Origin: Gammaproteobacteria bacterium
GTDB taxonomy: Bacteria > Pseudomonadota > Gammaproteobacteria > Thiohalomonadales > Thiohalomonadaceae
DNA length: 58,028 nt
Assembly: GCA_003252455.1 (NCBI GenBank)
Contig: QKED01000025.1
Coordinates: 1-58,028 of the forward strand
Direction: 5' to 3'
Of this stretch, positions 1 through 58,028 are shown in pieces. The first letter of the stretch is position 1, and the number at the start of each line of letters is the position of its first letter. The position numbers were made by a program, and so were the translations under genes. The notes beneath the pieces are model-generated. The model worked only from the letters and a program-made list of their open reading frames with translations. It did no database searches and had not been told where the DNA came from.

Positions 1-241
1 AGGCCGTGCTGCGCTCGTACAGGGCGAGCCCTGTACTCCAAGGCAGTGGCTCGCCCATGACGACTAGCTGGAGTACAGGGCTTGCCCTGTACGGTTCGAA
101 CCCGAGTAGCCGTGCTGCGCTCGTACAGGGCGAGCCCTGTACTCCACGCCCATGACGACTAGCTGGAGTACAGGGCTTGCCCTGTGCGGTTCGAACCCTA
201 GTAGGCCATGCAGCGCTCGTACAGGGCGAGCCCTGTACTCC
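1..241. repeat. Tandem array of palindromic repeats
   Basis: Five palindromes with 9-bp arms and a 2-bp centre alternate in two versions. One is GTACAGGGCGAGCCCTGTAC at 17-36, 123-142 and 219-238. The other has TT at the centre, at 73-92 and 168-187, the last with one mismatched outer pair. Spacer sequence repeats too: the block beginning CCCATGACGACTAGCTGG recurs near 54 and 148, and GGTTCGAACCC follows both TT palindromes. Each composite unit is about 95-106 bp. The array lies just downstream of the first AraC gene and continues to the window edge, so its full size is unknown. It resembles REP/BIME-type intergenic elements; no coding capacity or CRISPR-like spacing is seen. Confidence 0.85.
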
Positions 242-327
242 AAGGAGGTGGCGGTACGCTCAGCGAGGAGGGGCGTACATAGCGAGGGTGGGAGATTAGC
301 TCAGAGACACGGCGCAAGCACGGTCGC

Positions 328-1374
328 TCAGCAGAGGTTGTTTACCCACTCGACGAATCGCTGCTCGACCGAGGCACTTTCGCCCGACACAGCCTTAGGC
401 ACAACCTGTTGCTGGCGCACATCCGACGGCCTTTCGCCGAAATAGCGCTGAAAGCTGTGGCAGAAGTGACTGTCGCTGTTAAATCCCAACGCGTAGGCGA
501 TCTCACGAACATTTTTGTACCGATGCGTACGCGAGCGCAGCATCTTATGCGCCTTGAGCAGGCGCTGCTCCTGTATAAACCGCGCAACCCCTCCATCCTT
601 ATCGAATAGTCGATAGAGGTAGCTACGCGACATTCTGAAGTGCGCCGCGATCATTTCAGGCGATAAATCCGGCACCTCCAGATTGTGCAAGATGTATTGA
701 CGCACCGTCTGATAGTTGGCCGCCTGTAAGCTGGCCGAGCGCTCTTCGCAGGGCATCTCTTGGGAGAAGTAGCTCCCCACCAAATTGGCCACACCCTCAG
801 CGACCGCAGCACTGGCGTCCGCTGTCATCTCCGGCATCGAGCGATAGAGGCTGAGGATATGCTCGCCCAAGAGCCTACCGAAGATCGAATCACGCGACAG
901 CACCGCACCATGACAGCGCTCGATGTTCGGGCATCGCGCGAGTAACACATGGCGAGGGATCACCATGTTGAGGTTGGAATAGTGATCGACGAAGCCGGCA
1001 CTGGGGCGTGCCAAATCGACCAAGATTATGTCACCCGCCCTGGCCGTGGCATCACTGCGCCGTGCCGACTGCACCGACGCTGTGCCCTGCAGGTAGAGCT
1101 GCACCAAGAAGTGCTCAAGCCCATCCTTGGCGATCAGCTTGTTGGTGCGATTTTGGAATTGCGCGCTGCTGTGGGCAGAAACCAGCATCATGTTGGAGAG
1201 GTGAAAGGCGGTCAGGTCGATACTGAAAGCCTCCCCCTGGGCCTTGTCGGGCAGTTCGATCTCCATCGAGGCATCGGCCATGGTCTCCCGCCACACCTCG
1301 AACCGCTGCTTACGCTCGACGTGATTCAGGTTGAAGCGGGTAACCGGGATCGTGCTTGCTTGAGTATTCACCAT
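328..1374 (-). CDS. AraC-family transcriptional regulator (left flank of surface-protein cluster)
   Basis: A 348-aa cytoplasmic DNA-binding protein. The N-terminal two-thirds resembles the ligand/oligomerisation half of AraC_binding_2-type regulators, with a stretch reading LVQLYLQGTASVQ and later AGDIILVDLARPS. The C-terminal 100 residues form the paired helix-turn-helix domain, with MSRSYLYRLFDKDGG in the first HTH and YALGFNSDSHFCHSFQRYFG in the second. The ATG at 1374 is preferred over an upstream TTG because GGAG sits a few bases upstream. It is the last gene of a minus-strand cluster of GlyGly-CTERM and PEP-CTERM genes and mirrors a second AraC gene at the other end, so it probably regulates them (inference). 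A partial match to the cluster promoter element (TTGCCT followed by GTC, 1398-1411) lies next to its ribosome binding site and could serve autoregulation. The inducer is unknown. Confidence 0.9.
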   Translation of the reverse strand: MVNTQASTIPVTRFNLNHVERKQRFEVWRETMADASMEIELPDKAQGEAFSIDLTAFHLSNMMLVSAHSSAQFQNRTNKLIAKDGLEHFLVQLYLQGTASVQSARRSDATARAGDIILVDLARPSAGFVDHYSNLNMVIPRHVLLARCPNIERCHGAVLSRDSIFGRLLGEHILSLYRSMPEMTADASAAVAEGVANLVGSYFSQEMPCEERSASLQAANYQTVRQYILHNLEVPDLSPEMIAAHFRMSRSYLYRLFDKDGGVARFIQEQRLLKAHKMLRSRTHRYKNVREIAYALGFNSDSHFCHSFQRYFGERPSDVRQQQVVPKAVSGESASVEQRFVEWVNNLC

Positions 1375-1483
1375 TAGCTCCAGGCCCAACCCTTAGATTG
1401 CCTCCGCGTCCTTGCGTGACGCGCCGGACACGCTTGTCACTCCATGCGTACAGCCTCGTCTGTTCCCGAGGGTACTTGACCCC

Positions 1484-2620
1484 TCAGCCGTGCAGGCGTC
1501 GCCTGCCCCATATTGCCAGTGGCACCAGCAACCACACCAACGCCCCGCCGCCACCGCTTGAGGAGGTCGTGCCACTACTCACCACACCGGCGGCGATCTG
1601 CTTCGCCTCGCCCCAGGTGTAGCCGAGGCTGGTGGGCGGATTGCTGTAGCCGTAGGTGGTGTCGCCCCATTCGTCATACCACTCCCCCTCGAACATCAGC
1701 TCCAGCTCGATGGCGCTGGCGTCGAAGCCCAGCGCCGCCTTGGCGGCGAGGTCGGCATCGGTGAAGTCGATGTTGGGCATCCAGTGGGCCTGGGTGATCG
1801 TCGGCAGGCCGCTGAGGGTCTTCATCTCCATGTAGTCCATGAGGATGACCACATCGGGATCGGCCATGTCGTAGGCGTTGGTGAAGATCTGCAGGGCGTC
1901 ACCGGGCGCCAGGTAGCGGCTCCCCAGTCGGTTGTCGTTGTCGTCGTAGACATCGATGGAGAAATCCAGCACCTGCTCGTCATTCTCGTCCATGACGAAC
2001 CAGAGTTCGGCCCACGCCGCCTCCTTCGCCCACTGTTCCGCCGGATAGCTCTCACCGGCCTGACGGTAGAGCAGATAGCCGACACGATAGAGGCGTCCGG
2101 ACACGGCAGGTAGCTCACCGACATCGGGCTCATAGTGGGCGTGCCAAGGCTGGGCCGGGAGCAGGCGCGGCACGCCATCGCCCAGGTCGATCCAGAAGAG
2201 CTTGCCGTCCCACTGCCCTAGGCTGTAGTGGTTGGCCTCTATCTCATCGGTGAAGAAGCCGCGCAGCAGCACCTGATACTCCAGCCCCTGCTCGTCCAGA
2301 TAGGGGAAGCTGAGCCAGCCGGTGACGAAGTCCCACGCACCACGAAACTCCCCCAGCGGGGTGACGCCCTGTGAGCCATCGGTGGCGGGGAGGGCCCCGA
2401 GCAGCGGGATGCCTTGTTCGGGTGCGCCCTGCGCACCCGCAACCACCCCCGCCCCACGCGGCTTGCTCGGTAAATGGCGATAGAGGACGGTGTCAGGCCC
2501 GTTGTCGGCCGAAGTATTCGACATTCGAAGCTCCACTACGATCGCCAGTGCCGGTTGAATATCGAGCAATAACAGGGTTGCCGCGAGGATCAACGCGGCG
2601 TAGCGCAAGGAATGGTTCAT
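1484..2620 (-). CDS. GlyGly-CTERM secreted protein, paralogue 1
   Basis: A 378-aa exported protein of unknown function. It starts with a signal peptide (cleavage likely after QPALA near residue 26). It ends with a tripartite sorting tail: a Ser/Gly run SSSGGGG, a hydrophobic helix ALVWLLVPLAIW and the basic end GRRRLHG. That is the GlyGly-CTERM signal which, in families studied, is processed by rhombosortase after type II secretion. The body shares nearly all of a core of about 300 residues with the genes at 2796 and 6582, including GEFRGAWDFVTGWLSFPY, GQWDGKLFWIDLGDGVPR and AELWFVMDENDEQVL. The ATG at 2620 is chosen because GGAG lies about 9 bases upstream; an ATG at 2635 is possible. No copy of the shared promoter element precedes it. 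It starts 175 bp after paralogue 2 and is probably cotranscribed. Confidence 0.85.
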   Translation of the reverse strand: MNHSLRYAALILAATLLLLDIQPALAIVVELRMSNTSADNGPDTVLYRHLPSKPRGAGVVAGAQGAPEQGIPLLGALPATDGSQGVTPLGEFRGAWDFVTGWLSFPYLDEQGLEYQVLLRGFFTDEIEANHYSLGQWDGKLFWIDLGDGVPRLLPAQPWHAHYEPDVGELPAVSGRLYRVGYLLYRQAGESYPAEQWAKEAAWAELWFVMDENDEQVLDFSIDVYDDNDNRLGSRYLAPGDALQIFTNAYDMADPDVVILMDYMEMKTLSGLPTITQAHWMPNIDFTDADLAAKAALGFDASAIELELMFEGEWYDEWGDTTYGYSNPPTSLGYTWGEAKQIAAGVVSSGTTSSSGGGGALVWLLVPLAIWGRRRLHG

Positions 2621-2795
2621 CTTTAGCATCTCCATATGTGAGGGAACGCGACCCACCGAGCGATCAGGAGACTCGGTGCAGCCGCCTCTTGGCTTGCCTT
2701 CGGGCGCGGGCGATGTCGTGCGTCGCCACCCTCGCCCGTTACTCCGTTCGAGCGGCGCCCGCTCCCCAGGCGTCCCGCTCGGCGTCTCGACACGC

Positions 2796-3941
2796 TCAGC
2801 CGACCAGCCCGCCAGCGCCCCTGTGCAGGCGCCGCCCGGCCACCAGGGCGAGGGGCAGCAGCAGCCACACCAGCGCACCGCCACCACCGCTGGAGGAGGC
2901 CGTACTACTGCTCACCACACCGGCGGCGATCTGCTTCGCCTCGCCCCAGGTGTAGCCGAGGGCGGTGGGCGGGTTGCTGTAGCCGTAGGTGGTGAAGCCC
3001 AAATCGTCGTACCACTCCCCCTCGAACATCAGCTCCAGCTCGATGGCGCTGGCGTCGAAGCCCACCGCCGCCTTGGCGGCAAGGTCGCTGTCGGTGAAGT
3101 CGATGTTGGGCATCCAGTGGGCCTGGGTGATGGTCGGCAGGCTGTTGAGGGTCTTCATCTCCATGTAGTCGATGAGGATCACCACATAGGGGTCGGCCAT
3201 ATCGTAGGCGGTGGTGAAGATCTGCAAGGAGTCACCGGCGGCCAGGTAGCGGCTCTCCAGGTAGTCGCCGTTGTCGTTGAAGAGATCGATGGAGAACTCC
3301 AGCACCTGCTCGTCGTTCTCGTCCATCACGAACCAGAGCTCGGCCGTCGCGGCTTCATCCGCCCACTGGTCCGCCGGATAGCTCACACCGGCCTGACGAA
3401 AGAGCAGATAGCCGACGTGGTAGAGGCGACCAGACACGGCGGGCAGCTCGCCGGGTTCGGGCACGTAGTTGGACTCCCAAGGCTGGGCCGGGAGCAGGCG
3501 CGGCACGCCGTCGCCCAGGTCAATCCAGAAGAGCTTGCCGTCCCACTGCCCCAGGCTGTAGTGGTTGGCCTCGCTCTCCTCGGTGAAGAAGCCGCGCAGC
3601 AGCACCTGCACCTCCTCTCCGTCGTCATCCAGATAGGGAAAGCTGAGCCAACCGGTGACGAAGTCCCACGCACCGCGAAACTCACCGAGTAGGGTGACGC
3701 TCTGCGTGCTGTTGCTGGTGGGCAGGGCCCCTAACAGCGGGGCCGCCTGCTCCTGTGCGGTCGGAGCAACCATGCTCGGACCCCGCGGCTTGGTAGGCGT
3801 GTGACGATAGCGGCTGACCGACGGGCTCTCATCGCCCGAGGTCTGAAATGGGAGGTTTAGGATTGCCGACGCCGGTTGCATACCGAGCAGCAGCAGCAGG
3901 GTCACGCACCAGAGTGTGACGGGGGCGTTGCGTTTACGCAT
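2796..3941 (-). CDS. GlyGly-CTERM secreted protein, paralogue 2
   Basis: A 381-aa exported protein. The signal peptide ends in GMQPASA (residues 1-26). A variable, probably disordered stretch follows, with PTKPRGPSMVAPTAQEQ. The conserved core of this cluster's family runs from about residue 70, and the tail is SSSGGGGALVWLLLPLALVAGRRLHR plus a short GAGGLVG extension. The core is acidic and aromatic-rich with no cysteines and no enzyme motif I recognise, so an adhesive, structural or ligand-binding role outside the cell is more likely than catalysis (inference). The start codon has GGAG at good spacing. The shared promoter element lies at 4056-4120, so this is probably the first gene of a two-gene transcript with paralogue 1. 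Very similar DNA in the three paralogues suggests recent duplication or gene conversion. Confidence 0.87.
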   Translation of the reverse strand: MRKRNAPVTLWCVTLLLLLGMQPASAILNLPFQTSGDESPSVSRYRHTPTKPRGPSMVAPTAQEQAAPLLGALPTSNSTQSVTLLGEFRGAWDFVTGWLSFPYLDDDGEEVQVLLRGFFTEESEANHYSLGQWDGKLFWIDLGDGVPRLLPAQPWESNYVPEPGELPAVSGRLYHVGYLLFRQAGVSYPADQWADEAATAELWFVMDENDEQVLEFSIDLFNDNGDYLESRYLAAGDSLQIFTTAYDMADPYVVILIDYMEMKTLNSLPTITQAHWMPNIDFTDSDLAAKAAVGFDASAIELELMFEGEWYDDLGFTTYGYSNPPTALGYTWGEAKQIAAGVVSSSTASSSGGGGALVWLLLPLALVAGRRLHRGAGGLVG

Positions 3942-4055
3942 GATGGGTTACTCCGTGAAGTGGCAAAGGTGGGGCTTTCGCGGGGAGCAGGCGCTCAACA
4001 GGCGCCCCCTCCCGAAAGTCCCGATGGGCGCTGGCGCGCCCACCGCCTGATCGCT

Positions 4056-4120
4056 ATTTAACGCGCGAGGGCATCCCTGGCCCTAGCGTGTTTGTCTACG
4101 ACGCGTTGTCTCAGTGTCTC
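4056..4120 (-). promoter_or_regulatory. Shared cluster promoter element, copy 1 (for GlyGly paralogue 2)
   Basis: On the + strand: ATTTAACG at 4056, GTCTAC at 4094, then after 6 bp TTGTCTCAGTGTCTCAG at 4106. Offsets are 38 bp from ATT to GTCTAC and 50 bp to TTG, the same as in copies 2-4. In gene orientation the order is AGACA, GTAGAC about two helical turns downstream, then a CGTTAAAT box as candidate -10. No good -35 hexamer lies 17 bp upstream of that box, which suggests activator dependence. Confidence 0.6.
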
Positions 4121-4169
4121 AGCCGCTGCGCGAAGGGCGACATAGCGCACACTCGCGCGCGGAGCGGCC

Positions 4170-4799
4170 TCACACCATGCCCGCGTCCAGCAGGCGCCGA
4201 CGCCGACGCATGGCCAGCGGGAAGGCGAGCCCGAGCAGCCCCACCGCGCCCAGGGCCGAGGGCTCGGGGATGGAGGCGAGGTTCTGGGTGGTGATGTTGG
4301 TCGCGAGGTAGGGGTCGGCGAACGAGACCCCGACACCATCGACGTACTCCTTGATGTACACATCGCCCTCACCCGCTCCCCAGGAGTCGATGTTGTAGAG
4401 GCTATAGGTGACGCCATGCGAGAGCCCCTGAGTGTCCCAAGGGTCGTTATCCCAGTTACCGACGATATCCCCCGCACCTAGCGTGGTATCGAAGGCAAAG
4501 TCGACGAAGAGGCGCTCGTTACCCCCCAGCGACTGCACGGAACCGCCGAGGATGGCCACATCGACAAAGTCAGCCGTACTGCCGATGTAGGCGGTGATGA
4601 TCCAGTTGTCCAAATCGGATTCGGTGCCGCTCACCGCATCGGTGCTCCAGATGAACTCCAAGCTGGTCCAGTTCCAGGGGTTCGCTTCGAGGTCGAGGGT
4701 GGTACGAAAGTCGGCGGCCTGGGCCGGGGCCAGCGTGGCGAGTAGCAGCGCGGTGGCGATGCCTTTCGGGCGGAAAACGGACTTGAGCAGGTGCTTCAT
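4170..4799 (-). CDS. PEP-CTERM sorted secreted protein, paralogue A
   Basis: A 209-aa exported protein of unknown function. The signal peptide ends near ATLAPAQA (residue 29). The middle is beta-rich and acidic, with NPWNWTSLEFIWSTDAVSG and GDVYIKEYVDG. The C-terminus is a classical PEP-CTERM tail: IPEPSALGAVGLLGLAFPL followed by MRRRRRLLDAG. Such tails are known to be handled by exosortases, and no exosortase gene is visible here. The gene at 5297-5932 is a paralogue across its whole length. Their sorting-signal DNA (4194-4272 here, 5327-5405 there) is identical over 79 bp although the bodies have diverged. The start at 4799 has GAGG upstream, and its own copy of the shared promoter element lies at 4870-4936. 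It lies between GlyGly-CTERM genes. Confidence 0.85.
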   Translation of the reverse strand: MKHLLKSVFRPKGIATALLLATLAPAQAADFRTTLDLEANPWNWTSLEFIWSTDAVSGTESDLDNWIITAYIGSTADFVDVAILGGSVQSLGGNERLFVDFAFDTTLGAGDIVGNWDNDPWDTQGLSHGVTYSLYNIDSWGAGEGDVYIKEYVDGVGVSFADPYLATNITTQNLASIPEPSALGAVGLLGLAFPLAMRRRRRLLDAGMV

Positions 4800-4869
4800 C
4801 GGATTGCCTCAATATTCTTGTTGAGTAGTGTTGGTGTGTAGCGCTACGTAAACACACCTATGACGGTGC

Positions 4870-4936
4870 ATTAGACGTCATCGATAACCGAGATGTATGT
4901 CACCGTTGTCTACTGACGATTGCCTGTCTGTCTCGG
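4870..4936 (-). promoter_or_regulatory. Shared cluster promoter element, copy 2 (for PEP-CTERM paralogue A)
   Basis: On the + strand: ATTAGACG at 4870, GTCTAC at 4908, 6-bp gap, TTGCCTG at 4920 and CTGTCT ending at 4933. In gene orientation it reads CCGAGACAGACAGGCAA, then GTAGACAACGGTGACATAC, then a CGTCTAAT box. It aligns without gaps to copy 3, including GGTG just after GTAGAC. The AGACA repeats 22-23 bp apart are typical of AraC-family direct-repeat operators (inference). Confidence 0.65.
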
Positions 4937-5040
4937 CAGTGAGGGTCCGCACTGCTCACCGCCGTCGGGTCGACTTGAGTGGTCGACCTGGCGCAGGGCG
5001 GGCGTGGTACCGCCGGTGCATCGGCTCACCGTGGTCATTC

Positions 5041-5190
5041 ATCAGATAGCCAACCGGTGACGAAGGCGGCTGAGTGCCAGGCTCTCAGCGCCAGAGGCGC
5101 CAGATGAGGCGAGTAGGCATGCCGACGCCGGTTACATACCGAGTCGCAGCAGGCGTGTCGCCGCGCACCGGAGTGTGACCGGGGGATTGG
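5041..5190 (-). pseudogene. Remnant of a fourth GlyGly-CTERM gene (signal-peptide end)
   Basis: Read on the minus strand, 5115-5190 closely follows the start of GlyGly paralogue 2. It shares GTCACACTC, GGTGCG, CTCGGTATG and AACCGGCGTCGGCA in the same order, corresponding to the encoded signal peptide ending GMQPASA. The equivalent of the Gln codon is TAA here, the start codon region is lost, and most of the body is deleted. A second short match (AGATAGCCAACCGGTGACGAAG near 5045, the SFPYLD/VTGW region of the family) sits directly behind it. The gene is therefore internally deleted, frame-disrupted and clearly non-coding. It shows that the family was larger. Confidence 0.7.
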
Positions 5191-5296
5191 GCCTAAGCCG
5201 GAGGAGATTCCCTCAAAGAGGGCTGTCCGGGGCCGAGCTTGCCTACGCGACAGGGGGGCGCCATTCGCTACCGGACAGGCGGGTCGGCAGGGGTGC

Positions 5297-5932
5297 TCAG
5301 GCCCGTGCAGCCTCCGGGGTCAGCAAGCGCCGACGCCGACGCATGGCCAGCGGGAAGGCGAGCCCGAGCAGCCCCACCGCGCCCAGGGCCGAGGGCTCGG
5401 GGATGTCGGCGAGGTTTTGCGTGGTGATGTGGGTCGAGACGTAGGGGTCGAAGGTCGAGACCGCAGCGCCATCGAGAAACGCCTTGATGTACACCTCGCC
5501 CGCGCCATGCCACCAAGTGTCGGCGTTGTAGAGGTTGTAGGTGACCCCGCTCGAGGTCGTCTGGGTGGTATAGGTGTCGTTGTCCCAGTAACCAACGATA
5601 TCCCCTGTGCCTAGGCCTGTATCGAAGGTGAAGTCGACGAAGCGGCGATCGTTGCCGCCCAGCGGCTGCACGGCACCACCCAGGATGACCGGGTCGACAA
5701 AGTCGACAGTCGTGCCGATGAAGGTGGTAATCACCCAGCTATCTAGGTCGGTCTCGCTGCCGCTCACGGCATCGGTGCTCCAGAGGAACTCTACGCGGGT
5801 CCAGTTCCATGGATTCGCAGCGAGGTCGAAGGTGGTGCGATAGTCGTCGGCCTGGGCCGGGGCCAGCGTGGTGAGTAGCAGTGCGGCGGCGATGCTGTGC
5901 GCACGGGAGAGCGGCTTGAAGCGGTTATGCAT
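5297..5932 (-). CDS. PEP-CTERM sorted secreted protein, paralogue B
   Basis: A 211-aa exported protein paralogous to the gene at 4170-4799. It shares DLAANPWNWTRVEFLWSTDA and WVITTFIGTTVDFVDPVILG with close equivalents there. The signal peptide ends near TTLAPAQA. The tail is IPEPSALGAVGLLGLAFPL plus MRRRRRLLTPEAARA. The ATG at 5932 is preferred because a signal peptide begins directly there; a longer reading frame upstream (to 6019) would bury it behind about 29 unrelated residues. The shared promoter element lies at 6002-6067, giving a leader of about 65 nt. Expression is probably coordinated with the GlyGly-CTERM genes. Function is unknown; a small beta-sandwich matrix or surface protein would fit. 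Confidence 0.85.
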   Translation of the reverse strand: MHNRFKPLSRAHSIAAALLLTTLAPAQADDYRTTFDLAANPWNWTRVEFLWSTDAVSGSETDLDSWVITTFIGTTVDFVDPVILGGAVQPLGGNDRRFVDFTFDTGLGTGDIVGYWDNDTYTTQTTSSGVTYNLYNADTWWHGAGEVYIKAFLDGAAVSTFDPYVSTHITTQNLADIPEPSALGAVGLLGLAFPLAMRRRRRLLTPEAARA

Positions 5933-6001
5933 AGGATTGTCTGCGCTGATGGGTAAAGGAGTGGCTGCGCGCCACGGCAGTGGCACGCCAATTTCCCGCG
6001 C

Positions 6002-6067
6002 ATTAGACGGCATCGACACCGGCGCTGTATTTCACCTCTGTCTACAGGTGTTTGCCTGACTGTCTAG
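6002..6067 (-). promoter_or_regulatory. Shared cluster promoter element, copy 3 (for PEP-CTERM paralogue B)
   Basis: On the + strand: ATTAGACGG at 6002, GTCTAC at 6040, 6-bp gap, TTGCCTGACTGTCT at 6052-6065. Spacings are identical to copies 1, 2 and 4. In gene orientation: TAGACAGTCAGGCAA, then GTAGACAGAGGTGAAATAC, then CCGTCTAATG. It is the closest match to copy 2. Confidence 0.65.
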
Positions 6068-6129
6068 GCGGTGAATGTTCACAAAATTCGCCACCGCCGA
6101 GTCAGCGCCTGGGATTGTTAGCTAGGTTA

Positions 6130-6196
6130 TTAACGGCGTACAGAAAGACGCGCTGCCGTTAAGTTAGGCCTGGCCGGTGCACACGCCGAGGCGTGT
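6130..6196. repeat. Inverted repeats in the 5933-6581 intergenic region
   Basis: TTAACGGC at 6130-6137 is exactly inverted as GCCGTTAA at 6155-6162 with a 17-bp loop. Next, ACACGCC-GA-GGCGTGT at 6181-6196 is followed by ACTCCAGG. It has the same GA centre and the same ACTCCA flank as the palindromes at 1-241, so it is probably a diverged copy of that element. The rest of this 649-bp stretch shows only copy 3 of the promoter element and the hairpin at 6521-6550; I see no gene in it. Confidence 0.55.
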
Positions 6197-6520
6197 ACTC
6201 CAGGTATTCGGCAGTGGGTTCACCTTGACTCAACGGCAGTGACCGAAAGCCTGGGTACGATTCAGCGCAGATGGGGGCGTCAGCGCCCTCTTTGCCCGCA
6301 CAGAAGTGCTCAGTCGACCAGGGCTTGTGACGCGTTAGCAGGGGAAGGGGCGACTGCACGCTCCCGTGCCACACCGAGTAGCGGACTCGGGAAGATGACG
6401 AGAGACAGACGAAAACGCGGGAATGGGGAGCGTGGGCAGGCGTGAGCGGGGTGATGGGTGCTGGGCCCGTGGCCCGGCTCTGGTGTGGTCGGTGGCGTGG
6501 ACGGAGGCGTGGACCAGCCC

Positions 6521-6550
6521 CTGGGTCTCGACCTCCGGCACGAGACCCAG
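6521..6550 (-). terminator. Strong hairpin downstream of GlyGly paralogue 3
   Basis: CTGGGTCTCG at 6521-6530 and CGAGACCCAG at 6541-6550 form a perfect 10-bp stem with a 10-nt loop, 31 nt after the stop codon of the gene at 6582. No U-run follows on either strand, so it is not a canonical intrinsic terminator. It may stabilise the mRNA 3' end or act as a protein-binding palindrome. Confidence 0.45.
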
Positions 6551-6581
6551 CCCATCGCACAGACCGGTGTGCGGTGGGTGC

Positions 6582-7820
6582 TCAGCCGAGCCAGCCGACA
6601 CGGCGTCGCCACACCCCGAGCCCCAGGGGCGGCAGCAGCCACCAGAGCGCACCACCGCCGCCGCTACTGCTGCTGGAGCTGCTGCTCACCACGCCGCTGG
6701 CGATCTGCTTCGCCTCGCCCCAGGTGTAACCGAGGGCGGTGGGCGGGTTGCTGTAGCCGTAGTAGGTATCGGTGTAATACGCATCGCTGTCGTAGTCGTA
6801 CCAATCGCTGTACCACTCGCCCTCGAACATCAGCTCCAGCTTGATGGCGCTGGCGTCGAACCCGGCGGTTGCCCTGGCGGCGAGGTCGCTGTCGGTGTAG
6901 TCGATATTGGGTAGCCAGTGCGAGCGGGTGATGGTCGGCGCACCACTCAGGGTCTTCATCTCCATGTAGTCGATGAGGATGACGATATTCGGGTCGGCCA
7001 TGTCGTAGGCGGTGGTGAAGATCTGCAGGGCATCACCGGCGGCCAGGTAGCGGCTCTCGATGAAGTCGCCGTTGTCGTCGTAGAGGTCGAGGGAGAACTC
7101 CAGCACCTGCTCGTCGTTCTCGTCCATGACGAACCAGAGTTCAGCGTTGACCGCCCCACTCACCCACTGGTCGGTCGGGTAGCTCTCACCCGCCTGGCGA
7201 TAGAGCAGATAGCCCACCCGGTAGAGGCGTCCGGCCTGCGCGGGCAGCTCACCCTCGTCCGGCTCATAGCTGTTGTTCCAGGGCTGGGCGGGCAGCAGGC
7301 GTGGTACGCCGTCCCCCAGGTCGATCCAGAACAGCTTGCCGTCCCACGCCCCTAGGCTGTAGTGGTTCGCCTCGGTCTGTTCGGTGAAGAAGCCGCGCAG
7401 CAGCACCTGAAGCTCCTCGCCGTCCTCGTCGATATAGGGGAAGCTGAGCCAGCCGGTGACAAAATCCCAAGCACCGCGAAACTCCCCCTCCAGGGTGACG
7501 CTGTTCGCCGCACCGCCGCTGGGGGCAAGCCCCATCGGCAGGGCGCCCTGCCCCGGCTCGTGCTCAAGCGTGTCGGGGACGACACGCGGTTTGCTCGCCT
7601 GTTGATGGTAGTGCGTGACGGCGTGGGCATTTTCACCGCTCCACCAGACACCGGCCACCACATTGCAACTGCCACTGCCGTCGTACTGTACCGACGGGGC
7701 ATTGTCGCCGGAGACCTGCGTGTTGCAGTGGATTTTGAGTGCCGACGCGGGCTGGGCAACGAGCAGCAGACAGAGGCCCGCTGCGAGCCAGGATGGGAGG
7801 TTGAAGAGGGGCCGACGCAT
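6582..7820 (-). CDS. GlyGly-CTERM secreted protein, paralogue 3
   Basis: A 412-aa exported protein and the longest of the three family members. The signal peptide ends in VAQPASA (about residue 27). The N-terminal variable part has two Cys residues (KIHCNTQVSG and GSGSCNVV) absent from the other paralogues and could form a disulphide. The conserved core starts at about residue 95 (LEGEFRGAWDFVTGWLSFPY). Before the tail there is an insertion rich in Tyr/Asp (DYDSDAYYTDTYYGYSN). The tail is a seven-Ser run, GGGG, ALWWLLPPLGLGVW and RRRVGWLG. The ATG at 7820 has AGGAG upstream. The shared promoter element is at 7921-7984, a leader of roughly 100 nt. Function is unknown; context says surface or secreted, controlled by a flanking AraC protein. 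Confidence 0.87.
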   Translation of the reverse strand: MRRPLFNLPSWLAAGLCLLLVAQPASALKIHCNTQVSGDNAPSVQYDGSGSCNVVAGVWWSGENAHAVTHYHQQASKPRVVPDTLEHEPGQGALPMGLAPSGGAANSVTLEGEFRGAWDFVTGWLSFPYIDEDGEELQVLLRGFFTEQTEANHYSLGAWDGKLFWIDLGDGVPRLLPAQPWNNSYEPDEGELPAQAGRLYRVGYLLYRQAGESYPTDQWVSGAVNAELWFVMDENDEQVLEFSLDLYDDNGDFIESRYLAAGDALQIFTTAYDMADPNIVILIDYMEMKTLSGAPTITRSHWLPNIDYTDSDLAARATAGFDASAIKLELMFEGEWYSDWYDYDSDAYYTDTYYGYSNPPTALGYTWGEAKQIASGVVSSSSSSSSGGGGALWWLLPPLGLGVWRRRVGWLG

Positions 7821-7920
7821 GCTGCTACTCCTGAGAAACGTTGAAGCATCACGCTGCGTGGCCGAGCCGGGTAAGGCGGTGAGCGAGGGTGACACCTCGA
7901 TGACATGAGGGGTTGCGTGT

Positions 7921-7988
7921 ATTTGACGCCATGCAGCCACTGTGCGTCTTCCACCTGTGTCTACGAACGCTTGCCTGTCTGTCTAGAC
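7921..7988 (-). promoter_or_regulatory. Shared cluster promoter element, copy 4 (for GlyGly paralogue 3)
   Basis: On the + strand: ATTTGACG at 7921, GTCTAC at 7959, 6-bp gap, TTGCCTGTCTGTCTAGAC at 7971-7988. Offsets are 38 and 50 bp, as in the other copies. Gene-oriented reading: GTCTAGACAGACAGGCAA, GTAGACACAGGTGGAAGAC, then GGCGTCAAAT as candidate -10 region. Confidence 0.65.
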
Positions 7989-8070
7989 GGGGTGATTTCC
8001 CACCGCTTGATTCGATCGGGTCCAGTTCGCAGTGGCTTTTCGGCAGGTATCTTCGCGCGCGGAGGCGACC

Positions 8071-9222
8071 TCAGAGCCCATCGAGGGGCGCGGCGAAGCC
8101 CTCGATCAGGCGCCTAAAGGGGAGCAGTGCGTCACGCTCGCTCAACGGACTGGTGCTGGCCTGGGCGGCGATCTCCAGGGCGTCGCTGCGCGCCTGGCCG
8201 GGGGCCATGCCGAAGCGGTCGCGAAAGCGGTGGCAGAAGTGCGACTCGCTGGAGAAGCCGCAGCTGTAGGCGATGGTCGAGAGGCTCTCTTTGATCGCGG
8301 CACGCGAGATGAGCAGGCGCAGGCTGCGCTGTAGGCGGCGCTCCCAGATGAAGTTGGCCACCCCGCCGTGGGGCTGAAAGAGGCGGTAGAGCAGCGCGCG
8401 GGAGATGCGAAAGGTCTGGGTCAGCTCCAAGATTTCGATCGGTCGCTCCAGGTGTTGGTCGATGTGCCGGGTGATGGCGGCGAGCAGCGCCTGGTTGGTC
8501 GGTGCCTGAAACTGCTCGTGGATCGAGGGGTCGTCACCGAGCCAGCCGCCGAGCAGGCCGAGGGTGGCGTGTACCGAGATCACCCCCTGCTCCGGGGTCA
8601 GTGCGGGCATGCGCTGCCAGAGGTTGACGAGGTGGTCGCGCACCATCTGCACCAGCGGGTTGTGACCGGGGATGCGCCGCCCATGCAGTCGTACCAGGAT
8701 GGCGCTCAGCTCCGGGTTGACGCTTTTGGGCAGCAGCAGGGTGAGGTTACGAAAGTCGTCGTTGAGCATGCGGTGGGGCTGGCTCAGGTCGATCACCAGC
8801 ATGTCCCCGGCGCTGAAGCGCTCCTCACCGTGGATGCGCCCGCCCCCGGCGAGGAAGAACTGCACCAGGATCAGGTCCTGCTCCTCCTGCACCATCAGCA
8901 GGTGGTCACGCACGAAGTGCTGGGTGGGTGCCTCGGTGAGGCCGAGCACCGCCGCACCGAGGTTGGCCGCGCAGACACGCGAGCGGCGCCCTTCAGTTGG
9001 CCGCCCCTCCACGGAGGGCTGCACATCGAAGAAGATGCGCATGTTGTCGCGCCACGCCTCGTCGGCGATGGCCGGATCGAGGGCGTGGCTGTCGAACAGC
9101 GAAAAGGGGATCACCATGGCCGCGTCCGCCTCGGGGAACCGAGTCTCACCCTGGGTTACCGGGTTCTCCTGGGTCCGCTGGGGGCGTGCCGCTGCGTCAT
9201 CTTTGGGTATTGTTGTGGGCAT
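8071..9222 (-). CDS. AraC-family transcriptional regulator (right flank of surface-protein cluster)
   Basis: A 383-aa regulator of the same architecture as the one at 328-1374. The N-terminal sensing half contains LILVQFFLAGGGRIHGEE and AGDMLVIDLSQPHR. The C-terminal double HTH has FRISRALLYRLFQPHGGVAN and YSCGFSSESHFCHRFRDRFG. The ATG at 9222 is chosen (AAGG upstream); the open frame continues further upstream with no family-like sequence. The two regulators share the HTH pattern Y/SLxxxRLF-x3-GGVAxFI but are clearly diverged. Positions at both ends of the GlyGly/PEP-CTERM cluster make them the obvious candidates to bind the shared element. A sigma70-like promoter at 9380-9408 and a diverged copy of the element at 9542-9608 lie upstream. 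Confidence 0.9.
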   Translation of the reverse strand: MPTTIPKDDAAARPQRTQENPVTQGETRFPEADAAMVIPFSLFDSHALDPAIADEAWRDNMRIFFDVQPSVEGRPTEGRRSRVCAANLGAAVLGLTEAPTQHFVRDHLLMVQEEQDLILVQFFLAGGGRIHGEERFSAGDMLVIDLSQPHRMLNDDFRNLTLLLPKSVNPELSAILVRLHGRRIPGHNPLVQMVRDHLVNLWQRMPALTPEQGVISVHATLGLLGGWLGDDPSIHEQFQAPTNQALLAAITRHIDQHLERPIEILELTQTFRISRALLYRLFQPHGGVANFIWERRLQRSLRLLISRAAIKESLSTIAYSCGFSSESHFCHRFRDRFGMAPGQARSDALEIAAQASTSPLSERDALLPFRRLIEGFAAPLDGL

Positions 9223-9379
9223 GCACGCCTTTCTCAGCGAGTGGACCCCAGCGTCGCGCCCCCCGCGCGACACGGCTCGACGCCACACATGGGGTCGCTG
9301 ACCGGTCCGACATCGGGGAGGCCGAGCCAAGGGCGATCAAGGTCTCCGCGTGGTGGCCACGTATGTGTACAGCTGCGTC

Positions 9380-9408
9380 TATATATCTGGAATCGATCAT
9401 GCTGTCTA
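9380..9408 (-). promoter_or_regulatory. Candidate sigma70 promoter of the right AraC gene
   Basis: In gene orientation TAGACA (9408-9403) and TATATA (9385-9380) are separated by 17 bp. The sequence stands out as AT-rich in a GC-rich background. It would give a leader of about 150 nt for the regulator starting at 9222. Confidence 0.4.
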
Positions 9409-9541
9409 CGCCCTTTTCCAGGCAGGATCGCCCCATCGACGCGGTGGCGCAACGGCGCCACTATCGAGTCGCGGAGTACCCGTCAGGCACCGCATAGGGG
9501 ATACGTAGGGGATAAGAGTCGCATCGATGGTCTACCCGCGT

Positions 9542-9608
9542 ATTACACGACCACGGCCCTCCTATAACACTGCACGTATGTCTCCAGTGGCTTGTATCAG
9601 TGTCTCAC
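9542..9608 (-). promoter_or_regulatory. Diverged fifth copy of the shared element, far upstream of the right AraC gene
   Basis: On the + strand: ATTACACG at 9542, GTCTCC at 9580, 6-bp gap, TTGTATCAGTGTCTCAC at 9592. The 38 and 50 bp offsets are exactly kept, and CAGTGTCTCA matches copy 1. It is about 320 bp from the AraC start codon, so it could drive a long-leader transcript or act as an autoregulatory site. The 9223-9751 stretch otherwise shows only the candidate promoter at 9380 and no convincing gene. Confidence 0.45.
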
Positions 9609-9751
9609 CAGGCCGTAAAACGTGATCTAACACACACATAGCCGCGAATGGAAGCCCGCTGCGACACCCAGACAAGGGCAGCGAAACCGTGAGACAAGCG
9701 CCAGCGAGCTGGAGCCGCTAAGATGGATGCCCCCTAGGTGGACGCCCTGCC

Positions 9752-10495
9752 ATGCCCAGCCCACAGCCACGACCCACTCAAGCCGCTGCGCCGCCCCTCG
9801 CCCCCGTCGCACGGTCAGCCAGTGCGCAGGGGGCGCAGGCAACCCCGACACACAAGGCGAAGCACCGAAGCGATGGCCATCGCCCCTGGCTCACCCCGCT
9901 GCTGCGCGCCCTGGTCTCGCGCGGCATGCTGCTCTTCTTCTACCGCCTCTGTCGGGGTCGGGTGGTGGACCTGGCGGGGGTGGAGCGGCTCGACCACGGC
10001 TTCGTCATCGTCGCCAACCACGTCAGCTACATGGACTGGATCCTGCTCTGGGGGCTGTTCCGCTACCGCTACGGCATCCAGCTCACCTTCCTCGCCAAGG
10101 AGCGCCTCTTCCGCCACTGGTTCTGGGGCAAGCTGGTCACCTGTAGCTGCTGCGTGCGCGTCGCCGACGACGGCCAGAGCGTCGCCTCGCTGAGCGACTA
10201 CAAGCGCCTCAAGCAGGCGCGCCACATCGCCATCTTCCCCGAGGGGACGCGCTCGCGCGATGGCCGTCTCGGCCCGTTCAAGCCGGGCGCGGCACAGCTC
10301 GCCAAGCGCCTCGGCCTACCCATAGTCCCAGTGGCGCTCAACGGGCTCTACCAGGTCTGGCCCGCCGAGCGCACCCTGCCCCGCCCCGCCCCCTGCGAGC
10401 TGGTCATCGGCGCCCCGCTGCCAACCGATGCGCACGAGAGCGAGGCGGCCCTCACCGAGCGCCTGCGCCAGGCGGTGGCCCGACTCGCTCGCTGA
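9752..10495 (+). CDS. 1-acyl-sn-glycerol-3-phosphate acyltransferase family protein (PlsC-like)
   Basis: A 247-aa membrane-associated acyltransferase, expected to transfer an acyl group to lysophosphatidic acid or a related lysolipid. The PlsC block I motif is NHVSYMDW (NHx4D, near residue 89). Block III is FPEGTRSRDGRLGPFKPGA (about residues 165-183), and block IV is IVPVALNG. The first 45 residues are Pro/Ala/Gln-rich, unlike the catalytic body. An internal start (for example at MLLFF, residue 59) is too late to include the whole fold, so the annotated start or one near residue 40 is likely. The gene is divergent from the AraC cluster and 102 bp upstream of a large unknown membrane protein. 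It could be a second plsC or belong to an ornithine-lipid or lipid A-type pathway; specificity cannot be read from sequence. Confidence 0.88.
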   Translation: MPSPQPRPTQAAAPPLAPVARSASAQGAQATPTHKAKHRSDGHRPWLTPLLRALVSRGMLLFFYRLCRGRVVDLAGVERLDHGFVIVANHVSYMDWILLWGLFRYRYGIQLTFLAKERLFRHWFWGKLVTCSCCVRVADDGQSVASLSDYKRLKQARHIAIFPEGTRSRDGRLGPFKPGAAQLAKRLGLPIVPVALNGLYQVWPAERTLPRPAPCELVIGAPLPTDAHESEAALTERLRQAVARLAR

Positions 10496-10597
10496 GCCCC
10501 GCGTTCGCGCACAACCTAATCCCGGCCCAGGTCACGCCCCACCGCCCCCAATGCCTGCTAGGCTCTCACCATCCCACACGGATCGCTGGAGCCCGTC

Positions 10598-13500
10598 ATG
10601 ACCCTGCCCCGCCTGCTGTTCAGCTGCCTTCTCCTGCTGCTCTCCACCGCCCACGCCGTGGAGCCGAGTATCCCCGCCCCCCTCGAACCCTGGCGCGACT
10701 GGGTGGTGCAAGACCAACCCGAGCGCGACTGCCCCTACCTCTACAACGCCCGCGAAGAGCGCCTCTGCCGCTGGCCGAGCGCACTTCAGCTGACGCTGGA
10801 CGAGCGCGGCGGGCGCTTCGAGCAGCGCTGGAGCGTGCAGGCGAAGGGCTGGGTGGCGCTACCCGGTGGCGAGCGCCTCTGGCCGCAAGAGGTGAAAGTG
10901 GACGGGCAGACGGTCGCGGTGGTGGCGCAAGAGGGCATCCCGCGCGTGGCGCTGACGCCGGGGGAGTGGCGCATCAGCGGCACCTTTCACTGGGATACAC
11001 CGCCGGACTACCTGCCGATCCCCGCCGCCAGCGGCCTGCTCGACCTGACCCTCAACGGCCAGCCGGTGGCGCTGCCGGAGCTGGACAGCGCCGGGCGCCT
11101 CTGGCTGCGCCGCCCGCGCAGCAGCGACGCGGCGGAGGGCGACCGTCTCGGCCTGCGCGTCTTCCGCAAGGTCGACGACGACATCCCGCTCCAGGTCGAG
11201 ACGCGCATCGAACTCAACGTCTCGGGCCGCTCACGCGAGGTGCTGCTCGGGCCGGTGGTCGGCGCCGAGGCGATCCCACTGACCCTCGATAGCCCACTCC
11301 CGGCACGCCTGGAGCCGGACCAGCGCCTGCGCGTGCAGGTGCGCCCCGGTCGCTGGTGGCTCACCCTCACCACGCGCGCGCCGGGGCCGGTGAGCGCGCT
11401 GACTCGCCCGGTAACGCAGGGCGACTGGCCCGAGCAGGAGGTGTGGTCACTCTTTGCGCGCCACGATCTGCGCCAGGTGAGCGTGCGCGGCGCCGAGGCG
11501 GTCGACCCGCAGCAGACCGACCTGCCCAAGGAGTGGCGCGCCCTGCCCGCCTACCTGATGCTCGCCGACAGCCGCCTCACCCTCGACGAGCAGCGCCGTG
11601 GCGACCCGCAGGCGGCCCCTGACCAGCTCGACTTAGAGCGTGAACTCTGGCTCGACTTCGACGGCGGCGGCTACACCCTGCGCGACCACATCAGCGGGCG
11701 CCTGTCGCACAGCTGGCGCCTGGAGATGGACGCCCCCGCCAGCCTGGGTCGGGCTGTGGTCAACGGCGACGCCACCCTGATCACGCGCCTGCCCGAGCGT
11801 CCCCCTGGGGTGGAGATCCGCCACGGCGACCTCAATCTCGTGGCCGACGGACGCATTGAGGGGCCGCTACGCACGCTACCGGCGGTGGCCTGGCTGAGCG
11901 ACGTCAACCGCCTCGCCACCACCCTGCACCTACCGCCGGGGTGGCGCCTGTTCAGTGTCAGCGGGGTCGACGGCGCGAGCCAAACCTGGCTCCAGCAGTG
12001 GACCCTAATGGACCTCTTCCTGGTACTGATCATCGCCCTCGCCACGCGCTACCTGCGCGGACGCCTCTGGGGGCTGGTGGCGCTGGTGACCCTCACCCTC
12101 ACCTACCACGAGTCCGACGCGCCGCGCATCATCTGGCTGCTGCTGCTCGCCTGGCTCGCGCTGCTCAAGGTGCTGCCGAGCGGACGCGCGCGGCGCACCA
12201 TCGGCCTGCTGCACAAGGCGACCCTCGCCAGCCTGGTGATCATCGCCCTGCCCTTCCTCGTCGACCAGGTGCGCCAGGGGCTCTACCCGGTGCTCGAACA
12301 GCGCTGGGCCGAACTCGGCGGCGAAAACAGTTACGGCTACGCCCCCGAGCCGCTGGTCGAGAGCCTGGGCAACGCCAGTTACGAGCAGGCCTCGCGCCTC
12401 TATCGCGGCAAGCAGGTGGCCGACGAGCAGGTGCAGGCGCCGCCGAGCAAAAAGGCCCTGCGCTACAACGCCGAGACCAAGGTGCAGACCGGCCCCGGCA
12501 TCCCCGCCTGGGATTGGCACGAGGTGCGTCTAGAGTGGAACGGCCCGGTGGAGCAGGGCCACAGCGTCGAGCTCTACCTCATCCCGCCCTTCGGCAACAC
12601 CCTGCTCGCCTTCGCCCGCGTGGCGCTCATCGTGCTCTTCGCCCTCGGCCTGCTCGGCCTCAGCTACAAACCTCACCCCGTCAGCGGGCGCCGCTGGCAG
12701 TTCCTGCTGCTATTGGCGCTGCTCACGCCGCTGCTCGCCAGCCACGCGCCGCGCGCCGAGGCGGAGGTGATCCCGCCCCAGGGGATGCTCGACGAGCTGC
12801 GCGCGCGCCTGCTCACCCCGCCCAGTTGCCTGCCCGCCTGCGCCGACCTCGGGCGCCTCGCCCTCACCTACGATGCCGACAACCTCACCCTGCGCCTGGA
12901 GCTGCACAGCGGCGCCGACATCGCCGTGCCGCTACCCGGTCGCGCCGGGCAGTGGCTGGCCCAGGAGGTGCGCCTCGACGACGCCACCACCCCGGCGCTC
13001 AGCCGCGACGGCGACGGCCAGCTCTGGGTGCACCTGAGCGCCGGGGTGCATCAACTGCTGCTGCGCGGCCCGCTGCCCCGGCGTGAGAGCGTAATGCTCC
13101 ACCTGCCGCTGCCGCCGCGTCAGCTGGAGTACGCCGGTGACGGCTGGCAGCTGGCCGGGCTCGACGAGCAGGGGCGCCCAGGGCGTCAGCTGGAGCTGCG
13201 CCGCCTCGCCGAACGTGGCGCCGAGACGCCGGAGCAGACGCTCCAGCCCGGCGCCCTGCCGCCGCTGTTGCAGATCAGCCGCACCTTGGCGATCGGCCTG
13301 GAGTGGGGCGTCACCACCCAGGTGGTGTGGGCCAACCCCGGCCCCGACGGCGTAGTCACCGAGATCCCGCTGCTCGCGGGCGAGTCGGTCACCAGCGGCC
13401 AGGTGCAGGTGCGCGAGGGCAAGGTGATCGCCAACCTGCCCCCCGGCAGCCGCAGCCTGGTGTGGCACTCGGTGCTGGAGCCGACCACCCGGCTCACCCT

Positions 13501-14659
13501 CACCGCCCCCAGCACCAGCCAGTGGCTGGAGAGCTGGCGCCTGGAGGTGTCGCCCCACTGGCACCTGAGCTGGGAGGGGATCCCGGTGGTCAGCCGCCAG
13601 CAGGCCGACGGCAGCAAGGCGCCGCTCTGGCGCCCCTGGCCCGGCGAGCAGGTGACCATCCAGCTGAGCCAACCCGAAGGGGTGGCGGGCGAGACCCTCA
13701 CCCTCGACCGCAGCGAGATGCGCGTCACCCCCGGCCCGCAGCAGAGCCTGGTCGACCTCGACCTGACCCTGCGCGCCAGCCACGGCGGGCCGCACCCGCT
13801 GCGTCTGCCCGAGGGGGCACGTCTGCAACAGGCGAGCCTCAACGGGCGCGAGCTGCCGATCCGTGGCGAGGGGGCGGAGATCAGCCTGCCGCTGCTGCCC
13901 GGCAGCCAGAAGGTGAGCCTGAGCTGGAAGCAGCCGAGTGCCATCGGCCTCGACTTCGTCACCCCGGCGCTCGACCTCGGCATCAAGGGGGTCAACGGCA
14001 TCCTCACCGTCGCCCTCCCGGCGGACCGCTGGCTGCTCTACACCGGCGGCCCGAGCATGGGCCCGGCGGTGCTCATCTGGGGCGTGCTGCTGGTGCTGCT
14101 GGCGGTCGCCTTCGGCCTCGGTCGCACCCAGCTGACGCCGCTGCGCACCCACCACTGGTTCCTGCTCGGCATCGGCATCTCCCAGGTGCACATCGCCATG
14201 GCCCTGGTGGTGGTCGCCTGGCTGCTCGCCCTGGCCGGGCGCGAACGGCTCAAGCCGGGGCTCGGGCGCCGCCGCTTCAACCTGATGCAGGTCGGCCTGG
14301 TGCTGCTCACCCTGGTGGCGCTGCTGACGCTCTTCGTCGCCATCCAGCAGGGGCTGCTCGGGCGCCCGGAGATGCAGGTGATCGGCAACGGCTCCCACGG
14401 CCTGCACCTGCGCTGGTATCAAGACCGCCTCGACGGCCTGCTGCCGAGCGCCTGGGTCATCTCCCTGCCGCTCTGGGTCTACCGCCTGCTGATGCTCGCC
14501 TGGGCCCTGTGGCTCGCCTTCGCCCTGCTGCGCTGGCTGCGTTGGGGCTGGGGCTGCTTCAGCCACGACGGCGTCTGGCGGCAGAAGACCATAGTGGAAG
14601 GCGACACGCCCGTGAAAAAGGGCAAAGAGGCAAAAGAGGGGACAAACGATGGCGCGTAA
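10598..14659 (+). CDS. Large multi-pass envelope protein of unknown function (1353 aa)
   Basis: I do not recognise a named family. There is a signal peptide (residues 1-20, ending STAHA). A long beta-rich periplasmic part follows to about residue 465 (many short strands, GEWRISGTFHWDTPP, PGRWWLTLTTRAPG). Next come hydrophobic helices near 470-560, a linker with ENSYGYAPEPLVESLGNASY, more helices near 670-710, a second beta-rich part to about 1145, then five or six helices to residue 1325 and a Lys/Glu-rich cytoplasmic end. The two periplasmic parts look alike (LHLPPGWRLFSVSG versus LRLPEGARLQQASLNG), suggesting internal duplication. The ATG has GGAG upstream. The 3' end overlaps the next gene by 11 bp, so this protein and the GspF-like protein are probably cotranscribed and may work together. 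A scaffold, transport or secretion-accessory role is possible. Confidence 0.8.
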   Translation: MTLPRLLFSCLLLLLSTAHAVEPSIPAPLEPWRDWVVQDQPERDCPYLYNAREERLCRWPSALQLTLDERGGRFEQRWSVQAKGWVALPGGERLWPQEVKVDGQTVAVVAQEGIPRVALTPGEWRISGTFHWDTPPDYLPIPAASGLLDLTLNGQPVALPELDSAGRLWLRRPRSSDAAEGDRLGLRVFRKVDDDIPLQVETRIELNVSGRSREVLLGPVVGAEAIPLTLDSPLPARLEPDQRLRVQVRPGRWWLTLTTRAPGPVSALTRPVTQGDWPEQEVWSLFARHDLRQVSVRGAEAVDPQQTDLPKEWRALPAYLMLADSRLTLDEQRRGDPQAAPDQLDLERELWLDFDGGGYTLRDHISGRLSHSWRLEMDAPASLGRAVVNGDATLITRLPERPPGVEIRHGDLNLVADGRIEGPLRTLPAVAWLSDVNRLATTLHLPPGWRLFSVSGVDGASQTWLQQWTLMDLFLVLIIALATRYLRGRLWGLVALVTLTLTYHESDAPRIIWLLLLAWLALLKVLPSGRARRTIGLLHKATLASLVIIALPFLVDQVRQGLYPVLEQRWAELGGENSYGYAPEPLVESLGNASYEQASRLYRGKQVADEQVQAPPSKKALRYNAETKVQTGPGIPAWDWHEVRLEWNGPVEQGHSVELYLIPPFGNTLLAFARVALIVLFALGLLGLSYKPHPVSGRRWQFLLLLALLTPLLASHAPRAEAEVIPPQGMLDELRARLLTPPSCLPACADLGRLALTYDADNLTLRLELHSGADIAVPLPGRAGQWLAQEVRLDDATTPALSRDGDGQLWVHLSAGVHQLLLRGPLPRRESVMLHLPLPPRQLEYAGDGWQLAGLDEQGRPGRQLELRRLAERGAETPEQTLQPGALPPLLQISRTLAIGLEWGVTTQVVWANPGPDGVVTEIPLLAGESVTSGQVQVREGKVIANLPPGSRSLVWHSVLEPTTRLTLTAPSTSQWLESWRLEVSPHWHLSWEGIPVVSRQQADGSKAPLWRPWPGEQVTIQLSQPEGVAGETLTLDRSEMRVTPGPQQSLVDLDLTLRASHGGPHPLRLPEGARLQQASLNGRELPIRGEGAEISLPLLPGSQKVSLSWKQPSAIGLDFVTPALDLGIKGVNGILTVALPADRWLLYTGGPSMGPAVLIWGVLLVLLAVAFGLGRTQLTPLRTHHWFLLGIGISQVHIAMALVVVAWLLALAGRERLKPGLGRRRFNLMQVGLVLLTLVALLTLFVAIQQGLLGRPEMQVIGNGSHGLHLRWYQDRLDGLLPSAWVISLPLWVYRLLMLAWALWLAFALLRWLRWGWGCFSHDGVWRQKTIVEGDTPVKKGKEAKEGTNDGA

Positions 14660-15596
14660 GCCAACAGCCCCCAGCCACGCCGAGCTGGCACGCCTCTACA
14701 CCCGCCTAGACCAGTACCAGCGCGCCGGGGTACCGCTGCTCCAGGCGCTGGCCGAGGAGCCCGCGCCCCACCCCGCCCTGGTGGCGATGCGCAAGCGCCT
14801 CAAGCAGGGGCTCGGCCTGGCCGAGGCGGGGCGCCGCACCGGCCTCTGGCCGCCATTCGACGCCGCCCTCATCGGCGCCGGTGAGGCGCACGGCGAACCG
14901 CCCTTCGGCGAGCTGGCGCAGATCCACGCCACGGCGGTGCAGCGCCGCGCCCGCCTGCGCCGCAAGCTACTCCCGGCGCTGCTGCTCATCGGCCTATCTC
15001 TGCTCCTCTCGCCCCTGCCCGAGCTGGTCGGCGGGCAGATCGGCCTCGGCGCCTACCTACTCCACGCCCTCGGCGGTATCGCCCTGCTGCTACTCCTCGC
15101 CCGCCTGCTGCTCGGCCTGGCCAGCGACCCAGGGCGCCACGACCTGTTCCTGCGCCTACCCGGCTTCGGCCCCCTGGCCGCACGCCGCGCGCGCCTCACC
15201 TTCGTCCACACCCTCGGCCTGTTGCTCAAGGCCGGGCTCTCGGCGCAAGAGGCGCTGCCCCTGGCACGTGCCACCATCCCCTTCCCCAACCTGCGCGAAC
15301 CGTTGGCCGGGGCCGAGGCGGGCGCCCAGCGCGGCGAGTCATTGAGCCAGCTGATCGCCCCGCTCACCGACGCCGACCCGCAACTGAGCGCCCTGCTGCA
15401 CAGCGGCGAGGCCGCCGGGCGCCTCGACGCCACCCTGCTGCACCACGTCGCCCTCACCCTGCCGGAGCAGGAGGCGAGCGAGACGGCCCTGCTCGACTGG
15501 CTCGCGCGCGGCATCTATCTGATGGTGGTGCTCTGGCTGGCGGCGGGCTTCATCGGTGTGCTTCCAGGGCAGTTGCCGCCCCTCGACCCGAGCTGA
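14649..15596 (+). CDS. Orphan type II secretion system F-like membrane protein
   Basis: A 315-aa inner-membrane protein with two T2SSF-type modules. The first has helical sequence LARLYTRLDQYQRAGVPLLQ at residues 14-33 and FDAALIGAGEAHGEPPFGEL at about 72-91. The second has FVHTLGLLLKAGLSAQEALP at about 185-204 and LSALLHSGEAAGRLDATLLH at about 245-264. Transmembrane segments lie near 107-125, 133-157 and at the C-terminus (285-307). In known systems GspF/PilC-type proteins form the platform under a secretion ATPase and pseudopilus. No GspE, GspG or pilin gene is nearby, so this copy is an orphan. It is shorter than usual GspF (about 400 aa). Its gene starts inside the 3' end of the 1353-aa envelope protein gene, with GAGGGG as ribosome binding site. 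Confidence 0.75.
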   Translation: MARKPTAPSHAELARLYTRLDQYQRAGVPLLQALAEEPAPHPALVAMRKRLKQGLGLAEAGRRTGLWPPFDAALIGAGEAHGEPPFGELAQIHATAVQRRARLRRKLLPALLLIGLSLLLSPLPELVGGQIGLGAYLLHALGGIALLLLLARLLLGLASDPGRHDLFLRLPGFGPLAARRARLTFVHTLGLLLKAGLSAQEALPLARATIPFPNLREPLAGAEAGAQRGESLSQLIAPLTDADPQLSALLHSGEAAGRLDATLLHHVALTLPEQEASETALLDWLARGIYLMVVLWLAAGFIGVLPGQLPPLDPS

Positions 15597-15634
15597 GGCG
15601 GGCACCCCAGGGCAGATACCCCCACCTGGCGAGC

Positions 15635-15677
15635 GGCAGCCGCGCTGCCCCCCACCGCTGGCATTGCCGCTAGGCAA
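15635..15677. terminator. Two small hairpins between convergent genes
   Basis: GGCAGC-CGC-GCTGCC (15635-15649) and TTGCC-GCTA-GGCAA (15664-15677) lie in the 125-bp gap between the convergent GspF-like and beta-propeller genes. Neither is followed by a U-run, so a bidirectional terminator role is only suggested by position. Confidence 0.3.
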
Positions 15678-15721
15678 GACCCTACCGGCGTATGAGAGGG
15701 GTGCGGCGGAGGTCGTCCCGC

Positions 15722-18223
15722 CTACTCGATCGCCTGCCGGTGCAGGTCGGCATACCCCTGGGCGCTGTAGATCTCCGACTCCAACAACTCGGCGGCCTGG
15801 GAGGGGCTACTCGGGCAGCCCTCCATCTCGACCACGACTTGGGGTGTGGAGGTCGAGATGTCGTAGAGCACGCAGGCCACACCCGTGTCACCGGTCTGCT
15901 CCATCAAGACCCGATCCCCTCGGCTGGCAAGGAGACTCAGCGTGCCCCAAGTGCCCATATCCCACTCCGCCGCCACAGCGAGCGTCGATGCGGTGTTGAA
16001 GCGGTACAGGTGGTAGGGCGCCGCCTCGGCATCAGGGTCGTCGAACCAGGATAACTCACCGTCCGTACCCAGCGGGTCGAACGCGAAATACTCCACCTGG
16101 CTCATGTTGCACAGCAGCAGCAGGCTCTGGCCACCCTCAAGGTGGGCCTTGGCTTGAGAACTCGGACACGCGGTAGAGAGCTGCGCGACCACCTGGGCGT
16201 TGTCGCCATCGAGGGTGATCAGGTTGAGCTGCTCGGTCTCCGCACCCGCTTCCAGGGTGATGAGCTGCCCGGCGAGGTCGAAGCCGATGGGGTTACCTTG
16301 GATGTCGGCCTGAGAGGCCAATTGCGCACCCGTGGCATCGAGCTGCCAGCCGATCAGCTGCACGCTGCCGTCCGACATCCACTCCTCGTCGAGACGCTCG
16401 GCGGCCAAGTAGAGGTAGTCGCCCTGCAGGATGGCACCGGACTTCTTCTCCCACTGGTAGCCCTGGTCGAGCGCGGGAAACACCAGCTCCATCGGCTCCC
16501 ACAACTGGCCACTACTGCGCGCCATGACCTGGATGCGGGTCGACTCATCCGAAGAGACGAACTGAAACGCCACGACGTGTTGCTCATCCGCCAGCAGTTG
16601 GTCATAGGCCTGGCTGAGCGCCACGCCCTGCAGCGGCGTGTGCAAATCATCCAGCCCATAGCGATAGAGGTACTGAAACCCCGTTGCCCCAGGCTCCTTG
16701 GCGCCAGCCCAGAGGCCATTTTCATCCAGGCTCAGCCACTGCAGGTCGACCGCCAACTTCAGCCGCCCCGGCGACTGCACGTCCCCCTGCGCCCAATCGA
16801 CGATGGTGAACCACTGGTCACCGACCACGGCGAGCCGTTGCGCACCGAGCGATGCGATCCGCTCGACCTTGCCCGGCAGGGTGGTGGTACCGATCGCGAC
16901 GAAGCGGTCGCTGGAGAAGTCGAGGAGCTGGAGCATGTTCGGCACGTCCAGCTCCCAGGTGGAAATAGGCACTGCGGCCAACCGATGTTCCCAATCGAGG
17001 TGCATGGCGCGCTGGTCATCCAAGGCCGCGGAGGTCGTATAGCGCGCCTGGTCGAGAAGCGGCCTGTAGCGATCCAGCTCGACCGGGGTGTCGGGGTCGC
17101 TGACATCGAACAGGAGTGCCGCGACACGGCTGGTGAAGTTCTCACCGTCGCTCGGCGTGGGGTTCTGATCTTTGCCCAGCGCAAAGAGACGATCGGCATG
17201 GAAGAAGAGCTTTTCGGCGACGTTGGGGACGGCCAACTGACCCTTGACCTTGGGTTCGGCTGGGTCCGTCAGGTCGAGCAACCAGAGGGGGTCGGAGCGT
17301 TCAAAGCTGACCAGGTAGGCGGTATTGTCGGTAAAGACCGTCGTGTACAGCTCCTTACCGGGGGCCAACGCCTCGACCCGTGAGCGCTCATGCCACTGCG
17401 CGGGCTCTCCCTGCAGCTCGAAATTGGCGAAGGTGGCGCCCTCCTCACCGGACCCCTGCGGGAGATAGACGACCCGCAGCCGCTGCTCGTGCACATCGAC
17501 ATAGAGCTCGCTCGGGACATTGCCAGCCAGCGCCAGCTCCGGTAACGCATGCAGTGGATCGGCCGCATCACGCAGGTCGAAGAGGTGCAATTGTGTACTA
17601 CTCGAATCACCCTCGGGACTCCCGAGCAGTACGAGGTAGTCATCGACGAATCCGGCCGAGGGGCTGGCGAACGACACACTCGCACTGGCCACCTCGGTGA
17701 GGGTGCCCGCACCAATCCGTAGCGCCGTAACGCGCATTGCGTTCAGGGAGTCCACGCTCATGAGATAGAGGATCTCGCCGCGACGTGCCGAATCGTAATA
17801 GCTGTCGGGGAGTTCGTAGGCTTGAGCGAGTTCGAACGCACCTTCGACGAGATGGAACAGGTCGACACGCAGGCCCGAATCGGCCCTGTTCGCCTCGATC
17901 AGCAGATACTCCTCGTTGAGTTGGAAGAGGCTCATCGGCGAATAGGTGGTGCTCACCTCAGCCACGACACGCGGCGCATCGACCTGCGCGGCATCGACCA
18001 GTTGCAGACGCTGCGCGTCGTGATTGACCAGCAGAATGCGCTCGCCCAGGCGCAGCAGGTCGGTCGCGAACTCGGTCGCGGGAAGAGCCTCATCCGTACT
18101 GCCATCGACGGGGTTCGCTGCACCCGTGCCAGCATCGCTAGTACGATCGAGCAGATCACAACCTGAAAGCAACAACAGGCACGTCAAACTGAGTAGAGAG
18201 AAGAGGGATTTCGCGCTTGGCAT
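15722..18223 (-). CDS. Beta-propeller domain lipoprotein
   Basis: An 833-aa exported lipoprotein. The signal peptide has a lipobox LLSGC with the acylated Cys at residue 22, followed by a Ser/Thr/Gly/Asp linker. The rest is beta-rich with repeated blade-like segments such as LLVNHDAQRLQLVDAAQ, DNTAYLVSFERSDPLWLLDL, LFALGKDQNPTPSDG and VAALLFDVSDPDTPVELDRY. This fits the secreted C-terminal beta-propeller (PF09826-type) family. No catalytic motif is visible. It is probably anchored in the outer membrane or periplasmic face and binds a protein or polymer. The ATG at 18223 is chosen because the lipoprotein signal begins there, with AGGTG upstream; the open frame extends further without family sequence. 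A half-site resembling the cluster element in region 1 lies about 90 bp upstream. Confidence 0.85.
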   Translation of the reverse strand: MPSAKSLFSLLSLTCLLLLSGCDLLDRTSDAGTGAANPVDGSTDEALPATEFATDLLRLGERILLVNHDAQRLQLVDAAQVDAPRVVAEVSTTYSPMSLFQLNEEYLLIEANRADSGLRVDLFHLVEGAFELAQAYELPDSYYDSARRGEILYLMSVDSLNAMRVTALRIGAGTLTEVASASVSFASPSAGFVDDYLVLLGSPEGDSSSTQLHLFDLRDAADPLHALPELALAGNVPSELYVDVHEQRLRVVYLPQGSGEEGATFANFELQGEPAQWHERSRVEALAPGKELYTTVFTDNTAYLVSFERSDPLWLLDLTDPAEPKVKGQLAVPNVAEKLFFHADRLFALGKDQNPTPSDGENFTSRVAALLFDVSDPDTPVELDRYRPLLDQARYTTSAALDDQRAMHLDWEHRLAAVPISTWELDVPNMLQLLDFSSDRFVAIGTTTLPGKVERIASLGAQRLAVVGDQWFTIVDWAQGDVQSPGRLKLAVDLQWLSLDENGLWAGAKEPGATGFQYLYRYGLDDLHTPLQGVALSQAYDQLLADEQHVVAFQFVSSDESTRIQVMARSSGQLWEPMELVFPALDQGYQWEKKSGAILQGDYLYLAAERLDEEWMSDGSVQLIGWQLDATGAQLASQADIQGNPIGFDLAGQLITLEAGAETEQLNLITLDGDNAQVVAQLSTACPSSQAKAHLEGGQSLLLLCNMSQVEYFAFDPLGTDGELSWFDDPDAEAAPYHLYRFNTASTLAVAAEWDMGTWGTLSLLASRGDRVLMEQTGDTGVACVLYDISTSTPQVVVEMEGCPSSPSQAAELLESEIYSAQGYADLHRQAIE

Positions 18224-18309
18224 AGGGTTTTCACCTGGTAGGACACAGACCAATGGATTAGTAGACCTGATCCGACACCGTTTAGCATTGTCCAGATATC
18301 CCAAAACCA

Positions 18310-18326
18310 TTGCCTCAGTGTCTCCG
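18310..18326 (-). promoter_or_regulatory. Half-site of the region-1 element upstream of the lipoprotein gene
   Basis: TTGCCTCAGTGTCTCCG on the + strand is close to copy 1 of the shared element (TTGTCTCAGTGTCTCAG), and the similarity continues into GCTGCG. The GTCTAC half is not present at the expected offset, and an ATTAGTAGAC box lies at 53 rather than 50 bp. The rest of the 18224-18569 interval shows nothing else. Confidence 0.35.
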
Positions 18327-18569
18327 CTGCGTCGCAACCCTGCAGGGTGTATGGGCATAGTGAGGACGGTGCCTAGGGCCGACGGTCGTACCTTAGGTAG
18401 CGCCGTGCGGGAAGGGGAGTCGCATCGGTCGACTCGTCGCGCCGCTGCACGTCGGCCTCGGGGCGGTCGGCCGCCGCCCCTCGACCCGCACCGAGGCCGC
18501 TTGCCAGTCCGATCGCACCGGCGCTAACCTGCCATGCCACGACCCTTGCCCGCCGCCACTGAGGCCTCC

Positions 18570-19118
18570 ATGAAAGTCCATCCAGAGATCACCCCCGAGC
18601 TATCCGCCTGGATCGCCGACCAGCCCCTCTTTTTCAACGCCACGGCGCCGCTCTCGGGCGAGGGGCATATCAACCTCTCGCCCCGTGGGCTCGACACCTT
18701 CCGCGTCCTCGACCCCCACACCGTGGCCTACTTCGACCTCACCGGCAGCGGCAACGAGAGTGCCGCCCACCTGACCGAGAACGGCCGTATCACCCTGATG
18801 TTCTGCGCCTTCAGTGGACCACCACGCATCCTGCGCCTGTTCGGGCGTGGTGCGGTGTGCCTGCCGAGCCACCCCGACTTCGCCCCCCTACGCGCGCACT
18901 TCCCCGAGGGCCTGGGCACGGCCCGCCAGATCGTCCGCGTGGCGGTGGAGCGGGTGCAGACCTCCTGCGGCTACGGCGTGCCGCTGATGGAGTTCCAGGG
19001 CGAGCGCAGCGACCTCACCGACTGGGCCACACGCAAGGGCGAGGAGGGGCTCAGCACCTACCGGCGCAATAACAACCGCGTCAGTATCGACGGCCTCCCC
19101 GCGCCGCACGACGACTGA
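18570..19118 (+). CDS. Pyridoxamine 5'-phosphate oxidase-like flavin-binding protein
   Basis: A 182-aa cytoplasmic protein of the split-barrel FMN-binding (PNPOx-like) family. Typical features are [19 protein letters not shown] (residues 33-51), [20 protein letters not shown] with the conserved SGNE, and [19 protein letters not shown] leading into the second half. The C-terminal [18 protein letters not shown] is found in the larger members of this family rather than in PdxH itself, so vitamin B6 synthesis should not be assumed. The substrate may be a flavin or F420-type oxidoreduction partner. The ATG at 18570 is preferred to 18534 because the conserved N-terminus ([20 protein letters not shown]) begins there. 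It stands alone, divergent from the lipoprotein gene and 91 bp upstream of proS. Confidence 0.85.
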
Positions 19119-19209
19119 GGCGCGCCCAACGCCACCGTGGCAAACCCGCCCCCATAGGCTAGAATGGCGGCCCTTATCGCCCCACCCATGCAGACAGGAC
19201 ATCGCCCCC

Positions 19210-20931
19210 ATGCGCACCAGCCAATACCTCATCGCCACCCTCAAGGAGACCCCCGCCGACGCCGAGGTGATCTCCCACCAGCTGATGCTGCGCGCGGGCA
19301 TGATCCGCAAGCTCGCCGCCGGGCTCTACACCTGGATGCCGATGGGGCTGCGCGTGCTGCGCAAGGTGGAGGCGATCGTGCGCGAGGAGATGAACCGCGC
19401 CGGGGCGCAAGAGGTGCTGATGCCCGCCGTGCAGCCCGCCGAGCTGTGGCAGGAGTCGGGCCGCTGGGACGCCATGGGCCCAGAGATGCTGCGCCTCAAC
19501 GACCGCCACAACCGCGAGTTCTGCTTCGGCCCTACGCACGAAGAGATCATCACCGACCTGTGCCGCAATGAGCTGCGCTCCTACAAACAGCTGCCGGCCA
19601 ACTTCTACCAGATCCAGACCAAGTTCCGCGATGAGCGCCGCCCGCGCTTCGGCGTCATGCGCGCGCGTGAGTTCCTGATGAAGGACGCCTACTCCTTCCA
19701 CCTCGACCACGCCTCGCTGGAGCAGACCTACGCGGTGATGCACGCCACCTACTGTCGCATCTTCGACCGCCTGGGCCTCGAATACCGCCCGGTGCTGGCC
19801 GACACCGGCGCCATCGGCGGCAGCGGCTCGCACGAGTTCCACGTGCTGGCCGACTCCGGCGAGGACGCCATCGCCTTCTCCGACAGCTCCGACTACGCCG
19901 CCAACGTGGAGATGGCCGAGGCCATCGCCCCCGGCCCGCGTCCCGCCGCCAGCGCCGAGATGGCCGTGGTCGAGACACCCAACCAGCACAGCATCGACGA
20001 GGTGAGCGCCTTCCTCAAGGTGCCCGCCGAGCAGACCCTGAAGACCCTCATCGTCCACGGCTGCGACGAGAACGGCGAGCTGGAGGGGGTCATCGCCCTG
20101 GTGCTGCGCGGTGACCATGTGCTCAACGAGATCAAGGCGGGCAAGCTGCCAGGCGTCTTCGCCCCGGTCACCCTGGCCAGCGAAGAAGAGGTGCGCGCGG
20201 CAGTGGGTTGCGGCATCGGCTCCATCGGCCCGGTGCAGCTCGGCATCCCCATGCTGGTCGACCGCAGCGCCGCCGTGGCCGCCGACTTCGTCTGCGGTGC
20301 CAACGAGGACGGCAAACACCTCACCGGCGTCAACTGGGGCCGCGACCTGCCGGAGCCCACGACCGCAGACCTGCGCAACGTGGTCGAGGGCGACCCGAGC
20401 CCGGACGGCCAGGGTACCCTGTCGATCAAGCGCGGCATCGAGGTAGGCCACATCTTCCAGCTCGGCGACAAATACTCCAAGGCGATGAAGGCCAGCGTGC
20501 TCGACGAGCAGGGCAAGGCGGTGGTGATGACCATGGGCTGCTACGGCATCGGCGTCTCGCGCGTGGTCGCCTCCGCCATCGAGCAGAACCACGACGAGCG
20601 CGGCATCATCTGGCCGACCAACATCGCCCCCTTCCAGCTCGCGCTGATCCCCATCGGCCTGCACAAGTCCGAGCGCCTGCGCGACGTCGCCACCCTGCTC
20701 TACGCCGACCTCCAGGCCGCCGGTATCGAGGTGCTGTTCGACGACCGCAACGAGCGCCCCGGCGCCATGTTCGCCGACTGCGAGCTGATCGGTATCCCCC
20801 ACCGCCTGGTGCTCTCCGAGCGCGGGCTGGACAAGGGCACGGTGGAGTATCGCCTGCGTAGTGCCGAGGCCAACGAAGACCTGCCGTTCGAGGGGATCGT
20901 CGCGCGCATGAAGGCGCTGCTGGTCGACTGA
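19210..20931 (+). CDS. proS: Prolyl-tRNA synthetase (bacterial type, with editing domain)
   Basis: A 573-aa class II aminoacyl-tRNA synthetase charging tRNA-Pro. The N-terminal catalytic core begins [20 protein letters not shown] and includes [10 protein letters not shown], motif 2 as [20 protein letters not shown] and, after the insertion, motif 3-like [11 protein letters not shown] (about residues 438-448). Between them, about residues 225-390, lies the YbaK-like editing insertion that hydrolyses misacylated Ala-tRNA-Pro, with [20 protein letters not shown] at its start. The C-terminal anticodon-binding domain has [13 protein letters not shown] and [16 protein letters not shown]. Length and order match the E. 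coli-type enzyme. A strong intrinsic terminator follows at 20959, so proS is the last gene of its transcript. It is an ordinary housekeeping gene. Confidence 0.98.
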
Positions 20932-20958
20932 GCGCAGCGCGCTTCCCTGCCGCCCATG

Positions 20959-20990
20959 ACGGCGCACTGACCGGTGCGCCGTTTTTTTTT
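20959..20990 (+). terminator. Intrinsic terminator of proS
   Basis: ACGGCGCAC at 20959-20967 pairs perfectly with GTGCGCCGT at 20974-20982 around a 6-nt loop, and the U-run continues to 20990. It lies 28 bp after the proS stop codon. This is the clearest Rho-independent terminator in the window. Confidence 0.93.
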
Positions 20991-21209
20991 CAAACGCCCC
21001 CATCGAGTCAATCAGCCGGTATCTCCTGCGAACGGTCTACAGGCAGAGGCGCCGAGCAGGGAGATTGGACCTCACCTGAATGTCATATAGCTAAACACAG
21101 AACCCGCCAGCTATAGTCCCGCCGCGACACAAACCTCGCCTGGCATTGGACGCCGAGCCCCACAATCGATCACCCGCGGCTCTCCATGCCGTCTAGATAG
21201 GTATGCGTG

Positions 21210-21917
21210 ATGAGAAACCCTCTGTATTGCAGGCTGGCACTCCTGCACGCCCTCTGCCTGACCACCTCGGCCCCCTCGGCGGCCACACTCACGACCAGCC
21301 TGTCGACCAACAATAACCAACAAGGGGTCATGTTCGACCTCACGGTAGGCACGAGCAACCTGCGCATCACGGGTTTCGACATCTTCACACAGACGACCAA
21401 TACCTTCGACGTAGAGCTCTATATGAAGAGTGGTACCTGGGTCGGAAGTGATACCACACCCGCCGATTGGACGCTGGTTGGCTCCACCAACCTGACAGGG
21501 GGCGGTGCTAGTACCCTCGTGTTCCTCGATACAGCTGACTTCACGCTGGCGGCGAACAGCACTTTTGCGCTCTATCTCACCACGGTCTCTATCTTCGAGT
21601 CCATCCGCTACACCAGCGGGACGGCGACAGGCAGCCTCTTGGCGGGCAACTCGGACCTGACCATCTACGAGGGTGCGGGCAAGGCGTACGCCTTCTCAAC
21701 GACCTATGCGCCGCGCGACTTCACCGGCACCATCTACTACGACGTGGTACCGGAACCGGAGGCAGGTAGCGCCGTGCTACTCACCGGGATGCTGGGATTT
21801 TTCGGCCTGCGCCGACGGCGTGCACAGCAGCGCAAGGGCCAGACGATGCGTAGGGCGCACACGTGCGCTCCCTCTCTCGCCTACAACATCTGTTCTATAG
21901 GCCTGCATAAACGCTGA
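21210..21917 (+). CDS. PEP-CTERM sorted secreted protein (paralogue of 22012)
   Basis: A 235-aa exported protein of unknown function. The signal peptide ends around APSAA (residue 22). A Thr/Ser/Asn-rich beta domain follows, with GVMFDLTVGTSNLRITGFDI at about residues 34-53 and GNSDLTIYEGAGKAYAFS at about 148-165. The PEP-CTERM signal is VPEPEAGSAVLLTGMLGFFG then LRRRRAQQRK (about 182-212). An unusual extension of about 25 residues containing two Cys residues (MRRAHTCAPSLAYNICSIG) follows the basic end; such signals normally lie at the very C-terminus, so read-through or an altered stop may be involved. The real start is the ATG at 21210, directly after a GTG. The next gene is a tandem paralogue. 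It lies 219 bp after the proS terminator, with its own promoter presumed. Confidence 0.83.
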   Translation: MRNPLYCRLALLHALCLTTSAPSAATLTTSLSTNNNQQGVMFDLTVGTSNLRITGFDIFTQTTNTFDVELYMKSGTWVGSDTTPADWTLVGSTNLTGGGASTLVFLDTADFTLAANSTFALYLTTVSIFESIRYTSGTATGSLLAGNSDLTIYEGAGKAYAFSTTYAPRDFTGTIYYDVVPEPEAGSAVLLTGMLGFFGLRRRRAQQRKGQTMRRAHTCAPSLAYNICSIGLHKR

Positions 21918-21954
21918 CTGCTATTCTCCCGCCCTCCATAAGCCCCTCGGATGC

Positions 21955-21973
21955 CTGAACACGCATTGTTCAG
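21955..21973. repeat. Small inverted repeat between tandem PEP-CTERM genes
   Basis: CTGAAC and GTTCAG form a 6-bp stem with a 7-nt loop, 38 bp after one PEP-CTERM gene and 39 bp before the next. No U-run follows. It could be an attenuator or an operator. Confidence 0.3.
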
Positions 21974-22011
21974 CCGGTGGGCAACGGCGTGAGAACTTTT
22001 AGGAATTCGTT

Positions 22012-22674
22012 ATGCGCAATCACTCCCTTTGCAGACTGGCGCTCTTGCTGGGCCTGTCCCTGGCCTCGTCACCCCTTTTTGCCGCCTCACTCACCACGCC
22101 CTTGTCGCCTAACAACGGCAACCGCGGGGTCATGTTCGACCTGATGGTGGGCGCGAACGACCTGCGCATCACCGGTTTCGACATCTTCACCTCTACGACC
22201 AATGCGACCGTCTACGAGCTCTATCTGAAAAGTGGTACCTGGGTCGGGAGTGGCACCACCTCCAGCGCTTGGACCCTGATGAGCTCCACCACCACGGCCG
22301 GGAACGGTCTTTCGACCCTCGGATTTATCGATACGCAGGACTTCACACTGTCGGCTTACAGTACCTACGCCATCTATTTAACCGTGACCGATGCGCTCGA
22401 GGGTATAAGCTACACCGACGGCACGGCGGTAGGCCTCGTATTGGCGAACAACTCGGACCTGGTCATCTACGAGGGTGCGGGCAGTACCTACCCCTTCGGC
22501 GGGACCGTTTCGCCGCGCAATTTCACCGGCGCCATCTACTACGAGATGGTACCGGAACCGGATACAGGGGCCGCCGTGCTGTTCACCGGGATGCTGGGAT
22601 TTCTGGGGCTGCGCCGTCGGCGCGCGCTGCGGCAAGCCGAGCACCGTGCGGCCATGGCGCCGATACGCGGGTAA
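22012..22674 (+). CDS. PEP-CTERM sorted secreted protein (paralogue of 21210)
   Basis: A 220-aa exported protein similar along its full length to the preceding gene: RGVMFDLMVGANDLRITGFDI, LYLKSGTWVGSGTT, NNSDLVIYEGAGSTYPFGG and PRNFTGAIYYEMVPEP all have direct counterparts. The signal peptide ends near SPLFAA (residue 24). The PEP-CTERM tail is VPEPDTGAAVLLTGMLGFLG-type followed by LRRRRALRQAEHR, with a shorter extension than its neighbour. The start is supported by AGGA upstream. The pair is unrelated in body sequence to the two PEP-CTERM genes in region 1, so the genome carries several PEP-CTERM families. Exosortase processing and export to the surface or matrix are expected from the family; no function is known. 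Confidence 0.85.
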   Translation: MRNHSLCRLALLLGLSLASSPLFAASLTTPLSPNNGNRGVMFDLMVGANDLRITGFDIFTSTTNATVYELYLKSGTWVGSGTTSSAWTLMSSTTTAGNGLSTLGFIDTQDFTLSAYSTYAIYLTVTDALEGISYTDGTAVGLVLANNSDLVIYEGAGSTYPFGGTVSPRNFTGAIYYEMVPEPDTGAAVLFTGMLGFLGLRRRRALRQAEHRAAMAPIRG

Positions 22675-22727
22675 AGGGGCACAATAAAGCGGTAGTGAGG
22701 CGTCGGGATGCGACACCCCGACACCGA

Positions 22728-23234
22728 CTACCCCGCGCTATGCGCCACCGGGGGCGACCCCAGCATCGCCTTGGCGATCCGCTCGAAGTCCGCCTTGGGG
22801 ATCGGCAGATGGCCGAAACGAAAGGCGTAGCCCCAGCGCCTCTTGTCGGCGATGAAGGAGAGGTGTTCGAGCAGCGGGCGAATGGGCGTCTCGCTGGCCG
22901 ATAGAAAGCGGATGTCGCGACGGTATGGGACAAAGCCGGGGAACATCTCGATCGGATAGACCTCGCTGCCGACCACCTCACCGATGGCGGTAAAGGCCTG
23001 ACACGGGGTGGGCTCTCCGAACACCACCTTGGGTGAGTAGTAGATGATCCAGTCCCCCACTGACATACGGCGCAGGGGCTGCGCCTTGCCGTGGCAGAGC
23101 TGGCAGAATCCGCCCGCGACGCCCAGGGCGACGTGCTCCTTGGAGGCGACCCCGATCCAGTAGCGTCTCGCATCGGCCCCCCGCTGCTCGACGGTACCGG
23201 GCGCGAGAGAGGGCGTGCGCCCCTGCAGACTCAC
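22728..23234 (-). CDS. EVE-domain protein
   Basis: A 168-aa cytoplasmic protein of the EVE/YTH-like fold, a family linked to binding of modified bases in DNA or RNA. Characteristic sequence is RRYWIGVASKEHVALGVAGG (about residues 24-43), FCQLCHGKAQPLRRMSVGDW and IIYYSPKVVFGEPTPCQAFT, and later FPGFVPYRRDIRFL. The usual QLGHG reads QLCHG here. A GTG at 23234 that overlaps the stop of the upstream VOC gene as GTGA is the best start, although it adds about 23 residues before the family's normal beginning. Translational coupling with the VOC gene is likely. EVE proteins elsewhere sit with restriction and toxin genes; here the partner is a VOC protein instead. Confidence 0.87.
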   Translation of the reverse strand: MSLQGRTPSLAPGTVEQRGADARRYWIGVASKEHVALGVAGGFCQLCHGKAQPLRRMSVGDWIIYYSPKVVFGEPTPCQAFTAIGEVVGSEVYPIEMFPGFVPYRRDIRFLSASETPIRPLLEHLSFIADKRRWGYAFRFGHLPIPKADFERIAKAMLGSPPVAHSAG

Positions 23235-23659
23235 GCCAGCGCCACTGGCGCAGCGATCACCACCACGTAGCCGTTGCAGTCGCGTAGCCACAGCTCGCAC
23301 ATCCCGTAGAAGGTGGTGCGCTCGGGTAGCACCACCTCCACGACACCACTCACCTCGGCCACCAGCGCCTGCCACTGCGCCAGCTCCATCTCCAGATAGA
23401 AGGTAGCGCTCGCCTGCAGCGGTTGATCGGCGAACACGGGCAGCTCCTGCGCCAGCGAGGCGCGCGCCTGAAACATCAGTTTGGCCCCGTCACGCATGAG
23501 CATCGCCCACTGCAACGCGGTCGAGTCGGGGTCCGCGCTGATCATCGGCCCCTCCCAAGGCATACCGGCGAGAAACTGAAAGCCGAGGGTGTCGCGATAG
23601 AAGGCCACGGCGGTATTGACATCGTCACACATCAGGTTGGGGGTCAGACTGGTCTGCAT
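23231..23659 (-). CDS. VOC-superfamily (glyoxalase/bleomycin-resistance-like) protein
   Basis: A 142-aa small cytoplasmic protein with the paired beta-alpha-beta-beta-beta fold of the vicinal oxygen chelate family. Typical pieces are LTPNLMCDDVNTAVAFYRDT then LGFQFLAG at the start, MLMRDGAKLMFQARASL in the first half, and CELWLRDCNGYVVVIAAP at the C-terminus, where a metal or ligand residue (the Glu in CELWLRD) is expected. Substrate cannot be predicted; members include resistance proteins and lyases. It is the first gene of a two-gene minus-strand unit with the EVE gene and is divergent from the tfoX-like/WYL unit. The palindrome at 23727-23754 lies between the two units, so co-regulation by the WYL protein is likely. 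Confidence 0.87.
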   Translation of the reverse strand: MQTSLTPNLMCDDVNTAVAFYRDTLGFQFLAGMPWEGPMISADPDSTALQWAMLMRDGAKLMFQARASLAQELPVFADQPLQASATFYLEMELAQWQALVAEVSGVVEVVLPERTTFYGMCELWLRDCNGYVVVIAAPVALA

Positions 23660-23726
23660 CTCTAGCTCCTGTTTTCACGGTTTGGCCATTGCGGCGCGGT
23701 ACAAGGTGAGCGAGAGTCTAGCCAGC

Positions 23727-23754
23727 CCCTACTGACAACCTGCTGTCAGTAGGG
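23727..23754. promoter_or_regulatory. Perfect palindrome in divergent promoter region, probable WYL-regulator operator
   Basis: CCCTACTGACA at 23727-23737 is exactly inverted as TGTCAGTAGGG at 23744-23754 around ACCTGC. It sits 68 bp upstream of the VOC start and 36 bp upstream of the TfoX-like start. An 11-bp perfect arm in a 131-bp divergent gap next to a DeoR-type HTH/WYL regulator gene is the expected position and form of its operator (inference). Confidence 0.6.
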
Positions 23755-23790
23755 CTTTGGCAGAATAGACAAAAACAGAGGAGGCGCCGC

Positions 23791-24123
23791 ATGCCCGTCA
23801 GCCCGGACTATCTGGAGTACATCAAGGAGCAGCTCGCCTGGCTCCCGGCCCTGAGCCACCGGCGCATGTTCGGCGGCATCGGGCTCTACGCCGATGGCTG
23901 GTTCTTCGCCATCTTGGTCGACGATACCCTCTATCTGAAGGCCGATGACGCGCACCGCGCCACCTACAGCAGTGCCGGGGCCGAACCGTTTCGTTACCAA
24001 CGCGACGGCAAGACGGCGCAGATGGACTACTGGTCCCCCCCGGCCGAGGTGCTCGAAGAGCCCGATGCCCTGCGCGCCTGGGTCGAACTGGCCCTCGGCG
24101 CGGCACGCCGACAAAAGCGCTGA
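23791..24123 (+). CDS. TfoX/Sxy N-terminal domain protein
   Basis: A 110-aa protein matching the TfoX N-terminal domain alone: RRMFGGIGLYADGWFFAILV (about residues 24-43), DDTLYLKADD and a C-terminal helix with PDALRAWVELALGAARR. Full TfoX competence regulators also have a C-terminal helix-hairpin-helix domain, which is absent here, so a direct role in competence should not be assumed. The ribosome binding site is GAGGAGG upstream. The stop overlaps the start of the WYL regulator gene (TGATG), so the two proteins are probably made together. Single-domain TfoX-N proteins are often found beside WYL or VOC genes, but their function is unclear. Confidence 0.88.
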   Translation: MPVSPDYLEYIKEQLAWLPALSHRRMFGGIGLYADGWFFAILVDDTLYLKADDAHRATYSSAGAEPFRYQRDGKTAQMDYWSPPAEVLEEPDALRAWVELALGAARRQKR

Positions 24124-24815
24124 TGCGCCGCGCCGACCGACTGTTTCGCATCGTCCAGGCGCTCAGCAGCCAGCGCACGGTCACCGCGCGTGAGCTGGCC
24201 GCTCGGTTGGAGGTCTCCGCGCGGACCATCTACCGCGACATGCAGGACCTCTCGCTGGCCGAGGTGCCGCTCATCGCCGAGCCCGGCAACGGCTACCGCC
24301 TGGCCCTCGGCAGCCGCCTGCCGACGCTGATGTTCGAGCCCGAGGAGCTGGAGGCGATGCACCTGGGCACGCGCATGGTCGCCACCTGGGCCGACCCGGC
24401 GCTGGCGGATGCCGCCGCGCGTGCGGTGGAGAAGATCGAGGCGGTGCTGCCCGAACGCCTGCGCCCGCAGCACGACGCCCACCTGCTGGTGCCCCCCGGT
24501 GGTCTCGATGCGCCGGTCGCGACCACCCTCGGCCAGTTGCGCGCGGCGATCACCGCACGGCGCAAGGTGTGCTTCCACTACACCCGCGCCGACGGTACCG
24601 CCTCGCAACGCGCCGTGCGCCCCCTCGGGGTGGCCTACTGGGGCCAGCTCTGGACCCTGGTCGCCTGGTGCGAATTACGCGACGACTTCCGCCACTTTCG
24701 CCTCGACCGCATCGCCCACTTAGTGGAGAGCGGTGAGGGGTTCGAGGCCGAGGCGGGGCGGACGCTGGAGGCATTTCTCGCTACAGTAGCGCCCAAGCCC
24801 GCGCGCGGTCGTTGA
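24123..24815 (+). CDS. YafY-type transcriptional regulator (HTH_11 + WYL domain)
   Basis: A 230-aa cytoplasmic regulator. The N-terminal DeoR-type HTH spans about residues 1-60 (RRADRLFRIVQALSSQRTVT, ARELAARLEVSARTIYRDMQ). A linker contains FEPEELEAMHLGTRMVATWA. The WYL-type ligand domain occupies about residues 140-210, with GVAYWGQLWTLVAWCELRDD and FRHFRLDRIAHL; the canonical W-Y-L stretch reads YWGQLW here. WYL domains are thought to sense nucleic acids or nucleotides. Its start codon overlaps the TfoX-like stop. Autoregulation and control of the divergent VOC-EVE genes through the palindrome at 23727 is the simplest model. Confidence 0.9.
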   Translation: MRRADRLFRIVQALSSQRTVTARELAARLEVSARTIYRDMQDLSLAEVPLIAEPGNGYRLALGSRLPTLMFEPEELEAMHLGTRMVATWADPALADAAARAVEKIEAVLPERLRPQHDAHLLVPPGGLDAPVATTLGQLRAAITARRKVCFHYTRADGTASQRAVRPLGVAYWGQLWTLVAWCELRDDFRHFRLDRIAHLVESGEGFEAEAGRTLEAFLATVAPKPARGR

Positions 24816-24843
24816 GCCGCCCCCACCCCTCAAGGAGGAGCCA

Positions 24844-26541
24844 GTGACCATCCGTCTCTTCGCCAGCCTGACCCTTGCCCTCGGCCTCGCCGCCTGTGGT
24901 CAGAGCGCCGACACCCCGCAGCCCCCCATCGCAGCCCCTGCCGCACCCAACAGCGCGGCACGCCCCGCAGCGACCCCCAACCCACGGCACCTCCGCCTCA
25001 TGCTGATCAACGATGTCTACCGCATCGAGGGGCTCGACAACGGTACGCTGGGCGGTCTCGCCCGCGTACGCAGCCTGCGCCGCGAGCTGGAGGCCGAGGG
25101 CCCCGAGCTACTGCTGCTGCACGCCGGTGACCTGCTCTACCCCTCGCTGCTCAGCCGCCGCCTCGACGGCGAGCAGATGATCGACATCCTCAACCGTCTC
25201 GACGGAGACCCGGAGGGTTTCGACCCCAACCTCTTCGTCACCTTCGGCAACCACGAGTTCGACAAAGCCGCGCTGAAGGACGCGGCCAAGCTGCGCGCGC
25301 GCCTGCACGCGTCGCAGTTCACCTGGCTCTCCAGCAACGTCGACTTCGCCCGGGGCGCGGATGGCCAGCCACTCGTAGACGGCCCCCACCTGCTGCCCTA
25401 CACCCTGATCGAGCGCGGCGGCCTGCGCATCGGCCTCTTCGGGCTCACCATCGACAGCCGCCTGCCCGCCTATGTGCAGGCCATCCGTCCCCCCGAGGGG
25501 GCGGCGCGCGCAACCATCGCCACCCTGCGCGCGCAAGGGGCCGAGCTGGTCATCGCCCTCACCCACCTCACCCTGGCGCAGGACCGTGCACTGCTGGAGG
25601 CACTCGGCGAACAGGGCCCCGACCTGATCCTCGGTGGCCACGAGCACGAGCGCCACGAGGCGTGGGTGGGCCGGCGCCCCATCTTCAAGGCCGATGCGGA
25701 CGCCCGCAGCGCCCTGGTGGCGGAGGTCGAACTGGGGGCCGAGGGGCCGACGGTCCGCGCCAGCTATCACGACCTAGACGCCAGCGTGCCCCCGGACCCG
25801 CTCCTCGCCGCGCGGGTCGACCACTGGCTCGGCTACTTCCAGCAGTTGGAGTGCGACCAGGAGGGGCGCACCGCGGGGTGCCTGGACCAGGTGCTCGGCC
25901 AGACACACACACCCCTGGTGGCCGAGGAGCTGCTGATCCGCCGCCAAGAGACCAACCTGGGCGACTGGCTGATGGACGTGGCGCGCACCACCTTCGCCGC
26001 CCAGGGGGCGCAGATCGCCTTCATCAACGCCGGCAGCCTGCGCCTGAATCAGGACCTCCCCCCCGGCCCCATCACCCGACGTCACCTGCTGGAGCTATTC
26101 GCCTATCCGGCGCCGCTCTACCTGGTGCGCCTCGACGGCGCCACCCTGCAACGGGTGGTCGAGCAGGCCGTCAGTCGCTGGCCCGGTGAGGGACGCTGGC
26201 TACAGATCAGTGGCTTCGCCTTCCGCCACGACACCGAACAGGGCACGGTGAGCGACCTCAGCCTGCTCACCGCCGACGGTCCGCGCCCGATCCGCCCCGA
26301 TGAGAGCCTGCTCGCCGTGACCAACGGCTTCCTACTCGACGAGAGCGGCGACCAAGACGGCTACCGCATGCTCAACCTGGGGCTGCGTGTGGCACCCGAG
26401 GCCGTCGCACCGGACCTGCGCGAGCGGGTGGTCGAGGCGTTGGCCGAGGCGGGCGCGGCGGGCATCGCCCCGACGCAGGCCGGACGCATCTGCCAACACC
26501 CGGCCGCCGACGGCCCCTGTCTGCTCGACGCAGTGCGCTGA
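24844..26541 (+). CDS. Lipoprotein 5'-nucleotidase / 2',3'-cyclic phosphodiesterase family (UshA-like)
   Basis: A 565-aa exported enzyme expected to hydrolyse extracellular nucleotides. The GTG start is strongly supported by AAGGAGGAG. The signal peptide ends with lipobox LAAC (Cys 18), then a Pro/Ala linker. The N-terminal metallophosphatase has LMLINDVYRIEG, LLHAGDLLYPSLL, FVTFGNHEFDKAA, ALTHLTLAQDRAL and LGGHEHERHE, which supply the two-metal site. The usual first motif Asp-x-His reads DVY here, so one metal ligand may be replaced. The C-terminal 5_nucleotid_C domain (from about residue 350) includes RRQETNLGDWLMDVARTT and FINAGSLRLNQDLPPG. It is probably anchored to a membrane facing the periplasm and used for phosphate or nucleoside salvage. 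It stands 28 bp behind the WYL gene. Confidence 0.9.
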   Translation: MTIRLFASLTLALGLAACGQSADTPQPPIAAPAAPNSAARPAATPNPRHLRLMLINDVYRIEGLDNGTLGGLARVRSLRRELEAEGPELLLLHAGDLLYPSLLSRRLDGEQMIDILNRLDGDPEGFDPNLFVTFGNHEFDKAALKDAAKLRARLHASQFTWLSSNVDFARGADGQPLVDGPHLLPYTLIERGGLRIGLFGLTIDSRLPAYVQAIRPPEGAARATIATLRAQGAELVIALTHLTLAQDRALLEALGEQGPDLILGGHEHERHEAWVGRRPIFKADADARSALVAEVELGAEGPTVRASYHDLDASVPPDPLLAARVDHWLGYFQQLECDQEGRTAGCLDQVLGQTHTPLVAEELLIRRQETNLGDWLMDVARTTFAAQGAQIAFINAGSLRLNQDLPPGPITRRHLLELFAYPAPLYLVRLDGATLQRVVEQAVSRWPGEGRWLQISGFAFRHDTEQGTVSDLSLLTADGPRPIRPDESLLAVTNGFLLDESGDQDGYRMLNLGLRVAPEAVAPDLRERVVEALAEAGAAGIAPTQAGRICQHPAADGPCLLDAVR

Positions 26542-26722
26542 GCCTACCCGTGTCAACCCTCGCCCGGGCGCCGCGCGCGCACTGCATCGAGCAGCGCCTG
26601 GTGCGGGTCCAGGGCAGCGGCACACGGGCGCGCAGTCTCGCCGCGGGGTCCGCCGGGAGGCGATGCATAGGCATAGCCAGACCACGCCCGGCGACGCGAT
26701 TGCGCCTTGAGGCGTCATTCAC

Positions 26723-27736
26723 GTGCGGTTGTATGGCCCTCGCCGATCCGCACTCGCCGATCCGACACGCGGACGGCCGATGCCCGTGCGCACCCGACTC
26801 CTGCCAAACGCGGTGCACCGCGCAACGACGAGCGTGACCTTACTAACGCCATCCACCCCACCGCTCGAACCACCCGCCGCCTCCCCCCTGCAGTGGGTGA
26901 CCTGGCGTGGTCTGCGCTTTCTGCTCAAGCGCGACGACCTGAGCGCCCCCTATCCGGGCAACAAGGGGCGCAAACTGGCCGGGCTGGTGCCCAGCCTGGC
27001 GGGGTGCCCCGCACTCGTCTCCCATGGTGGGGCACAGTCCAACGCCATGCTCGCCCTGGCGCGCCTGGCCCGACACCACGCCCTGGTGCTGCACTACCAC
27101 ACCCGTCCCCTACCCCGCTGGCTGCGTGCCCAGCCCAACGGCAACTTGGCCGAGGCGTTGGCGCTCGGCATGCAGTTGGTCGAGGGCCCGACACCGCAAC
27201 GCAGTGCGCAACAGGCCGCCGAACGGATGGGCGCGCGTCTCGTCCCCCAGGGGGCGGCGATGGCCGAGGCCGAGGTCGGATTGGCGCAGTTGGCACACGA
27301 GCTACAGGCACAACTGGCGGCGTTCGGCGAGCGACAAGCCAGCCTCCTGCTCCCCTCGGGCACCGGCGCTACGGCACTCTATCTGCAACGCCACCTGGCC
27401 TGGCCGGTCTACACCCTCCCCTGTGTGGGCACTGCCGATTACCTGCGCCGACAGTGGCACGCCCTCGCCCCCGAGGGCCCTTTTCCGCACATCCTCGACG
27501 CGGCCAAACCGGCCCCGTTCGGTCGACCGCGCGCGGCATCACTGGCGGTGTGGCGCGACGCCTGCGCCGCCACCGGCGTCACCTTCGACCTGCTCTACGA
27601 CCCCATCGCCCTCACCGCCCTGCTCGCGCACGGCGCCACCCTGCCCCAACCGCTCATCTACCTGCACTGCGGCGGGGTGGAGGGGAACGAGACGATGTTG
27701 GCGCGCTATCGGCGCGAGGGGATACTCGAACACTAA
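26723..27736 (+). CDS. ACC deaminase / D-cysteine desulfhydrase-like PLP enzyme
   Basis: A fold-type II PLP-dependent enzyme of the 1-aminocyclopropane-1-carboxylate deaminase/D-cysteine desulfhydrase family. FLLKRDDLSAPYPGNKGRKL carries the PLP lysine in SGNKxRK-type context (here PGNKGRKL). SHGGAQSNAMLALARLARHH matches the GGxQSNHxRa cofactor loop, although His is replaced by Ala (SNAML). LLPSGTGATALYLQRHL is the phosphate-binding loop, and YLHCGGVEGNETML lies near the end. The start is uncertain. GTG 26723 has GAGG upstream but adds about 37 unrelated residues; ATG 26780 and GTG 26834 fit the family length better. True ACC deaminase activity is not assured; D-cysteine desulfhydrase or an unknown deaminase are alternatives. 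Confidence 0.83.
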   Translation: MRLYGPRRSALADPTRGRPMPVRTRLLPNAVHRATTSVTLLTPSTPPLEPPAASPLQWVTWRGLRFLLKRDDLSAPYPGNKGRKLAGLVPSLAGCPALVSHGGAQSNAMLALARLARHHALVLHYHTRPLPRWLRAQPNGNLAEALALGMQLVEGPTPQRSAQQAAERMGARLVPQGAAMAEAEVGLAQLAHELQAQLAAFGERQASLLLPSGTGATALYLQRHLAWPVYTLPCVGTADYLRRQWHALAPEGPFPHILDAAKPAPFGRPRAASLAVWRDACAATGVTFDLLYDPIALTALLAHGATLPQPLIYLHCGGVEGNETMLARYRREGILEH

Positions 27737-27792
27737 GGCACAGGCGGCCTGTGCGCCGCACCGGACGTGCGGCACCCCGTCCCGCACGCGGG

Positions 27793-28227
27793 TCACTCCA
27801 CCCAGTGGCGCTCGATCTCGAACCCCGGGCCGAGCGTGGCGGCCAGGGCCTGGGCCAGGCGCCCCACCTCTTCGGGCGGGTAGGCCGCACGCTCGGGGCG
27901 ACCCCAAACCACCCCTGGCCAGGCGTAGTCGTCGTTGCGCCGGGCGATGACGTGCACATGCAGCTGCGCTACCACGTTGCCGATGGCGGCGACGTTGAGC
28001 TTGTCGCACGGGTGGTGCACAGCGAGGTAGCGTCCCAACTGGTCCACCGCCGCCCACAGGCGCAACTGATGGGCGACGGGCAGGCGGTAGATCTCGCTCT
28101 CGCTGGTCTCGGGGACCAGGATGAGCCAGGTGACCAGGGCGTTGTCCATCAGCCGCAGGTGCATACCGTCGAGCTTGCCCAGGGGGTGGGTATCTGCCTC
28201 CAGGCGGGGGTCGAGGGAGAAACTCAT
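27793..28227 (-). CDS. HIT-family protein
   Basis: A 144-aa histidine-triad-fold protein, probably a nucleotide hydrolase or transferase acting in the cytoplasm. The HIT motif region reads NVVAQLHVHVIARRNDDYAW, with the active-site histidine in the HVHV core, and the family-typical AWPGVVWG follows. The N-terminal half has LRLMDNALVTWLILVPETSE. The ATG at 28227 has AGGAGG at ideal spacing and overlaps the Kdo kinase stop as ATGA, indicating translational coupling. The first His of the canonical HxHxH is Gln in this subfamily. The link to LPS kinase is positional only; it may serve nucleotide housekeeping. Confidence 0.92.
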   Translation of the reverse strand: MSFSLDPRLEADTHPLGKLDGMHLRLMDNALVTWLILVPETSESEIYRLPVAHQLRLWAAVDQLGRYLAVHHPCDKLNVAAIGNVVAQLHVHVIARRNDDYAWPGVVWGRPERAAYPPEEVGRLAQALAATLGPGFEIERHWVE

Positions 28228-28958
28228 GCCGATGCCTCCTCTATGTGGCGGTTGTAGGCGGTAAGCAGCTGCCCCCAGACGTGCGCGTCGAAGGCGAAGC
28301 CGGGGCGCTGCCGGTGCAACTTGTCGAGGGAGCGGTGCAGGCGGGCCAGGTTGGCCGCGCGCCAAGGGCCGGGGGTGCGCAGCTCGCCCCGGTCCAGGTC
28401 GATGAGATGGGGCTGCCCAGTCCCATCGAGCAAGATGTTGTGGGCGTTGAGATCGGCGTGAAACAGGCCGTGACGCTGGGTGCGCGCGAGCATCGCCCCC
28501 ACCGCCGCCCACCCCGCCGCGGCCAGCGGCCCCTCACTGAGCAGGGCGCTCAGGGGGCGCGCGGGGAGGCGCTGGGTGATGAGGTCGGCGCGATAGCTCA
28601 AGCCCTGGCGCAGCAGGCGCGCGGCGTGCGGGCGTGGCACCGGCAGCCCCGCCTGCCAGAGGCGAGCGGTGAGCAGGAACTCTCGCCAGGGGCGGCTCCT
28701 AGTCAGGCCCAAGTAGAGGTAGCGGTCGGCGATCAGCCGACCCGGCAGGCCGCCACGCCGATAGTGGCGCCAGACATACTCCTGCCCCGAGGGACCACGC
28801 AGAAACCAGGCCGCTGCTCGCCCCTCGTCACTCCCTGCGAGCAGCCCCCCTTGGGCGCGCCAGTGCGCCAACGTGAAGCTGTCGGCAGTCACATGGTCAG
28901 GGGCGGTGGCATCGTATAGGATGTAGCCCCCCTCGATTACCTGCGTGTGGATCTCCAC
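28224..28958 (-). CDS. kdkA: 3-deoxy-D-manno-octulosonic acid (Kdo) kinase, KdkA/WaaP-like
   Basis: A 244-aa inner-membrane-associated LPS core kinase. Residues with the family's look are GGYILYDATAP at the N-terminus, YVWRHYRRGGLPGRL (about residues 75-89), where the nucleotide-binding Lys/Arg lies, HADLNAHNILLDGTG with the catalytic Asp (about 170-184) and PHLIDLDRGELR with the metal-binding Asp. These match KdkA, which phosphorylates Kdo in organisms with a single Kdo. GTG 28958 is the best start because the family's N-terminus (EIHTQVIEGGYILYDA) begins there; the open frame upstream overlaps the divergent heptosyltransferase gene. The gap between the divergent starts is tiny or negative, so their promoters must lie inside each other's coding sequence. 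Confidence 0.87.
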   Translation of the reverse strand: MEIHTQVIEGGYILYDATAPDHVTADSFTLAHWRAQGGLLAGSDEGRAAAWFLRGPSGQEYVWRHYRRGGLPGRLIADRYLYLGLTRSRPWREFLLTARLWQAGLPVPRPHAARLLRQGLSYRADLITQRLPARPLSALLSEGPLAAAGWAAVGAMLARTQRHGLFHADLNAHNILLDGTGQPHLIDLDRGELRTPGPWRAANLARLHRSLDKLHRQRPGFAFDAHVWGQLLTAYNRHIEEASA

Positions 28959-30033
28959 CCTACCCCCAGTGATCAATCTGCCACTCCACTTCCCCCCCGA
29001 TTCGCTCTGTCTGTTGCGCCTCTCGGCCATCGGCGACATCAGCCACACCCTGCCGACCCTGCGCACGCTGCAGGCGGCCTGGCCCGACACGCGCATCAGC
29101 TGGATCATCGGTAAGACCGAGCACGCCCTGGTGGGGGATATTCCCGGGGTCGACTTTATCATCTTCGACAAGGCGCTGGGGTGGCGCGCCTACGCGGCCC
29201 TGCGCGAACAGCTACGCGGACGGCGCTTCGACCTACTACTGCACATGCAGATGTCGCTGCGCGCGAGCCTCATCAGCCTGCTGGTCGAGGCGCCGATCAA
29301 GCTCGGCTTCGACCGGGAACGGGCCAAAGACCTGCAGTGGCTCTTCACCAACGCACGCATCCACTACCACCCCCGCCAGCACGTGCTCGACAGCCTGCTC
29401 GGCTTCCCTGCCGCGCTCGGCATCCGCAAGCCGGTCGTGGCGTGGGATATCCCCATCCCCGCGCGCGACCGCGCCTGGGCCGCGCAGACCCTCCCCGAGG
29501 GTGCGCCGGTGCTGGTCATCAGCCCCTGCTCCAGCATGGCCTATCGCAACTGGAGCGCCGAGGGCTACGCCAAGGTGGCCGACTTCGCCGCCGAGCGCTA
29601 CGCCATGCGCGTGGTACTCAGCGGCGGGCCGAGCCGTATCGAGCGCGCCTATGCCGAGCAGATCCTGCAGCGCTGCGCGCATCCGCCGCTCGACCTCATC
29701 GGCCGCACCAGCCTCAAACAACTGCTCGCCCTGCTCGAACGCGCCACCCTGCTCATCGCCCCCGACTCCGGTCCGGCGCACCTGGCCACCGCCGTGGGGC
29801 TGCCGGTGATCGGCCTCTACGCCGCCACCAATCCCGACCGCGCGCGCCCCTACCTGAGCGCCGATTGGGTGGTCAACCGCTACCCCGAGGCGGTGCAGGC
29901 CAAGTTCGGCAAACACCCCGATGCCCTGCCCTGGGGCCAGCGGGTGCGCGACGAGGGGACCATGGCCCGTATCAGCCCCGACGCGGTGCTCACCCAGTTG
30001 CAGCGCTTCATGCAGCAGAGGGCCCACCCATGA
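28945..30033 (+). CDS. Heptosyltransferase (glycosyltransferase family 9), WaaC/WaaF-like
   Basis: A protein of up to 362 aa that adds L-glycero-D-manno-heptose to the LPS inner core on the cytoplasmic face. LCLLRLSAIGDISHTLPTLR is the conserved GT9 start (LRxxxIGDxxxxxP), and TRISWIIGKTEHALVGDIPG follows. The C-terminal Rossmann half has SGGPSRIERAYAEQIL, LIGRTSLKQLLALLERATLL then IAPDSGPAHLATAVGLPVIG and LYAATNPDRARPY, the ADP-heptose site. Starts are weak: GTG 28945 or GTG 28969. With the first, it overlaps kdkA by 14 bp. The stop overlaps the next gene as ATGA. It is more like WaaC (heptosyltransferase I) than WaaF, but I cannot be sure. Together with kdkA it implies a Kdo-heptose core. 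Confidence 0.9.
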   Translation: MWISTLPPVINLPLHFPPDSLCLLRLSAIGDISHTLPTLRTLQAAWPDTRISWIIGKTEHALVGDIPGVDFIIFDKALGWRAYAALREQLRGRRFDLLLHMQMSLRASLISLLVEAPIKLGFDRERAKDLQWLFTNARIHYHPRQHVLDSLLGFPAALGIRKPVVAWDIPIPARDRAWAAQTLPEGAPVLVISPCSSMAYRNWSAEGYAKVADFAAERYAMRVVLSGGPSRIERAYAEQILQRCAHPPLDLIGRTSLKQLLALLERATLLIAPDSGPAHLATAVGLPVIGLYAATNPDRARPYLSADWVVNRYPEAVQAKFGKHPDALPWGQRVRDEGTMARISPDAVLTQLQRFMQQRAHP

Positions 30034-31901
30034 GGCTACTCGGCCACTACCTGCTGCTGTTCGGTGCCCTGCTGCTCACCGCGCTGGGCGAGAAGCTGCT
30101 CTTCGCCCTCTATCACGCCCCCCTGCGCCGGGGGCTCGGGGTGGGCGAACTGCTCGCCACCCTCGCCTGGGGTGTGCGCTTCGACCTCGCCGTGGCCGCC
30201 TTACTGACGCTGCTCGCCTGGGCCCTGGTCTGGCTGCTGATCCGCCTGCTGCGCCAGCCACCCACACGCGCCTTCGCCCTTGGCGGCGGCCTCGCCCTGG
30301 CCTCCCTGGTAGGGCTCAGTGGCGGCGACATGCTCTACTTCCACGAGGCGGGGCGCCACCTCGGCTACGAGCTGCGCGACACCCTCGGCTCCGGCGGCGA
30401 GCTGGCGCTCACCGCGCTGCAGAGCTTCCCGTGGATGACCCTGACGCAGTTGGGGCTGATGGCCGCCCTCGTCACCCTCTACGTGCGCCTGGGGCGCCGC
30501 CTCGCCCTGGCGCGCGCCGGCTGGGGGCTGGAGCTGTCACTGCTGCCGGTGCTGCTGGTGAGCGCGCTGCTGCTGCGCGGTGGCCTGCAGTCGGTGCCGC
30601 TGGAGCCGCTGCACGCCCAACAGATCGGCGACAGTCGCAAGGCAACCCTGACCCTCAATGGCGCCTACAACGCCCTCTTCTCCTCCGTCACCCCCTACTC
30701 GGTGAAGCCGCTGTTGACCACCGAGCCGACCCCGGCGGTACGCGCCCGGATCGCCGCCCTCTACCCGGCGTCGAGCACCGCCGTCGTACCCAACGCCGAA
30801 CCGCCCAACCTGGTGATCGTCCTGCTGGAGAGCTGGAGCGGGGTCTACACCGGCAGCTACGACTACCCGCTCGACACCACCCCACAGTTCGACGCCCTAC
30901 GTGCCGAGGGGCTCAGCGCCCGCGCGGTACTGGCCGGGGGCAACCGCACCACCGAGGGGATGTTCGCCACCCTCTGCTCTGCACAAAACCCGCTCGGCGG
31001 CACCGTGGCGCAGACCCAGTTGCAGAACTACCCCTACCGCTGTCTGCCACACCTGCTGCGCGAGCAGGGCTACAGCAGCGCCTTCTTCCAGGGCACCCTG
31101 GTCAACACCAGCGGCACCGGCGCCTTCGCCAACCTGCTCGGTTTCGAGCGCAACTTCGGCAAGGGGGACCTGGCCGACCCGCAACTGGCGCAGAACAGCT
31201 GGGGCCTGCACGACCCGGACCTCTACCGCATGGCCCTCGACCAGATGCGCCAACTGCCACGCCCCTTCCTGGTGGGGATCAACACCAACACCACCCACGA
31301 CAGCCTGCTGCCGCCCGGTGTGGCCCCCGGCTTTCCCGGGGTGGAGCCACCCGCGGTCAACACCATCCACTTCGCCGACGCCGCACTCGGCGACTTCATC
31401 CGCGCCGTGCGCACCGACCCGGCGCTGCACAATACCCTCTTCGTACTGGTCGCCGACCACTGCGGCAGCGCCCCGCCCGGGGGCTATCAGCGCCACCGTA
31501 TCCCGCTGGCCATCGTCGGCCCTGGGGTGACCCCGCGGGTGGCGGAGCGTATCGCCACCCAGCGCGACATCGCCCCCACCGTGCTGGAGCTACTCGGCCA
31601 ACCACCCGCCCCCTGGTTCAGCGGCAAATCCCTGCTACACGACGACCAGGGCCCCTACGGCGCCGACTACTACCACGCCGGTCTGCTCGGCTGGGCGGTG
31701 GGCGAGCACCTCACGGTGCAGCCGATCCGCGCCCCGGACCAGGTGAGCTGCTTCCGCCCGCTGGCGGACCCCGACCTGCGCCACCCGGTGGCCTGCGTGG
31801 CCGCCGACCATCAGGCCGCCGAAGACGCCCGCCGCCTCACCGGGTTGTGGCAGGGCCTGCTCTTCTCGGGGCGCACCCAACACTTCGGCGAACTTAGGTA
31901 A
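30030..31901 (+). CDS. LtaS-like sulfatase-fold phosphotransferase (membrane-bound)
   Basis: A 623-aa inner-membrane protein with about five N-terminal transmembrane helices (residues 1-190) and a periplasmic sulfatase/alkaline phosphatase-fold domain (about 255-600). Metal and catalytic sites visible are NLVIVLLESWSG, GGNRTTEGMFATLCS (probable nucleophile Thr), GINTNTTHDS and FVLVADHCGSAPPG. The family includes lipoteichoic acid synthase, MdoB phosphoglycerol transferase and phosphoethanolamine transferases; in a Gram-negative with this gene order, modification of LPS core, osmoregulated glucans or lipid A is the likely role (inference). The ATG at 30030 overlaps the heptosyltransferase stop, so coupled translation is expected. 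The 163 bp after it is AT-rich and holds the candidate promoter for the next gene. Confidence 0.88.
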   Translation: MRLLGHYLLLFGALLLTALGEKLLFALYHAPLRRGLGVGELLATLAWGVRFDLAVAALLTLLAWALVWLLIRLLRQPPTRAFALGGGLALASLVGLSGGDMLYFHEAGRHLGYELRDTLGSGGELALTALQSFPWMTLTQLGLMAALVTLYVRLGRRLALARAGWGLELSLLPVLLVSALLLRGGLQSVPLEPLHAQQIGDSRKATLTLNGAYNALFSSVTPYSVKPLLTTEPTPAVRARIAALYPASSTAVVPNAEPPNLVIVLLESWSGVYTGSYDYPLDTTPQFDALRAEGLSARAVLAGGNRTTEGMFATLCSAQNPLGGTVAQTQLQNYPYRCLPHLLREQGYSSAFFQGTLVNTSGTGAFANLLGFERNFGKGDLADPQLAQNSWGLHDPDLYRMALDQMRQLPRPFLVGINTNTTHDSLLPPGVAPGFPGVEPPAVNTIHFADAALGDFIRAVRTDPALHNTLFVLVADHCGSAPPGGYQRHRIPLAIVGPGVTPRVAERIATQRDIAPTVLELLGQPPAPWFSGKSLLHDDQGPYGADYYHAGLLGWAVGEHLTVQPIRAPDQVSCFRPLADPDLRHPVACVAADHQAAEDARRLTGLWQGLLFSGRTQHFGELR

Positions 31902-31946
31902 ATACACTTATCTTGCTGATTTTATTGGAAATACACAGACGAACGC

Positions 31947-31975
31947 TTTCGCTGTACGAGATCTGGCAGTATCCT
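31947..31975 (+). promoter_or_regulatory. Candidate promoter of the first BvgS-like kinase gene
   Basis: TTTCGC (31947-31952) and TATCCT (31970-31975) are separated by 17 bp in the only AT-rich gap of the region (31902-31980). The -35 match is weak; the start codon is 89 bp downstream of the -10. Confidence 0.3.
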
Positions 31976-32064
31976 AGCTAGAGACCCGGGCGGGGCCCTC
32001 GACCCCGCTCGCCCCCCTCGACGCCCACCGGGCCACAGCGTCCACCCACCCTCGGTACCCCCTC

Positions 32065-35000
32065 ATGTCCGCGCGCCACCGCCCCCTCACACTGCTCGGC
32101 CTACTGGCCTGGCTGTTGTTGGCCGGTGTCGCCACGCCGAGCTGGGGCGAACCCTTCGAGCTGAGCAACGACGAGCGCGCCTGGATCGCCGACCACCCGG
32201 TGGTGCGCATCCGCGTCGGCTCGCGCCCGCCGTTCGAGATGGTGCAGCAGGGCGAGGCGCAGGGGATGGCGGTGGACTATGTACGCCTCGTCTGCGCGCG
32301 CCTCGGCATCACCCCGGTCTTCATCCACCTCACCGGTGACAAGCAGGCGATCCTCGCCCGCCTCGCCGAACACCGCGGCCTCGATCTGGTGCTGCTCGCC
32401 ACCCCCTATGCCGACCCGACGCTCAGACTGGTCTACAGCAAGCCCTTCGTCGACTACCCCTTCAGCCTCTTCATCAATACTCAGACGGTGCTCAGCAGCG
32501 GTCTGGACGGGCTGCACGGCCACACCCTGGCGCTGGAGCGGGGCTTCATGACCAACCACTGGGTCGCCCGCGACCACCCCGAGATCCAGGTGCTTAACGC
32601 CGACAGCACCCAGGATGCGCTCGCCATGGTCGCCTTCGGCAAGGCCGACGCCTACCTCGGCAACCTCGCCGCCGGTAGCTACATCGTGCAGCAGAGCGGC
32701 TACCACAACATCAAGGCGGTGGATCTCCCCGAGTACGGCTACAACCGCCTGGCCCTCGCCGCCACCGAGGAGTGGACCCCCTTCGTGCAGATGTTCGACC
32801 GCTACCTGCACAACCTGGGGCAGGACGAGCGCAGCCGCATCGAGCAGCGCTGGCTCTACGTCTCGCAGGATGTCTATGTCTACTGGGAGTGGGTCGCCAG
32901 CGTGGCCGGGGTGGCCGCCCTGCTGCTCGCCCTGATGACCTACTGGGTACGCCGCCTGCGCCACGAGGTGCGCGGGCGCCTCTCCGCCGAGCAGCGCCTG
33001 CGCGCCATCTTCGACCAGGTGGGCGAGGCCGTCTACCTGCTCTCCCTCGACACCCCCTACATCATCGATGGCAACCAGGCGCTGTGCGACATCCTCGGCT
33101 ACACCCTGGAGGAGCTCAAACAGCTGCCGGTGGACTACTTCGACGTGTACGAGAACGAGCGCCATGTCCAGCAACGCCTGGAGCGCGTGCGCCGCCTCGG
33201 CCAGGAGCGCTACACCACCCAGTGGCGTACCAAGGGGGGGGAGCTGCGGCGTATGGAGCATCAGCTGCGCACCCTGATACTCGACGGACGCCAACTCTTC
33301 ATCGCTACCGCCCACGACCAGACCGACCTGTTTCTGGCCAAACGCGCCCTCGAAGAGGAGCGCGGGCTGTTCATCGCCGGCCCCACCGTGGTCTTCAAGT
33401 GGGCGCTCGACACCCACTGGCCGGTGCGTTACGCCTCGGCCAACGTCCACGCCCTGCTCGGCTACAGCGCCGAGCAACTGATGCAGGGTGAGCCCAACTT
33501 CGCCGCGTTGGTCCACCCGGAGGACCTGCCACGGGTCGCCAACGAGGTGGGCCACTACATCGGCGACCCCCTGTGTCAGAGCTTTGAACAGCACTACCGC
33601 CTGCGCCATCGCAACGGTGACTACCGCAGCATCTACGACCTCTCGGTGATCACCCGCAACGACCTGGGCGAAGCCACCGGCGTGAACGGCTACGTGATCG
33701 ACGAGACCCCCCAGGTGCAGGCCCAGGAGCGCATCCGCCAGCTCGCCTCGATCCTCGACGCCACCCCCGACTTTGTCGGTATCTCCGACGCCCAGTTTCG
33801 CCCTATTTACATCAACCCGGGCGCACGCACCATGCTCGGCTTCGGCGCCCTGCCGAACCCGCTCGACCATGCCGCCGACCTGCACCCGGGGGCGGAAGAC
33901 GCCTCGGTGATCCACCCCCCCTGGGCACGGCGTCAACTGCGCGAGATCGCCCTGCCCGAGGCGCGTGAGCGCGGCTTCTGGAGCGGCGAGAGCGCGATCC
34001 TCACCCATCACGGGGTCGAGGTGCCGGTGAGCCAGACCCTCATCGCCCACCGCGACGCCCAAGGCCAGGTGGTGCGCTACGCCACGGTGATGCACGACAT
34101 CCGCCAACTCAAGCGTCTACAGAGCGAGCTGGAGGCGGCCAAGGAGCGCGCCGAGGGGGCCAACCGCGCCAAGTCCACCTTCCTCGCCAACATGAGCCAC
34201 GAGCTGCGCACCCCGCTCAACGCCGTGCTCGGCTACGCCCAGGTGCTGGCCCACGACCCGCGCCTCGACCCGGCCCTGGAGGGCTCGGTCACGACCATCC
34301 GCAAGAGCGGCGACTACCTCCTGCTGCTGCTCAACGACATCCTCGACCTGGCCAAGATCGAGGCCAACCACTTCGAGCTGTTCCCCAGCGAGTACGAGCC
34401 CTGGGCCTTCTTCAAGGGTCTGTTGGAGGTGTTTTTGCCGCGTGCGAGCCAAAAGGGTCTGCACCTGAATCTCGACTACCACCCACCAATCCCCGAGGCA
34501 CTACTGGCGGACGAGCGCCGTATGCGCCAGATCTGCATGAACCTGCTCGGCAACGCGGTAAAGTTCACCGACCAGGGGGAGGTGCGCATCGAGGTGTCCT
34601 ACCTCGACGGCGAGCTGCATGTAGCAGTGAGCGACACGGGGATCGGCATCTCCGCCGAGCGCCTGAGTGAGCTCTTCACCCCGTTCCAGCAGTTCGGCGA
34701 GGAGCGCTACAAGCAGCAGGGCACCGGCCTCGGGCTGGCCATCAGCAAGTCGCTGGTGGAGCAGATGGGCGGCACGCTGCAGGTCCAGAGCCACCTCGGC
34801 GAGGGGAGCCGCTTCAGCTTCCAGGTACCCCAGCCACAGACCCAGGCGAGTAGCCACGGCCACTCCCCCCAAGCGCGACTGCGCATCACCGGCTACCGGC
34901 GCACGGACGGTGTCGAGACACCACTACGCCTGTTGGCGGTAGACGACAACCAGGCCAACCGCCTGCTACTGGTCTCGCTCCTCGCCCCCCTCGGCTTCGC

Positions 35001-35553
35001 CCTGGCGGAGGCCGTGGATGGACTCGATGGCCTCCAGCGCGCCCAGGAGTGGGGCCCGGACCTGATCCTGATGGACCTGGTGATGCCGGTCTGCAGCGGC
35101 CTGGAGGCGACCCGCCGTCTGGCCACCACCCCGGGACTGGCGCACATCCCCGTGGTGGCGGTCTCGGCCAACGCCTACGCCGAGGACCGGCGCGAGAGCC
35201 GCGCCGCTGGCTGCGTGGCGCACCTCGATAAGCCAGTCAAGCTGACGCTGCTGCTTGAGACCCTGGCACGTCACCTGCCGCTGGAGTGGCTCTACGCCGA
35301 GGCCCAAGAGGCACGGGAGGCCGACGGCTCACTCGACCAGACACAGATGGTCGAGGCCCTGGCGCAGTTGCCGCAGGCGCTGCGCGAGCAGCTGCGCAAG
35401 GCGGTGATGCACGGTAACCGCCGGGAGATCGTCCAGCTCATCGACGCACTGGATGGACACAGCGCACTCAAGGCGACCCTGCATCAGCGCATCGACCAGT
35501 ACGAGTTCGCCTGGGTCTTGGAGTGTCTAACGATGGCCGGGGCACAGGCGTAG
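32065..35553 (+). CDS. BvgS-like hybrid sensor histidine kinase (SBP-PAS3-HK-REC)
   Basis: A 1162-aa inner-membrane sensor. The signal peptide is 1-28. A periplasmic amino-acid-binding-protein-like domain (SBP_bac_3, about 38-262) contains RIRVGSRPPFEMVQQGEAQG. A single transmembrane segment lies near 274-293. Three PAS domains follow (about 310-685), then the dimerisation/phospho-acceptor domain with MSHELRTPLN (His 712), and the ATPase with NLLGNAVKFTDQG and SDTGIGIS (N and G1 boxes). A receiver domain with LILMDLVMP (Asp 1004) precedes a tail of about 70 residues shared with the two following kinases. There is no HPt domain and no output domain, so a separate HPt or response regulator elsewhere is required. 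It is first of a co-directional trio, 57 bp before the next kinase gene. Confidence 0.93.
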   Translation: MSARHRPLTLLGLLAWLLLAGVATPSWGEPFELSNDERAWIADHPVVRIRVGSRPPFEMVQQGEAQGMAVDYVRLVCARLGITPVFIHLTGDKQAILARLAEHRGLDLVLLATPYADPTLRLVYSKPFVDYPFSLFINTQTVLSSGLDGLHGHTLALERGFMTNHWVARDHPEIQVLNADSTQDALAMVAFGKADAYLGNLAAGSYIVQQSGYHNIKAVDLPEYGYNRLALAATEEWTPFVQMFDRYLHNLGQDERSRIEQRWLYVSQDVYVYWEWVASVAGVAALLLALMTYWVRRLRHEVRGRLSAEQRLRAIFDQVGEAVYLLSLDTPYIIDGNQALCDILGYTLEELKQLPVDYFDVYENERHVQQRLERVRRLGQERYTTQWRTKGGELRRMEHQLRTLILDGRQLFIATAHDQTDLFLAKRALEEERGLFIAGPTVVFKWALDTHWPVRYASANVHALLGYSAEQLMQGEPNFAALVHPEDLPRVANEVGHYIGDPLCQSFEQHYRLRHRNGDYRSIYDLSVITRNDLGEATGVNGYVIDETPQVQAQERIRQLASILDATPDFVGISDAQFRPIYINPGARTMLGFGALPNPLDHAADLHPGAEDASVIHPPWARRQLREIALPEARERGFWSGESAILTHHGVEVPVSQTLIAHRDAQGQVVRYATVMHDIRQLKRLQSELEAAKERAEGANRAKSTFLANMSHELRTPLNAVLGYAQVLAHDPRLDPALEGSVTTIRKSGDYLLLLLNDILDLAKIEANHFELFPSEYEPWAFFKGLLEVFLPRASQKGLHLNLDYHPPIPEALLADERRMRQICMNLLGNAVKFTDQGEVRIEVSYLDGELHVAVSDTGIGISAERLSELFTPFQQFGEERYKQQGTGLGLAISKSLVEQMGGTLQVQSHLGEGSRFSFQVPQPQTQASSHGHSPQARLRITGYRRTDGVETPLRLLAVDDNQANRLLLVSLLAPLGFALAEAVDGLDGLQRAQEWGPDLILMDLVMPVCSGLEATRRLATTPGLAHIPVVAVSANAYAEDRRESRAAGCVAHLDKPVKLTLLLETLARHLPLEWLYAEAQEAREADGSLDQTQMVEALAQLPQALREQLRKAVMHGNRREIVQLIDALDGHSALKATLHQRIDQYEFAWVLECLTMAGAQA

Positions 35554-35610
35554 TACTATCCTTACAGCCCCAACTGGGGTCCAACACACCGAGGATCGCC
35601 TATCCCACTT

Positions 35611-37917
<2,307 letters not shown>

Positions 37918-37998
37918 ATAAAGGGGTTGCCCGGGGCTGAGGATGACCCGCCAGTTGACGTATCATGCCCCCCTTCAGTGATAAGACGACCAAGCCTG

Positions 37999-40900
37999 AT
38001 GACACGCCACAACCGTCTTCGACGGCTGCTGCTCGCCCTGGCGCTCAGTGGCCTCCCTCTACAGCCGCTCTGGGCCGAGGCGCTCAAGGTGGGGGTGTAC
38101 GACAACCCACCATCGATCCAGGTCGATGCCCAGGGGCATGCCCAAGGGATGTTCGCCGACCTGCTCGAAGAGATCGCCCGCCTGGAGGGGTGGCAGCTGG
38201 CATATGTACCGGGCAACTGGGCCGACCTCTACGCCAGCCTGGAGCGGGGCGATCTCGACCTGCTCACCTCGATCTCCTATTCGCCTGAGCGCAACCAGGT
38301 CTTCGACTTCGCCAAGGAGCCGGTGGCGGTCAAATGGGGCATGGTCTACCTGCCGCGGGGCTCTTCGGTGCGCATCCTGCCGGACCTCGACGGCAAGCGC
38401 GTCGCGGTGCTGCGCGGTGGCATCCATGGGCAAAACTTCCGCCGCCTGGCCAGTGAGTTCGGCATCCAGCCGCAGATCGTCGAGACCCTCTCGCACGCCG
38501 AGACCCTGCGTTGGGTCGAGGAGGGGCGGGTGGACGCCGGGGTGGTCAACAGCACCTTCGGCTACCAAGAGGAGGGCAACTTCGCGGTGGAGCGCAGCGC
38601 CATCGTCTTCTCTCCGACCAAGGCCACCTTCGCCGTCCCCAAGGGGCGCCACGCCGATCTACTCGCGACCATCGACCGCTACCTGGCCGCATGGCGTGAG
38701 GAGCAGGGCTCCGTCTACTACAGCGCCTATCGCCGCTGGCACGGCGCCGCCACCGGGGTGCACGAGGTGCTCCCCGGCTGGGTCGTGCCGCTGTTGCTCG
38801 GCCTCGGCGCCACCCTGTGCCTCGCGCTGCTCTGGCGCCACACCTTGACCCGCGCCCTGGAGCGACGCTCCGCCGAGCTGGGCCACCTCGGTCGGGTCCT
38901 GCACGGCGAGCGCGACTTCAGCACCACCCTACTCGAAACCGCCGGGGCGCTCATCGTCGTAGTGGATGCGCAGGGCACCATCGTGCGCTTCAACCCGGCG
39001 GCGACGCGTATCACCGGCTACCGTCCGCTGGAGGTCGAGCACCACTCACTGTGGGAGCTGTTCATCCCCGAGGGGGAGCAGGCGGCGGTGCGTGCCGAGT
39101 TCGCCACCCTCTTCGAGCAATCGGGGCCCGTACGCGGCGAGTACCACTGGCGCATGCGCGATGGCACGCTGCGGCGCTTCGCCTGGTCCCACGCGCTGCT
39201 CAAACAGGGCCAACCGCGCGATGCGTTGATCGTCTCGGTAGGCACCGACATCACCGCCTACACACAACTGCAGGAGGCGTTGCGTGAACGTGAGCGGCAA
39301 CTCACCACCCTACTCAACGCCACCCCGGACATCATCTGCTTCAAGGATGGCGAGGGTCGCTGGCTGGAGGCCAACGAGGCCAACCTGCAGCTGTTCAATC
39401 TGGGCGGCACCCCCTTCCGTGGCAAGCGTGACGCGGAGCTGGCGGACTACGCCGCGCCGCTCTATCGCGATGCCTTGCACGCCTGCGCCGCCTCCGACGC
39501 CCGCGCCTGGGAGTCGCACACGAGCCAGCGCGGCGAGGAGCGCATCCCCCGTGCGGAGGGTGGGGAGCGGATCTTCGATGTGATCAAGGTCCCACTGTAT
39601 ACCGAGGATGGCGGGCGCCAGGGGCTGGTGGTGCTCGGGCGCGACATCACCGAACGCAAGCTGTACGAAGAGCAGTTGGGGCGTTGGGTGCACCTGTTCC
39701 GCCACGCCGCCTGGGGCATGCTCGTCTGCGACGCCGAGAGTGGCGTGCTGGAGTACGTCAACGAGACCCTGGCGCACGAACGCGGCTACACCCCGGAAGA
39801 GATGCTCGGACAGCCCTTCGCCATGATGCTCCCCGAGGGGGAGCTGAGGCGGGTCGGCACGGTGATGGGCCAGCTCTACGACCAGGGACACCTGGTCTTC
39901 GAGAGCATGCACCAGCGCCGCGATGGCACGCCCTTCGCGGTACAGGTGGACGCCACCCTGTTCTTCGACTCGGTGCGTCACAAGAGCTACTGCATGGCCA
40001 ACGTGCAGGACATCAGCGAGCGCCGCGAGCGCGAGCGACGCCTGCGGCGCTACGAGGAGATGATCTCCACCACCCCCGACCTGATGGCCCTCGTCGATAC
40101 CCACTACACCTACCTACAGGTGAACGACGCCTACGCCAAGGCCTACCGACGCAGCAAGGAGTCGATCATCGGCGAGTCGGTCGCCTCGGTGTTCGGCGAG
40201 GAGAGGTTCCAACGCCTGCTCAAGGGGCGCTTCGACCGCTGTCTGGCGGGCGAGGAGATGCACATCAAGACCTGGGTCAAGCACCTGGATACCCCGCGTT
40301 ACCTGGAGGCCAACCTCTACCCGTTCCGCGAACAGGAGGGGGGACCGGTGGCGGCCGTCGTGCTGAGCCTGCGCGACATCACCGCCCAGCACCAGGCCGA
40401 GGAGCAGCAGGCGCGCCTGGCCACGCGTCTGGCCATCGCCACCGACGCCGCGCGTATCGGCATCTGGGAGTGGCAATTCGAGGGGCAGCGGCTGTTCTGG
40501 GACGAGCGCATGCTCGCCATCTACCACCTGCAGGAGAGCGACTTCGACGGCACGCCCAGCGCCTGGTACGCACGCATCCACCCGGACGACCAGGCACGGG
40601 TCGAGGGGGCGGTGCGTCAGGCCCTGCGCGCCGAGGTGCGCGACTTCACCCTGGAGTTTCGCATCTACACCCCGCAGATGCAGCTGCGTTATCTGGCCGC
40701 CTCGGGCTATGTGGAGCGTGACGAGGGGGGGCAGGTCACGCGCATCATCGGCGCCAACTGGGACATCACCGAACTGAGCGAGGCGCGCGAGACGGCGGAG
40801 CGCAACGCCGAGGAGCTGCACCGCCACAACAAGAGCCTCGCCTTTCTCAGCCGCGCCGGACGCTCCTTCGCCTCGACACTCGATCTCGACAGCGTGCTCG

Positions 40901-42744
40901 ACCGGGTGTTGCACGAGACCATGCAGTTGCTGCACATCAGCGCCGACTCCTCCTGGATCTACGAACGCGACCAGAAAGAGCTGGTCTGTCATCACGCCAT
41001 CGGCACCGGCGCCGACCAGGTACGCGGGCAGCGCCTGCGCATCGGTCAGGGCATCACCGGCTGGGCGGCGATCAACCGTCAGACGGTACTGGTACCCGAC
41101 ACCCGCCTGGACCGCCGCCACTACAAGAGGGTCGATGCCAGGACCGGCGTCGAGGTGCGCTCCATGCTCGCCCTGCCGCTGCTCTATCGCGACGAGCTGC
41201 TCGGCGTACTGGTCTGCGTCGACACCGAACCGAACCGCTTCGACGAGAGCGATGTGCACCTGCTCGAAACCCTCACCGGCGCAGCGGCGGTGGCGATCCA
41301 CAACGCCCGCCTCTACCGCGAGATGGTCGACCTCCACGACCGCGCAGAGGCGGCCAATCGGGCCAAGAGCGCCTTCCTGGCCAACATGAGTCACGAGCTG
41401 CGCACGCCGCTCAACGCGGTGCTCGGCTACGCACAGATCCTGCTCAAGGAGCCGAGCATCGCCGAGGCGCAGAAGCGCGAGATCCGCGCCATCCGCCGCG
41501 CTGGCGACTACCTGCTGATGCTGATCAACGACATCCTCGATCTGGCCAAGATCGAGGCCGGGCGCTTCGAGCTCTTCCCCGCCCCCTGCGACCTCCACGG
41601 CCTCTTCGAGCAGGTGCACGAGCAGTTCGATTTTCGCGCCCACGAAAAGGGGCTGGAGCTGAGACTGGTGGGCCTCGAACGGACCCCCCTCAGTGTGGAG
41701 CTGGACGAGAAGCGCCTGCGCCAGGTGGTGATGAACCTATTGGCCAACGCCATCAAGTTCACCGAGGCGGGCGGGGTGATACTGCGTGTCGACTACCACG
41801 AGGAGCGCCTCTATGTGGCGGTGGAGGATAGCGGTATCGGCATCGACCCGGCACACATCCAGCACCTCTTCAACCCCTACGCCCAGGTGGGCGACGACGC
41901 CTATCGACGCCAAGGTACCGGCCTCGGTCTGACCATCAGCCAGAGCCTGGTGGAGCGCATGGGCGGCCACATCGGCGTGGAGAGCCGCCTCGGCGAGGGG
42001 AGTCAATTCAGCTTCTCGATCCCCGCCAAGACCCTCGACGCCCAGGTGGAAAGGCACCGCAACAACGACTACGAGCGCGTCGTGGGTTATCGGCGCAGCG
42101 ACGCTGAGAGCGCCCCGCTGCGCCTGCTGGTCGTGGATGACCAGGCACACAACCGTCAGGTGATCCAGGGGTTGCTGGAGCCGCTCGGCTTCGAGGTGGA
42201 GCAGGCCGATGGCGGTAACGCGGCCATCGCCCAGGTCGAGCAGCGACTGCCGAACCTGGTGTTGATGGACCTGGTAATGCCCGACCTCGATGGCCACACC
42301 ACCACGCGCATCCTGCACAAACGCCACCCGACGCTGAAGGTTGTGGCGGTCTCCGCACGCGCCTTCAGCGAAGACCGTCAGGAGTCCGCCGAGGCGGGGT
42401 GTGTCGACCACATCCCCAAGCCGCTGGAGCTGGAGATCCTGCTCAACACCCTGGCCCGCCAGCTACCACTGGAGTGGCGCTACAGCGAGGTGAGTGGCGT
42501 TGGCGACGAGGTGCAAGGCCACGCCCACCCGCTCGACCTGACACGCCTGAGCGCGGGGCAGCGTGCAACCCTCGGCAGCCTGGTGCTACACGGCAGCGGC
42601 AGTGCCCTCAATGAGTTCATCGACGGCTGGGCCGAGCAGGAGCCGGGGTTGGCCGCCACCCTGCGCGCCCTGCTCGATGAGTTCGAATACCGCAAGGTAC
42701 TCGATGCCCTCGCCGCCCTGGAGCAGCGACCGGACCCGGAGTGA
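37999..42744 (+). CDS. Giant BvgS-like hybrid sensor kinase (SBP-PAS5-GAF-HK-REC)
   Basis: A 1581-aa inner-membrane multi-sensor. The signal peptide ends near PLWA (residue 28). A periplasmic SBP_bac_3 domain (about 30-245; LKVGVYDNPPSIQVDAQGHA) precedes a transmembrane helix near 259-282. Five PAS/PAC units follow (about 300-930; for example ERQLTTLLNATPDIICFKDG starts the second). A GAF domain is at about 955-1100 (YERDQKELVCHHAIGTGADQ, GQGITGWAAINRQTVLVPDT). The phospho-acceptor is MSHELRTPLN (His 1132), the ATPase has NLLANAIKFTEAG and EDSGIGIDPA, and the receiver has LVLMDLVMPDLDG (Asp 1424). The shared tail follows. The ATG at 37999 begins the signal peptide. Sensing one periplasmic and several cytoplasmic inputs is unusual for the BvgS type. 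Confidence 0.93.
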   Translation: MTRHNRLRRLLLALALSGLPLQPLWAEALKVGVYDNPPSIQVDAQGHAQGMFADLLEEIARLEGWQLAYVPGNWADLYASLERGDLDLLTSISYSPERNQVFDFAKEPVAVKWGMVYLPRGSSVRILPDLDGKRVAVLRGGIHGQNFRRLASEFGIQPQIVETLSHAETLRWVEEGRVDAGVVNSTFGYQEEGNFAVERSAIVFSPTKATFAVPKGRHADLLATIDRYLAAWREEQGSVYYSAYRRWHGAATGVHEVLPGWVVPLLLGLGATLCLALLWRHTLTRALERRSAELGHLGRVLHGERDFSTTLLETAGALIVVVDAQGTIVRFNPAATRITGYRPLEVEHHSLWELFIPEGEQAAVRAEFATLFEQSGPVRGEYHWRMRDGTLRRFAWSHALLKQGQPRDALIVSVGTDITAYTQLQEALRERERQLTTLLNATPDIICFKDGEGRWLEANEANLQLFNLGGTPFRGKRDAELADYAAPLYRDALHACAASDARAWESHTSQRGEERIPRAEGGERIFDVIKVPLYTEDGGRQGLVVLGRDITERKLYEEQLGRWVHLFRHAAWGMLVCDAESGVLEYVNETLAHERGYTPEEMLGQPFAMMLPEGELRRVGTVMGQLYDQGHLVFESMHQRRDGTPFAVQVDATLFFDSVRHKSYCMANVQDISERRERERRLRRYEEMISTTPDLMALVDTHYTYLQVNDAYAKAYRRSKESIIGESVASVFGEERFQRLLKGRFDRCLAGEEMHIKTWVKHLDTPRYLEANLYPFREQEGGPVAAVVLSLRDITAQHQAEEQQARLATRLAIATDAARIGIWEWQFEGQRLFWDERMLAIYHLQESDFDGTPSAWYARIHPDDQARVEGAVRQALRAEVRDFTLEFRIYTPQMQLRYLAASGYVERDEGGQVTRIIGANWDITELSEARETAERNAEELHRHNKSLAFLSRAGRSFASTLDLDSVLDRVLHETMQLLHISADSSWIYERDQKELVCHHAIGTGADQVRGQRLRIGQGITGWAAINRQTVLVPDTRLDRRHYKRVDARTGVEVRSMLALPLLYRDELLGVLVCVDTEPNRFDESDVHLLETLTGAAAVAIHNARLYREMVDLHDRAEAANRAKSAFLANMSHELRTPLNAVLGYAQILLKEPSIAEAQKREIRAIRRAGDYLLMLINDILDLAKIEAGRFELFPAPCDLHGLFEQVHEQFDFRAHEKGLELRLVGLERTPLSVELDEKRLRQVVMNLLANAIKFTEAGGVILRVDYHEERLYVAVEDSGIGIDPAHIQHLFNPYAQVGDDAYRRQGTGLGLTISQSLVERMGGHIGVESRLGEGSQFSFSIPAKTLDAQVERHRNNDYERVVGYRRSDAESAPLRLLVVDDQAHNRQVIQGLLEPLGFEVEQADGGNAAIAQVEQRLPNLVLMDLVMPDLDGHTTTRILHKRHPTLKVVAVSARAFSEDRQESAEAGCVDHIPKPLELEILLNTLARQLPLEWRYSEVSGVGDEVQGHAHPLDLTRLSAGQRATLGSLVLHGSGSALNEFIDGWAEQEPGLAATLRALLDEFEYRKVLDALAALEQRPDPE

Positions 42745-42751
42745 GCCGGGC

Positions 42752-43420
42752 TCAGTAACCGTTGGAGAGGATCGGGTCGTCGAAGGGTGGGCGGCGTCCC
42801 ACCAACCCCTCCAGCAGCTCCAGCTCGGCGTCCGTGTGGTTGACCACGGTCACCTTACGCCCGACCCAGTCGGCGCTGCCGACCAGGCGAGGCGCCTCGT
42901 GGTGGCGCGTCTGGAGGGTCTCACTGCGGCGCGGGTCATTCGGGTCGACCAGGCGTGCCCCGCCGTAACAGAGGCAGACATAGGTCCCCCCCGCCTGCAC
43001 CTCGAGGTAGAGCCCGGTCCCGCGCACCTCCACCAGCGCCGTGGGGGTGCGCAGCTGACGCGCCCCTGGCTCGAACACCGAGAGCAGGCGCCCCTGCTCC
43101 AACTCGACGTTGGGCCGCCCCCCGGGAACCGCCTGCAGGCGCATGCGCGTGGCCCCACGCAGCAGGTAGGCGGCACGCTCCACCACCACGACCGCCTGCC
43201 CCTCGGCCGCGGTCTCCAGCCGTTGACCGGGGGCGATCGGCGCCCCCTCGGCCACCGCGACCCCGTCCACCAGCAGCTCGCCATGCAGGCGGCGTACGCC
43301 GCTCTGGATCGGACGTGTGCTGCCCGCTTCGGCCAGGGCCAGCGCCCCGGGCCCCAACACCCCACTGAGCAGTACCTGTGCCAGCCAGTGGCGCCGCCCT
43401 CGGTCGATCGTTCCCGCCAT
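42752..43420 (-). CDS. FecR-domain envelope protein
   Basis: A 222-aa exported protein. The N-terminus GTIDRGRRHWLAQVLLSGVL then GPGALALAEA looks like a signal peptide with a twin-Arg stretch, so Tat export is possible. The body matches FecR-type beta domains: RRLHGELLVDGVAVAEGAPI, APGQRLETAAEGQAVVVVER and TALVEVRGTGLYLEVQAGGT followed by YVCLCYGGARLV. Such domains occur in sigma-regulator FecR proteins and in many stand-alone periplasmic proteins. There is no sigma factor gene here and no anti-sigma N-terminus, so this is the stand-alone sort. The ATG at 43420 has AAGGAG upstream. It is convergent with the giant kinase gene with only 7 bp between stops, so the two transcripts must overlap. 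Confidence 0.87.
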   Translation of the reverse strand: MAGTIDRGRRHWLAQVLLSGVLGPGALALAEAGSTRPIQSGVRRLHGELLVDGVAVAEGAPIAPGQRLETAAEGQAVVVVERAAYLLRGATRMRLQAVPGGRPNVELEQGRLLSVFEPGARQLRTPTALVEVRGTGLYLEVQAGGTYVCLCYGGARLVDPNDPRRSETLQTRHHEAPRLVGSADWVGRKVTVVNHTDAELELLEGLVGRRPPFDDPILSNGY

Positions 43421-43876
43421 CGCCTCACTCCTTCGCTGTGCTATATGGGCAGAGTGTAGCCGTGCCCGGTGGCAACGCCGGTTCCGCCTGTGCCCTAGGC
43501 CACTCTCTGCGCGGCCCACATCCGCCCCCGGGGCGAACGACGATCGTTGCGCTCGTTGGGCTGTGGTGCGGCACAGGCCTTCGCGCGATCTCCCCCACAA
43601 ATAGGGGGGCGCAACGGTCATCTTGGTGTAAGATAAGATTCATCAAGGTGTCATACCGGAGGCCTCCTCCCCATGTGCGGTGCAATTAGAGACATGGGTC
43701 ACTCCCTGTCCGGCGCGTTGGCAACAACGCCCCCCCGTTGCGTCTGCGCGGGTCCGCCTCCCCACCACCACACCGCCCCCCCCGATTAGCTTCGTCCCCG
43801 TCCACGCGCCCCTCGTGCGCCGCGCGACACCCCCTGTCGCGCCCGACAACTCAATTTCAATACTGCGGATATCTCT
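43421..43876. other. Intergenic region between FecR-domain and PiT genes
   Basis: A divergent control region of 456 bp. It contains CCCCC-ACAAATA-GGGGGG at 43592-43609, a short inverted pair, and an AT-rich stretch at 43623-43645 with two overlapping TAAGAT boxes but no convincing -35 partner. No coding sequence or Pho-box repeat was recognised. Confidence 0.5.
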
Positions 43877-45142
43877 ATGGAAATCATTAACGAATGGGGC
43901 ACGGTGTTCCTCGTCCTGGCGGTCATTTTCGGCCTCTACATGACCTGGGGCATCGGTGCCAACGACGTGGCCAACGCCATGGGCACCTCGGTCGGCTCCG
44001 GGGCCATCACGGTGAAGCAGGCGATCGTCATCGCCGCCATCTTCGAGTTCGCCGGCGCCTTCCTCGCGGGGGGATCGGTGACCAAGACCATCCGTAACGG
44101 GATCATCGACCCCGGCGCCATCGTCGGCAGCCCCGAGCTACTGGTCTACGGCATGCTCGCCTCCTTGTTGGCGGCGGCCATCTGGCTGATGATCGCCTCC
44201 TCGCGCGGCTGGCCGGTCTCCACCACCCACACCATCGTCGGCGCCCTGGTCGGCTTCGCCCTGGCCGGTATCGGCCTGGAGGCGGTGCAGTGGAACCAGA
44301 TCGGCGCCATCGTCGCCAGCTGGGTCATCTCACCGCTGCTCGGCGGCATCCTCGCCCTGCTACTGATGATGAGCATCCGCAAGCTGATCCTAAATGCCGA
44401 GCACCCCTTCCGCGCGGCGAAGAAGTGGGGCCCCTACTACGTCTTCCTGGTCGGCTGGATCGTCTCCTTGGTGACCCTGTTCAAGGGGCTCAAGCACCTC
44501 AACCTGCACCTGAGCCCGATAGAGAGCGTGGTCATCGCCACCCTCATCGGCGCCGTGGTGGCCTATGTGGGCAAGGTGATGATCGACAAGGTGCAGGTGG
44601 CCGACGAGGGGGACCGCGACGCCCACCACGCCACGGTGGAGAAGGTCTTCGTGCCGATGATGATCTTCACCGCCTGTGCCATGGCCTTCGCCCACGGCTC
44701 CAACGACGTGGCCAACGGCATCGGCCCGCTGGCGGCGGTGGTCTCCATCGTGCAGAGTGGTGGCGAGGTGGCACAGAAGTCGGCACTGCCGCTGTGGATC
44801 CTGATCGTCGGCGGTACCGGCATCGTCATCGGCCTGGCCACCTATGGCTACAAGGTGATGCAGACCATCGGCCACCGCATCACCCAGCTCACCCCCACCC
44901 GCGGCTACTGCGCCACCCTGGCGGCGGCCATCACCGTGGTGCTCGCCTCCAAGACCGGGCTGCCCGTCTCCACCACCCACATCGCCGTAGGTGCGGTGAT
45001 GGGCGTGGGTCTGGCGCGCGGCATCGGCGCGCTCGACCTGCGCGTGATCGGCGGCATCGTCACCTCCTGGATCGTGACCCTGCCCGCCGGTGGCATCCTC
45101 GCCGCCATCTTCTTCTTCATCTTCAAGGCCATCTTCGGCTGA
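43877..45142 (+). CDS. pit: PiT-family inorganic phosphate transporter
   Basis: A 421-aa inner-membrane permease of about 10-12 helices that moves phosphate (as metal-phosphate or with cation symport). The family's internal duplication is plain: GANDVANAMGTSVGSGAIT in the first half pairs with GSNDVANGIGPLAAVVSI in the second, and STTHTIVGALVGFAL with STTHIAVGAVMGVGL. A cytoplasmic loop with MIDKVQVADEGDRDAHHATV lies between them. Length is close to archaeal/PiT-type proteins. Three genes in the same direction follow, two encoding a P-loop protein and an FHA-phosphatase. That makes phosphate uptake plus protein-phosphatase signalling a plausible unit; a PhoU-like gene, frequent next to pit genes elsewhere, is missing. 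Low-affinity constitutive transport is expected. Confidence 0.95.
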   Translation: MEIINEWGTVFLVLAVIFGLYMTWGIGANDVANAMGTSVGSGAITVKQAIVIAAIFEFAGAFLAGGSVTKTIRNGIIDPGAIVGSPELLVYGMLASLLAAAIWLMIASSRGWPVSTTHTIVGALVGFALAGIGLEAVQWNQIGAIVASWVISPLLGGILALLLMMSIRKLILNAEHPFRAAKKWGPYYVFLVGWIVSLVTLFKGLKHLNLHLSPIESVVIATLIGAVVAYVGKVMIDKVQVADEGDRDAHHATVEKVFVPMMIFTACAMAFAHGSNDVANGIGPLAAVVSIVQSGGEVAQKSALPLWILIVGGTGIVIGLATYGYKVMQTIGHRITQLTPTRGYCATLAAAITVVLASKTGLPVSTTHIAVGAVMGVGLARGIGALDLRVIGGIVTSWIVTLPAGGILAAIFFFIFKAIFG

Positions 45143-45186
45143 GCACGCGGGGCGGCGCACCCCGCCGCCCGCTGCCAGGGGACCCC

Positions 45187-45822
45187 ATGGCCATCGAGCC
45201 CCCGAGCGACTTCAGCCCCTTCACCACCCGCCCGTGCGCGCAGACGCGCCGCATCAAGGGCGTCGAATTCCCCGCCCACCTCGCCTTTCGCCAGCTGCTG
45301 GTCACCGGCCCGCCCGGGTGCGGCAAGTCGACCCAGATCGCCCGCCTCGGCGGCTGGTCCGAGGAGGGCTATATCGACCTGACCATGGACCGCTGGTGGT
45401 CTGCGCAACTGCTCTCCATGCGCCCACGCGAGATCCACCTGGGTCTCCCCTTTCCGCAGGTGACACACGGCCTGGCGGTGTTCGACCACGCCTGGAGCGG
45501 GCTGGCCGCACGCCCCGCCCCGGAGCTCGGACGCATCATCATGCCGCCGCGTAAGCGCTTCTTCTTCTCGGTGGACTGGTATTCACGCTATGTGTTCGAG
45601 TTTTTGCTGCCACCGGCGGAGGTGATCCACGAGCGCCGCCGCCTGCGCGCCGGCGACGGCAGCCACATCGTCGACCAGGAGGGCTACGACCTGGCACTGA
45701 TCCAGGATCAGGTCCACGCCTACTGGCTCACCGCCGTCTACTTCCGTCTCTGTGGACTTTCGGTCTATATACGTCAGGGGGGCGACTCGCCCCCCGAAGA
45801 GATCATCCTGCCCGAGGAGTGA
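45187..45822 (+). CDS. P-loop NTPase of unknown function linked to an FHA-phosphatase
   Basis: A 211-aa cytoplasmic protein. The Walker A motif VTGPPGCGKSTQIARLGGW lies near residues 39-57, close to the N-terminus, followed by a possible Asp in YIDLTMDRWW. No clear Walker B and no AAA+ second region is seen, so it looks more like a small kinase-type P-loop fold than an AAA+ machine. The middle has a striking aromatic/basic run KRFFFSVDWYSRYVFEFLLP. The start has AGGGG upstream. Only 4 bp separate it from the FHA-phosphatase gene, and the two were probably selected together. It may be a kinase for a small molecule or protein opposing the phosphatase, but that is conjecture; I know no named family. 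Confidence 0.75.
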   Translation: MAIEPPSDFSPFTTRPCAQTRRIKGVEFPAHLAFRQLLVTGPPGCGKSTQIARLGGWSEEGYIDLTMDRWWSAQLLSMRPREIHLGLPFPQVTHGLAVFDHAWSGLAARPAPELGRIIMPPRKRFFFSVDWYSRYVFEFLLPPAEVIHERRRLRAGDGSHIVDQEGYDLALIQDQVHAYWLTAVYFRLCGLSVYIRQGGDSPPEEIILPEE

Positions 45823-45826
45823 CCCC

Positions 45827-47389
45827 ATGGCCAAACGCCCGAAAAAGGCCACCACCGCGCTCTACCACCACCTGCGTAACCTGCTCGACGACAGCTTCGA
45901 CGTCGGTCAGGCGATGCTCCTCGACCGTCCGGTCAGGCTGGTGGAGCGCAAGATCGAGGTGCCACACAAGTACACCCCGATCCGCATCGACCTCGGCGGC
46001 GACAAAGGCAAGCGCCTGCACCTCTACCCCGAGCTACCGCTCGACGGCAGCCGTATCGACCACCCACCGAGCTTTCTGTTGGTGGACCCGGGCCGCTTCT
46101 TCGACGAGATCAGCGGCTTCATCCGCCTCGACGAGGGCGATAAACTCACCCTCGGCCAGCACGACAGCCGTCAGCAGGCGCTGTTCAACTACCCCAAAGG
46201 GATCCGCGAGCGCCACCTCACCATCACCCACAAGGGTGACCGACTGGTGTTCCGCGACCTCTCCGACGGCAGCGGGACCACCCTCACCCCACTCAGCGCG
46301 GTGCGCGACCGCTACCGCCTGATCAAGTGGCGCGCGGGCAAACTGGCGCGCATCCGCCAGCTCTACGGCGGCCCGCTGCGCCCACTGGAGCCGGAGGCGG
46401 CCTACGCCACCCTCAAGCAGGTGCGCACCTTGATGGAGAACGAGGCCTACCGGCGCAAGAACAGCAAGGGCGCCCCAGGGGGCCTGCTCGCCCTGCCCCA
46501 CTCGGTGGTGCCGGTGATCATCGGCGACCTGCACGCCCAGGTGGACAACCTGCTGGTGGTGCTGAGCCAGAACAACTTCCTCGAAGGGCTGGAGAGTGGC
46601 AAGGCGGCGCTGATCATCCTCGGCGACGCGGTGCATTCGGACCAACCCGGCCAACTAGAGGAGATGGAGGGGTCGATCCTGATCATGGACCTGATCCTCA
46701 AGCTCAAGCTGCGCTTCCCCAAGCGCGTCTTCTACCTGCGCGGCAACCACGACAGCTTCTCCCCCGAGGTGGGCAAGGGCGGGGTGCCCCAGGGGCTGCT
46801 GTGGGGCAAGGCACTGGAGCGGGCGCGCGGCAAGAAGTACCGCAAGGCGATGGAGCGCTTCATCGAGCAGCTCCCCTACGTGGCCTACTCCAAACACTTC
46901 CTCGCCTGCCACGCCGGTCCCTCCACCGCCAAGGTGAACCGCCAGATGCTGGTCGACATCACCCAATATCCGGGTCTACAGGGAGAGTTAGTGACCGCCC
47001 GCTTCTGTGATTCGAGTCGTCCGCACGGCTATAAGAAGGGCGACGTGAAGCGCCTGCGCAAGGGGTTGGAGCTGCAGCCCGAGACCCCCTTCATCGTCGG
47101 CCACACCCCCTTGACCCTGGACGACACGGTGTGGCTCAACATCGGCGGCATCAGTAACCACCACGTGGTATTCGGCGCCGCCCCCTACGACGTGGCGGTC
47201 TTCACCCGGGTCAATAAGCAGGTGGTGCCCCTGCACTACCACACCGAGCCGCTGCTCGGCGTCATCAACGACAGCCTCGACCGCCCCAGCGACAGCGCCC
47301 CGCCCTCACCCCAGACACCCCAACCCGAGGTGGGCGCGCCGACGCCGATACCGGTCGAGATACCGCGGCAGGAGGTGCTCTCCGGCTGA
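45827..47389 (+). CDS. FHA-domain / PPP-type metallophosphoesterase fusion
   Basis: A 520-aa cytoplasmic protein. The N-terminal 150 residues include an FHA-like region (DKLTLGQHDSRQQALF, GIRERHLTITHKGDRLVFRD, LSDGSGTTLTPL), a phosphothreonine-binding fold. A linker (about 165-215) follows. Residues about 225-460 form a calcineurin-like phosphatase core: PVIIGDLHAQVDNLL (GDxH), ILGDAVHSDQ (GDxx) and YLRGNHDSF (GNHD), then a His in CHAGPS and VGHTPLTLDD. These are the metal ligands of the PPP family. The tail is Pro-rich. FHA targeting plus phosphatase in one chain suggests dephosphorylation of phosphothreonine proteins. The start has GAGGAG upstream. Neighbours are a P-loop protein, a small unknown protein and, convergently, a PP2C phosphatase. 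Confidence 0.85.
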   Translation: MAKRPKKATTALYHHLRNLLDDSFDVGQAMLLDRPVRLVERKIEVPHKYTPIRIDLGGDKGKRLHLYPELPLDGSRIDHPPSFLLVDPGRFFDEISGFIRLDEGDKLTLGQHDSRQQALFNYPKGIRERHLTITHKGDRLVFRDLSDGSGTTLTPLSAVRDRYRLIKWRAGKLARIRQLYGGPLRPLEPEAAYATLKQVRTLMENEAYRRKNSKGAPGGLLALPHSVVPVIIGDLHAQVDNLLVVLSQNNFLEGLESGKAALIILGDAVHSDQPGQLEEMEGSILIMDLILKLKLRFPKRVFYLRGNHDSFSPEVGKGGVPQGLLWGKALERARGKKYRKAMERFIEQLPYVAYSKHFLACHAGPSTAKVNRQMLVDITQYPGLQGELVTARFCDSSRPHGYKKGDVKRLRKGLELQPETPFIVGHTPLTLDDTVWLNIGGISNHHVVFGAAPYDVAVFTRVNKQVVPLHYHTEPLLGVINDSLDRPSDSAPPSPQTPQPEVGAPTPIPVEIPRQEVLSG

Positions 47390-47449
47390 GCCGGTGTCAG
47401 ACGGCGCGGATCCTGCATGGTTTGCGCCACACACCCGCAGGAGACCCCT

Positions 47450-47815
47450 ATGCAGACCGAGCTCGCGCAACACATCGCCGCCGCCCAACCCACCCTGGAG
47501 GCGCTGCACAGCGCCATGCAGGGGCGCCTCACCGCCCTCGGCCTCGGCGACTGCCCACTCAGCCCGATCGACACCCTGAGCTTCACCCTGGAGCAAGACC
47601 CCGCCAGTGGTCAACCCAGCCTGGTGGGGGTGTGGCGCGACGCACGTGGCTACAAGCAGGGCGAGGCGCTGTTCCACGCCGATGGCAGCTACTACGCCGA
47701 ACACGACGTGGTGCGGCCCCACCCGCACAAGCCGCGCTGGTTCGTCGAGGCGATCACCGCCTGGGGCAAGGGGGACGAGGTGAAGTGCGACCCGCGCCTC
47801 ATCCCCATGCCCTGA
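47450..47815 (+). CDS. Small protein of unknown function next to two phosphatases
   Basis: A 121-aa soluble protein without signal peptide. The N-terminal half is helical (QTELAQHIAAAQPTLEALHS). The C-terminal half is mixed, with QPSLVGVWRDARGYKQGEAL, FHADGSYYAEHDVVRPHPHK and a short Trp-containing end (WFVEAITAWGKGDEVKCDP). I recognise no family. GGAG precedes the ATG. It is 60 bp after the FHA-phosphatase gene and 2 bp from the convergent PP2C stop. A role in the same phosphatase module is likely from position only. Confidence 0.7.
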   Translation: MQTELAQHIAAAQPTLEALHSAMQGRLTALGLGDCPLSPIDTLSFTLEQDPASGQPSLVGVWRDARGYKQGEALFHADGSYYAEHDVVRPHPHKPRWFVEAITAWGKGDEVKCDPRLIPMP

Positions 47816-47817
47816 AC

Positions 47818-48744
47818 TCACCCGCCCACCACGCGGAGCAGGATCGCGCTGCTGTTATCGCCCCGCCAGAGGGGGTCCACCTGACACTCCTCGCGCGCCT
47901 GTCCCTGCAACGCGGCCATCAGACGTGCCAACGCCGCCTCCACCGACCCCTCACAGAGCAACCCCGGCCACTCGGCGACAAAGACGTCGGGGCGGCTCAT
48001 GGCCCAGAGGCCATCGCTGGCGAGCAGGTAGCTCTCCCCCGGGCGCAGCCGGAGGGTGCGGCGGTCCTCCAATCCCGCCAGTGGCCCCGGGAGCATGGCG
48101 GCGCGTAGCGGGGTGAGCCCGGGCGCCAGTCGAATGGGGGCGTAGGCCCCGCCACCCCCCAGGGTACTGCCGAGGATAAAGGCCTGGCAGAGGCGGCCAC
48201 GGCTCACCGAATAGCAGCGATGGCGCCACTCCGCCAGGCTCAGCTCCCCATGCAGCAGTAGGCGTGTCGGCGGGGTGTGGTCGAGGGTCAGGGGACGGAC
48301 CGTCTCGGGGGTGAGGGCGTAGAGGCGCGAGTCACCCACATGGTAGAGGTGCGCCACGCCGCTGGGGTGGATATCGAGCAGGGTGAGCGTGGTGCCCGGC
48401 TGGTTGCCATCACGCAACATCGCCTGTCCCATACGCACGTGCAACTCATCCAGGTGCGCCTCCAACTGCGCCAGCGGGAGCCCCGCAGGCACGGCACGCA
48501 AGGCCAGCGCGGCGCGCTCCGCCGCCAGTCGCCCGAAGGCGTGCCCGCCCAGCCCGTCGAGCACCGCCAGACGCAGATGCCCCTCGGGCCAGCCAGCGAT
48601 CCAGCTGTCGTGCCACACCTCCCCCTGCAGGTAGCGGGCACGCCCGTCGCCGGTGACGATGAGCAGGTTGTCTTGATTCTCCTCACACGACCCCAGCGGG
48701 TCGCACAGGCTCTCCCAGGCGAGTTGAAAATCGAGCGACGGCAT
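47818..48744 (-). CDS. PP2C-family serine/threonine phosphatase
   Basis: A 308-aa cytoplasmic Mn/Mg-dependent protein phosphatase. PP2C motifs in order are CEENQDNLLIV (motif 1 Asp), LAVLDGLGGHAFG (DGxGGH), GTTLTLLDI, LYHVGDSRLYALT (GDSR), SYLLASDGLWAMS (ASDGLW) and GDNSSAILLR (final DN). No extra regulatory domain is attached. The start has a GGGGAG ribosome binding site. It is convergent on the small protein gene next to the FHA-PPP fusion, so two unrelated Ser/Thr phosphatase types sit within about 3 kb while no Ser/Thr kinase gene is seen in the window. In other bacteria PP2C and FHA proteins act with Hanks-type kinases, for instance in type VI secretion control; no other component of that is present here. 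Confidence 0.92.
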   Translation of the reverse strand: MPSLDFQLAWESLCDPLGSCEENQDNLLIVTGDGRARYLQGEVWHDSWIAGWPEGHLRLAVLDGLGGHAFGRLAAERAALALRAVPAGLPLAQLEAHLDELHVRMGQAMLRDGNQPGTTLTLLDIHPSGVAHLYHVGDSRLYALTPETVRPLTLDHTPPTRLLLHGELSLAEWRHRCYSVSRGRLCQAFILGSTLGGGGAYAPIRLAPGLTPLRAAMLPGPLAGLEDRRTLRLRPGESYLLASDGLWAMSRPDVFVAEWPGLLCEGSVEAALARLMAALQGQAREECQVDPLWRGDNSSAILLRVVGG

Positions 48745-48878
48745 CGGCTACTCCCCCCTCGGCACACACGGCCCGGGTCTTGGTCCATCCATGAGATGGA
48801 GAGCAGCATGCGCGCCTATCCTGCGCACGACGCGCGACTGTTTCCCATGCGCCACGTGAACCCGGCGACGTTTCTCCC

Positions 48879-49235
48879 CTAACCGGGGTCGCTGCCGTAC
48901 CAGCGCCAACCGCGCACCCATCCGGGGGCGTGGGCGATCCAGCCCGAGAGCAGCAGCACCAGGGCAAACAGCTCCGCACGCCACGCGGGCCACTGCAGGG
49001 CCGCCCCCAGGAGCAGCAGCTTGAGCAGGATCACCAGCCCCTTGAGGCGCACCGGCCAGGTGCGGCTCTCGTACAGGTAGAGCAGCACCATGCCCATGCC
49101 GCTGGCCAGGGTGAGATACCCGTAGGGCTGCCACTGCGCCTCGGGCAGGGCGAAGAGAAAGCCCCCGCCGATGCCAGCGACACCGAGCAGGTGCAGCGAA
49201 CGCAGGAGAATATTCGCACTTCGCAGACTCAACAC
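48879..49235 (-). CDS. Small integral membrane protein of unknown function
   Basis: A 118-aa protein with four probable transmembrane helices: SLHLLGVAGIGGGFLFAL, YLTLASGMGMVLLYLY, GLVILLKLLLLGAALQW and ELFALVLLLSGWIAHAPGW. Short loops carry Arg/Lys consistent with the positive-inside pattern. No enzymatic motif is seen. It starts with GTG (or TTG one codon later). It stands alone between the PP2C gene and a methyltransferase and resembles small conserved inner-membrane proteins of unknown function in other gammaproteobacteria. Confidence 0.72.
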   Translation of the reverse strand: MLSLRSANILLRSLHLLGVAGIGGGFLFALPEAQWQPYGYLTLASGMGMVLLYLYESRTWPVRLKGLVILLKLLLLGAALQWPAWRAELFALVLLLSGWIAHAPGWVRGWRWYGSDPG

Positions 49236-49493
49236 ACGGTCGATCCCATTACTTCACCCCGGAGCCGTCACACGCCACGACAGCTTCGCCCGCCAGGTCG
49301 AGCTTGGCAAGCGGGGCCCGCCGATAGCGACGACGGTCGACCGATGGGGGCGTGATTCGGTGGGTGTCGTCGGGCGAAACAGCATAGTAGACTCGCTCGC
49401 GTACACACCTACCCCACTGGCCCGGCATGCGTGGCGGCGAACCTTCGCGGCAGGCCGGGCCGTCTCACTCGCTCAACCAATGCGTAGACCACC

Positions 49494-50399
49494 ATGCACC
49501 ACCTAGAATCGAACCGGGACTATCGCACCAACGCGACGCAGGACCTGCGCCCCGATGGTCTACAGCGCGACATCACCGACTACTACGATGGTTGTCATGA
49601 ACTCTATCTGAAGTATTGGTGCGACGAGGAGAGTCTGGCCCTGCACTACGGCTACTGGGACTCCAGTGCGCCCTACCGCCACCAGGAGGCGTTGGTGAAG
49701 ATGAACGCCTACCTCTACGCCCAGGCCGGTATCCAACCTGGAGAGCGGGTGCTCGACGCCGGTTGCGGGGTCGGTGGCAGCGCCATCTGGATGGCCCGCG
49801 AACGGGGCAATCCGGTCGTCGGTATCAGCCTGAGCGCGCGGCAGATCCACGCCGCACGCGAGTTCGCCGAGCGCCACGGGGTGAGTGAACTGACCCAGTT
49901 CGAGGTGGCGGACTACCTGCAGACCCCCTTTCCCGACGCCTCGTTCGATGTCATTTGGGCGGTCGAGAGCCTGTGTCACTGCGTGGACAAGGGGGAGTTC
50001 CTGCGCGAGGCCTTCCGCCTGCTACGACCCAACGGGCGGCTGGCCATCTCGGATGCCTTCATGCTCCAACGCGAGATCGACGCTACGCAGTGGCAGACCC
50101 TCTCCGCCCTGCTCGACGGTTGGAGGCTACCGAATCTCTGTATCTTGGATGATTTTCGCCAGATGCTCACGGCGCAGGGCTTTCGCGAGGTCGTCGAACA
50201 GGATGTCAGTGCCCCCACGCGGCCCTCATCGGAGTTCATGTACCGCCAGGCGCGGCGCTACATGCCGCTGACCCGGCTGGGCCGCTGGCTCGGCCTCCTC
50301 TCCCCCAGCGAGCTGACCAACGAGCAGGCGGCCATGGCCCAATACCGAGTCTTCGGCGAAGGACTCGCCCGCCAAACGGTATTCACCGCGCGCAAGTAG
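49494..50399 (+). CDS. SAM-dependent methyltransferase (class I)
   Basis: A 301-aa cytoplasmic Rossmann-fold methyltransferase. SAM motif I is VLDAGCGVGGSAIWMARERG (about residues 85-104), the acidic tip lies before GISLSARQIHAAREF, and motif II/III-like sequence follows as SFDVIWAVESLCHCVDKGEF and LRPNGRLAISDAFM. The N-terminal part, YYDGCHELYLKYWCDEESLA then LHYGYWD, resembles the small-molecule methyltransferases related to gamma-tocopherol, sarcosine/dimethylglycine and sterol enzymes. The substrate is unknown. It is convergent with the ABC exporter gene, so it is not in its operon, yet it might modify a product exported or built by the DHS-like cluster. The region before it (49236-49493) shows no other feature. 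Confidence 0.87.
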   Translation: MHHLESNRDYRTNATQDLRPDGLQRDITDYYDGCHELYLKYWCDEESLALHYGYWDSSAPYRHQEALVKMNAYLYAQAGIQPGERVLDAGCGVGGSAIWMARERGNPVVGISLSARQIHAAREFAERHGVSELTQFEVADYLQTPFPDASFDVIWAVESLCHCVDKGEFLREAFRLLRPNGRLAISDAFMLQREIDATQWQTLSALLDGWRLPNLCILDDFRQMLTAQGFREVVEQDVSAPTRPSSEFMYRQARRYMPLTRLGRWLGLLSPSELTNEQAAMAQYRVFGEGLARQTVFTARK

Positions 50400-50450
50400 G
50401 CCCGCTCACTCGCCACTCGAAGCCCGTCTATCTCCACGGCGTGGGTAAGC

Positions 50451-52685
50451 TCAAGCCCCAGGCCTCACGCCCACCTCGCCGCGCGCCAGCTGGGCCTTGC
50501 GCGCCTGCATCACCGCGCGGATGTTATCGAGCAGCTCCTGGTTGTCGAACAGCAGCTCGTGGAACGCCTCGCGGGTGAGCGAGATGGTGGTGGTGGTCAG
50601 TAGCGCGCGCACCGTGGCGGTGGTGGGCGAGTCGCAGAGCAGGCCGATCTCGCCGAAATAGTCGCCAATCTCCAGACGCGCCACCGGCTGGCGTTGCTGA
50701 CCCTCGGGGCCCCCCTCTGCGGTCACCACCTCGACCAGACCGCGCACGATGAAGTGGAAGGTCTGCGCCACCTCGCCCTGGTGGATGATCGCCGCGCCGA
50801 CCTCGTAGCGATCGGTACGGAACTTGTGCCGGATCGTCTCCAGATACTCGGTAGCGAGACCAGCGAGCAGCGGCACCGACTGCAGACGCTCCACGGTCAC
50901 CTCGGCGTGGCGACCGTCGTCACTCAGACTGAAACCACTCTGCTTGTGCCAGAGCTGGTGATAGAACCCCTGCTGCGCCAGCAGCGTCGAGTGGTCACCC
51001 TGTTCCACCAGACGGCCCTGGTCGAGGACGAAGATGCGATCCATCTCCACCACCGAGGCGAGGCGGTGGGTGACCGAGATGAGGGTGCAGCGCTTGGCCA
51101 GCCGTGTGAGGGTCTGATTGATCGCCGCCTCCGTGCCGGGATCGAGGGCCGAGGTGGCCTCGTCGAGCAGCAGTACCGGGGGGTTGCGCAGGATCGCCCG
51201 GGCGATGGCCAGACGCTGACGCTGGCCGCCCGAGAGTGAACCGCCGTCCTCCCCCACCAGGGTATCGTAGCCCTGCGGCAAGGCACGGATCATCGTATCC
51301 GCCTCGGCCGCCTGGGCGGCGGCGATGACCGCCGCATCGGAGGCCCCGGGCAACCCCATGCGGATGTTCTCCATCACGCTGATGTTGAACAGAAAGGTCT
51401 CCTGCAACACCATAGAGAACTGCCGTCCGAGCTGCCCACGGGGGATCTCGCCGAAGGGCCTGTCGCCGTAATAGAGCCCACCCTGCTGTGGTTCGTACGC
51501 GCGCGTGATGAGGCTCAGTAGGGTGCTCTTGCCCGAGCCGCTGCTACCGACGAAGGCCATCGAACAGCCCGAGGGCAGGCACATATCGATATCGACGAGA
51601 TTGGGCCTACCGGGGTCGTAGCCGAAGGTGACCGCACGCAAGCAAATGTCGCCCGCGAGCGCCGGGGCCCCGGCGTCGACCACCTCGACCGGCAGGGTCG
51701 GCTCGTCGAACAGCTCTCCGACCCGCTGCAGGCTACCCACGGAGTGCATCAGAAAGGGGCTCGACTCCGACATGCCACGAAAGCCCTCGTCGAGGTTGAG
51801 CAGCAGGCCGACGAAGGCGAGCAGGGCCCCGACGGTGAGCCGCCCCTCGATGGAGAGGTAGGCGCCGAGTCCGACGATGAGCAGGATCAGCAGCAGCATG
51901 CTGAACACGGTGAGGCGCCCGACGAGAAAGGTGTGGAAGTTCATGCGCAGGGTGCTTGCGAGCCACGCCTGCTGGCGTTCGGCGAAGCGCTGCTGCTGCA
52001 ACGCCTCCAGGTCGAAGATGCGGATGATCTGCTGCCCACGGATACTCTCCTGCACCACCTGCGCCACGGCGGCGTCCTGCTGCTTGCGGGCGTAACTGGC
52101 GCGCGCCGCACTGCCGCCGAAGAGCTGCGGGCCGAGTGAGAGGAGCGGCGCGGCGACCAGCACCGCCAGGGCCAACTGCCACTCGATGAAGAACAGCAAC
52201 AGGGTGCTGAAGAGGATCAGGCTGGCGTAGTAGAGCCCCAACGGGACCCCACGGGTAACGGCGCTCTCGATGGCCGCGAGGTCGGTCGAGAAGCGCGACA
52301 TCAGGTCGCTCTTGTGCACCCGGTGAAAAAAGTCGACGGGCAGCCGCTGCATATGCCTGAACATCCGCGCGCGCAGCCCCCCCACCGTCTCGGCACCGAC
52401 GCGCGAGGCGAGATAGTCCTGTCCCACGGCCGCCAGGGCACTGAGCATGAACCCTGCGATGAGCAATCCGAGGATCTGCAGCAGCAATCCCAGATCCCCC
52501 GTCACCAGCGGACCGTCGAAGATCCACTGCAGACCGAGGGGGAAAAGCAGGGCAAAGAGCAGCTGCAGGGCGATCGCCAATAGCATCAGCAGGCAGTGGC
52601 GCCAATGCCCCTTGAGCACTCCCCACAGGTCGCTCAGGTAGGCACGCCAAGGGTAGCGGCCCTGGCTCGGGGTGGGTTCGGTCAC
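50451..52685 (-). CDS. ABC exporter with C-terminal cyclic-nucleotide-binding domain
   Basis: A 744-aa half-transporter. The N-terminal transmembrane domain (six helices, about residues 20-320) has LFALLFPLGLQWIFDGPLV and LLMLLAIALQ. The nucleotide-binding domain (about 340-580) has Walker A AFVGSSGSGKST, signature LSGGQRQRLAIARAIL, Walker B PVLLLDEATSALD and switch-His in LISVTHRLASV. Residues about 600-730 form a cNMP-binding-like domain: HQGEVAQTFHFIVRGLVEVV, LEIGDYFGEIGLLCDSPTTA, matching the CRP/phosphate-binding-cassette pattern. Such fusions suggest control by cAMP or cGMP or a structural role. GTG is the start. It is the third gene of a minus-strand run with a DHS-like enzyme and a tandem-repeat protein, separated by 94 bp from the former. 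Export of a product of these genes is a reasonable guess. Confidence 0.92.
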   Translation of the reverse strand: MTEPTPSQGRYPWRAYLSDLWGVLKGHWRHCLLMLLAIALQLLFALLFPLGLQWIFDGPLVTGDLGLLLQILGLLIAGFMLSALAAVGQDYLASRVGAETVGGLRARMFRHMQRLPVDFFHRVHKSDLMSRFSTDLAAIESAVTRGVPLGLYYASLILFSTLLLFFIEWQLALAVLVAAPLLSLGPQLFGGSAARASYARKQQDAAVAQVVQESIRGQQIIRIFDLEALQQQRFAERQQAWLASTLRMNFHTFLVGRLTVFSMLLLILLIVGLGAYLSIEGRLTVGALLAFVGLLLNLDEGFRGMSESSPFLMHSVGSLQRVGELFDEPTLPVEVVDAGAPALAGDICLRAVTFGYDPGRPNLVDIDMCLPSGCSMAFVGSSGSGKSTLLSLITRAYEPQQGGLYYGDRPFGEIPRGQLGRQFSMVLQETFLFNISVMENIRMGLPGASDAAVIAAAQAAEADTMIRALPQGYDTLVGEDGGSLSGGQRQRLAIARAILRNPPVLLLDEATSALDPGTEAAINQTLTRLAKRCTLISVTHRLASVVEMDRIFVLDQGRLVEQGDHSTLLAQQGFYHQLWHKQSGFSLSDDGRHAEVTVERLQSVPLLAGLATEYLETIRHKFRTDRYEVGAAIIHQGEVAQTFHFIVRGLVEVVTAEGGPEGQQRQPVARLEIGDYFGEIGLLCDSPTTATVRALLTTTTISLTREAFHELLFDNQELLDNIRAVMQARKAQLARGEVGVRPGA

Positions 52686-52779
52686 GGCACGCTCCGCGTA
52701 GTCGGGGGGGATGAGGGGTGGCAGCCGGGGATCGTCCCGGGCTCAGGCGCGGGGCTGCGGGGCCCACAACGTTGGGGTA

Positions 52780-53814
52780 TCAGGGTTGCGCCCCGTCGCC
52801 ATCGAAGAAGGCGCTCCAGGCCTGGCGCGGGCGGCGGCGCCACTCGCCACGGTGGTAGGCGTAGCTGATCATCAACGGCAGCACCGAGGTCGCCTCGGCA
52901 AAGACCATCTGCTCGTAGGTGGTATCGACCTTGCCCCAGGAGGCGGCCTCCTGCAGCGTGGAGCTGGAGCAGGCGCCGTCGCGCACATCGGCCACGGTGA
53001 TCTGCACTGCGTACTGATGCATCTTCACCGCGTGGCCGAGGATCTCCGCACACACCACGGTATCTTGGGCGAAGTTCTTCGGTACCCCGCCCCCGACCAT
53101 GAACAGACCGGTACTCTGGGCGGCGATCTTGATCTGGGTCAGCTCGTGAAAGTCCTTGATCGCATCGAGCATGATATGCCGTTGCGGGTTCTTCACCCGG
53201 TGCTTGACCAGGCCGAATCCGGCACTGCTATCGACGAAGGCCGGGCAGAAGATCGGCACCCCGCACTCGTAAGCGGTCTGCACTAGGGAGTGTTGCTTCA
53301 CCGCATGCTCGGTGAGGTAGCGGCCCATCGCGGCGATGAACTCACGCGAGGAGTAGGCGCGTGGCGCCAGGGTGTCGGCGATCGCGGTGATGGTGGCGTC
53401 GCACGCCTGCAGCTCCTGCTCGTCGATATAGATGTCGTAGATGCGGTCGATGTAGTGTTCACGTAGCAGGTTGTCGTCGACCCGCGTGCTGCCCTTGTAG
53501 TGCTTGAAACCGAGTGCCTCGAAGAAGTCCATGTCGACGATGGAGGCGCCCGTGGCGACCACCACGTCGACCATGCCGTAGCGCACCATATCCGCATAGA
53601 GCTGCATACACCCAGCGGCGCTGGTGCTGCCGGCCAGGGTGAGGATGATGGTGCAGTCGGGGTCGGCGAGCATGCGTCCGAGGATATCCGTGGCCACCGC
53701 CGTATCACGCGAGGTGAAGGCCATGTCGCGCATGGCATCGATGATCGGCGTGGCATCGAACGAGGTGACGTCGATGTGCCGGATAGTCTCCTTGAGCAGA
53801 TCCCGCTTGTGCAT
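52780..53814 (-). CDS. Deoxyhypusine synthase-like protein (homospermidine synthase type)
   Basis: A 344-aa NAD-dependent aminobutyl-transfer enzyme fold. Features include TIILTLAGSTSAAGCMQLYA near residue 60, VVVATGASIVDMDFFEALGF around 85, FMVGGGVPKNFAQDT, and the catalytic-Lys motif EAASWGKVD (Lys 295), equivalent to the SWGK lysine of eukaryotic deoxyhypusine synthase. Bacteria lack eIF5A, so bacterial members make homospermidine or another aminobutylated product from spermidine or putrescine. Start 53814 is chosen because GGAG lies six bases before it; another ATG at 53826 adds MEIN. The gene upstream (53858) ends 43 bp away, so the two are probably one operon. Unlike eukaryotic DHS, the sequence is closer to the bacterial DHS-like group with GGGVPKN. 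Confidence 0.88.
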   Translation of the reverse strand: MHKRDLLKETIRHIDVTSFDATPIIDAMRDMAFTSRDTAVATDILGRMLADPDCTIILTLAGSTSAAGCMQLYADMVRYGMVDVVVATGASIVDMDFFEALGFKHYKGSTRVDDNLLREHYIDRIYDIYIDEQELQACDATITAIADTLAPRAYSSREFIAAMGRYLTEHAVKQHSLVQTAYECGVPIFCPAFVDSSAGFGLVKHRVKNPQRHIMLDAIKDFHELTQIKIAAQSTGLFMVGGGVPKNFAQDTVVCAEILGHAVKMHQYAVQITVADVRDGACSSSTLQEAASWGKVDTTYEQMVFAEATSVLPLMISYAYHRGEWRRRPRQAWSAFFDGDGAQP

Positions 53815-53857
53815 ATTTATCTCCATCCGTTAGTCGGTATTGCGACCGAGAGGGTCG

Positions 53858-55411
53858 TTAGCCTTCGATGATCGGTGTGGGTATCTCGGGTGGTGCTACC
53901 TTGTTGGCGTACTCCCTCTGCAGCGCCACCCCGATGCGCACCAATCGAGGTCGGGTGATCATCATCGCCAGTGACTGGCGCCGGATACGCGCATCGATCC
54001 GCGCGAGGTGACTCTGTAGGCGTGCGGGAGCCCCCTCGGCGTGCAACATAACCAGCATTCGATAGCTGTTATAGACATTGCCGGCAACGTCTTTGGCGTA
54101 GCTACGTAGGTCGTCTTCAATCTCACCACGCTCCTCGACGCCACTACAGAGGGCGATCAAGGCCTCGTCATAAGGCTGCTCCTGCAGGCGAAACAGCAGG
54201 CGATGCAAGAAGCGGTAGTCGCCGCATCTGTAATGCATCGCGGCCTCGACCTCTGCCTCGCCGAACGCCCCACCCGAGCACATCCGCTGTTCCAACCGCC
54301 ATAGCTCGATACCCCCCTGCAACTCCGCCTCCAGGGCCTCGTCGAAAAGTCCGCGTCCGGCGAGGACCTCACGCAGACGGTCCAGGTGGGGCGAGACGAA
54401 ATGGGGGTCGTCGGTATGCCGCTCATACTCTTCGTCGATCTGGTATAGCATCGCCTCGGCATAGATAAGCTCGGGCAACCAGCGCAGGGCCTCCTCGACC
54501 CCCAGGCCGTGCAGCGGAAAGTAGTAGGTGATGATCTCCTCGACGATGACCAACGCGCGCATCAGCGCCTTGTAGGAGATCTCCGGGCGCAGCTCGCAGG
54601 GGTTGACCCGTGCATCGCCACTACCGCTCTTCTGTGCCACGGGCGGCTGCATGATAGGCGTGGGGATCGGCGGCGTCGGGTGCCGCTCGACATAGGCCTG
54701 CTGCAGCGCCAGCCACACCTCGGCCAGCTCTGGGCGGGTGGCCTGCAGCGCCGCCTCGTGCCGCTCCAGTTGCTGTTGCAGGCTGTCGAGGTGCGCCTGC
54801 AGATGGCGCGGGGCCTGCTCGGCGTAGAGGCGCACATAGAGGTCGTAGCAGTTGAGCACGCCGAGGCCCAGGTCCTGCTCGTACTGCAGCAGGTCGTCCT
54901 CGATCTCGCCGATCTGCTCCACCAGCCAGCTCAGCTCCAGCAGCTCATCGTCATACGCCTTGCCCAGCACCTTGAACAGCAGGCGGTGCTGGTAGCGGTA
55001 GTCGGCGCACTTCAGGCGCATCACCTCGACGATATCCTCGGCGCTGAAGCTCGCCCCCTCGACCAGGGCGCGCTCGAACTTCCACAGGCGCAGACCGCGC
55101 TGCAGCTCCTGCTCCAGCTCGCCATCGTAGAGACCCTGGCGTTCGAGGATGCGCTGCACCAGGGCGATACGCTGGGCCAGGGTGAGGGAGGATTCGATCT
55201 GCCGCTCGAACTCCTCGTCGGTCTGGTAGGCGGTCGCCTCGGCGAACAGCAGCATCGGCGCGGCGCGGAAAAAGTCCTTCTCGTCGAGGCCGTGCAGCGG
55301 GAAGTAGTAGAGCACGAACTCATCGATCACCCGCATCGCGCGCCTCAGCGAGTGGTAGGAGATGAGCGGATAGAGATCGTCATCATCGGCATCAGCCACG
55401 CTCGCACTCAT
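53858..55411 (-). CDS. Tandem-duplicated all-alpha protein of unknown function
   Basis: A 517-aa cytoplasmic protein made of two copies of a domain of about 230-240 residues (about 13-255 and 273-517), joined by a linker. Matching blocks: ISYHSLRRAMRVIDEFVLYY then FPLHGL versus ISYKALMRALVIVEEIITYY then FPLHGL; DEEFERQ versus DEEYERH; ADYRYQHRLLF versus GDYRFLHRLLF; GEIEDDLLQYEQDLG versus GEIEDDLRSYAKDVA; PPIPTPI versus PEIPTPI at each end. The acidic DEE(F/Y)ER and EDDLxxY blocks recall the metal-binding motifs of class I isoprenoid synthases (DDxxD and NDxxSxxKE), but spacing is shorter, so this is only a hint. GAGGT precedes the ATG. It is the first gene of the DHS-like/ABC operon. Confidence 0.8.
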   Translation of the reverse strand: MSASVADADDDDLYPLISYHSLRRAMRVIDEFVLYYFPLHGLDEKDFFRAAPMLLFAEATAYQTDEEFERQIESSLTLAQRIALVQRILERQGLYDGELEQELQRGLRLWKFERALVEGASFSAEDIVEVMRLKCADYRYQHRLLFKVLGKAYDDELLELSWLVEQIGEIEDDLLQYEQDLGLGVLNCYDLYVRLYAEQAPRHLQAHLDSLQQQLERHEAALQATRPELAEVWLALQQAYVERHPTPPIPTPIMQPPVAQKSGSGDARVNPCELRPEISYKALMRALVIVEEIITYYFPLHGLGVEEALRWLPELIYAEAMLYQIDEEYERHTDDPHFVSPHLDRLREVLAGRGLFDEALEAELQGGIELWRLEQRMCSGGAFGEAEVEAAMHYRCGDYRFLHRLLFRLQEQPYDEALIALCSGVEERGEIEDDLRSYAKDVAGNVYNSYRMLVMLHAEGAPARLQSHLARIDARIRRQSLAMMITRPRLVRIGVALQREYANKVAPPEIPTPIIEG

Positions 55412-55530
55412 ACTGACCTCGCATAGGCGTTCGTGCCCATGACCGACACGACAAGGGGAGAGGGGCGCACCCCGACGGTGGGGCTACGCAAAGGATAGAT
55501 CTTGCCACAACGACGGCCTGCGGGTGAACG

Positions 55531-55556
55531 GAGGGAGTGAGTCGCATCACTCCCTC
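55531..55556 (-). terminator. Strong hairpin at the end of the GNAT gene
   Basis: GAGGGAGTGA (55531-55540) and TCACTCCCTC (55547-55556) form a perfect 10-bp stem around a 6-nt loop. The right arm contains the GNAT stop codon. No U-run follows, so it may be a transcription pause or an mRNA-stabilising structure. It lies in the 135 bp before the start of the tandem-repeat gene. Confidence 0.5.
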
Positions 55557-56191
55557 ACTCGATAGGTATAGATGCACGGTTGGCCCCGCATCAGTCCGAT
55601 TCGGTGCAGGGGCGAGGGGAAGGTCCCGCTCAGCTCGAAGCCGAGCTGCGCATAGTAGCTGCTCGCCTCACCGACATTGGTCTCCACCGCAATGAGGCTC
55701 TCCCCACTATGCCGACACACCGCCAAGAAGTCGGCCCAGAGCTGCTGGCCGATACCTTGGCCGCGCTGCTGCGCCGCGACCACGAAGAGCACCACCTCAC
55801 TGTGCCGCGCGTCGAGCAGTTGCGCCTTGTGGCGCTCATGCTGCCGCCCGGCACGCAGCAGCGCCCACTTGCCCGTGGGGCGCTCGCCCTCCACCCAGAG
55901 TAGCCGCCAATACAGTCGCAGCAGAAACAGCAGGCCCATGTGGCGCGGGCCCAGGCTGGCGTTGTAGCCAAACAGCAAGCCGACCACACGCCCCTGGTGC
56001 ACGGCCAGGCGCAGGGTGTTGCTGATGTCGATGGCCCCCTCGGTGTAGAGAAAGCGCATGGCGTCGGCGAACGCAGGGGGGGCGAACAGCGTATCGAAGC
56101 CCCACGCCTCGTCGACCAGGGCCGCGCATGCGGCGTAGTCCGTCTTCCGGTAATCACGTATCTCGATTGGCAACACAGCGACCCCGCACAC
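55547..56191 (-). CDS. GNAT-family acetyltransferase
   Basis: A 214-aa acetyl-CoA-dependent N-acetyltransferase. The N-terminal strand-helix (IEIRDYRKTDYAACAALVDE) is typical. The acetyl-CoA loop is VVAAQQRGQGIGQQLWADFL (QxRGxG variant, about residues 135-154), and the C-terminal NVGEASSYYAQLGFELSG is the usual NxxAxxxYxxxGF motif. The first codon is a GTG; a later GTG or TTG a few codons in (before PIEIRDY) would fit the family better. It is 18 bp after the hrpB-like helicase stop and likely in the same transcript. The substrate, small molecule or protein, cannot be predicted. Its stop codon lies inside the hairpin at 55531. Confidence 0.88.
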   Translation of the reverse strand: MCGVAVLPIEIRDYRKTDYAACAALVDEAWGFDTLFAPPAFADAMRFLYTEGAIDISNTLRLAVHQGRVVGLLFGYNASLGPRHMGLLFLLRLYWRLLWVEGERPTGKWALLRAGRQHERHKAQLLDARHSEVVLFVVAAQQRGQGIGQQLWADFLAVCRHSGESLIAVETNVGEASSYYAQLGFELSGTFPSPLHRIGLMRGQPCIYTYRVRE

Positions 56192-56209
56192 GTCTCAGAC
56201 CCCTGCCAC

Positions 56210-58028
56210 TCAGCGTAGTGTCACCACCTTGCTGGCCCACTGATACTTTACCCGCCACCCCGCCCAGGCGGGCAGGTGCAGGCGGTTGGGCGGCTCCTTG
56301 CGCCCCTCGGCGTGGCGCAGCAGCACCTCGCGCCGCGCCGGGGTGTAGTCACACCAGAGCCTCTGCCCCGGCAGCTCCAGTCGCTGCGGCCAGCGGGCGT
56401 CGAACGCCTCGCGCTGCCACGCGGGGATCCCGGCGAAGAGGAGGTCTGCCGGGTCGATCAGGGCCAGGTCGTCGTTCACCTCCACCCCCAGGGCGGTGAG
56501 ACGCGCCAGCAGCCACGCCTCGGCCTCGGCGGGCATCCCCTCCCCCTCGCCCAGCTGCAGCCAGAGATTCCACGCACCGATGTCGTCATCGAGCCGCGCC
56601 CCGGCGGGGGCCAGCAGGCGCCCGGCGAGGATCAGGGTGCTGGCGGCCTGGCACAGCGCCGCCCCCGTCGGCTCCAGCGCCTCGCTGCGCAGGTGGCGCC
56701 CGGCATAGCGGCGCTGGCGCTCCACCTCGATGCGCCCCGCCACCAGGCGTGGCTCACGATCCTCCACCTCGCCGAGGCCCAGCTCGGCCACCCAGCGCAG
56801 CGGCACCGGGGCGCAACAGGTGGCCAGGTTGAGCGTCTGTAGGGTACCGCGCCCCGGCAGACTGTGCTGATCGAACACCAGGCACGCCTCCGCCTCCTCG
56901 GGCAGGCGGGTCTCGCGCGCCGGGGTCACCTCCTCGATGCCGTTACCGAGCGCCTCACGCCGCCGCTCGCGGCGCACGAAGAGCAGCTCGGGCAGCGCCT
57001 CGGCGGTGGCGCGCAGCAGGGGGTCACGCACGAACGGCTCATCGGCGGCGGGGGGCGGATGGCCGAGGGCGGCGCGGATCTGAGCGGCGCTGCGCCGCGC
57101 CTCCTGGCGGCTCTCGGGGTCGAGCGGCAGCCCCGCGGGGGGCGGCTCGCGCAGCAGGCGGATGCGCGTGGTGACGTCGCACGGCTGCGGCTCCCAGGCC
57201 TGTAGCGCCTCGTACTGCTCGACCCCCTGCAGGGGGCGCAGCAGCGGGCGTTGATCGAGGGTGGCGCAGAGGTCGATCATCCCCCGCTGCGTCTCGGCGT
57301 CGGGCATGGCGCTGATGAGGTGGGCGAACAGCGGGTCGAGGGGCAGGGGGAAGAGTGCACGGCCGTGGGCGGTGATGCGCCCCGCCGCGTCCAGCGCCCC
57401 CATGCGTTGCAGCCGCTCGTGGGCCTGGGCGACACGGTGCGCGGGCAGTGGCGTGGGGAAGTCGAGCGTGGCGACCGGCTGGTCGGCGGCGGCGGCGGCG
57501 AGCACCAGGTCGGTCAGCTCCTCGCGCTCCACCTCGGGCGGGGTGACGAGTTCGAGCCGCGCGGCCCGACCCCAGAGGCGTATGCAGCGCCCGGGGCGCA
57601 CCCGCCCGGCGCGCCCACGACGCTGCTCGGCAGCGGCCTCGGAGATAGGGTGCAGGGCGAGCACACTGCGTCCGTTGCGATGGTGGCTGCGCCGCTCCAG
57701 CCCCGAGTCGATCACCAGGGTGACACCAGGGATGGTCAGCGAGGTCTCGGCCACGTTAGTGGCGAGGATCAGCTTCTGTACGCCCCCCTCGGCCAGGGCG
57801 CGGTCCTGCTCAGCGTTACTCACCCCGGCATGCAGGGCGATACAGTCGATGGGCAGGCGCCCGTGCAGACGCGCGTAGAGCTGCTGGATCTCCCCCTTAC
57901 CCGGGAGAAAGAGCAGGATGTCGCCCCCCTCCCCCTCGGCCAGGGCCTGCTCCACGACCCGGGCGGCGCGCTCGCCGAGCCGATCGAGACGCGGCAGTTC
58001 ATCCCGCTCGCTGTAACTCACCACGACC
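56210..58028 (-). CDS. hrpB: ATP-dependent helicase HrpB-like, C-terminal part (5' end outside window)
   Basis: A partial DEAH-box helicase; at least 604 residues are inside the window, and the N-terminal RecA domain with Walker A/B (GKT, DExH) lies beyond base 58028. Visible are motif IV-like DILLFLPGKGEIQQLYARL, motif V LILATNVAETSLTIPG and motif VI QRRGRAGRVRPGRCIRLW. Then come the winged-helix/HA2 part (about residues 170-300) and a long C-terminal region specific to HrpB-type proteins. The very end (WQREAFDARWPQRLELPGQR, KYQWASKVVTLR) is diverged from the E. coli form, so HrpA or another DEAH member is the alternative. Role: RNA or RNP remodelling, cytoplasmic. Codon use and GC match the neighbours. 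Confidence 0.85.
   Translation of the reverse strand, partial: VVVSYSERDELPRLDRLGERAARVVEQALAEGEGGDILLFLPGKGEIQQLYARLHGRLPIDCIALHAGVSNAEQDRALAEGGVQKLILATNVAETSLTIPGVTLVIDSGLERRSHHRNGRSVLALHPISEAAAEQRRGRAGRVRPGRCIRLWGRAARLELVTPPEVEREELTDLVLAAAAADQPVATLDFPTPLPAHRVAQAHERLQRMGALDAAGRITAHGRALFPLPLDPLFAHLISAMPDAETQRGMIDLCATLDQRPLLRPLQGVEQYEALQAWEPQPCDVTTRIRLLREPPPAGLPLDPESRQEARRSAAQIRAALGHPPPAADEPFVRDPLLRATAEALPELLFVRRERRREALGNGIEEVTPARETRLPEEAEACLVFDQHSLPGRGTLQTLNLATCCAPVPLRWVAELGLGEVEDREPRLVAGRIEVERQRRYAGRHLRSEALEPTGAALCQAASTLILAGRLLAPAGARLDDDIGAWNLWLQLGEGEGMPAEAEAWLLARLTALGVEVNDDLALIDPADLLFAGIPAWQREAFDARWPQRLELPGQRLWCDYTPARREVLLRHAEGRKEPPNRLHLPAWAGWRVKYQWASKVVTLR

Follow-up and report, generated by a model that had tools for sequence, protein, structure and literature searches.

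The window, which is the whole 58,028-nucleotide stretch analysed here from a gammaproteobacterial genome (contig QKED01000025.1), carries genes for predicted sorted surface proteins of two unrelated families. The question was whether these genes are controlled through one promoter element and, if so, by which regulator. The sequence-only reading had proposed a four-copy element in which ATT(A/T)(A/G)ACG is followed 38 bp on by GTCTAC, with TTGYCT 12 bp after GTCTAC, and this arrangement was found at all four sites. Re-reading of the window confirmed each position with its 38- and 50-bp offsets, while the gap inside TTGYCT...TGTCT, given as four bases, proved to be 3 bases. The four copies stood, but the count was short, as a fifth copy lies at 9542–9605 before the regulator gene AraC2. 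It was reached through a 3-mismatch match in the window search and has the same geometry as elements 1–4; the five elements have a common ungapped 64-bp geometry.

4056–4119, minus strand: promoter element 1, half-sites at 4106–4120 and 4084–4098, −10 box TTAAAT at 4056–4061, upstream of GG2.
4870–4933, minus strand: promoter element 2, −10 box TCTAAT, upstream of PEP-CTERM gene 1.
6002–6065, minus strand: promoter element 3, −10 box TCTAAT, upstream of PEP-CTERM gene 2.
7921–7984, minus strand: promoter element 4, −10 box TCAAAT, upstream of the GlyGly-type gene GG3.
9542–9605, minus strand: promoter element 5, −10 box TGTAAT, ahead of AraC2, whose start (9222) is about 320 bp away.

Allowing up to 3 mismatches, the search of the window returned 5 matches, compared with a mean of 0.05 and a maximum of 1 in 100 shuffles. 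Across the whole genome (4.58 Mb), 4 matches were obtained with up to 1 mismatch and 0 with reversed-pattern controls. A 22-base consensus of the five sites, searched over the same 4.58 Mb with up to 3 mismatches, returned only the five window elements (reversed control, 0); since it was built from these elements, this result shows only that no further copies occur within 3 mismatches. A motif scattered without relation to the surface-protein genes had been named as evidence against the element, and in the genome pattern searches 5/5 matches lay inside the cluster. An Rfam search of window positions 1–20000 gave no match.

Two further sites were found in the window, one probable and one possible, each placed before a gene of another kind.

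18260–18323, minus strand: probable weaker element with an intact first and a degenerate second half-site, 36 bp ahead of the start of the beta-propeller lipoprotein gene.
15722–18223, minus strand: beta-propeller lipoprotein, probable target (PF09826, 1.5e-29; lipobox-like LLSGC).
9639–9724, plus strand: possible divergent element, half-site-like stretches at 9639, 9661 and 9683 (22-bp phase), TAAGAT box at 9719–9724, before the PlsC-like gene.
9752–10495, plus strand: PlsC-like acyltransferase, possible divergent target (PF01553, 1.1e-26).

The weaker element has 2 mismatches and scored 22.2 with the half-site matrix, the scan of which covered the window, locus L027 and nine other loci. With the 68-position profile, it reached E 0.46 genome-wide, in a scan that scored 150 of 514 first-look candidates, and E 0.0075 in 76 kb. 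In the case of the divergent element, the half-site matrix scores were 21.7 and 15.3, and the 68-position profile missed it in both the genome-wide and the 76-kb scans.

The surface-protein genes of the cluster are as follows.

2796–3941, minus strand: GG2, GlyGly-CTERM-like surface protein, with a hydrophobic N-terminus and an SSSGGGG-hydrophobic-RR tail.
1484–2620, minus strand: GG1, GlyGly-CTERM-like paralog without an element of its own, likely read through from element 1.
6582–7820, minus strand: GG3, GlyGly-CTERM-like surface protein, assigned by its tail architecture.
4170–4799, minus strand: PEP-CTERM protein 1 (PF07589, 18.3 bits, just below the cut-off of 20.7).
5297–5932, minus strand: PEP-CTERM protein 2 (PF07589, 21.0 bits, above the cut-off of 20.7).

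No Pfam match at E ≤1 was obtained for GG2 and GG3, and no NCBIfam match at E ≤1 for GG1, GG2 and GG3; the AlphaFold model of GG2 had a mean pLDDT of 32. The genome has one rhombosortase above cut-off (141.6 bits vs 84), a cut-off passed in 0/14 control genomes, and one exosortase above cut-off (85.3 bits vs 25.7), a cut-off passed in 1/14. The PEP-CTERM tail and an exosortase are thus both present, as is characteristic of exosortase substrates. The proposal that the element controls GlyGly- and PEP-CTERM genes held in that it precedes four such genes, and was too narrow in that AraC2, and perhaps genes related to lipids, also fall under it. Coverage of the GlyGly type was partial: GG2 and GG3 have elements, whereas GG1 has none of its own and the sole candidate site of GG4, a fourth paralog on another contig (C111), is weak, with a score of 10.3.

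For PEP-CTERM genes, the control described in PMC1569441 runs through sigma-54 and PrsR, with a putative PrsR/sigma-54 site before 99 of 167 proteobacterial PEP-CTERM genes. It is conceivable, though highly improbable, that both genes here belong to that system and the element is incidental. Upstream of the start codons, by about 303 bp in gene 1 and about 365 bp in gene 2, lie sigma-54 consensus matches of 8/12 that keep GG and GC, a count without a chance control; the best match, 9/12 at PEP-CTERM gene 1, lacks the GG/GC pair. The PrsR model had 0/53 hits above cut-off in the genome (best, 395 vs 502.6 bits), and this type of control was judged unlikely. The common feature is an upstream element that coordinates sorted surface-protein genes, as far as PMC1569441 describes it; the element here differs in having a TNTAAT-like −10 box, no PrsR reaching cut-off, and GlyGly-type genes among its targets.

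Comparison of the five elements resolved the conserved blocks into two 15-bp direct repeats of approximately KAGACA-N4-GRCAA at a 22-bp pitch, plus a TNTAAT-like −10 box. Pairwise identity averaged 0.77 and 0.67 for the half-sites and 0.84 for the −10 box; the stretch between the half-sites averaged 0.37, the spacer 0.32 and the two flanks 0.33 and 0.26. The similarity between half-sites was maximal at an offset of 22 (0.59), a value reached by 6 of 20,000 column shuffles. The 37-bp direct repeat is the proposed operator.

As the cluster is rich in repeats, the similarity could also stem from duplication or gene conversion of whole units, each a gene with its upstream region, with no regulator-binding function. 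The cluster did grow by duplication: the PEP proteins are 69% identical, the GlyGly-type proteins 70–76%, and a GlyGly-type remnant lies at 5054–5194. Upstream similarity over 104 nt was 73% for 4868 vs 6000 and 63% for 4868 vs 7919. Moreover, elements 4870 and 6002 resemble each other outside the conserved blocks as well (identity 0.70 for the spacer, 0.51 for the upstream flank), so part of the similarity reflects common descent. In the four pairs that combine 4056 or 9542 with 4870 or 6002, however, spacer and flanks were only 0.10–0.33 identical, while half-sites and −10 box were 0.53–0.88 identical with no indel. The element is common to genes that are unrelated to one another, namely AraC2 and those of the two surface families. 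Duplication as the whole explanation is accordingly considered very improbable.

The layout is that of an AraC/XylS class II promoter, in which 15-bp direct half-sites lie about two helical turns apart and the proximal one occupies the position of a poor −35 box. No −35 box was recognisable, the best match being 3/6 in 5/5 elements. By arithmetic, half-site 2 ends at position 36 and a −35 box with a 17-bp spacer would occupy 36–41. The half-sites differ from those of XylS/Pm in letters and pitch: all ten read approximately KAGA-N6-GRCAA and not TGCA-N6-GGNTA, and they recur at 22 bp, where the XylS repeats have a pitch of 21 bp. According to PMC5481539 and PMC4225500, the Pm operator consists of two TGCA-N6-GGNTA direct repeats of 15 bp, of which the proximal one overlaps the −35 box by two bases, and transcription from Pm uses sigma-32 and sigma-38 polymerase. 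The two systems agree in the 15-bp length and direct orientation of the repeats, their make-up of A-box and B-box, a proximal repeat at −35 and a regulator with two helix-turn-helix motifs; they differ in targets, a catabolic operon for Pm and genes for surface proteins and for a regulator here. Because the repeat is phased at 22 bp, the best −35 match is 3/6 and the repeat-to-−10 spacing places the proximal half-site at the −35 position as in XylS/Pm, the activator-dependent layout proposed earlier is supported as a prediction. Each element is likely a class II activator promoter like Pm, with AraC2 as the most likely activator.

In the proposed mechanism, the two half-sites would be occupied by two monomers of a single AraC-family activator, AraC2 being the most likely one. 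With the downstream half-site reaching up to the expected start of a −35 box, the bound activator would replace −35 recognition, and RNA polymerase would be recruited to the −10 box (TNTAAT-like), which lies 22 bp beyond. Transcription is predicted to start 6–8 bases downstream of the CGTNNAAT box in all five elements. Element 5 would fire AraC2 itself by positive autoregulation, and the same promoter would drive GG3, both PEP-CTERM genes, and GG2 with GG1 and probably AraC1 in one operon. With all these genes driven by this promoter, substrates of two C-terminal sorting systems would be switched on together. From the sequence, we infer AraC2 as the binder, its activating role, the GG2-GG1-AraC1 operon and the start sites.

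Sites adjoining −10 and −35 boxes can also block polymerase, and autoregulation is often negative. AraC2 or another factor may therefore repress or toggle at the elements instead of activating, which appears improbable: with a −35 match of 3/6 at best in 5/5 elements, the promoter should be weak unaided, and the spacing matches the known activator position of XylS/Pm.

Two regulator genes flank the cluster.

8071–9222, minus strand: AraC2, AraC/XylS-family regulator and proposed binder, start possibly as far upstream as 9330.
328–1389, minus strand: AraC1, AraC/XylS-family regulator (HTH_18, 5e-17; AraC_binding_2, 2.5e-10), probably downstream in the GG2-GG1 operon.

Both proteins had HTH_18 and HTH_AraC above cut-off, as expected of such regulators. 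For AraC2, the values were 9e-13 (HTH_18) and 4.9e-9 (HTH_AraC), while AraC_binding_2 (25.1 bits, cut-off 27) and the FeaR model (88.8 bits, cut-off 199) fell below cut-off. TIGR04094 (NCBIfam) matched both proteins weakly, below cut-off.

AraC1 might be the activator, encoded at the end of the element-1 operon in a different feedback loop, with AraC2 merely a target. It is a full AraC-family protein that follows GG2 and GG1 on the same strand, and no minus-strand terminator-like or promoter-like call separates GG2 from AraC1, although such calls are at chance level here. However, element 5 precedes AraC2, to which AraC1 is only 28% identical, and diverged element copies adjoin paralogs of AraC2, not of AraC1. 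This assignment is thus unlikely. Of the earlier suggestion that both AraC proteins be considered, AraC2 was retained, on element 5 upstream and two diverged sites at the paralog locus, whereas nothing pointed directly to AraC1 as a binder. Transcribed from element 5, AraC2 would have a long 5′ leader of about 313 nt, which counts against the proposed mechanism. On element 5 and the diverged copies, AraC2 is most likely the autoregulated predicted binder of the elements.

The two diverged copies lie at a second locus, on C111, beside two AraC2 paralogs (55% and 51% identical to AraC2), one of the copies upstream of the paralog pair. The half-site matrix, trained on window sites only, gave 28.9 and 22.7 as the two best scores in this 18.3-kb locus, the next being 10.3; on 20 Mb of Markov sequence, 1 score reached ≥20 and none ≥22. 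Both copies depart from the general pattern by 3 mismatches, and with that many allowed 3 reversed controls match as well; they were missed by the 68-position profile, and their −10 box lies one base closer. The paralog locus may be a case of regulator and binding site diverging jointly. It also carries an Lnt-like acyltransferase, a radical-SAM protein and a patatin.

All support for the shared promoter comes from one genome. The GG2 protein was found in 1 of 20 family genomes, namely its own, and the gene-order search covered the same 20 genomes. In scans of the genome contigs, query A1 gave no relative and query A4 three weak AraC matches (27–32% identity). AraC2 relatives at E 1e-30 or better occurred in at least 3 of 369 class genomes, own included (up to 5 candidates scored per genome), and query A4 relatives at E 1e-35 or better in at least 14 of 398 phylum genomes, own included (up to 4 candidates per genome). 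The half-site scan of nine loci around distant AraC relatives (L033, L034 and L059–L065, from 6 of the 13 other genomes with query A4 relatives plus G008) gave no comparable site, the best score being 15.7 in a genome of 39% GC. Loci L031 and L032 (G154), scanned with the full 80-position matrix only, gave best scores of 5.0 and 6.9. A crude search for sorting-tail-like protein ends, made alongside the half-site scan of the nine loci, returned some candidate matches.

An AraC-family gene beside a C-terminally sorted surface-protein gene is also seen for the YSIRK/LPXTG antigens (Spy1337, R28; PMC7098570). That case involves a single divergent pair of genes in a Gram-positive sortase system, unlike the two other sorting systems and repeated elements here. 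Searches of an open-licence library for AraC control of PEP-CTERM, rhombosortase or exosortase systems returned papers that, by title and opening of the abstract, deal with other subjects.

One AraC-type regulator thus probably turns on the surface-protein cluster, and itself, together. Under it, substrates of two distinct C-terminal sorting systems appear to be brought into a single local regulon, for which a concrete candidate operator (the 37-bp direct repeat) and a named candidate activator, AraC2, are provided. For two uncharacterised surface-protein families, shared control suggests shared function. More tentatively, AraC2 and its two paralogs may form a lineage-specific, autoactivating XylS-like family that switches on rhombosortase and exosortase substrates with envelope lipid enzymes (PlsC-like; Lnt-like, radical-SAM, patatin). 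If true, a dedicated surface coat plus its lipid anchoring or modification would be built as one programme.

The four-copy promoter element that the sequence-only reading had placed at 4056, 4870, 6002 and 7921 was confirmed in the sequence at all four places with its 38 and 50 bp offsets; only the gap inside TTGYCT...TGTCT had to be corrected, from four bases to three. When this pattern was searched across the genome (4,580,717 bases in 118 contigs, 99.72% complete), just the four sites were found at up to one mismatch, and no reversed-pattern control matched. A three-mismatch match at 9580 led to a fifth site, which showed every part of the geometry, with the ATT..ACG box at its 38-bp distance. 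The five sites are as follows.

4056-4119, minus strand: element 1, upstream of the GlyGly-CTERM-like gene GG2
4870-4933, minus strand: element 2, upstream of PEP-CTERM gene 1
6002-6065, minus strand: element 3, upstream of PEP-CTERM gene 2
7921-7984, minus strand: element 4, upstream of the GlyGly-CTERM-like gene GG3
9542-9605, minus strand: element 5, upstream of the second AraC gene (AraC2)

The 22 invariant bases of these sites, with up to three mismatches, yielded five matches in the whole genome, all in the cluster, and none in the controls; as the consensus was derived from the five sites themselves, this result indicates the absence of further sites. The 15-base repeat part alone gave two extra two-mismatch matches outside the cluster, on other contigs of the same genome (G000 C83:20959-20985 and C117:32519-32545). 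A 68-position profile from the five sites, with 150 of 514 candidates scored genome-wide, recovered all five and 18262-18324 (E 0.46), and no other match up to E 10.

In gene (minus-strand) orientation, with the first A of AGACA as position 1, the element consists of half-site 1 (0-14), half-site 2 (22-36) and a -10-like hexamer (59-64). All ten half-sites open with (G/T)AGACA; the five upstream copies end in GRCAA or TACAA, and the five downstream copies are more varied. Mean pairwise identity was 0.77 and 0.67 in the half-sites and 0.84 in the -10 box, and outside the boxes 0.37 between the half-sites, 0.32 in the spacer, 0.33 in the upstream flank and 0.26 in the downstream flank. Because pairs from unrelated units, such as 4056/6002 (spacer 0.10, boxes 0.60-0.75), keep the boxes and not the spacer, conservation of the boxes is selective; the pair before duplicate genes, 4870/6002, has more in common (spacer 0.70). 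The 22-bp direct repeat exceeds what column composition would give, only 6 of 20,000 shuffles reaching it. At spacings of 15-19 bp, the best -35 matched three of six bases in every site. With transcription starting at position 71, the four surface genes would have leaders of 63-108 nt, and AraC2 would have one of 313 nt. The sequence-only reading was correct in what it observed and mostly correct in how it interpreted the sites.

According to two reports (PMC5481539, PMC4225500), XylS binds a pair of 15-bp direct repeats (TGCA-N6-GGNTA), of which the proximal one overlaps the -35 by two bases. The element found here shares this layout but differs in its letters; it would therefore work like Pm, but it is not a XylS operator. 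PEP-CTERM control, as another report describes it, involves sigma-54 and PrsR (PMC1569441), whereas PrsR was under the cut-off in the present genome; sigma-54-like matches of 8/12 were found upstream of both PEP genes.

The genome contains a single rhombosortase and a single exosortase over the cut-off. PEP-CTERM protein 2 passed PF07589, with protein 1 slightly under the cut-off. The GG proteins matched no NCBIfam model at E up to 1 and were labeled GlyGly because of their tails. GG1 has no element of its own. Since GG2, GG1 and AraC1 are consecutive on one strand, with no minus-strand terminator-like call between them, read-through from element 1 across all three is likely. Between element 2 and PEP-CTERM gene 2, the remnant of a GlyGly-type gene (5054-5194, minus strand; 54% identical across 46 residues and interrupted by one stop) shows that the cluster was rearranged by duplication.

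A half-site matrix trained on the five window sites only was also applied; on 20 Mb of Markov sequence, one score was at least 20 and none at least 22. It gave 22.2 at 18288 (minus strand), 36 bp before a beta-propeller lipoprotein gene, which is a probable further target; the 68-position profile picked up this site as well (E 0.0075 in 76 kb, 0.46 genome-wide). Scores of 21.7 at 9661 and 15.3 at 9639 (plus strand) precede a PlsC-like acyltransferase gene, a possible target whose site the profile missed. Downstream of that gene (10598-15596, plus strand), a 1353-residue protein with no Pfam match is followed by a T2SSF-domain protein. Further along, at 32065-42744 (plus strand), three histidine kinases stand in succession, each with an SBP_bac_3 match and PAS domains.

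An AraC-type DNA-binding domain was present in both AraC proteins flanking the cluster. Two close paralogs of AraC2 stand in tandem on contig C111, sharing 53-57% identity with it by local match and 51-55% by multiple alignment. Next to them lie a fourth GlyGly-type gene and a trypsin-like protein whose tail is similar. In the 18.3-kb stretch holding them (L027), the top two places by the half-site matrix scored 28.9 and 22.7; the third, at 10.3, lies immediately upstream of the fourth GlyGly-type gene.

L027 7817-11957: three consecutive genes, Lnt-like (LNT_N and CN_hydrolase), B12-radical-SAM DUF4070 and patatin, following a diverged element
L027 12012-12075: diverged site (half-site matrix) before these genes
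L027 14848-14911: diverged site (half-site matrix) upstream of the AraC2-paralog pair
L027 15075-17654: fourth GlyGly-type paralog (62%), adjacent to a trypsin/PA-domain protein whose C-terminal tail is likewise glycine-rich and similar

Close to the contig end, at about 17900-18317, L027 also carries GAGTACAGGGCTCGCCCTGTAC-type repeats, and a translated stretch at the window start (about 152-445) resembles them.

As a site precedes an AraC2-type gene in both loci, the AraC2 type is the likely binder of the elements. However, the -10 of both L027 sites is one base closer, the pattern search found them only at three mismatches, a level also reached by three reversed controls, and the 68-position profile missed both. 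In streptococci, AraC-type genes have been described next to genes of sorted surface antigens (PMC7098570); among titles and abstract openings searched, no regulation joining AraC with PEP-CTERM, rhombosortase or exosortase was found. With the fifth site and the paralog locus added, what had been a plausible guess becomes a specific model, predicted from one genome, in which AraC2 would act as an autoactivator.
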